IMG/VR virus record: IMGVR_UViG_3300024327_000042
Coordinates: 1-23,163 of that record
Source: a virus
Reading direction: 5' to 3' (one strand)
DNA length: 23,163 nucleotides
The position numbers were made by a program, and so were the translations under genes. Below are positions 1-23,163 of the stretch, in pieces (positions within the stretch are counted from its first letter, which is position 1; every line of letters begins with the position of its first letter). The notes under the pieces were generated by a model. That model did no database searches. It had not been told where the DNA came from and was given only the letters and a program-made list of their open reading frames with translations.

Positions 1-7
1 AAATATT

Positions 8-445
8 ATGGTGTTTTTACCTAGATACGAAAATCCATCTATTGTAGGTGGAACATATGAAGCACTTGTTTTGGTTGTTATGTTATTAGGACTTGGTTTT
101 ATGTTTTGGGAGAGAGGTGGTAGAATTCAAGAAATTGTACTATCCAAAACTAATACTAGGTATGTGCGTTCAGCTACATTGATTGATCTAGTTTATTGTT
201 TTGTTCTGTATTTTTTCAAAGAACTGAATAGCATCCCCATGTCAACTACATTTGTTTTTATGGGAATGTTGGCAGGCAGAGAGCTTGGGATATTGGTTCA
301 CATGGGATATGGAAATCTTACCTATACAAATAGACACAAAAAAGCAATATTCCCCATGTTATATGCCGATTTTCTCCGATTAATGTTAGGATTAACAGTT
401 AGTGTTACTCTAGCATATGGGGTATATTGGTTAAATAGCCTCTAA
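8..445 (+). CDS. Integral membrane protein, possibly PiT-like permease C-terminus
   Basis: The 145 residues are strongly hydrophobic, with likely membrane segments near residues 16-34, 55-70, 76-96 and 122-142. The stretch SIPMSTTFVF (75-84) followed by a Gly-rich segment recalls the 'IPVSTTH' signature near the C-terminal half of PiT-type phosphate permeases; this is a memory-based resemblance and weak. The reading frame stays open from the ATG to the left edge of the window (codons aat, att), so the true start may lie outside and this may be only a C-terminal portion. No Shine-Dalgarno site can be judged because too little upstream sequence is present. The stop codon is the first three bases of an inverted repeat. 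An unrelated phage membrane protein is the main alternative. Confidence 0.7.
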   Translation: MVFLPRYENPSIVGGTYEALVLVVMLLGLGFMFWERGGRIQEIVLSKTNTRYVRSATLIDLVYCFVLYFFKELNSIPMSTTFVFMGMLAGRELGILVHMGYGNLTYTNRHKKAIFPMLYADFLRLMLGLTVSVTLAYGVYWLNSL

Positions 446-467
446 GTCCTTGTAATATAAGGGTTTA
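443..467 (+). repeat. Inverted repeat element, copy 1
   Basis: TAAGTCCTT, a 7-base spacer, then AAGGGTTTA. The arms pair (with G-U pairs in RNA) to make a short hairpin. Its first three bases are the stop codon of the preceding membrane-protein gene. Similar elements lie at 482-506 and 2902-2925, all between a stop codon and the next promoter. Confidence 0.65.
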
Positions 468-490
468 TGGTGAAATATCCATAAGTCCTT
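459..490 (+). other. Hairpin joining repeat copies 1 and 2
   Basis: AAGGGTTTATGG (459-470) and CCATAAGTCCTT (479-490) can form a 12-bp stem, including two G-U pairs, around an 8-base loop. It uses the right arm of repeat copy 1 and the left arm of copy 2, so it competes with the two smaller hairpins. There is no T-run directly after it, so it is not a classical intrinsic terminator. It may shape the 3' end of the upstream transcript or be a protein-binding site. Confidence 0.5.
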
Positions 491-506
491 TATTTACAAG
501 GGTTTA
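482..506 (+). repeat. Inverted repeat element, copy 2
   Basis: TAAGTCCTT, 7-base spacer, AAGGGTTTA: identical arms to copy 1 but a different spacer. It lies 38 bases before the -35 box of the next promoter. Confidence 0.65.
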
Positions 507-544
507 CGACATAGTAGAAATCGTAAATTAATTAAACTTTTTCC

Positions 545-573
545 TTGACTTATCTAGCAGAATTTGCTACAAT
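545..573 (+). promoter_or_regulatory. Promoter P1 (sigma70-like, extended -10)
   Basis: TTGACT (545-550), 17-base spacer, TACAAT (568-573), with TG at 565-566 one base before the -10. It drives the HEXXH/VWA gene at 608, with transcription predicted to begin near 580. The block 535-591 is closely similar without gaps to 2942-2998 (promoter P2), including the 13 transcribed bases TAACAATTGAGAA. Confidence 0.85.
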
Positions 574-607
574 ATACATAACAATTGAGAAACGGAGATT
601 ATACATT

Positions 608-2902
608 ATGGTAAAAATTGAGTCTAAAGAAAAACTTGCAAAACTTCTAGCAATGGAAGATATTGACATCCAGCATCAGCAAGTCAAAACTGCTATGTTT
701 GATGTTAAAAATCGTGTTTTAGTCCTACCTGTTTGGAAAGATATGCCCAACCATTTATATGACCTACTTGTAGGCCATGAAGTTGGTCATGCTCTTTTTA
801 CTCCCAATAGTGAAGAAAAATTGAAAGCTTTAGTTAAGAAATCTTCAATGCATTGTGTTAATGTTGTTGAAGATGCAAGAATTGAAACTTTGATGAAACG
901 AAAATATCCTGGCTTGGTAAAACAATTCTTTAGGGGATATGATTATCTTATTGAAGAAGATTTTTTCGGTTTATCTAAAATGGATATGACAAATATCAAT
1001 TTGCTTGATAAAATCAATCTTCATTTCAAAGTTCCACGAGCAATCGCTGGTATCGTTGAGTTTAATGATATCGAACAATCTTTTATTGATAGAATTGATA
1101 AAATCCGAAAGTTTGACGAGCTTGAAAAAGTTTGTGTTGATATTTGTGATTATATCAAAGAGAATCGCGAAGAGGAAGATGATGAAAATTCTATCTTTGA
1201 TGAAGATTCTTATACGATGGCTGATGAAGAAAATGAGATGGGCGATTTTTCTGATGATGAATCTGATGAAGAGGAAGAGGAAGAAAAAGAAGTTGAATCA
1301 GAATCAGGTGAAGATGAATCAGAAGATGGTGATTCCGAAGAAGATGATGGCACCGAAGATGGTGATTCCGAAGAAGATGATGGCACCGAAGAGGGTGAAG
1401 AAAATTCCGAAGAGAATATAGCTCCCAATTCAACTTCAAATCCTGATTATGAAGAATCTGATAATGAGCCTGATGATTTGAAATCTAAAACATATGAGAA
1501 TGTAGAAGATAATCTAAAAGATTTAGCAAACGTACATGAAAAATTTGAGTATCTAACTATTCCAGAATCTATCAACTATAATAACATTATAGATTATAAG
1601 GATGCTTATAAACCTCTTAATGAGTATTATTCTATTGAGGGTTGGAATTCTTCAAAAGATAAAACTGATAATGTGAATAGAAGCAACCTATATGATTGGC
1701 ATTTCGATGATACTAATTTTGAAGCAAGAGTTGGTGAAATATTCAATAAAGCAAAAGCAACTGTTGCAAAAATTAAAAAAGATTCTATTAAAAATGTTAA
1801 TCACATGGCTATGGAGTTTGAAAGAAAGAAATGTGCTGACATTTACAAACGAACTCTTGTAACTAAAACGGGTGTTTTAGATACTAACAAAATGTTTTCT
1901 GCAAAATATAATGAAGATGTTTTCAGAAAGAATGTTAGAGTGCCAGAAGGTAAAAATCATGGTTTGGTTATGTTCGTTGATTGGTCTGGTTCAATGGCTT
2001 CTAACATGGGTGGTTGTATTAAACAATTGATTGAGTTGGTTCTTTTTTGTAAGAAAGTGAATATTCCTTTTGAGGTTTATTCTTTTACTGATGTTCATGT
2101 AGGTGAAGGTAAAAAACGAACATTTAACTATAGCCATAATGATTTGGCAGTGGATAGTAAAGTTACTTTGAAAAACTATATTTCAAGTCGAATGAGTGTT
2201 AAAGAGTTCAATCAAGCTTTGATAAACATTTGTGTTATTGCAAACTCTTTTCATAGAGGTTATCAGCAGTATCCTATCCCCGTTGAAGATAGTTTAGGAT
2301 ATACACCTTTGAATGGTGCAATACTTGCTTCTGAACATTTGATTAAAGATTTTCAGAAAAATAATAATGTTCAAGAAGTTCATTCTGTTTGGATAACTGA
2401 TGGCGAAGGAAATGATATGAGCCAGAAGTATGATATGGACAAAGGTGTTATAGGTAGTTCTTATGATAAAAAGGTAGTTATTCAAGATAAGAAAATGAAG
2501 AAAAATTACAAAATACAGGGACGTAGAACTATGACACCAGAGTTATTCAAACTGGTAAAAGATCGTCTAGGTTGTAATGTAATTGGATTTTTCTTGGATG
2601 GGCAGTTCGGTAAAAAATATCCTATGACTAACTATTATTATCGTGGAAATTTTGGATTGAAAAATGATTTTAGTGCATGGAATAGTAAAGCAAAGAAGGA
2701 TGGTTATTTTATCAAAACTCAAGAGGGTTACGATGAATATTATGTTATCGGAAATGCCCCACAAGTTATTAAGACGGGTGAAATTGAAGAAAAAATGACA
2801 ACCCGAAAAATGGCTACGATTTTCAGTGCAAAATCGACAGAATTTCGTAAAAGTCGAGTGATTTTGTCAAGATTTATTGATTTAATTACAAAAAAGTTGT
2901 AA
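608..2902 (+). CDS. Zincin-like HEXXH plus VWA-domain protein (CobT-like)
   Basis: The 764-residue protein starts at the ATG at 608, which follows GGAG (594-597); an in-frame TTG at 545 overlaps the -35 box and is not used. The N-terminal region holds HEVGH (residues 57-61) and then VVEDARIE (86-93), the arrangement of a gluzincin zinc site with a downstream Glu. The latter stretch also resembles the 'EQARVEALG' segment of cobaltochelatase subunit CobT. Residues about 187-271 are highly acidic, with an exact 11-residue repeat. A von Willebrand A domain follows, with a complete metal site: DWSGS (D458, S460, S462), T566 and D598. The next gene encodes a CobS/MoxR-type ATPase, its usual partner. 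In known systems such pairs act as chelatases or as ATPase-driven chaperones that remodel protein complexes. The phage target is unknown. Peptidase activity is an inference from the motif only. Confidence 0.85.
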   Translation: MVKIESKEKLAKLLAMEDIDIQHQQVKTAMFDVKNRVLVLPVWKDMPNHLYDLLVGHEVGHALFTPNSEEKLKALVKKSSMHCVNVVEDARIETLMKRKYPGLVKQFFRGYDYLIEEDFFGLSKMDMTNINLLDKINLHFKVPRAIAGIVEFNDIEQSFIDRIDKIRKFDELEKVCVDICDYIKENREEEDDENSIFDEDSYTMADEENEMGDFSDDESDEEEEEEKEVESESGEDESEDGDSEEDDGTEDGDSEEDDGTEEGEENSEENIAPNSTSNPDYEESDNEPDDLKSKTYENVEDNLKDLANVHEKFEYLTIPESINYNNIIDYKDAYKPLNEYYSIEGWNSSKDKTDNVNRSNLYDWHFDDTNFEARVGEIFNKAKATVAKIKKDSIKNVNHMAMEFERKKCADIYKRTLVTKTGVLDTNKMFSAKYNEDVFRKNVRVPEGKNHGLVMFVDWSGSMASNMGGCIKQLIELVLFCKKVNIPFEVYSFTDVHVGEGKKRTFNYSHNDLAVDSKVTLKNYISSRMSVKEFNQALINICVIANSFHRGYQQYPIPVEDSLGYTPLNGAILASEHLIKDFQKNNNVQEVHSVWITDGEGNDMSQKYDMDKGVIGSSYDKKVVIQDKKMKKNYKIQGRRTMTPELFKLVKDRLGCNVIGFFLDGQFGKKYPMTNYYYRGNFGLKNDFSAWNSKAKKDGYFIKTQEGYDEYYVIGNAPQVIKTGEIEEKMTTRKMATIFSAKSTEFRKSRVILSRFIDLITKKL
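1322..1387 (+). repeat. Perfect 33-bp tandem duplication in acidic linker
   Basis: Two identical 33-base units (1322-1354 and 1355-1387) encode EDGDSEEDDGT twice in the acidic linker of the VWA protein. Perfect nucleotide identity points to a recent slippage duplication; the reading frame is kept. Confidence 0.95.
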
Positions 2903-2925
2903 AATCCTTTGTTTACAAGGACTTA
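2902..2925 (+). repeat. Inverted repeat element, copy 3
   Basis: AAATCCTT, spacer TGTTTAC, AAGGACTTA. The right arm is a better complement of the left arm of copies 1 and 2 than their own right arms. It begins within the stop codon of the VWA gene (2900-2902). A run of eight T (2934-2941) follows eight bases after the stem, so weak terminator function is possible but not convincing. Confidence 0.6.
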
Positions 2926-2951
2926 CAGAGCCATTTTTTTTAACTTTTTCC

Positions 2952-2980
2952 TTGACTTATCTGCTTAGATATGAGATAAT
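2952..2980 (+). promoter_or_regulatory. Promoter P2 (sigma70-like, extended -10)
   Basis: TTGACT (2952-2957), 17-base spacer, GATAAT (2975-2980), with TG at 2972-2973. It is the near-duplicate of P1 at a constant offset of 2407 bases and gives the CobS-like gene and the exported-protein genes their own transcript. Start of transcription is predicted near 2987. Confidence 0.85.
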
Positions 2981-3024
2981 ATACTTAACAATTGAGAATT
3001 AATAAATGATAAGGAGTTTATATT

Positions 3025-4284
3025 ATGACAAACAATGAGATGAAAAAAGAATATTTGGAAAAACTTTCTGAGCTTTTTGGTGAATCTGATTTTACTATTA
3101 AAGAAGCTAAAGAAAAATTTGAAGAATGGGGTTATGGTGAAGTTAAAAAATCAGACGGCAATTTTGGCTCTGGTTGGATTTATGTTCATACGCATGTTCT
3201 ATGTAAAAATAAATCCCCTAATGGTGGTCGTGGTAAGTATTGTATATCTGAATCCTCAGATGTATTAAAAACAGAAGTTAAAAAATCCATTCAAAAAGAT
3301 ATGGATATTATTAATGAGCCTGTTGTTGTTCCAACTCAAAAAGAAGTCCAACCAGCTGTTTTGTCTATGGCAAAGTTGAAATCTTCTATTGTAAATCTTG
3401 TACCTAAAAAAGACCCTCAATATGTAGCATGGGGTCATTTCAAAGATATTAAATCTATTCTTGAATCAAAAATATTTTATCCGATTTTCGTAACTGGATT
3501 ATCAGGTAACGGAAAAACTTCAATGATTCGTGAAGTTTGTGCTAAACTTAAGCGTGATATGGTAAGAGTTAATATTACCGTTGAAACTGATGAGGACGAT
3601 TTGTTAGGTGGCTTTCGTTTGGTAAATGGTGAAACCGTCTGGCAGGATGGCCCATTGGTTGTTGCAATGAAAACTGGTGCGGTTGCATTGATTGATGAGG
3701 TTGATTTGGCTTCTCATAAAATCATGTGTCTTCAACCTATAATGGAAGGTCAACCAATTTATCTCAAAAAGATAAATGAAGTTGTATATCCTGCGGACGG
3801 TTTCAATATTGTTGCTACTGCAAATACAAAAGGTAAAGGTTCTTCTGATGGCCGTTTTATGGGAACGAACATTTTGAATGAAGCATTTCTGGATAGATTT
3901 GCAGCTACATTTTATCAAGAATATCCTACAGTACAATCGGAAACTAAAATTCTTAAAAAGCAGTTTGCTTTGAAAGAAATGAGTGAAGACGATTTTGTTG
4001 ACAAACTTGTTAAATGGGCAGATGTTATCCGCCGTTCCTTCAAAGAAGGTGCTGTTGATGAAATCATTACAACCCGAAGATTGATTGACATTGTAAAAAC
4101 TCACTCAATCTTTAATAACAAAATGAAAGCAATAACACTTTGTTTGGAACGCTTTGACGATGAAACAAAAGAATCATTTGCTGACCTTTATACAAAAGTG
4201 GATGCTGGTGCTTCTTTTGAAGATATTGCAGCTGAAGCTGGTGTTGAAGTTGAAGAAGAAAACACCGAAGAAGTGTCTTTCTAA
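3025..4284 (+). CDS. cobS: CobS/MoxR-like AAA+ ATPase
   Basis: The 419-residue protein has an AAA+ core: Walker A GLSGNGKT (158-165), Walker B ALIDEVD (221-227, with D224 and E225), a sensor-1-like ATANT segment and an ATPase-type NEAFLDRF motif. This layout is that of MoxR-family ATPases such as cobaltochelatase subunit CobS, which is common in T4-like cyanophages and other marine myoviruses. About 150 residues precede the core and begin with a charged helical segment, longer than in a minimal CobS. The start ATG follows AAGGAG (3011-3016). The partner VWA protein lies just upstream and each gene has its own copy of the same promoter, so equal expression is likely. In the absence of a CobN-like subunit here, a chaperone or remodelling role in phage development is as plausible as cobalt insertion. 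Confidence 0.85.
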   Translation: MTNNEMKKEYLEKLSELFGESDFTIKEAKEKFEEWGYGEVKKSDGNFGSGWIYVHTHVLCKNKSPNGGRGKYCISESSDVLKTEVKKSIQKDMDIINEPVVVPTQKEVQPAVLSMAKLKSSIVNLVPKKDPQYVAWGHFKDIKSILESKIFYPIFVTGLSGNGKTSMIREVCAKLKRDMVRVNITVETDEDDLLGGFRLVNGETVWQDGPLVVAMKTGAVALIDEVDLASHKIMCLQPIMEGQPIYLKKINEVVYPADGFNIVATANTKGKGSSDGRFMGTNILNEAFLDRFAATFYQEYPTVQSETKILKKQFALKEMSEDDFVDKLVKWADVIRRSFKEGAVDEIITTRRLIDIVKTHSIFNNKMKAITLCLERFDDETKESFADLYTKVDAGASFEDIAAEAGVEVEEENTEEVSF

Positions 4285-4673
4285 TGTATAAAATAACTTA
4301 CATAATCATATTTCTATTACTTCATAGTCCTGTATATGGATTTGAAAAACAAGATTGTGAGGTAATGGAATATGAGAGTGGCAGTATAACTCTAGGTTTC
4401 AAAGCAGGTGGCCTCTTTTGGGGAATCGGCCCAGAGGTTACATTCGGTAGTCAATCGGGTGTAGTTTGGAGAGATAATCTTCAATACATGGTTGCTGAGT
4501 ATCAAGAATTGTGTTCCCGATATAATACGGGTAGGATTTCTCAATCAAATTATGATAAAGAGATTCAGCTCATTATTCAAAGAAGTAGAAATTTTACTTT
4601 TAAAATGAATGAGATGTTTAGAGTAAAAAAAGAAACATTATTTAATGAAATGGAAAAGGAGATTTTGAAATGA
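4284..4673 (+). CDS. Small exported protein, unknown function
   Basis: The 129-residue product begins with a typical signal peptide: a Lys, a hydrophobic core of about 12 residues, and a likely cleavage site after VYG (residue 19). The mature part has two Cys residues (DCEV and ELCSRY), which could form a periplasmic disulfide, a Gly-rich segment near residues 38-60 and a charged helical C-terminus. The ATG overlaps the TAA of the CobS-like gene (TAATG), indicating translational coupling. I do not recognise a family. It is followed by two LPP20-like exported proteins, and the three probably form one envelope-directed cassette. A role in altering the host surface or envelope is an inference from location only. 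Confidence 0.8.
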   Translation: MYKITYIIIFLLLHSPVYGFEKQDCEVMEYESGSITLGFKAGGLFWGIGPEVTFGSQSGVVWRDNLQYMVAEYQELCSRYNTGRISQSNYDKEIQLIIQRSRNFTFKMNEMFRVKKETLFNEMEKEILK

Positions 4674-5293
4674 AAAACTATATTATGGCATTTACTATGT
4701 TGCTTTTGAGTACCGCTTGTTCAAGTATTCCAACTATTCCAGATACACCTGCACCTAAAGCACTTGCAGAATATAAAGCACCTGATTGGGTATTAAAGGG
4801 TGGTGGAGCATTTACTGATTCAAGAGGTAAAGCATTCTATGGTGTTGGTTCTGCAACTGGTATTAAAAACTATTCACTACAGAGAACGGTCGCAGATGAC
4901 CGAGCTCGTGGTGATTTGGCAAAAGTGTTTGAGTTTTATATTAGTTCTTTGACTAAAGATTATCAAGCTCATACTACTGCTGGTTCTTTTGATAATTCTT
5001 CCGAAGAGCAGAATGCTGAATCTGCATTGAAAGTGGTTGTATCACAAACTATGCGTGGTGTTGTGATTGTTGACCATTTTGAAATTCCAGAACGCCGTGA
5101 GTTTCTATCTCTTGCACGTTTGGACTATGATGCATTTGAGCATAACATTGAAGTTAATGAAACTTTTCAAGAGTTGCCAAAAGAGGTACAGGCAGAAATC
5201 AAAACGCGTGCTGAAAAACTCCATAACGAAATGGAAGCAGAGTCACGCAAACTTGCAAATGGTGATTGTTGGAGTGGTTCTACAAACTGTTAA
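4670..5293 (+). CDS. LPP20-family lipoprotein
   Basis: The 207-residue protein has a lipoprotein signal peptide with lipobox STAC (Cys17), predicting lipid attachment and anchoring in the host envelope. After a Pro-rich linker, the segment APDWVLKGGG, a GVGSA stretch and an Arg/Ala/Glu-rich helix match the general layout of LPP20-family proteins, which include the Vibrio motility lipoprotein FlgP. The start ATG overlaps the previous stop (ATGA) and is preceded by AAGGAG. Its neighbour downstream begins with a related domain (PAPDWVLGRG), so the two are probably diverged duplicates or partners. LPP20-type lipoproteins are unusual in phages. Possible roles are exclusion of superinfecting phage or modification of the outer membrane, without direct evidence. 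Confidence 0.8.
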   Translation: MKNYIMAFTMLLLSTACSSIPTIPDTPAPKALAEYKAPDWVLKGGGAFTDSRGKAFYGVGSATGIKNYSLQRTVADDRARGDLAKVFEFYISSLTKDYQAHTTAGSFDNSSEEQNAESALKVVVSQTMRGVVIVDHFEIPERREFLSLARLDYDAFEHNIEVNETFQELPKEVQAEIKTRAEKLHNEMEAESRKLANGDCWSGSTNC

Positions 5294-5312
5294 TCTAAAA
5301 TAGGAATTGATT

Positions 5313-6527
5313 ATGCGATATCTACTTACATTTATGATGTTGTTTTTTGTCTCAATTGTTGAAGCATCCCCCGCACCTGATTGGGTTTTGGGAAGGGGTC
5401 ATCCTAGTTATGATTCTTCTCAATACCTGATAGGTGTTGGATACTCAAAAGAAAATACTGTATCTGCTAGTGAATCAGCAAGAGCAGAATTGATTAAGAG
5501 TATCCGAGTCAAAGTCAATTCTACTATTAAGGATTATCGTAGCACCGATAAATCGTTCTCCGAAGCTTCCATTAGTTCGGAGAGTGATTTTCTCCTTGAA
5601 GGTTCTCAAATCAAGGATGGCTGGTATGATGAAGACAAAGAGATTTTTTATTCTCTGGTTGTTATTAAACGACAGTTCGTGTTAGATACTCTTTCTGAAA
5701 TGATTAATAATATTGTTTCAAAGAATAGCTTAACTTTAAGACAAGCTGATACGTTCTATAACAATGGTAAGATTATTAAAGCACTTGTATATTATTATGA
5801 TGGTTATGTTGAAAGTTCTAAACTTCTTCCTTACATTCAGACATATAAAAGTGTTATAATAGTACCTAACAATACAGTTTTGGAAACAAATTATAATCTT
5901 TTATTTAAGGAGAAAATTCAGAATATAGTTGAGCATATCCAGTTAGAAAAGATTAGTGGTTCTGTTAAAGATGAAAATGTTTTATTGAATGTTAAAGCTA
6001 CTTACAAGGGAAGAGGGATTGATAATTTTCCAGTTAAGTTTTTTAGTGTTTATAAACATCATGTTGATCGGGTAATCTGCAAGAGTAATGGTTGTCAAAC
6101 CAAAGCTCCTGTAAAGAGTATTCTAAATAAAAACAATAGTATTTTTATCAAAGCAGTTCCTGATTTTAAAACATTTGAAAAGTATTTTACATATAACTTA
6201 ACTCCAAAACTTTTTGGGAGTTTTGATGTTTTGAGTGTATCATTTAAAGATACTTTACAAAATCAAGAAGTTGTTGCTCGTAACAAAAGATACAAAGCAT
6301 TAAATGATGAATTGGACAATAGACAACAGAGAAACTCTGATATATTAGCAGAACGTATGCAAAGAGAAATTGATGATATGAAAGCTAGTGGTTGTGAGGT
6401 TGGTTGTCGTAGGCCACAAGTACCTATTTATGGTAATAGTCCAAGAAGAAGAGGAAGTATTAATTTTAATATTGGTTTCGGTAAAGGTAGAAATCGTGGT
6501 AATATAAACATTGGAAAGGGGTGGTGA
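5313..6527 (+). CDS. Exported protein with N-terminal LPP20-like domain
   Basis: The ATG at 5313 is preceded by AGGA (5302-5305) at good spacing; an in-frame TTG at 5307 is less likely. The 404-residue product has a signal peptide with probable cleavage after VEA (residue 18), no lipobox Cys, and then PAPDWVLGRG plus a GVGYS stretch, the same pattern as the adjacent lipoprotein. The middle (about residues 130-300) looks like a mixed alpha/beta region without a family I recognise. It is followed by a charged helix. The C-terminal 30 residues are rich in Gly, Asn, Arg and Phe (NFNIGFGKGRNRGNINIG), a low-complexity tail suited to surface or nucleic-acid contact. The gene ends inside the ribosome-binding region of the next gene. 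It is likely a periplasmic or outer-membrane partner of the lipoprotein. Confidence 0.8.
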   Translation: MRYLLTFMMLFFVSIVEASPAPDWVLGRGHPSYDSSQYLIGVGYSKENTVSASESARAELIKSIRVKVNSTIKDYRSTDKSFSEASISSESDFLLEGSQIKDGWYDEDKEIFYSLVVIKRQFVLDTLSEMINNIVSKNSLTLRQADTFYNNGKIIKALVYYYDGYVESSKLLPYIQTYKSVIIVPNNTVLETNYNLLFKEKIQNIVEHIQLEKISGSVKDENVLLNVKATYKGRGIDNFPVKFFSVYKHHVDRVICKSNGCQTKAPVKSILNKNNSIFIKAVPDFKTFEKYFTYNLTPKLFGSFDVLSVSFKDTLQNQEVVARNKRYKALNDELDNRQQRNSDILAERMQREIDDMKASGCEVGCRRPQVPIYGNSPRRRGSINFNIGFGKGRNRGNINIGKGW

Positions 6528-6529
6528 TT

Positions 6530-7237
6530 ATGGCTAGAGAGATGTTGAAGTTGAGAAAAGGTGATTCTGCTATTATGATTAAAACAGATGGTTCAATCGA
6601 ATTAGCAGGAACGGATAATAAACCTTTGATGGATGATAAGGGAATGATTTCTCCTATCATTTTGTTTGCAGCTGCATGGGCAAAGAAAGATCAGAAAGTT
6701 ATTGCACATTTGGTTGATAATTTTAAGAATACGGTGCGTGAGGGTTATTTCGGTGCAGATGCCCAAAATGATTTGAAGAGTATGGAAGTTGAAGCAGCAA
6801 AACAAAAGTTACAAGCTGCTTCTGGTGCAGTAACTACAGAACAACCAAAAATTGAACCTAATATCTCACCAGAGGAACACGCAAAACAAAAAAAAGAAGA
6901 AGAAATATTAGAACAAATTGCAGCAGCTGGTCAAGACCCTCAAGTGTTAAGACAGATGGAGGCAATGAAAGCTGGTGCAAAGAAAACTGAAACCTCTGAT
7001 TTTGTAGGACATAAACAACCTGATTTGAAATTAGAAGAAACTTTTGCATATCAGGATGCAACTCCAGAAGAACAGCAAAAAATGAAAATGGAAGAATCAC
7101 TTAAAATTTTAAATGCTTCTGATGCAAAAACACCAGAAGAAGCAAAAAAAGTTTTAGCTGATGCAGCCGAGAAAAAAGAAGAACCTATTGTTGGTAATGT
7201 AACTATTGAAGAGGAGATTGGTAATGAAAATAAGTAA
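6530..7237 (+). CDS. Conserved-type phage protein, 'DSA..DGSIEL' paralogue A
   Basis: I place the start at the ATG at 6530, three bases after the previous stop and behind AAAGGGG; GTG codons at 6521 and 6524 are alternatives. The 235-residue protein has a compact N-terminal domain containing DSAIMIKTDGSIEL, then a helix-rich part, and a long charged, Gln/Glu/Lys/Ala-rich C-terminal half that is probably coiled-coil or disordered. A second gene in the window (15691-16473) has the matching DSALVVRNDGSIEL in a domain of similar length. The family's function is not known to me. It overlaps the sliding-clamp gene by 14 bases, so a role linked to replication or late transcription is plausible from context only. 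Confidence 0.75.
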   Translation: MAREMLKLRKGDSAIMIKTDGSIELAGTDNKPLMDDKGMISPIILFAAAWAKKDQKVIAHLVDNFKNTVREGYFGADAQNDLKSMEVEAAKQKLQAASGAVTTEQPKIEPNISPEEHAKQKKEEEILEQIAAAGQDPQVLRQMEAMKAGAKKTETSDFVGHKQPDLKLEETFAYQDATPEEQQKMKMEESLKILNASDAKTPEEAKKVLADAAEKKEEPIVGNVTIEEEIGNENK

Positions 7238-7901
7238 AGGCACTATGGATGTATTGAAAAACTATTCTGAAATTAATCAGTCTATTGTTATTAAAGAAGG
7301 GAATGAGATCAAAACCATTTCTGCATTGAAGAATATTCTTTCAAGGGCAGTAGTTAAAGAAAACTTTCCAAAGGATTTTGCAATTTATGATTTGCCTACA
7401 TTCATTGGTTTTCATTCTACTATGTCGGAGCCTGAGTTTGAATTTAATGATGCATCTATGACTCTTGGTGATGCAAAAGGTAAAGGTAAATACTTTTATG
7501 CAGAGCCCTCTTTGGTTGTAACACCGCCCGAGAAAAACATTGATATGCCTGAGAGTGATATCAATTTTGAGTTGAAGAATGATGTGCTTGAAGATATTAT
7601 GAAGAAAGCAAATGTTCTTAAACTTGCTGATATTGGATTAAAGAGTTGTCCTAAATCACAAGGGCTCTATCTGTATGCAACCAATAAGAATAATGATACT
7701 TCAAATGATTATTCTGTACAAGTAGGAACTGGTGCTACAAAGAAATTCAATATTGTCTTTAAGAAAGATAACTTGAAGATTATTCCCGGCGACTATGATG
7801 TTACCATTGCAAATGGTATTTCTCATTTCGTGAATAAAGATGCAAATGTTGAATTGGAATATTGGATTGCCTTGGAAGCTAATTCTGATTATGGTGAGTA
7901 G
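7224..7901 (+). CDS. 45: DNA polymerase sliding clamp (T4 gp45-like)
   Basis: The 225-residue protein (T4 gp45 has 228) begins MKISKGTMDVLKNYSEIN, closely matching the start of T4 gp45. Further matching blocks are DFAIYDLPTFIG and the C-terminal IIPGDYDVTI and YWIALEANSD. The clamp is a trimeric ring that encircles DNA, tethers polymerase gp43 and, in T4, also activates late transcription. The ATG at 7224 sits 7 bases after AGGAG (7212-7216); an upstream in-frame TTG at 7206 lies within the previous gene and is rejected. Two genes downstream is the clamp-loader ATPase gp44. A clamp-binding tail (SLESFFG) is visible at the C-terminus of the polymerase in this window, consistent with a working pair. 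Confidence 0.95.
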   Translation: MKISKGTMDVLKNYSEINQSIVIKEGNEIKTISALKNILSRAVVKENFPKDFAIYDLPTFIGFHSTMSEPEFEFNDASMTLGDAKGKGKYFYAEPSLVVTPPEKNIDMPESDINFELKNDVLEDIMKKANVLKLADIGLKSCPKSQGLYLYATNKNNDTSNDYSVQVGTGATKKFNIVFKKDNLKIIPGDYDVTIANGISHFVNKDANVELEYWIALEANSDYGE

Positions 7902-7903
7902 GA

Positions 7904-8509
7904 ATGGCATTCTATATATTTCCACAAGCAATACCAAAAGTAGAATGTAAAAAACTTTTAAACTATTGTTTGCAAAATTCTGATTTTGAAGATGCCTCTG
8001 TTATCAAATCAGGTTACTCTGATGTAGCTGAAGAGGATAACGATGATAAATCTGAAACTAAACATGAAGCAAGAAAAACAGCTGTCAGTTTTATTACTGA
8101 TAGAGAAAACTTGATGAATGAGATAGTTTGGGGATTTATCAGACAAGCAAATGCAGAGTTTTTCAAATATAAGTTAGATTACTTTCAAGCTATTCAATTT
8201 GCTAGATATCAGGATGGTGGGCATTATGATTGGCATCAGGATGCTTCACCACAAGATTTAGCAAATGAAGGCAGAAAATTATCTTTAACTTTTTCATTAA
8301 CAGATGATACCGAGTATGATGGTGGCTTGTTACAATTTTATAATGGTGATAAACCTTATGATGATAAAGACCATGATGTAGAAAGAGATATCAAATCGGT
8401 TGGTACTGTTATTGTATTTGATAGTAGAGATTGGCATAGAGTAACGCCAGTAACGAAAGGAGTAAGATATTCCATAGTTTGTTGGACTGTTGGCCCTAAC
8501 TTTATTTAA
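7904..8509 (+). CDS. 2-oxoglutarate/Fe(II) oxygenase (prolyl hydroxylase-like)
   Basis: The 201-residue protein is a complete P4H-type dioxygenase domain. It has the iron-binding H111-x-D113 in YQDGGHYDWHQD, the distal H178 in DWHRV and the 2-oxoglutarate-binding R188 in GVRYS. Such enzymes hydroxylate proteins, nucleic-acid bases or small molecules using oxygen and 2-oxoglutarate, and are frequent in marine T4-like phages, where substrates are mostly unknown. The gene starts two bases after the clamp stop codon, with GTAGGA in the overlap region, and lies between clamp and clamp-loader genes. This placement suggests a replication-linked or nucleic-acid-linked substrate, but this is inference. 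Residues 44-58 form an acidic, likely flexible loop. Confidence 0.9.
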   Translation: MAFYIFPQAIPKVECKKLLNYCLQNSDFEDASVIKSGYSDVAEEDNDDKSETKHEARKTAVSFITDRENLMNEIVWGFIRQANAEFFKYKLDYFQAIQFARYQDGGHYDWHQDASPQDLANEGRKLSLTFSLTDDTEYDGGLLQFYNGDKPYDDKDHDVERDIKSVGTVIVFDSRDWHRVTPVTKGVRYSIVCWTVGPNFI

Positions 8510-8521
8510 GAGAGGATTGTG

Positions 8522-9463
8522 ATGAAAGATAATATATTATGGGTTGAGAAGTATCGGCCAGACATGATTGAAGATTGTATTTTACCTGATTCAACAAAAG
8601 ATATTTTCCAGTCGATTGTTGAATCGGGGGAGTTGCCGAATCTCCTATTATTCGGCACATCGGGCGTCGGAAAGACTACGGTTGCTAAAGCATTATGCAA
8701 CCAGCTCAAAACTGATTGGTTGATGATTAATGGAAGTGATGAAGGCAGAATGATTGATACTCTGCGAACTACTATAAGTAGTTATGCTTCAACCGTAAGT
8801 CTTTCCGGCGGCAAGAAGGTTATCATTATAGATGAAGCAGATTATATGAACAAGGATTCCGTCCAACCTGCAATGCGTGGTTTGATAGAAGAATTTTCAA
8901 ATAATTGTCGTTTCATTTTTACTTGTAATTATAAAAACAGAATTATCCCAGCACTTCATTCAAGATGTTCTGTCGTGGATTTTCAGATACCAAAAGAAGA
9001 AAAGCCAGAACTTGCTCAGAAGTTTTCAGCTGCAGTACTAAGTATATTAGATGGTGAAGGAGTGAAGTATAAACCAGATGTAGTTGCACAACTTGTTGTA
9101 AAATTCTTTCCAGATTTTAGAAGGGTTTTGAATGAGCTCCAGAAGCATTCTATAGGTGGAACGATTGATCCTGATGTTTTGAAATCTTCATCAAATGAAA
9201 ATTTTGATGAGTTAATTGGTTTCTTAAAGAAAAAAGATTTTACACCTATGCGTAAGTGGGTTGCACAGAATATTGACAATGACCATGTGAGGTTATACCG
9301 TCAAGTTTATGACTCTCTATTTACAAAACTGGATAAAGGAAGTGTGCCACAGGCTGTATTGACTATAGCTGATTACTCTTACAAGTCTGCCTTTGTTGCA
9401 GATCAAGAAATCAATATGGTTGCTTGTTTAACAGAACTTATGATGAATAGTGAGTTTGTATGA
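8522..9463 (+). CDS. 44: Clamp-loader ATPase large subunit (T4 gp44-like)
   Basis: The 313-residue AAA+ protein (T4 gp44 has 319) shows EKYRP near the N-terminus, Walker A GTSGVGKT (45-52), Walker B IIIDEAD (101-107) and the SRC arginine-finger motif (147-149). In T4 four gp44 and one gp62 form the ATP-driven machine that opens gp45 and loads it on primer-template DNA. The ATG at 8522 follows AGAGGA (8511-8516); a GTG directly before it is less likely. In T4 gene 62 is adjacent to gene 44, but here its counterpart lies 7 kb downstream at 16474, beyond the deazaguanine island. The stop overlaps the next ATG (ATGA). Confidence 0.95.
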   Translation: MKDNILWVEKYRPDMIEDCILPDSTKDIFQSIVESGELPNLLLFGTSGVGKTTVAKALCNQLKTDWLMINGSDEGRMIDTLRTTISSYASTVSLSGGKKVIIIDEADYMNKDSVQPAMRGLIEEFSNNCRFIFTCNYKNRIIPALHSRCSVVDFQIPKEEKPELAQKFSAAVLSILDGEGVKYKPDVVAQLVVKFFPDFRRVLNELQKHSIGGTIDPDVLKSSSNENFDELIGFLKKKDFTPMRKWVAQNIDNDHVRLYRQVYDSLFTKLDKGSVPQAVLTIADYSYKSAFVADQEINMVACLTELMMNSEFV

Positions 9464-10065
9464 GTATAATAGAAATAGAAGATAGACCTAAATGTGGTTA
9501 TTGTAAATTTGGTCTTGCTGATGGTATGGGCAAAAGAAAGGATAGAAGTCGTAAATGGCGAACATGGGATGGTAAGTTTGAATGTAAACTTTGTCAAGTT
9601 TCTCGTATTAATACAACTAGTGAAAAAGGATATCCTACAATGAATTATCAACATCACAAAATAAATTATTGTGAAAATAAAGATGGAAGATTAGGATTTG
9701 TTTGTCCTTCAGATATGTTATATAATTTTACGTTATTTGGGAATTTTTCTTTTTTAGACGGAGATCATATTGACGAAGATCATGGAAATGAAGATGGTCA
9801 AAATATTCAAACTCTTTGTCATGCACCGTGTCATTTAATTAAAAGTCAATTTTCAACAGATACACAGTATACAGAAGAAGCACGATTAAAAATAATGTTT
9901 ATGTTGAATATGATTTATAGTAAAGAAAAAGATAAAAATAACTTCTATCATAGTGAAGTAGTTTTTAAAAGATTGAAAGAAAGGATGTTGGTGAAGTCTG
10001 GTAGACTTGATGAAGCTGATACTTTATATCAAGGACCTTCAGCTCACCTTTCAAATTTCATATAA
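9460..10065 (+). CDS. HNH endonuclease, probably free-standing homing type
   Basis: The 201-residue protein has two zinc-type Cys pairs (C12/C15 and C42/C45) and an HNH core with D102-H103, N115 and the C120-x3-C124-H125 cluster. HNH enzymes cut DNA with one metal ion and are common as selfish, free-standing homing endonucleases in T4-like phages. The Arg/Lys-rich stretch (24-34) could contact DNA. The gene overlaps the gp44 stop (ATGA) and marks the left border of the deazaguanine island. It could have helped the island enter between genes 44 and 62. The DNA looks more AT-rich than gene 44. A restriction or defence role is an alternative. Confidence 0.88.
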   Translation: MSIIEIEDRPKCGYCKFGLADGMGKRKDRSRKWRTWDGKFECKLCQVSRINTTSEKGYPTMNYQHHKINYCENKDGRLGFVCPSDMLYNFTLFGNFSFLDGDHIDEDHGNEDGQNIQTLCHAPCHLIKSQFSTDTQYTEEARLKIMFMLNMIYSKEKDKNNFYHSEVVFKRLKERMLVKSGRLDEADTLYQGPSAHLSNFI

Positions 10066-10079
10066 TCTTAACTATTTCC

Positions 10080-10108
10080 TTGTATTATAAACTTTTTTAT
10101 GGTACACT
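10080..10108 (+). promoter_or_regulatory. Promoter P3, leaderless start for queE
   Basis: TTGTAT (10080-10085), 17-base spacer, TACACT (10103-10108), TG at 10100-10101. It shares TTTCCTTG with the other three promoters. The -10 ends six bases before the queE ATG (10115), so transcription is predicted to begin at or next to that A. No Shine-Dalgarno sequence is visible upstream. Confidence 0.8.
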
Positions 10109-10114
10109 TATATT

Positions 10115-11026
10115 ATGAATAAACTTAAATATAGTGAAATGTTTTATTCCCTCCAAGGAGAAGGAAGGTACGTTGGTGTGCCTTCCGTTTTCCTTCGGTT
10201 GTTTGGTTGTAACTTTGAATGTCGTGGCTTCGGTCAAGATAGAGATAAATCCAAATGGTTACCTGAAGCTCAGATGCCTCACAACCAAAACCATCCTAAT
10301 GTAAAAACAATTAAAGATTTACCAGTTCCTCATGTTGGGTGTGATAGTTCATTCAGTTGGGGAAAGAAGTGGGGTCATCTAGCTGAGAATGATGATATTG
10401 AAACCATCATTAAAAAGATGGATGAGCTTACAAACTGGTATGGTGAAAAGGAAAGAATGGAAGGTGATTTGTCACCTGTATTAAAACAAGATGATGGAGC
10501 TCACTTAGTTATTACTGGTGGTGAACCATTGCTTAAAGGTTTTCAACCAGCAGTAAGAGAATTAATTACAAGTCCATTATTGAAAACAAGATATGTTACA
10601 TTTGAAACTAATGGTACACAAATCTTTACACCAGAAAATTCACCAGAGTATATGCAAAAGTTTGGTGTAGGTAAGAATTGTGGAATTACTTGGTCTGTAT
10701 CACCTAAACTTTCCAATAGTGGTGAAAGTTTTAGTGATGCAATTAGACCAGAAGCATTGGCATCATATAATGCATGGCCTTATTCATATTTGTATTTGAA
10801 GTTTGTTGTTAGAGATGCATTTGATATAATAGAAGTAGAACAAGCATTAAAAGAGTATGATAACGCAAGAGTTAATATAGATGCAGTATATCTAATGCCT
10901 GAAGGTGGTACAAGTGATGGTATGAAATTAACAGAATATGAAGTAGCACAACTAACATTAAAACATGGTTATAAGTATAGTCCTAGACTACATATAAATC
11001 TCTTTGGAAATGAGTGGGGTACATGA
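10115..11026 (+). CDS. queE: 7-carboxy-7-deazaguanine synthase QueE (radical SAM)
   Basis: The 303-residue enzyme turns 6-carboxytetrahydropterin into 7-carboxy-7-deazaguanine (CDG) using S-adenosylmethionine and a [4Fe-4S] cluster. Visible features are FYSLQGEG near the N-terminus, GCNFEC (C32, C36), CDSSFSW (C76) and the SAM-binding TGGEP segment, followed by FETNGTQ. Normal QueE binds its cluster with Cx3Cx2C; here the third Cys is separated by 39 residues (Cx3Cx39C), and the residue at the usual third position is Phe39. The CDSSFSW segment matches the 'CDTxYSW' that normally carries the third Cys, so this is an insertion and not a lost ligand. The gene has its own promoter with a predicted leaderless start and opens the queuosine-type pathway operon. 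Its stop overlaps the next gene. Confidence 0.93.
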   Translation: MNKLKYSEMFYSLQGEGRYVGVPSVFLRLFGCNFECRGFGQDRDKSKWLPEAQMPHNQNHPNVKTIKDLPVPHVGCDSSFSWGKKWGHLAENDDIETIIKKMDELTNWYGEKERMEGDLSPVLKQDDGAHLVITGGEPLLKGFQPAVRELITSPLLKTRYVTFETNGTQIFTPENSPEYMQKFGVGKNCGITWSVSPKLSNSGESFSDAIRPEALASYNAWPYSYLYLKFVVRDAFDIIEVEQALKEYDNARVNIDAVYLMPEGGTSDGMKLTEYEVAQLTLKHGYKYSPRLHINLFGNEWGT

Positions 11027-11493
11027 TGGCAGGAAAAGATGTGAAAAAAAGAGGTCGTTCAGGAGCAAGAGGTATACCTAAAGTTGATAAAGTACTAGAT
11101 AAGGAGATGTTTATAGATAAATATACAGATGAAAACGGAAAACATATTCGTCTTGGAAAGTTTAGACTTTCACATGAAGTTAATAATTTATTAGCAAATA
11201 TAGCTTATCAGTTAAAAGTTTCAAGGTCAGAATTGGTAAGAACAATATTAGAAACTTATGTAAGACATTATCAAGAAGCTAAAGAAGTAAATGCCAGACC
11301 ATATTTAACACCAGCACTTTCTATTGAGTCTTGGTTACAAGAAAGAAATGATTTTACTATTTTAATGAATCAACTCAAAGAACAAAATAGGTTGATTCAA
11401 GAAAACTCAAAATCACCAGAAGTTAAAGTGATGTCAACACAAATGGCTATACTAGCCCAAATGTTAAACCTTACAAATAAGAATGTGATATGA
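11023..11493 (+). CDS. Ribbon-helix-helix DNA-binding protein
   Basis: The start is ATG at 11023 (overlapping the queE stop as ATGA) or the next codon, ATG at 11026. The 156-residue product has a basic N-terminus (about residues 4-20, many Lys, Arg, Gly), then a ribbon-helix-helix domain: strand near 42-49, helix A around 51-63, and helix B containing the typical SRSELVRTILETYV (67-80). The C-terminal half is helical and Gln/Asn-rich, possibly for oligomerisation. Such dimers bind DNA operators through the beta ribbon. Placed between queE and the rest of the pathway, it could regulate the modification operon, for example at promoter P3. That target is inferred, not shown. Confidence 0.85.
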   Translation: MMAGKDVKKRGRSGARGIPKVDKVLDKEMFIDKYTDENGKHIRLGKFRLSHEVNNLLANIAYQLKVSRSELVRTILETYVRHYQEAKEVNARPYLTPALSIESWLQERNDFTILMNQLKEQNRLIQENSKSPEVKVMSTQMAILAQMLNLTNKNVI

Positions 11494-11957
11494 ATAAATA
11501 TAATTATTATTATGATGAGTACTTAAAAGATGTTAAAGATATAGTAGAAAGATATAAAAAAGTTCCTAGTCTACATATTGTTGGTGTCCATCGTGGTTCA
11601 CTACCTATAGCTGTTCATTTAAGTAATGTGCTTGAATGTCCCATGAGTATTGTTAAGTTTCAACACATGGATGGTAATGATAAAAAAGCAGAGTGGTTAT
11701 TAAACCTTACAGATGATGTTAGTATTAGACCAGACAAATGTAAACAGTTTTTTCCTAGATTACTTGTTATAGATGATGTTTATGATACTGGTACAACCTT
11801 TAGAGCTATTAAAGAATTACCAGAATTTCAAAATAATCCTGACTATTGTTTACTTGCATTATTTGGAAATAAAAATGATGATGATGTTTCTTATATACAT
11901 GAACAACTTTATAGGTGGATTGTATATCCTTGGGAAAGAGTAGCAGGTGGATTATGA
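11490..11957 (+). CDS. Type I phosphoribosyltransferase, purine-salvage-like
   Basis: The 155-residue protein carries the PRPP-binding signature LLVIDDVYDTGTT (91-103, acidic pair D95-D96, loop D99-T103) and the N-terminal VGVHRGSLPIA loop. Its end, IVYPWE, resembles xanthine-guanine phosphoribosyltransferases. These enzymes join a purine base to PRPP to make the nucleotide. It overlaps both neighbours by ATGA junctions, inside the deazaguanine operon. Since a DNA transglycosylase (14378-15625) releases guanine when it inserts the modified base, this enzyme could convert that guanine to GMP and so refill the GTP pool used by FolE. Use of a 7-deazapurine base is another possibility. The substrate cannot be fixed from the sequence. 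Confidence 0.87.
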   Translation: MNKYNYYYDEYLKDVKDIVERYKKVPSLHIVGVHRGSLPIAVHLSNVLECPMSIVKFQHMDGNDKKAEWLLNLTDDVSIRPDKCKQFFPRLLVIDDVYDTGTTFRAIKELPEFQNNPDYCLLALFGNKNDDDVSYIHEQLYRWIVYPWERVAGGL

Positions 11958-12400
11958 AATATCAAAGTACAAAAACTTATGGTAATGATAGAGGTTTGAG
12001 TTGTTGTTTTAGGCAATGGAGAGCAGACCATAGCCATTGTAGCTTATTACACGGATATAGTCTGGGATTTCGTTTTGTTTTTGAATCAGATACTTTAGAT
12101 GAAAGAAATTGGGTTTATGATTTTGGTGATTGCAAATGGATTAAAGAATTTCTGGAAGATACTTTTGACCATACCTTAGTTATTGCAAGTGATGATCCTG
12201 AGGTAGAATTATTTAAAGGTTTATATGAGAAAAAGGTGTGTAAGCTTTGGGTATTGGATAATGTTGGTTGTGAAAAGTTTGCAGAACTGGTATATGTATA
12301 TGTAGCACCAACCCTTAAAGAAAAAACAGAAGGGAGAGTTAGTTTACATAGTGTTGAGTGTTTTGAGCATGGAGCTAATAGTGCAATTTATTTAGGTTAA
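11954..12400 (+). CDS. queD: 6-carboxytetrahydropterin synthase QueD
   Basis: The 148-residue protein belongs to the PTPS/QueD family: CSLLHGYSL (29-37), WVYDFGDCKWIKEFL and FDHTLVI are in the expected places. QueD converts dihydroneopterin triphosphate, the FolE product, into 6-carboxytetrahydropterin for QueE. The catalytic Cys is probably C29. The usual zinc motif HGH is HGY here (H33, Y35), and an extra His pair (H26, H28) precedes the Cys, so the metal site differs from textbook QueD. Similar 'FRQW...HGY' sequences occur in a divergent QueD branch as far as I recall, so activity is likely kept. The ATG at 11954 overlaps the previous stop (ATGA); an in-frame ORF extension to 11915 lies within the upstream gene and is rejected. 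Confidence 0.88.
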   Translation: MKYQSTKTYGNDRGLSCCFRQWRADHSHCSLLHGYSLGFRFVFESDTLDERNWVYDFGDCKWIKEFLEDTFDHTLVIASDDPEVELFKGLYEKKVCKLWVLDNVGCEKFAELVYVYVAPTLKEKTEGRVSLHSVECFEHGANSAIYLG

Positions 12401-12418
12401 TTGAGAGGAGTTTATATA

Positions 12419-13087
12419 ATGAAAATATCTGAAAAGATTAAAGCTGCATTGACTGATGGTTATTTAGCTAACGATACAATCTATGATGTTATTAATGATG
12501 ATGATAGAAAAGAACTTATAGAAGAGGTTGCAGAATCATTTCAAGGTGTATTGAATTCTTTGGTTATAGATACAAAGAATGACCACAATACACAAGAAAC
12601 AGCAAAACGTGTAGCTAAAATGTTTATCAATGAGATTTTTCGTGGTAGATATTATCCCCCACCCTGTGTTACAGCATTTCCCAATGCAAAGCAGTATGAC
12701 CAGATTTATATGTCTGGCCCTATAACAATTAATTCAACTTGCGCACACCATTTCCAAGCAATTTCTGGAAAGGCATATGTTGGAATCTTCCCTGGCCAGA
12801 AGGTTATTGGTTTATCCAAGTTCAATCGCATGGTTGATTGGGTTGCATCAAGACCACAAATTCAAGAAGAAATGACTGAACAAATCGCAGATATGATTGA
12901 GAAAGAAACTGAAGCAAAAGGTGTAGCTGTTATTGTTAAAGCAGAACATTTTTGTATGACAGCTAGAGGTGTCAAAGAGCATGAGAGTGATATGGTAACA
13001 TCTGTTGTTCGAGGTATTTTCCGTGAAGAACCAGCAACAAAGGCCGAGTTCTTTTCTTTGTTAAGTAATATGAAAGGGATGAGATAA
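12419..13087 (+). CDS. folE: GTP cyclohydrolase I FolE
   Basis: The 222-residue enzyme opens and rearranges GTP to dihydroneopterin triphosphate, the first step of folate and 7-deazaguanine synthesis. All key residues are present: C108-A-H110-H111 in STCAHHF and C179 in EHFCMTARGV, matching the zinc ligands and catalytic His of the E. coli enzyme. Length equals the bacterial type. The ATG at 12419 follows GAGGAG (12405-12410); an upstream TTG at 12401 is unlikely. It is the only gene of the operon with a short gap and a strong Shine-Dalgarno site in front, which suggests high translation. The downstream gene starts on its stop codon (TAATG). Confidence 0.95.
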   Translation: MKISEKIKAALTDGYLANDTIYDVINDDDRKELIEEVAESFQGVLNSLVIDTKNDHNTQETAKRVAKMFINEIFRGRYYPPPCVTAFPNAKQYDQIYMSGPITINSTCAHHFQAISGKAYVGIFPGQKVIGLSKFNRMVDWVASRPQIQEEMTEQIADMIEKETEAKGVAVIVKAEHFCMTARGVKEHESDMVTSVVRGIFREEPATKAEFFSLLSNMKGMR

Positions 13088-13599
13088 TGACAGCGTATAG
13101 TAAAAAGATTTCAAATTTTTCTATGAAGCAAACATATAAAAAAAACACTTATGATGATAAACGTAGTCGAGATGTTATGTGTGATGACCTTCAGAGAAGG
13201 TTTCCTAATTTAGATATAAGAATAAATGGAAAGTATGATTTTTGTGATTTGGCTGCTTATGACAAAGATGGTAATTTGGTATGTTTTTTTGAATTAGACC
13301 ATACCAATTCACAAACTTTACATTGGCCATGGTATTCTATACTTGAAAGGAAAATAGAAAGTATGAATGAAATGAACCAAATTGCACCCGTAAATATGGT
13401 TTGGATAACTTCTCAATTAACACAATATAGAATGTTGCCATTGTTTCTTGTACCAAATTGGAAAAATTATCCTTTAAAAGTGATTCCATATAAAAAAAAT
13501 GAAGATATTGAAAACTTGGTACATCCAGACGATTTTCATATCAGAATACCTTTTAAAGATTTAAAGACAAATCCTATTTATACTGTAGGAGAATATTAA
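13087..13599 (+). CDS. Unknown protein in deazaguanine operon, possible PD-(D/E)XK fold
   Basis: I do not recognise the family of this 170-residue protein. Residues 50-71 read as a beta hairpin with D51, D54 and then E69-L-D71, spaced as in PD-(D/E)XK nuclease-like domains, except that Asp replaces the usual Lys of the final motif. The N-terminus is basic (KKIS, YKKN, DKRSRD), and residues 76-84 are Trp-rich (HWPWY). The start overlaps the FolE stop (TAATG) and the stop overlaps the queC start in the same way, so it is tightly coupled to the pathway. It may handle DNA during modification or be a decayed nuclease. The fold assignment is low confidence; the gene itself is secure. Confidence 0.75.
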   Translation: MTAYSKKISNFSMKQTYKKNTYDDKRSRDVMCDDLQRRFPNLDIRINGKYDFCDLAAYDKDGNLVCFFELDHTNSQTLHWPWYSILERKIESMNEMNQIAPVNMVWITSQLTQYRMLPLFLVPNWKNYPLKVIPYKKNEDIENLVHPDDFHIRIPFKDLKTNPIYTVGEY

Positions 13600-14381
13600 T
13601 GGTAAACATGGTAACTAGTGGTAAACAGAAAGCTACTGGTAAATCTGTTTTATTATATTCTGGTGGCATGGATAGTTTGATGTTTGACTATTTAATGAAG
13701 CCTGATGTATTATTGTATATTCCAACTGGCAGTGAATATGAAATGATAGAAAGTAGTAAAATACAATTACTTGGTAAATATGGTTATTTGGATGAAGATA
13801 AATTGGTTGTTTTATCCCGTGTTTTAAATTTAAGTCAGTTTGAACGTGATGATGCAATCGTTCCGAATCGTAATGCACACTTGATGTTGTTGGCTTCTAT
13901 GTATGGTGAAAATCTAATACTTGGAAGTGTTCAAGGAGATAGGTCATTTGATAAAGACCCAATTTTCTATGATAAAATGACAGACTTGTTAAATCATATG
14001 TGGAAGGAACAACATTGGACTGAGGAACGTGTTTTTAAAGTTAGTTCTCCATATAAAGATAAAACAAAGACGGAGATTGTTAAAGAGTATCTGGAAAAGG
14101 GTGGAAGTGCAGACGCATTACTGCTTTCATGGAGTTGTTATGATCCACAATCAAGATTTCTTTTAGACCCCGAAAGGGCTTGTGGATGGTGTAAACCATG
14201 TTTTCGTAAATGGATTTCACTTCATAATAACAATATAAATATTCCAGAAGATTATTATGCAAACAATCCATGGGAAGCTCCATGGCTTGAAAAGTTAATT
14301 CCTTCTGTACTTGAAAAGAATTATCGAGGAAAAGAAGATTATGATTGGTGTGAAGCCTTAACAAGTAAAGGAGTTATATGA
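13599..14381 (+). CDS. queC: 7-cyano-7-deazaguanine (preQ0) synthase QueC
   Basis: The 260-residue protein is a PP-loop ATPase with LLYSGGMDS (18-26) and the C-terminal zinc site C180-x14-C195-x2-C198-x2-C201, both typical of QueC. QueC uses ATP and ammonia to turn CDG into preQ0. No fused amidotransferase or QueF-like reductase domain is present, so preQ0 is the expected end product of this gene set. The segment VPNRNAHL (88-95) fits the family's conserved 'PxRN' motif. The start uses a TAATG junction and the stop an ATGA junction with the transglycosylase. An internal TATAAATA (14234) looks like a late-promoter core but lies in coding sequence. Confidence 0.93.
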   Translation: MVNMVTSGKQKATGKSVLLYSGGMDSLMFDYLMKPDVLLYIPTGSEYEMIESSKIQLLGKYGYLDEDKLVVLSRVLNLSQFERDDAIVPNRNAHLMLLASMYGENLILGSVQGDRSFDKDPIFYDKMTDLLNHMWKEQHWTEERVFKVSSPYKDKTKTEIVKEYLEKGGSADALLLSWSCYDPQSRFLLDPERACGWCKPCFRKWISLHNNNINIPEDYYANNPWEAPWLEKLIPSVLEKNYRGKEDYDWCEALTSKGVI

Positions 14382-15625
14382 AAGACGCAATATATATACC
14401 AGCTTATAGTGATGGTTTAATGACATTGTTGGAAAAGGATGATAAACATATTAGAGAAGATTATCAAACTGATTTTGATAAAAAGAAATCGTTAAGGATT
14501 TATAAAAAAGATAATGATTCTTATTTCAAGAATTATTTTATGTTGATCTCTGCCGGTACATCACATAAAAGAGAAAACTTTAGAAAAACAATACAAGCTG
14601 AAGATGCTATGGTATTTGTTGATAGTGGAGGATATCAGTTAGCACATTCAACGGTTAATACTGTAAAATATACAGATGATGTAGCATTGAAATGGTCAGA
14701 ACAGAATGGTGATATATTTCCAATTCTTGATAGACCGACATTTACGCTTGGAATGATGAGAGATGGAAAACCAGTGTCACCTTATAAAGATTATCAAGAA
14801 TGTTTGGATTTGTCAGTAAACTCTGCAAGACATTATGCAGAAAATCGTACACGTTCAGATGCAAAAATCTTAAATGTTATACAGGGTCAAACCATACCAC
14901 AGGTTAAGAAGTGGTATGATGAAATAAAGAAGTATCAGTTTGAGGGTTGGGCATATGGTGGTACTAGAGGCAATTTAGGTCGTATTGTACCTGCAATATT
15001 GTTTTTAATCAAAAATGGTGAGTTTGATAGATCAGAATGTAAGTATTTTCATATTTTTGGTGTTACTTCAAATGAGAGTATGATTTATTTTCAATATCTT
15101 CAAATGTTGTTAAATAAGGCTGGTATTGATATACAGCTTACATATGATTCTACTTATTGGAATAGAACTTGTGTTTTTGGTGGTTATTTTACAGAAGCTA
15201 GATATATTACTGGTACAGGTATGGCATCTATGAGTTGGCCTAATACCATTGATTATAAAAAATTATCAAAAGATTTTAAGATGCCATGTCATTGTCCAAT
15301 TTGTGAAGATTTAGGAGATGTTTATTCATTTTTTAATCATTATAAGACTGATAAAGATGGAAATGAAAAAATATCATTTAGAGATTTTAATATGAGTATA
15401 GCTTATCATAATTTATATTTGCAATTAGAGTATCTTGAAAATGTTACAAGAATTTTAAAGTCAAATATGAAAGAAATTTATTTAGAGTTTTTTCCAAAGA
15501 AAATATATGACAACTTGATCTTTTTAGATGAAGTATTCAATAATATGTCAAAAGATTGGGAATGTGAGTTAAATAATAGATTTTTAAAAATTGAAGATAA
15601 TGCAGATTTGCTTAAGTTTATGTGA
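14378..15625 (+). CDS. dpdA: DpdA-type DNA guanine transglycosylase
   Basis: The 415-residue protein belongs to the tRNA-guanine transglycosylase superfamily: FVDSGGYQL (80-88, catalytic D82), NVIQGQ (166-171), AYGGT (192-196), a FHIFGVT segment, and TYDST (255-259), whose D257 is the likely nucleophile. A zinc site C304-x-C306-x2-C309 with H322 follows. Bacterial TGT acts on tRNA, but phage members located with preQ0 synthesis genes are DpdA enzymes, which swap guanine in DNA for a 7-deazaguanine base and so block restriction enzymes. The gene is last in the queD-folE-queC operon and starts by an ATGA overlap. Action on tRNA is the alternative but the sequence lacks the usual TGT nucleophile context, and the phage setting favours DNA. 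Confidence 0.88.
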   Translation: MKDAIYIPAYSDGLMTLLEKDDKHIREDYQTDFDKKKSLRIYKKDNDSYFKNYFMLISAGTSHKRENFRKTIQAEDAMVFVDSGGYQLAHSTVNTVKYTDDVALKWSEQNGDIFPILDRPTFTLGMMRDGKPVSPYKDYQECLDLSVNSARHYAENRTRSDAKILNVIQGQTIPQVKKWYDEIKKYQFEGWAYGGTRGNLGRIVPAILFLIKNGEFDRSECKYFHIFGVTSNESMIYFQYLQMLLNKAGIDIQLTYDSTYWNRTCVFGGYFTEARYITGTGMASMSWPNTIDYKKLSKDFKMPCHCPICEDLGDVYSFFNHYKTDKDGNEKISFRDFNMSIAYHNLYLQLEYLENVTRILKSNMKEIYLEFFPKKIYDNLIFLDEVFNNMSKDWECELNNRFLKIEDNADLLKFM

Positions 15626-15659
15626 TGAAAAATATTTTCATTCGACACCTTTTGAGTAT

Positions 15660-15667
15660 TATAAATA
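15660..15667 (+). promoter_or_regulatory. T4-type late promoter TATAAATA (1)
   Basis: Exact match to the T4 late promoter -10 core, between the dpdA stop and the ATG at 15691. T4 spacing would put the transcription start near 15673, followed by AAGGGGG (15677-15683). It would express the paralogue B gene and gp62 late in infection, through the clamp and late sigma factor if regulation is as in T4. Confidence 0.7.
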
Positions 15668-15690
15668 AATTATGTAAAGGGGGTAAAACG

Positions 15691-16473
15691 ATGGAAGAAA
15701 AAGACAAGCCAAAAAAACCAGTCACACCTAGTGATTTAGCTAAAAGTGATGATAAATCTAAAGAAGAACCTAAAGATACAGATGTTCCTAAGTTTGATGA
15801 AAATGGACATCTTTTTATTGACCTTTCTATAGATGATAGTGCCTTGGTTGTTAGGAATGATGGCTCTATTGAATTGATTAGTCACGATTTAGAGAATTCA
15901 GATGAGGGTTATGTTGGTGATGTTGAAGATTTAAATAAAACATTTTCATTGGTGTTAGCGTTAGCATCAGCATTAGAAGATGAAGATTTATATAATCGTA
16001 TATTCCATAATCTTAATATGACATTGATGCGTAAGTGGGACAATATGCCTGATAATATTAAGAATGATATTATTGAAAAACGAAATAAGATAGATGAAGG
16101 GCGTGATGAAGATGAAGATGTAGAAAAGAAAAAACGGGTTGATGAATTTCGTAAGCGAATGAGTAAATATAAAGATAGATTTCTTGATGATGCTGAGGAA
16201 GAAAAAAGAAAGTTGCAACAGGATATAAAAGATGAAGAAGATTTTCATAGAAGGTATGGAAGTCAATTTGGTGAAGACCATGAACGTCCAGATCACATGG
16301 CAGGGCCTGAGGATATGTTTGAACGAATGGAGTCACGGCCTAAAAAGAAGATTAAGAAAAAGAAAGCTTCTTTGCCAAGGGCAGGCACACATTGGAATCC
16401 ATACGATGAAACATTGAAAGCACATTTTAGAGATTGGCAATCTGATGAACCTCCTAAAGAAGAGGAAGACTAA
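15691..16473 (+). CDS. Conserved-type phage protein, 'DSA..DGSIEL' paralogue B
   Basis: I choose the ATG at 15691 because it follows AAGGGGG at 7 bases and lies just after a late promoter; an upstream in-frame ATG at 15625 would overlap that promoter and the dpdA stop. The 260-residue protein has an acidic N-terminus, a domain with DSALVVRNDGSIEL matching the protein at 6530, then a long, highly charged helical region with many Glu, Asp, Lys and Arg, a probable coiled coil, and a basic patch (RPKKKIKKKK) near the C-terminus. Function is unknown. The two paralogues flank the gp45-44 and gp62-regA-43 blocks, so a shared role with the replisome is possible. The stop is followed at once by gp62. 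Confidence 0.75.
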   Translation: MEEKDKPKKPVTPSDLAKSDDKSKEEPKDTDVPKFDENGHLFIDLSIDDSALVVRNDGSIELISHDLENSDEGYVGDVEDLNKTFSLVLALASALEDEDLYNRIFHNLNMTLMRKWDNMPDNIKNDIIEKRNKIDEGRDEDEDVEKKKRVDEFRKRMSKYKDRFLDDAEEEKRKLQQDIKDEEDFHRRYGSQFGEDHERPDHMAGPEDMFERMESRPKKKIKKKKASLPRAGTHWNPYDETLKAHFRDWQSDEPPKEEED

Positions 16474-16851
16474 ATGAATCCCTTTGAGTATGCACATGAT
16501 TTGATTACAAAAGAAAAGTATGACTCTGATATACCTGATAGGAAAGACTATAAGCAGTTTCTTCTTAACAGAACCTTGTCATATCACAATGACCTGATTC
16601 ACTATATCAATGAGTTGAATAGATACCCTGATATAAGTGATAAAGGTCACTATGATTTTATCAATGCAGCTGTACCAAAACAAAAGAGACAAAAGAAGTA
16701 TTGGGTTAAGGGTAAGAAGTATGAGAACATGGAAGTTGTAAAAGAGTATTATAAGTATAGTACAGACAAATGTATTACAGCCTTGTCAGTTTTGACTGAC
16801 AAGGATATTAAAAACATACGAAATAAACTATTCAAAGGTGGTAGTTCTTAA
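16474..16851 (+). CDS. 62: Clamp-loader small subunit (T4 gp62-like)
   Basis: The 125-residue protein matches T4 gp62 in its key region: YKQFLLNRTLS aligns with YSKFMVENALS, and DKGHYDFINAAVPKQKR with DEAHFNYLMAAVPRGKR. T4 gp62 has 187 residues, so this version lacks part of the C-terminal region. gp62 is the fifth subunit of the gp44/62 clamp loader. The ATG is directly after the previous stop, behind AGAGGAAG. In T4 it lies between genes 44 and regA; here regA still follows, but gene 44 is 7 kb upstream, which identifies the region 9460-16473 as inserted material. A late promoter at 15660 lies upstream. Confidence 0.85.
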   Translation: MNPFEYAHDLITKEKYDSDIPDRKDYKQFLLNRTLSYHNDLIHYINELNRYPDISDKGHYDFINAAVPKQKRQKKYWVKGKKYENMEVVKEYYKYSTDKCITALSVLTDKDIKNIRNKLFKGGSS

Positions 16852-16854
16852 TAT

Positions 16855-16862
16855 TATAAATA
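16855..16862 (+). promoter_or_regulatory. T4-type late promoter TATAAATA (2)
   Basis: Exact late-promoter core four bases after the gp62 stop region, with predicted start near 16868 and a 47-base leader before regA. Early expression of regA would then need read-through from upstream. Confidence 0.7.
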
Positions 16863-16914
16863 ACTATATTATGTATTATATCTATTATTGAAGCTGATTT
16901 GAAAGGAACACAAA

Positions 16915-17385
16915 ATGAATGAGAATGTTAAATGGTCAATCGAAGACATGATAGAAGTTCGATTGAAAGAAGATGATGATTTTTTGAAAGTTAAAGAAAC
17001 CCTCACACGAATTGGAATAGCATCACGCAGGGAAAAGAAATTATTTCAATCTTGCCACATACTCCACAAACAAGGTAAATATTATATTGTTCATTTCAAA
17101 GAGCTCTTTGCTCTTGATGGTAAACCTACTAATATTTCCGAGAACGATCTTGAACGTAGAAATACAGTTGTAAATCTTTTAAACGAATGGGACTTGGTTG
17201 AAATTGTTTCACCCGAAAAAGCACAACCAACTACTAGTATTCGTCAAATGAAAATTTTACCTTTCAGTGAAAAGTCTGAATGGGATTTACAAGCTAAGTA
17301 TACAATTGGTAATGTTTCTATTAAAACCACAAAAGAACCTAAAGAAAAACCTTTTGAAATAAATGATGATGATTTTGCTTTATGA
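16915..17385 (+). CDS. regA: RegA translational repressor
   Basis: The protein contains MIEVRLKEDDDFLKVKETL and QSCHILHKQGKYYIVHFKE, both nearly identical to T4 RegA, and a YTIGN motif near the equivalent of the T4 C-terminus. RegA binds the ribosome-binding regions of many early mRNAs, including its own and clamp-loader genes in T4, and stops their translation. The ATG at 16915 has AAAGGA before it and adds 11 residues to the T4 start, which corresponds to the internal ATG at 16948. The total is 156 residues against 122 in T4; the extra C-terminal tail is Lys/Glu-rich and ends in an acidic patch. The stop overlaps the next gene (ATGA). Confidence 0.93.
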   Translation: MNENVKWSIEDMIEVRLKEDDDFLKVKETLTRIGIASRREKKLFQSCHILHKQGKYYIVHFKELFALDGKPTNISENDLERRNTVVNLLNEWDLVEIVSPEKAQPTTSIRQMKILPFSEKSEWDLQAKYTIGNVSIKTTKEPKEKPFEINDDDFAL

Positions 17386-17570
17386 TTAAAAGTATTTTAT
17401 TATGTATGTGTTTTATTTTGTTTACTGGATGTTCATCTATCGGAGAACTTGTTTTAAATACAGCTGCAGGTGCTCTTGGAAATATGTTAGATAGAAGAAT
17501 TGACGAACCAACTGAAAATGAAAAGGAGAAAAAAGATGAATGTGAAGATTGTAAAGATGATAAGCGGTGA
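17382..17570 (+). CDS. Tiny lipoprotein
   Basis: This 62-residue protein has a short signal peptide and a lipobox LFTGC (Cys17), then SSIGELVLN, a small hydrophobic Ala/Gly segment and a charged tail of Glu, Lys and Asp with two Cys (CEDC). It should be lipid-anchored in the host envelope. It starts by an ATGA overlap with regA and its tail overlaps the next gene by 35 bases. Function is unknown; small phage lipoproteins sometimes act in superinfection exclusion or lysis. Placement in the replication operon gives no direct hint. Confidence 0.78.
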   Translation: MIKSILLCMCFILFTGCSSIGELVLNTAAGALGNMLDRRIDEPTENEKEKKDECEDCKDDKR

Positions 17571-17817
17571 AGAGCTTATTGGTGAGTTTGATGAATTAAC
17601 TAGAACAATAACTAATCCAGTTGTAATGATTCCAGTGAGCAAAGAACAGATTGCTTTCCAGCCATGGATGCCATATTCCGAAGATAAAGAATATACACTA
17701 AAAGAAGAATCTATTAATGTAGTAGCTACTCCCAGTTCTACTATTATGAATGAATATAGCCGTATATATGGCTCAGGTATTGTTGTACCTACTGATACAG
17801 GGGGTATTATCTCATAA
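17536..17817 (+). CDS. Small phage protein, possibly Sm/LSm-like
   Basis: The ATG at 17536 follows GGAG (17525-17528) at 7 bases; an in-frame upstream start at 17500 lacks such a site. The 93-residue protein begins MNVKIVKMISGEELIGE and contains TNPVVMIPVSKEQIAFQPWMP and later EYSRIYGSGIVVP. The 'SGEELIGEF...NPV' pattern recalls the Sm1 part of Sm/LSm RNA-binding folds, but similarity is weak. It overlaps the lipoprotein gene and ends 46 bases before gene 43, the position where T4 regulates polymerase translation. A role with RNA is therefore tempting yet unproven. Confidence 0.72.
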   Translation: MNVKIVKMISGEELIGEFDELTRTITNPVVMIPVSKEQIAFQPWMPYSEDKEYTLKEESINVVATPSSTIMNEYSRIYGSGIVVPTDTGGIIS

Positions 17818-17825
17818 CTTCTTCC

Positions 17826-17854
17826 TTGTATTATGAACCCTCTTTTGATATAAT
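17826..17854 (+). promoter_or_regulatory. Promoter P4, leaderless start for gene 43
   Basis: TTGTAT (17826-17831), 17-base spacer, TATAAT (17849-17854), TG at 17846-17847. The -10 ends nine bases before the ATG of gene 43 (17864), so transcription should begin within about three bases of the ATG. No Shine-Dalgarno sequence lies upstream. Confidence 0.82.
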
Positions 17855-17863
17855 ATATACACT

Positions 17864-20383
17864 ATGAAATTTTATACTTATGCTAGTCAGGTTTTCAATA
17901 AGATTTATGTGCGTGAAATAGATAATAAAGGTGAGGAATACTCTGAAACTGTAAATTTCAAACCAACCTTATACGTCACCACTCCAAGAGAACAAGCAAC
18001 CTTTAGAAGTTTAGATAATAAACCTTTAGGTGATGTTACATTTGGCTCAATAAAAGAATGTAAAGACTTTCTTGAGCAATATGATAATGTAACTAACTTT
18101 AAAGTTTACGGAAACAAGAATTTTGTTTTTCAATATCTTTCTGAAGAATATGCTGATGATGTTCAATGGGACAAGTCTAAAATATTAATTTACACGATTG
18201 ATATTGAAGTTGCTTCGGATAATGGATTTCCAGATATCCGATTAGCTAACGCACCCATAACATCTTTGACTGTTCATAATAGCATCAGCGATGTTTATTA
18301 TGTTTTTGGTACAGGTGAGTATACTCCTAACGATCCCGAAAAAACAATAAAGTATTTTCGTTCAGATAACGAAGAAGAAATGATGGAACTCTTCTTAGGT
18401 TGGTGGAAATATAATCCGCCACATATTGTTACTGGCTGGAATTGTAAGTTTTTTGATATTCCTTATATCGTTAATAGACTGAAATACCTTAACCTTGAAT
18501 ATAAACACCTTTCCCCTATAAACAGAGTAGTCGATAGGAATGTAGTTATCGCAGGCCGTGATAATATGTTTTATACTATTATAGGTGTATCGACATTGGA
18601 TTATATTGACTTATATAAGAAGTATACCTATAAAGTCCGTGAATCCTATCGTTTGGACTATATTGGCCAAGTTGAGCTTGGTATGGGTAAAGTCACTGAT
18701 GAGCAGATGCAAGGGTATGACTTATATAAGACGGATTACCAGAAGTTTATCGAATATAACATCAAAGACGTTGAGATTGTAAAGAAACTTGACGATAAGA
18801 TGAAGTTGTTGGATTTAATCATAACTATAGCTTATGAGTCTAAGATTAATTTTGAGGATGTTTTTTCTCCGGTAAAAACTTGGGAAACGATTATTTACAA
18901 TTTCTTGAAAGACCAGAATATTGCTGTACCACAGAATCGCCATAGAGGTGAATCAAAGGGTATTGAAGGTGGATATGTAAAAGACCCACACTTAGGATTA
19001 CATAAATGGGTTGTATCGTTTGACTTGAATTCACTTTATCCACATTTGATTCAGCAATACAATATTAGTCCAGAAACCATATCACATGATGAGGTTTTAA
19101 AGATTAAGTATAATGATGGTGTTAATGGTTTACTAGAGAAAAGATTAGATACAAAATATCTCAAAGAAATGAATATGACCTTGACTCCGAATGGTCAGCA
19201 CTTCTCTACAAAACGCCAAGGGTTTTTACCAAAGTTGATGAAGGCCATGTATGATGAAAGAGTTATTTACAAAAAGAAAATGCTTGAAGAGGAGCAGAGA
19301 TTAGAAGACGGTAATTACAAAAATAAAGAAGAGGTTGTAAATAATATATCAAAATTTAATAATGTCCAGATGGCTAAGAAGATTCTTCTTAATAGTGCTT
19401 ATGGTGCATTAGCAAATCAATATTTCTTATATTACTCACCCGAACAGGCAGAAGCTGTTACGATGTCGGGGCAGTTGTCAATTCGTTGGATTGAAAAGTA
19501 TATAAATAGATTCATCAACGATTTATTAAAAACGGGAGATACGGATTATGTTATCGCATCGGATACGGACAGCATATACATCACATTTGATAAACTTGTT
19601 AATGAAGTGTGGGGAGAGGGAGCTGAGACTGAAAAGATTATATCCTTCTTGGACAAAATGTGCAAAGATAAAATTGAACCATATATTGATGAATGTTATA
19701 AAGACCTTCATGTGTATGTAAATTCGTATGAGCAGAAGATGGTGATGAAACGTGAATCAATTGCTGATAAAGGTATCTGGACTGCTAAGAAACGATATAT
19801 ACTTAATGTTTATGATTCAGAGGGTGTAAGATATAAAGAACCAAAACTAAAAATAATGGGTATTGAAAGTGTTAGAAGTTCTACCCCGCAATGGTGCAGA
19901 GAGAACATACAATCGTTGATAAACACTATTATCAATACAGACGAGCAAACAGTAATACAAGCTATTGAAGATTTTCGTGAGGTATTCAGAACATTAAAGT
20001 TTAGTGACATTGCTTTTCCTAGAGGTGTCAAAGGACTTTCTAAATACAAATCTTCAAAAGATATTTACATCAAGGCAACACCTATTCACGTTAGAGGTAC
20101 GTTGTTGTTTAACCATCAACTCAAGGAGAGAAACTTAACAAAGAAGTATCAGTTAATCCGTGATGGTGAAAAGATTAAGTTTGCATATTTGAAAGAGCCA
20201 AACATACTCGGTGAGAATGTGATTGCTATTGCAACCGTCTTGCCGAGTGAGTTTGGTTTAGAGAAGTATATTGATTACGACTTACAATTTGATAAATCAT
20301 TCTTACAGCCAGTTAAAAATATATTGGATGTTATCGGATGGAAATCAGAGAATATAAGTTCTTTAGAATCATTTTTTGGGTAA
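17864..20383 (+). CDS. 43: Replicative DNA polymerase, family B (T4 gp43-like)
   Basis: The 839-residue protein (T4 gp43 has 898) has all 3'-5' exonuclease motifs: DIE (D113, E115), NCKFFD (D198) and YNIKD (Y298, D302). It also has all polymerase motifs: DLNSLYP (387-393), KILLNSAYG (506-514) and SDTDS (566-570), whose two Asp bind metal. The C-terminus SLESFFG resembles the T4 tail that binds the gp45 clamp. No intein or intron interrupts it. It is transcribed from its own promoter with a near-leaderless start, unlike T4, where gp43 represses its own translation through an RNA hairpin at the ribosome-binding site. An HNH gene follows five bases after the stop. It must copy, or tolerate, templates containing 7-deazaguanine if the modification prediction is right. 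Confidence 0.97.
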   Translation: MKFYTYASQVFNKIYVREIDNKGEEYSETVNFKPTLYVTTPREQATFRSLDNKPLGDVTFGSIKECKDFLEQYDNVTNFKVYGNKNFVFQYLSEEYADDVQWDKSKILIYTIDIEVASDNGFPDIRLANAPITSLTVHNSISDVYYVFGTGEYTPNDPEKTIKYFRSDNEEEMMELFLGWWKYNPPHIVTGWNCKFFDIPYIVNRLKYLNLEYKHLSPINRVVDRNVVIAGRDNMFYTIIGVSTLDYIDLYKKYTYKVRESYRLDYIGQVELGMGKVTDEQMQGYDLYKTDYQKFIEYNIKDVEIVKKLDDKMKLLDLIITIAYESKINFEDVFSPVKTWETIIYNFLKDQNIAVPQNRHRGESKGIEGGYVKDPHLGLHKWVVSFDLNSLYPHLIQQYNISPETISHDEVLKIKYNDGVNGLLEKRLDTKYLKEMNMTLTPNGQHFSTKRQGFLPKLMKAMYDERVIYKKKMLEEEQRLEDGNYKNKEEVVNNISKFNNVQMAKKILLNSAYGALANQYFLYYSPEQAEAVTMSGQLSIRWIEKYINRFINDLLKTGDTDYVIASDTDSIYITFDKLVNEVWGEGAETEKIISFLDKMCKDKIEPYIDECYKDLHVYVNSYEQKMVMKRESIADKGIWTAKKRYILNVYDSEGVRYKEPKLKIMGIESVRSSTPQWCRENIQSLINTIINTDEQTVIQAIEDFREVFRTLKFSDIAFPRGVKGLSKYKSSKDIYIKATPIHVRGTLLFNHQLKERNLTKKYQLIRDGEKIKFAYLKEPNILGENVIAIATVLPSEFGLEKYIDYDLQFDKSFLQPVKNILDVIGWKSENISSLESFFG

Positions 20384-20388
20384 AGAAT

Positions 20389-20853
20389 ATGAAAAGTAAT
20401 ATGTTTAGTAGTATGTCAAGAAAAGTTTTACCAAGACCTAGATATGGTGAGGAATATTCCAACTCAAGTTGGTCTGGTGGTGAAATGGATAAACCATTTA
20501 TTTTTAGAGAAATGAAACGGTTAGGTATATCAAAGACAGAAATTAGAAGTTTTGCTGAATGCCGTAAGTTTTATAAAACTTCTGAATGGATAGATGTTAG
20601 AGATAAATATTTAACATCTATATCTGATAAACAATGTGCTCATTGTAAAATTAAAGATGTAGAGGGGGTACGTTTATTAGTTGACCATAAACAACCAATA
20701 AAATACTTTTGGAAAAATCGTTTAAATGAATTAAATTTTCAAATTCTATGTGGTCTATGTAATAAGAAAAAGGGTAATACATATTCAGAGAAAGATGTAC
20801 CGTTAATTGGTTTGAAGATAAAAAAAATAATGAGAAAAGGAGATGATAAATAA
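20389..20853 (+). CDS. HNH endonuclease
   Basis: The 154-residue protein has a zinc-type CAHCK, then VDHKQPI carrying the HNH His pair, LNFQILCGLCNKKKGN with the conserved Asn and second Cys pair, the pattern of McrA/HNH nucleases. The start is the ATG at 20389, just after the polymerase stop; longer upstream starts lie within gene 43. It is probably a free-standing homing endonuclease inserted between polymerase and recombinase genes, a frequent location of such elements. The start has only a weak Shine-Dalgarno (TAAAG), so expression may be low. The stop codon overlaps the uvsX start (TAATG), so insertion kept translational coupling. Confidence 0.85.
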   Translation: MKSNMFSSMSRKVLPRPRYGEEYSNSSWSGGEMDKPFIFREMKRLGISKTEIRSFAECRKFYKTSEWIDVRDKYLTSISDKQCAHCKIKDVEGVRLLVDHKQPIKYFWKNRLNELNFQILCGLCNKKKGNTYSEKDVPLIGLKIKKIMRKGDDK

Positions 20854-21881
20854 TGGCAGTAAATAGTTTAGTTAAACAGCTTATAAAGGAGAGTTCAAAT
20901 GATATGGCGTCAGCTGTATCCGCTGGGATTCTTGGTGATTGCAATACTTTTTTGGATACGGGGTCTTTTTCTTTAAACGCCTTGTTATCAGGCTCTATGT
21001 ATGGTGGTATTCCATCAAACAAGATTACCTGTCTAGCAGGTTCGGAATCGGTTGGTAAAACATTTTTTGCATTGAGTATAGCCAAGAACTTTTTGGATAC
21101 TAATAAAGAAGGTATTATTTTATATTGGGAGAGTGAAGGTGCGTTGACTACAGATATGATTACTGATAGGGGTATAGATACAGATAGGTTTATTATATAT
21201 CCAGTAGCAACTGTAGAAGAATTTAGAACGCAATGTGTAAAAGTGATAGAGGGAGTTCCTAAAGAAGCTAAGGTTATGATATTCTTAGATTCACTTGGAA
21301 ATCTTTCTACATTAAAAGAGATGGGTGATGTTGCTAGTGGTTCTGATAAAAGAGATATGACAAGAGCTCCAGTTATCAGAGGAACTTTTAGAACACTTGC
21401 ATTGAAACTATCTGTAAAAAATATTCCTCTTATCATTACAAATCACACCTATGATAAAGTTGGTAGTATGTTCCCGTCAAAAGAGATTTCTGGTGGTGGT
21501 GGAATCAAGTATGCAGCTTCAGTTATTGTTACTCTAGGAAAACGAAAAGTCAAAGAGGGAACTGAAGTGTTGGGAAATATTATTAAGTGCAAACTAGTTA
21601 AGGGTAGATTTACAAAAGAAGAAAGTATTATAGAAACACATTTAGATTATCAAACTGGTTTGGATAAATATTTTGGTTTAGTTGCTATTGCAGAAAAATA
21701 TGGAATATTCAAAAAGGTTTCTACAAGATTTGAAATGCCAGATGGAACTAAAGCATTTGAAAAAGCAATAGTGAAAAATCCAGAAAAATACTTTACTGAT
21801 GACATAATGAAACAACTTGAAGAAGCTGTGTTTCAAGAGTTTAATTATGGAAGTCGCAAGGAAGAAAAGGATGAATCGTAA
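20853..21881 (+). CDS. uvsX: UvsX RecA-like recombinase
   Basis: The 342-residue protein is a RecA-fold ATPase with Walker A GSESVGKT (63-70), a YWESEGA segment with the likely catalytic Glu, and Walker B VMIFLDS (141-147). The GGGG segment (in SGGGGIKYA) belongs to the loop 2 DNA-binding region. UvsX coats single-stranded DNA and drives strand invasion, which starts recombination-dependent replication in T4. It is shorter than T4 UvsX (391) and ends in a charged tail. It has AAAAGGAG before the ATG. It precedes the helicase loader and helicase genes, close to the T4 order of uvsX, 40, 41. Confidence 0.95.
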   Translation: MAVNSLVKQLIKESSNDMASAVSAGILGDCNTFLDTGSFSLNALLSGSMYGGIPSNKITCLAGSESVGKTFFALSIAKNFLDTNKEGIILYWESEGALTTDMITDRGIDTDRFIIYPVATVEEFRTQCVKVIEGVPKEAKVMIFLDSLGNLSTLKEMGDVASGSDKRDMTRAPVIRGTFRTLALKLSVKNIPLIITNHTYDKVGSMFPSKEISGGGGIKYAASVIVTLGKRKVKEGTEVLGNIIKCKLVKGRFTKEESIIETHLDYQTGLDKYFGLVAIAEKYGIFKKVSTRFEMPDGTKAFEKAIVKNPEKYFTDDIMKQLEEAVFQEFNYGSRKEEKDES

Positions 21882-22020
21882 GTTATTAAATATTGTATGG
21901 ATGTTTGTAGGAATTTTATTAATAGGTGGTATTTATTGCTTATCATACTACAATGTTGATGAAACAGTGGTAAGTGAATCTAAAAACTTTATGGAATTTG
22001 TGAGGGCTGTATTGCAATGA
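21871..22020 (+). CDS. Small single-pass membrane protein
   Basis: The 49-residue protein starts at ATG 21871, behind AAGGAAG, overlapping the end of uvsX by 11 bases. It has one membrane segment (about residues 7-24) preceded by Arg/Lys and followed by a polar tail with several Glu and Val. It has no lipobox. It sits where T4 carries gene 40, a membrane-associated head-assembly gene, but it is shorter and no similarity is visible, so I make no functional claim. The stop overlaps the next start (ATGA). Confidence 0.65.
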   Translation: MNRKLLNIVWMFVGILLIGGIYCLSYYNVDETVVSESKNFMEFVRAVLQ

Positions 22021-22670
22021 TGGTAATGAGTAATAATGATTTACAATCTACATTTAATGCATGGATAGTTTATCAAGGTATCTATGCACATTTTACAAGA
22101 GAGTATGATTATTTTAAGTATAATGGAAAGGGAAATTGGAATAATATTGATTCAATGCAAAGGAGTTTTGCTAAGCAAGAAAAGAATGGAAACTTTTCTA
22201 TGCAAAGAAAGATTTTCAAAGATATTGGAAAAACTTTTGATAACAAGGAAGCATTGATATTTTTCTATCTTTCACAATTTACGAATGGAATTGTTTATCC
22301 GTCACATTTTGATACGGATTTGTATGATGAATATACGGGAAGAATGAATAATTTCAATTTCCAAATTCAACAGGATATAGGTGAAATTTTAAAATGTATG
22401 AGGGAATACGAAAAGAGCTTTGATGAAATCTTCATCACAAATAGCATGAATCACCCATATATATTAAAATTGAGCCTATCTAATAGGATATCATTGGAAA
22501 CCTTTGCTGTATTGGATATGGTACTTAATTTCATACCAGAGGTTGACAAGTATCTCAAAGACCCGATATGGCAAGATCACAAGAAGTTGGTTTTGAATTA
22601 CAAGCCATTCTTAGAAGTAGATGTTGTAAAACAAAAGAAATTAATAAAGGATGTTTTGATGAAAGGGTAA
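22017..22670 (+). CDS. 59: Helicase loader (T4 gp59-like)
   Basis: The 217-residue protein has the same length as T4 gp59 and matching stretches: YDYFKYN against YDVIKYN, KEALIFFYLSQF against KELALIFISNL, EYTGRMNNFNFQIQQDI against EYIGRLKQIKFKFEEDI, and ISLETFAVLDMVLNFI against ISFETFILLDSFLNII. gp59 binds fork DNA, the single-strand-binding protein and gp41, and loads the helicase onto the lagging strand. The ATG at 22017 overlaps the preceding stop; ATGs at 22020 and 22026 are possible alternatives because no strong Shine-Dalgarno is visible. It is directly upstream of gp41. Confidence 0.9.
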   Translation: MMVMSNNDLQSTFNAWIVYQGIYAHFTREYDYFKYNGKGNWNNIDSMQRSFAKQEKNGNFSMQRKIFKDIGKTFDNKEALIFFYLSQFTNGIVYPSHFDTDLYDEYTGRMNNFNFQIQQDIGEILKCMREYEKSFDEIFITNSMNHPYILKLSLSNRISLETFAVLDMVLNFIPEVDKYLKDPIWQDHKKLVLNYKPFLEVDVVKQKKLIKDVLMKG

Positions 22671-22671
22671 G

Positions 22672-23163
22672 ATGCGAACTGAAACTTTGATATTAGAGAA
22701 CCTTATATATAATGAAAACTATTCAAGCATTGTCGGTATATTCTTACAACCAGATTATTTCAAGGAGAACGCTGAGAAGCAAATCTTCATAGAAATACAA
22801 AAACACATTTCGGAGTTTAATAAAGCTCCAACAAAAGAAGTACTATCAGTCAAGCTAAACAACCGTGAAGATTTGAATGAAGTTGCATTTAGTAAATGTA
22901 ATGAAGTTTTGCAAACTCTTAATGGTAAAACCGATGATGAAGAATGGTTAACAAAAGAAACAGAGAAGTGGGCAAAAGACCAAGCAGTATACAATGGTAT
23001 TGTAAAAAGTATTTCAATCTTAGAAGGTAAAGACGATAAGAATTCTAAAGATTCAATACCAGAAATTCTTACAGAAGCATTAGCTATTTCATTAGATAAA
23101 AGTGTAGGGCATGACTATTTGGAAGATGGTGATGATAGGTGGGAATTCTATCATAAAAAGGAA
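22672..23163 (+). CDS. 41: Replicative DNA helicase, N-terminal part (T4 gp41-like)
   Basis: The reading frame is open from the ATG at 22672 to the window end (164 codons, no stop), so this is the N-terminal portion. It matches T4 gp41: ILENLIYNENYSSIV against ILSHLIFDQAYFSKV, EEWLTKETEKWAKDQA against HSWLVKETEKYVQQRA, and ALAISLDKSVGHDYLED against ALSISFDSYVGHDWMDD. gp41 is the DnaB-type hexameric 5'-3' helicase of the T4 replisome. The ATP-binding domain lies beyond the window. The start lies one base after the gp59 stop and follows AAAGGG. Confidence 0.92.
   Translation, partial: MRTETLILENLIYNENYSSIVGIFLQPDYFKENAEKQIFIEIQKHISEFNKAPTKEVLSVKLNNREDLNEVAFSKCNEVLQTLNGKTDDEEWLTKETEKWAKDQAVYNGIVKSISILEGKDDKNSKDSIPEILTEALAISLDKSVGHDYLEDGDDRWEFYHKKE

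Follow-up and report, generated by a model that had tools for sequence, protein, structure and literature searches.

Introduction

Proteins with the LPP20/SHS2 fold are found at the outer membrane in the FlgP basal disk of Campylobacter and in Vibrio FlgT. Under the outer membrane, FlgP is arranged in concentric rings and coupled to PflC, a protein derived from HtrA (PMC12222027). In Helicobacter pylori, the LPP20 lipoprotein HP1456 and the larger secreted protein HP1454, which has a similar first domain, are encoded in one operon and interact with the ring proteins FlgP and FapH (PMC11756786). A different arrangement, the LPP20-LpoB-(COG3014-like)-LPP20 cluster, occurs in gamma- and deltaproteobacteria and in Nitrospirota. 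Phages may also encode lipoproteins of the outer membrane. The superinfection-exclusion lipoproteins, e.g. Llp of phage T5, are a known class, each being a single small protein that usually varies from one phage to its relatives.

Here, we describe three exported proteins, P1, P2 and P3 (the trio), encoded in a viral sequence of 23,163 nucleotides from IMG/VR (the window, i.e. the whole stretch of DNA analysed). As in the H. pylori operon, the LPP20 lipoprotein of the trio is accompanied by a larger secreted protein, whose first domain probably resembles it in fold; both are exported and associated with the envelope. It differs in being viral and in having P1, of which no homologue is known in the H. 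pylori operon, and the latter is tied to the FlgP/FapH rings. Sequence similarity between the two sets is very low: the best match to an LPP20-family structure by profile is H. pylori Lpp20 (5ok8), at E 0.1 for P2 and 0.02 for P3. The Campylobacter and Vibrio proteins are flagellar, whereas the phage set and its cellular source have no flagellar linkage. The LPP20-LpoB cluster holds distant homologues of P2 (about 23-45% identity) and of the N-terminal part of P3, but it includes LpoB (PF13036), lacks P1 and falls in separate lineages in the P2 tree. With the T5 Llp type, the trio shares a phage-encoded outer-membrane lipoprotein, and we know of no sequence relation between them.

Gene layout and protein features

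A preliminary description of this DNA had proposed that three exported proteins, two of them with LPP20-like domains, lie in a row behind a CobS-like gene inside a phage replication region. All of this is borne out by the coordinates, the signal peptides, the lipobox, the profile matches and the neighbouring genes (Table 1). CobS, P1, P2 and P3 are co-directional and follow each other head to tail, with the junctions TAATG and ATGA. We place the start of P3 at the ATG rather than at the TTG at 5307 chosen by the ORF lister. The surroundings are those of a T4-like replication region, with the gp45 clamp, gp44, the gp43 polymerase and a UvsX-like gene (the last identified by eye). In a comparison of contexts that also took in HTVC008M, cyanophage S-PM2 has gp45 directly after CobS with nothing in between.

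Table 1. Genes of the cassette and its borders, with positions in the window.
Feature	Position	Strand	Remarks
CobS-like AAA+ ATPase	3025..4284	+	PHROG 249, E 6.5e-113; left border of cassette
P1, secreted, 129 aa	4284..4673	+	family-less; alignment of relatives; homologues in 7/77 Nitrospinota genomes
P2, LPP20-type lipoprotein, 207 aa	4670..5293	+	lipobox STAC, C17; profile matches
P3, secreted, 404 aa, N-terminal LPP20 domain	5313..6527	+	Pfam LPP20 match; alignment
g7, conserved, no function assigned	6530..7237	+	behind P3 in 10/10 contigs found with g7
gp45 sliding clamp	7224..7901	+	PF09116 and PHROG 223; right border of cassette

Membership of the LPP20 family (PF02169) was judged by the curated Pfam cut-off of 25.9 bits. 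P3 exceeds it (32.8 bits), while P2 remains below (18.6 bits); the Nitrospinota orthologue of P2, 57% identical, passes it at 28.3 bits. The profiles of P2 and P3 also align to each other (E 2.4e-6). The lipobox cysteine of P2 is invariant in eight phage proteins and the residue at +2 is S, T or A, never Asp, which predicts an outer-membrane lipoprotein. P3 has an A-x-A-like signal peptide followed by the LPP20 domain (residues 22-118), a helical segment, an Ig-like beta region (about 209-283), a C-terminal helix, and a Gly/Asn/Arg-rich tail with an aromatic last residue. AlphaFold models built on eight-row alignments are unusable for P2 (pLDDT 37) and weak for P3 (pLDDT 59). A Foldseek search with the latter gave nothing at E < 0.001; the matches are mostly Ig-like domains, with HP1454 in rank 15 (probability 1.0, E 0.03, low TM-scores). 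P1 has no Pfam, NCBIfam, PADLOC or significant PHROG match. Its signal peptide, recognised by eye, has small or A-x-A-like residues in front of the cleavage point in eight relatives, and the alignment of relatives reveals two invariant cysteines, C25 and C77, and the conserved motif VAEYQELCSRYNTG.

Distribution and selection in phages

P2 and P3 have no match among 50,697 deposited phages, and are present in about 20 IMG/VR contigs. In all 14 loci of the close clade, CobS is followed by P1, which is not the case in any of the 66 other CobS loci; P2-P3 come directly after P1 in 8 of the 14. The trio genes are thus core to one T4-like phage clade. All three are under purifying selection (median dN/dS of 0.23 for P1, 0.15 for P2 and 0.38 for P3), P3 being the fastest-evolving of the seven genes compared. 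Since the trio recurs in many contigs and is under purifying selection, it is not a chance feature.

The genes occupy two sites. The trio is contiguous in the replication region, between CobS and gp45, in the lineage of the window (site 1), and related contigs have the P2-P3 pair at a second site, within about 2 kb of a gene for a secreted, cell-wall-hydrolase-like protein (identified by eye). Sister phages carry P1 at site 1 in a longer form, without P2-P3 there. The terminal genes of a 74-kb site-1 contig are those found just before the second site. Because of this link and of the long P1 of the sister phages, we assign both sites, as the most likely reading, to a single phage family, and have abandoned the view that two unrelated groups of phages are involved. 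We infer that P1 (site 1) and P2-P3 (site 2) occur in one genome, although no single contig covers both sites. The tail of the long P1 resembles that of P3 (p 0.0006 for the best pair, uncorrected for the 33 comparisons made), which is only suggestive of a derivation of the latter from the former.

Two contigs of the phage clade encode a secreted trypsin-like (HtrA/DegP-like) protease, and we no longer consider these phages to be devoid of secreted proteases. Such proteases are another sign of investment in the periplasm.

Origin and host

The preliminary description had suggested searching for the trio in other phages and in bacterial genomes; beyond the IMG/VR contigs, it turned up in Nitrospinota. 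P1 is encoded in 7 of the 77 genomes of this phylum, and all seven also encode P2 and P3 in similar copy numbers. The order P2-trypsin-like protease-P1 is kept in all clearly readable copies bearing P1, and P3 is divergent or collinear (P3 // P2-trypsin-like protease-P1, e.g. locus L034). Secreted proteases of the trypsin-like and CHAT/caspase types and a CHASE2-sigma54 regulator are encoded next to the trio, with CHAT or caspase genes and CHASE2 genes nearby in most copies. One Planctomycetota genome also has P1, P2 and a P3-like gene with LPP20 and DUF4384 together. The invariable presence of P2 and P3 in P1-positive Nitrospinota and this co-occurrence suggest that the three proteins are functionally linked. 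We met no description of the module in the literature searched, and neither the three phage proteins nor the homologues in cells have a match in PADLOC-DB.

In the P2 tree, phage proteins form one clade (100/100) nested inside the P2 of Nitrospinota, with forks at 99/95, 96/85 and 95/94. This shows that the trio is an exported set captured from Nitrospinota by a T4-like phage lineage, and the nesting of a single clade indicates a single capture. The cellular module encodes linked homologues of all three proteins, its P2 being 54-57% identical to that of the window. It differs in that genes for secreted proteases lie within and next to the trio and that its gene order is mostly divergent, whereas P1-P2-P3 are directly adjacent in the window. 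Its P3, of about 700 aa, has a lipobox and also contains FlgO and DUF4384 domains. FlgO is absent from P3 in both phage forms and DUF4384 is also absent in the lineage of the window. Phage P3 is thus the cellular protein stripped of domains, FlgO having been lost first and DUF4384 afterwards. The capture, the core status in one clade and the stripping of P3 were not part of the preliminary description.

The host is most likely a member of the Nitrospinota, nitrite oxidisers, because metabolic genes in these phages reach about 90% identity with their counterparts in the phylum: 84-91% for a UrtA-like protein and up to 89-92% for the oxoacid:ferredoxin oxidoreductase alpha subunit. We found no P1, P2 or P3 in the Nitrospinota genomes closest in these two proteins (e.g. 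G060, G061, G064, G075). The literature searched contains no use of 'Nitrospina phage', 'Nitrospinota viruses' or similar phrases. The trio is a marker for a clade of T4-like marine phages whose most likely hosts are Nitrospinota. It also brings to light a bacterial module of the envelope, uncharacterised and patchy in its distribution, in which proteases and CHAT/caspase proteins accompany a CHASE2-sigma54 regulator. Among marine nitrite oxidisers, Nitrospinae are the main group. Should the envelope of infected cells be under the control of the trio, the function of the module and the phage control of nitrification would become testable.

Function

The signal peptides, the lipobox, the LPP20 family and the homologues in an exported cellular module support an envelope location and an outer-membrane-related role of the trio, as far as these can be predicted. 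This part of the preliminary description stands, in contrast to the flagellar role that it had also considered. We tentatively favour the reading that the trio is made early and forms an LPP20 scaffold under the outer membrane, which remodels or reinforces the envelope of the infected cell, plausibly against superinfection. P2 would be anchored to the inner leaflet of the outer membrane, where, by analogy with FlgP and Lpp20, it would self-assemble into an array. P3 would dock onto this array through its own LPP20 domain, with its Ig-like domain facing the periplasm. P1, in which a disulphide bond is probable, would be an accessory. Such a scaffold would reorganise and reinforce the outer membrane and the periplasm, so that the envelope stays intact and closed until lysis, and may also act against superinfecting phages. 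Early production is suggested by gene position only. The deletion of hp1456 in H. pylori leaves bacitracin resistance, a readout of the outer-membrane barrier, unaffected (PMC11756786), which counts against reinforcement.

The phage proteins might instead be decoys or dominant-negative parts that poison a cellular envelope-surveillance module made of LPP20 proteins, trypsin-like and CHAT/caspase proteases and the CHASE2-sigma54 regulator. The phage would have retained the scaffold parts and discarded the protease and the FlgO/DUF4384 domains. The conserved gene order of the module, its CHAT/caspase and CHASE2 neighbours, the domains missing from phage P3 and the fast evolution of this protein fit such a role. 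Yet, the phages have a secreted trypsin-like protease of their own, the trio is unmatched in PADLOC, and no anti-phage action of the cellular module is known. The inferred host lineages lack the module, which makes this the weaker rival, and we regard it as unlikely.

Superinfection exclusion could also be the sole role, the trio blocking receptors or genome entry of other phages with no housekeeping function. The placement in the replication region, after CobS and before gp45, and the existence of exclusion lipoproteins as a class to which a predicted outer-membrane lipoprotein such as P2 could belong are in line with this. However, the complexity of three proteins, their deep conservation, their core status and the strong constraint on P2 are unlike the typical, variable exclusion genes, and render a purely exclusionary role improbable.

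We consider it quite doubtful that the phages have their own working version of a bacterial module for envelope sensing, composed of the LPP20 scaffold, P1 and an HtrA-like protease, which would control the periplasm of the infected cell and its stress or death response. The HtrA-like partner of the Campylobacter disk, PflC, parallels the protease of the Nitrospinota module, and the phage protease resembles the latter at the family level only (28-36% identity). If true, this would make the trio the first relative of a CHASE2/CHAT-linked system of periplasmic surveillance to be carried by a phage.

It is very unlikely that P2 and P3 help to disrupt the outer membrane as the infection ends. Like o-spanins, P2 is predicted to be a lipoprotein of the outer membrane, and the site-2 pair is close to the hydrolase-like gene, but site 1 is in the replication region and other candidate lysis genes are located elsewhere (by eye). 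The best PHROG spanin match of P2 is only E 0.21; P1 reads as having a cleavable signal peptide in eight relatives and no i-spanin anchor, and the proteins do not read as an i-spanin/o-spanin pair.

Finally, the LPP20 and FlgO domain names, and the flagellin found in 7/7 module-bearing Nitrospinota genomes, could evoke a mimicry of FlgP or FlgO by P2 and P3 that blocks or alters the flagellum, but this is extremely improbable, given that flagellin is present in 60 of the 77 genomes against 7 for P1, that the module does not track flagella and has no flagellar genes within its loci, and that FlgO is the very domain discarded by the phages.

Three exported proteins behind CobS

The three genes behind CobS encode, as the preliminary description held, three exported proteins, two of which have LPP20-like domains. 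P1 (129 aa) is secreted and has two invariant cysteines, P2 (207 aa) has a lipobox cysteine (C17), and P3 (404 aa) consists of a signal peptide, an LPP20 domain and further regions up to a Gly/Asn/Arg-rich tail ending in an aromatic residue. P3 and the Nitrospinota orthologue of P2 score above the Pfam cut-off for LPP20, and P2 on its own scores below it. P2 and P3 can be aligned with each other by profile comparison, and H. pylori Lpp20 is the best LPP20-family match in the PDB for each profile. LPP20 is an already known family; P1 represents a family without a name so far, assigned to no known one.

Features of the window and of the compared contigs
Feature	Location	Remarks
P1, P2 and P3 genes	window 4284-6527	three co-directional genes; left, CobS-like AAA+ gene; right, g7
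g7	window, right of the trio	short conserved gene, followed by gp45 clamp
QueD-like PTPS, GTP cyclohydrolase I, QueC; QueE-like, DpdA-like	window 10115-15625	cluster; first three by Pfam, last two by eye
Predicted lipoprotein	window 17382-17570	62 aa, without family
Related small lipoproteins	L140:532-795, L160:5463-5747	sister phages, same place as window 17382-17570
UrtA-like periplasmic binding protein, adjoining glyceraldehyde-3-phosphate dehydrogenase	L141:3362-5674	74-kb contig IMGVR_UViG_3300020477_001932
2-oxoacid:ferredoxin oxidoreductase alpha, two beta-like subunits	L025:172-4613	IMGVR_UViG_3300027779_002373; Pfam; also NifU-like, ferredoxin-like and IscA-like genes (by eye)
Trypsin-like (HtrA/DegP-like) protease genes	L141:11784-12866, L144:15310-16458	secreted; one a predicted lipoprotein
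Subtilase gene	L140:15286-16887	
Fatty acid desaturase and transaldolase genes	L184:6866-8708, L149:4644-5480, L028:1823-2620	sister phages
Bacterial module, uncharacterised, largely exported	L034:1-12561, L036, L056	trypsin-like protease, CHAT-TPR, lipoprotein, CHASE2-sigma54 regulator, LPP20/FlgO/DUF4384 proteins

Distribution among phages

The search for the trio in other phages gave a divided answer: around 20 IMG/VR contigs have matches, but P2 and P3 have none among 50,697 deposited phages (tblastn). The nearest relatives of the polymerase and CobS are those of T4-like cyanophages and pelagiphages (48-62% identity); gp45 directly follows CobS in S-PM2, and different genes do so in HTVC008M and Mosig. 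We surveyed 80 CobS loci, 14 of which form a close clade: over most of the length of the window CobS, they match it at 61% identity or more. P1 lies immediately behind CobS in 14/14 of these loci and in 0/66 of the others. P2-P3 follow P1 in eight close-clade loci, are absent from three and are unreadable in three; wherever g7 was found (10 contigs), P3 lies upstream of it. Pairwise dN/dS has a median of 0.23 for P1, 0.15 for P2 and 0.38 for P3 (0.12-0.30 for neighbouring genes), values that are rough because synonymous sites are near saturation in many pairs. Within what the contigs show, the trio counts among the core genes of the window phage clade. Contig L033 (PBHE01000046.1), filed as an Acidimicrobiaceae MAG, is a mis-binned fragment of this clade (CobT-CobS-P1-P2-P3-g7-clamp).

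Capture from Nitrospinota

Bacterial genomes proved to hold homologues of all three proteins side by side, in Nitrospinota. In a P2 scan of 84,980 genomes, the best cellular matches were from this phylum (53-57% identity), followed by Desulfobacteria, Nitrospirota and Myxococcota (around 40%). P3 is usually divergent from P2-trypsin-like protease-P1. Nearby lie a CHASE2-sigma54 gene and either a lipoprotein gene with a CHAT-TPR gene or, by eye, a caspase-like gene; one genome has a collinear P2-protease-P1-P3. Among 77 Nitrospinota genomes, P1 occurs in seven, P3 in the same seven and one other, and strong P2 matches in the same seven and two others, with copy numbers running in parallel. The probability of the P1/P3 overlap by chance is about 3e-9 (8/C(77,7), by hand), which assumes independent genomes and is optimistic given their relatedness. 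P1 occurs in 2/246 genomes in Planctomycetota and, as a marginal match, in 1/247 in the Desulfobacterota group. One Planctomycetota genome encodes P1, P2 and a P3-like LPP20+DUF4384 protein without proteases. Modules of the tabulated bacterial type reach three copies in one Nitrospina genome. Contig L035 (DTRI01000151.1), filed as a Flavobacteriales MAG, has a Nitrospinota-type module and a P2 that groups with Nitrospinota; it is likely mis-binned.

In the P2 tree, the phage proteins form a single clade (100/100) nested in Nitrospinota P2 (forks 99/95, 96/85 and 95/94), and therefore one capture took place, from host to phage. In the literature searched, we found no description of phages carrying such a set of three proteins taken from Nitrospinota.

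Some related contigs have P2-P3 at a second site, between an aldehyde dehydrogenase gene (plus a small ORF) and a gp1 kinase-like gene (kinase by eye). The terminal genes of the 74-kb contig, which covers the site behind CobS, are those preceding this second site; none of the contigs found covers both. In the three sister phages lacking P2-P3 behind CobS, P1 is long (272-320 aa) and carries an added C-terminal tail. Like the window P3 tail, it ends in an aromatic residue; the similarity between the two tails is suggestive only. The simplest reading is an ancestor with a long P1 behind CobS and P2-P3 at the second site, P2-P3 later moving into the P1 gene in the window lineage. Nitrospinota P3, at around 700 aa, is a lipoprotein in which LPP20 is joined by helical and Ig-like regions, FlgO and DUF4384. 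The second-site P3, mostly a predicted lipoprotein, lacks FlgO and ends in DUF4384; window-type P3 lacks FlgO, DUF4384 and the lipobox. By domain content, phage P3 is a stripped version of the cellular protein.

Host

The host of the window phage clade is very probably Nitrospinota, judging from gene relatedness. The UrtA-like protein, of urea-transporter type, on the 74-kb contig is 84-91% identical to proteins of around 11 Nitrospinota genomes, and the oxidoreductase alpha subunit of a second-site contig reaches 89-92% identity to Nitrospinota. Urea use has been described for Nitrospinae, and N. gracilis runs the reductive TCA cycle (PMC7005884). Phage contig L025, with an oxidoreductase alpha subunit up to 89-92% identical to Nitrospinota, suggests that a phage of nitrite oxidisers carries metabolic genes of the reductive TCA cycle.

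Proposed function

Among LPP20 relatives, which build arrays at the outer membrane, FlgP forms concentric rings coupled to the HtrA-derived PflC (PMC12222027). In H. pylori, one operon encodes the LPP20 lipoprotein HP1456 and the larger secreted HP1454, whose first domain is similar, and these interact with outer-membrane ring proteins (PMC11756786); P2 and P3 match the architecture of this pair. From this match and the outer-membrane arrays of LPP20 relatives we infer, by analogy, that the phage would make an LPP20 scaffold beneath the outer membrane, producing it together with the replication genes. The trio is core and old, which makes a general role in remodelling or holding the envelope of the infected cell likelier than that of a variable exclusion gene; exclusion of other phages could be part of the benefit. 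The trio might instead be a decoy aimed at a resident cellular copy of the module, as the stripping of phage P3 and the linkage of the cellular homologues to protease genes would fit. This alternative is weakened, since the phages encode trypsin-like proteases themselves and the Nitrospinota genomes nearest by the UrtA-like and oxidoreductase genes, which may be incomplete, lack P1, P2 and P3. A flagellar role, raised in the preliminary description, does not stand up to a test by co-occurrence in Nitrospinota, where flagellin is present in 60/77 genomes and P1 in seven.

Other genes

The window's QueD-to-DpdA-like cluster probably serves 7-deazaguanine DNA modification; its DpdA-like protein is only 25% identical to Pseudomonas phage proteins.

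Follow-up and report, generated by a model that had tools for sequence, protein, structure and literature searches.

How did a set of 7-deazaguanine genes come to lie between two clamp-loader genes of a T4-like phage, and what would it do there? We addressed this question for the window, an IMG/VR virus fragment of 23 kb (23,163 nucleotides) bearing a T4-type replication cluster, and for its relatives among metagenomic contigs.

The interval between gp44 and gp62

The gene order in the window is gp45, a 2OG-Fe(II) oxygenase gene, gp44, an interval of 7.0 kb, gp62, regA, gp43 and uvsX, and the closest named gp43 proteins, about 50% identical to that of the window, come from Synechococcus phages. 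An earlier note on this DNA placed the end of gp44 at 9463 and the start of gp62 at 16474, and both coordinates were confirmed by profile matches (phrog_168 and phrog_225, respectively). The interval genes all lie on the plus strand and overlap or are separated by short gaps:

8519..9463, +, gp44, clamp-loader large subunit, left flank (phrog_168, E 1e-115)
9460..10065, +, HNH-like protein, rich in Cys and His, in the variable cargo slot that separates gp44 from queE (no library match)
10115..11026, +, queE, 7-carboxy-7-deazaguanine synthase (phrog_2076, 1.4e-47; PDB QueE 6nhl)
11014..11493, +, ribbon-helix-helix (RHH) regulator, present in carriers and non-carriers (phrog_7325, 7.9e-5)
11490..11957, +, XGPRT-like phosphoribosyltransferase (PRT; PF00156, 6.7e-9; PDB 1vdm, 2.1e-7; GpT-2, 6.8e-5)
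11957..12400, +, queD, 6-carboxytetrahydropterin synthase-like (PF01242, 2.8e-16; phrog_2389, 5.1e-39)
12419..13087, +, folE, GTP cyclohydrolase I (PF01227, 3.5e-51)
13087..13599, +, orf170, optional in carriers (4 loci; no library match)
13599..14381, +, queC-family enzyme with a divergent active site (PF06508, 2.4e-12; phrog_1550, 2e-23)
14378..15625, +, predicted DpdA-like DNA guanine transglycosylase of the TGT superfamily (TIGR00449, 5.6e-8; structure model)
15688..16473, +, orf283, conserved gene always upstream of gp62 in the lineage (57/57 tabulated loci)
16474..16851, +, gp62, clamp-loader small subunit, right flank (phrog_225, 4.8e-28)

The window thereby clusters genes of the FolE, QueD, QueE and QueC families. 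The gene list given earlier agrees with this table for queE, the RHH and PRT genes, queD, folE, queC and the DpdA-like gene, but had left out orf283. Its call of an HNH nuclease stands only as a resemblance: the protein encoded at 9460-10065 is Cys/His-rich and HNH-like by eye, but the call is weak, with no match in Pfam, PHROGs, NCBIfam, PADLOC or the PDB. A distant homologue of this ORF occurs elsewhere in contig L024. The idea that orf283 is a paralogue of orf238, which lies upstream of gp45, was unsupported, as the similarity spans only 25 residues.

Shared control of the modification genes with replication is plausible because the genes are co-directional and overlapping or short-gapped. 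Predicted sigma-70 promoters and terminators that could mark the island showed no excess over shuffled sequences and therefore speak neither for nor against shared control, and an Rfam search of the sequence returned no match. Independent contigs show the arrangement too, and two of them (L002 and L003) are nearly identical to the window.

A transglycosylase of the DpdA type

Pfam and PHROGs gave no match for the transglycosylase (14378..15625), which was therefore tested via NCBIfam and structure. Its match to the NCBIfam tRNA-guanine transglycosylase family TIGR00449 (5.6e-8) is below the curated cut-off. An AF2 model built from a wider alignment of 17 homologues (pLDDT 79.9, pTM 0.84) had as its three best folds in a Foldseek search of the PDB the TGT enzymes 2pot (1.1e-7) and 4ghr (4.7e-7) and the DNA preQ0 insertase DpdA 7ui4 (4.3e-5), while matches in a viral library included the Vibrio nt-1 protein R9TGF0 (3.4e-9) and a TGT-fold protein of Cellulophaga phage phiST. 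All 17 homologues keep Asp82 (in DSGG) and Asp257 (in YDST), which we take to be the counterparts of the two aspartates that TGT enzymes use in catalysis. Profile match, folds and invariant aspartates together place the protein among the DpdA-type transglycosylases. A first model, from 12 close sequences, was too poor (pLDDT 59.5), and its sole PDB match below 1e-3 was DpdA.

The protein lies outside the DpdA2 set (hhalign probability of 4.6% between its family and the DpdA2-like family) and could be assigned to no named subfamily. Two DpdA families occur at the locus, the window type and a DpdA2-like type, the latter in L149. A scan of genome contigs for DpdA found matches at 27% identity in two contigs, both from the same Rhizobiales genome.

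The modelled fold by itself does not decide between DNA and tRNA as substrate, because TGT scores slightly above DpdA in the PDB. It could be proposed that the que genes are auxiliary metabolic genes that boost queuosine in host tRNA and leave the phage DNA unmodified, a reading that has been weighed for the que genes on contigs of Far-T4 phages and Bacteroidetes viruses (PMC4360716, PMC7198788), and the phage studied here is known from sequence alone. We regard this explanation as very improbable: the fold matches include DpdA 7ui4 and the viral nt-1 protein, and nt-1 DNA contains dPreQ0 (PMC6884629); the transglycosylase gene alternates at the locus with a DpdA2-family gene; and no QueF was found in nine related contigs, all of them fragments.

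Divergent QueC forms and the predicted base

The queE product carries an insertion of about 38 residues in the loop of the radical-SAM cluster. QueC of the window keeps SGGMDS, VPNRN and a C-x14-C-x2-C-x2-C zinc site with a Tyr after the first Cys, the first spacing exceeding the canonical 8. In the alignment, the YxQxHxxE and YPDC motifs of canonical QueC are absent from it. Canonical QueC corresponds to PF06508 cluster 1, and in the E. coli enzyme Tyr35 and Tyr131 are required for preQ0 (PMC13329287). The enzyme of the window may stop at the amide, or may work differently.

Several forms of QueC were found in the lineage: the window type, a second type that comes with a small HAD-like gene, fusions of Gat and QueC (L107, L136, L137, L143, L144), and a split form (L140, L147, L149, L151) in which the glutamine amidotransferase is a protein of its own beside QueC and a Vut_1 (YhhQ-type) transporter is also encoded. 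Under the rules of Hutinet et al. (PMC6884629), Gat forms predict dG+ and the window form predicts dPreQ0 or dADG. The 23 kb window fragment does not fall into the dG+ type, as Gat-QueC, ArcS, QueF-L and QueF were all absent from it. Since residues on which preQ0 formation depends in E. coli are missing from its QueC, we make no choice between dPreQ0 and dADG.

Carriers and non-carriers of the gene set

Relatives were gathered by scans with DpdA, gp44, gp62 and orf283, and all are metagenomic fragments. Within the lineage they gave 26 complete gp44-gp62 intervals, 10 from carriers of the 7-deazaguanine genes (5.1-8.2 kb) and 16 from non-carriers (1.6-1.8 kb). Carriers add queE and the block running from queD and folE to dpdA, both of which non-carriers lack; in every carrier, queE directly precedes the RHH gene and queD directly follows the PRT gene. 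The nearest non-carrier, L098, has a gp44 97% identical to that of the window; the two sequences are 94% identical over 7180-9466 and 90.6% over 15630-20384, and between these stretches L098 has only the RHH and PRT genes, at 66%. Both haplotypes occur in the same samples, for example 3300024261, 3300009370, 3300032006 and 3300009103.

The earlier note had described an island inserted between genes 44 and 62 and had suggested a search for a close relative without it in which the two genes are adjacent. The gene set is indeed located there and relatives without it exist (16 intervals, including L098), but gp44 and gp62 are adjacent in none of the 26 intervals, all of which keep RHH-PRT-orf283.

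Extra cargo between gp44 and queE was present in 8/11 carriers and 0/16 non-carriers, as raw counts that ignore kinship. It consists of HNH-like ORFs in the window, L009 and L157, proteins of 650-700 aa in L005, L006 and L013, a Type II restriction enzyme with a methyltransferase in L154 (REase_II 4.6e-8, N6_N4_Mtase 1.2e-44), and a T5orf172 protein with a 531 aa protein in L250. By eye the 650-700 aa proteins had appeared DUF262-like, which neither Pfam nor PADLOC supported. Some of this cargo may cut unmodified DNA, the modified phage being shielded, and other cargo may represent mobile endonucleases.

Repeated switching at the locus

We traced carriage on a core tree built from regA, gp43 and orf105. 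It shows seven changes, and well-supported branches force at least six of these. With other T4-like phages as outgroup, every deep branch is a carrier, although the two outgroup branches are long and leave the exact root less sure. Absence of the set looks secondary, given the carriers on the deep branches and a PRT that in non-carriers is derived and inactivated (see below). The lineage probably had the gene set early; the minus form would then have arisen, and the two forms would have been exchanged since. Against the haplotype, the RHH and gp44 trees each show six changes. Exchange as one fixed block including the RHH gene was accordingly rejected, since the RHH gene goes more with the descent of the phages than with their haplotype.

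If genes 44 and 62 had once been neighbours and a recent insertion had separated them, this would agree with the close relatives lacking the island and with the position of the two genes in many T4-like contigs and in Moby, where they are adjacent or near. In 132 other marine T4-like contigs the spacer between them has a median of about 250 bp, yet it is often not empty and reaches 6.7 kb, and the slot is therefore a recurrent cargo site. We judge a recent insertion improbable, and set it aside on the rooted trees and the comparison with non-carriers: no lineage member has the two genes adjacent, the deep branches are carriers, the non-carrier PRTs form a derived, inactivated clade, and at least six changes of carriage are seen. 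The insertion into a conserved cluster proposed earlier thus holds only in part; these results point rather to an exchangeable plus/minus haplotype with a derived minus form.

A phosphoribosyltransferase tied to the modification genes

The PRT of the window belongs to the PRT fold family (PF00156, above the cut-off) and has an intact PRPP loop, VIDDVYDTGTT, and a purine site, WIVYPWE. It is below every NCBIfam equivalog cut-off, and its nearest solved relatives are purine/guanine PRTs of hyperthermophilic archaea, 1vdm being the best. With purine PRTs such as E. coli XGPRT, HGPRT and Sulfolobus GpT-2 it has in common the PRT fold, the PRPP loop and a C-terminal W-x-x-x-PW, but it is distant from all of them (best PDB match 2.1e-7). 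The protein thus resembles guanine/xanthine PRTs, its substrate being predicted from motif similarity and distant PDB matches.

Carrier PRTs have the RG of the PPi loop, the PRPP loop DDVYDTG(T/K)T and the C-terminal WIVYPWE; in non-carrier PRTs all three motifs are gone, mostly with a five-residue deletion. In the alignment the active site is intact in 13/13 carriers and lost in 18/18 non-carriers. Independent contrasts on the replication-gene tree were concordant in 6/6 cases (sign test p=0.031, on six contrasts only). Non-carrier PRTs form one clade (support 100/99, and 97/97 once the active-site columns are taken out of the alignment) and show a dN/dS of 0.08-0.33. Since the dead PRT is under constraint, the protein still does something, which implies a second role that salvage of guanine would not explain.

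One such role could be regulation. The PRT and RHH proteins might together control the replication/modification operon, with the PRT as a purine/PRPP sensor whose catalytic residues are needed only when modification drains purines. The RHH gene adjoins the PRT gene in every complete interval of both haplotypes, and purifying selection on the dead PRT would also fit. The PRT tracks the haplotype, though, and the RHH protein does not; moreover, no RHH partner was noted for que-adjacent PRTs in other phages. We consider a regulatory pair possible but doubtful.

Proposed mechanism

We consider it likely that the locus is a 7-deazaguanine DNA-modification locus that exists as an exchangeable plus/minus gp44-gp62 haplotype in an uncultured marine T4-like lineage and includes a guanine-salvaging PRT. 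FolE, QueD and QueE would convert GTP to 7-carboxy-7-deazaguanine, from which the QueC-family enzyme would produce the amide or nitrile base. The DpdA-like transglycosylase would swap this base for guanine in the phage DNA, freeing guanine, and the modified DNA would be protected from host nucleases. Most likely, the PRT would combine the freed guanine with PRPP to give GMP, topping up the GTP pool used by FolE. One guanine would leave the DNA per base inserted and one GTP would be used per base made, so that a guanine PRT would close the loop. We infer that homologous recombination within the replication genes on either side brings in or removes the set, and that in the minus haplotype the PRT persists, catalytically dead yet conserved.

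PRTs act on free bases, and this one might instead make the nucleotide of the 7-deazaguanine base, which, after reduction and phosphorylation, would serve the phage polymerase as a substrate, in place of or besides exchange by DpdA. A modified-dGTP route of this kind has been proposed for Campylobacter phages (PMC6884629), and in phiST the PRT gene is near a ribonucleotide reductase gene. Such a route would make redundant the DpdA-type transglycosylase, of one family or the other, that every carrier with a complete interval has, and a search of eight carrier contigs, themselves fragments, showed no small subunit of ribonucleotide reductase. We regard it as unlikely and retain salvage of the expelled guanine as the preferred role of the PRT.

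The PRT beyond the lineage

A scan with the PRT of Synechococcus phage BUCT-ZZ01 gave 80 viral contigs at 25-44% identity. At least one 7-deazaguanine gene lies within 6 kb of the PRT in 62/80 and at least two in 45/80, counts that are biased because the query PRT itself belongs to a que locus. When the PRTs were clustered at 50% identity, 17/22 groups were near 7-deazaguanine genes. As an unmatched control, 7-deazaguanine genes were present in 1/76 T4-like contigs, and that one also had a PRT-like ORF. A scan starting from the phiST PRT, a less biased start, found nothing. No PRT was seen near the DpdA-type/que genes of ten cultured loci (VH7D, Moby, ACP17, pf16, nt-1, KoPa-5, Peetri, GR7B, Phosso and 2.275.O). 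Because most cultured DpdA-type phages examined have no PRT nearby, the PRT would not be essential to the chemistry; on these gene neighbourhoods it is a frequent but optional partner of 7-deazaguanine genes.

More broadly, and as a tentative proposal that we hold somewhat short of probable, many 7-deazaguanine systems of phages may have an overlooked partner in a guanine-type PRT, which would recycle DpdA-expelled guanine to GTP, with the present lineage toggling its system by repeated gp44-gp62 exchange and the 'off' phages keeping a dead PRT.

Descriptions of phage DNA modifications usually treat them as fixed group traits. In this lineage, some phages have the modification genes and others, with near-identical replication genes, lack them, and one address holds several QueC forms and two DpdA families. 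The lineage offers a natural comparison of sister phages, predicted to be modified or unmodified, from the same waters. The tie to the PRT suggests a missing step of the pathway, namely the fate of the guanine released by the transglycosylase.

Comparison with known systems

Pathway genes together with a DpdA-type transglycosylase are already known in phages, and the new point is the link of the PRT to the modification genes. The phages CAjan, Rosebush and nt-1 combine FolE, QueD, QueE and QueC with DpdA and are predicted to contain dPreQ0 or dADG (PMC6884629). The set of the window has the same pathway genes and type of transglycosylase but sits inside gp44-gp62 as a plus/minus haplotype, with RHH-PRT in its middle and a divergent QueC.

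The Menderavirus Moby and the Busanvirus ACP17 likewise have 7-deazaguanine genes within a T4-type replication cluster. In these phages, however, the genes are near uvsX and the gene 41 helicase, are of the DpdA2 type and have no PRT found nearby; genes 44 and 62 are adjacent or one small gene apart and are not split by a cassette.

Two other phages also have a PRT gene beside queE. BUCT-ZZ01 has the order queE, XGPRT, hypothetical gene, queD and folE, followed further on by a DpdA2-like gene, and the motif of its PRT is intact; it differs in the genomic place, in the presence of a glycosyltransferase and in that no QueC was seen alongside. Pseudomonas phage PA5oct and its relatives encode a homologous type of DpdA, with 25% identity to that of the window and 35% to its metagenomic kin. 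PA5oct is a jumbo phage whose genes, unlike those of the window, are spread over about 5 kb beside a glycosyltransferase, but it too has an intact PRT, directly upstream of queE.

Cargo at the gp44-gp62 site and variation in the replication cluster

In other T4-like contigs, the interval between the clamp-loader genes gp44 and gp62 is filled by unrelated cargo of 2.7-6.7 kb (L275:4174-10836; L258:5132-7788), and this site therefore takes cargo more widely.

Further genes were observed in the gp44-queE slot of carriers, the lineage phages with the 7-deazaguanine gene set between gp44 and gp62. In the carrier L154 (3203-4697), this slot holds a gene for a Type II restriction enzyme paired with one for an N6/N4 DNA methyltransferase; in contig L250 (10933-13172), it holds genes for a T5orf172 (GIY-YIG-type) protein and a helicase-like protein of 531 aa.

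Elsewhere in the replication cluster of the window, gp43 and uvsX are separated by an HNH endonuclease gene (20380-20853; PF01844, 1.2e-6), and the size of this gap differs from relative to relative. One carrier (L006:2438-3097) has a gene judged transaldolase-like by inspection between gp45 and gp44, and a partial contig (L107:5821-6489) has a gp45-like sliding-clamp gene (54%), possibly a second copy, flanked by Gat-QueC and orf283.

Genes associated with PRT, que and DpdA-type genes

BUCT-ZZ01, PA5oct (judged by inspection) and one 250 kb contig have glycosyltransferase-like genes close to their DpdA-type genes, and such phages could possibly contain glycosylated 7-deazaguanine.

Neighbourhoods with glycosyltransferase-like and DpdA-type genes
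L161, 12778-15364
L160, 9968-12651
L173, 4029-5009

A protein family of about 300 aa with a DNSAFE motif, perhaps another type of transglycosylase, is encoded near the phosphoribosyltransferase (PRT) and que genes in 25 of the 80 PRT loci (e.g., L192:7510-8361).

QueD and QueE motifs

In most QueD proteins of the lineage (11957-12400 in the window), HGY replaces the typical HGH, whereas L145 and L154 encode a different, HGH-type QueD. The second and third radical-SAM cysteines of the window QueE (10115-11026) are separated by about 38 residues (CX3C-X38-C), and all 11 lineage QueE proteins that include the motif region have an insertion of this type. A similar insertion is found in the QueE of the Synechococcus phage BUCT-ZZ01.
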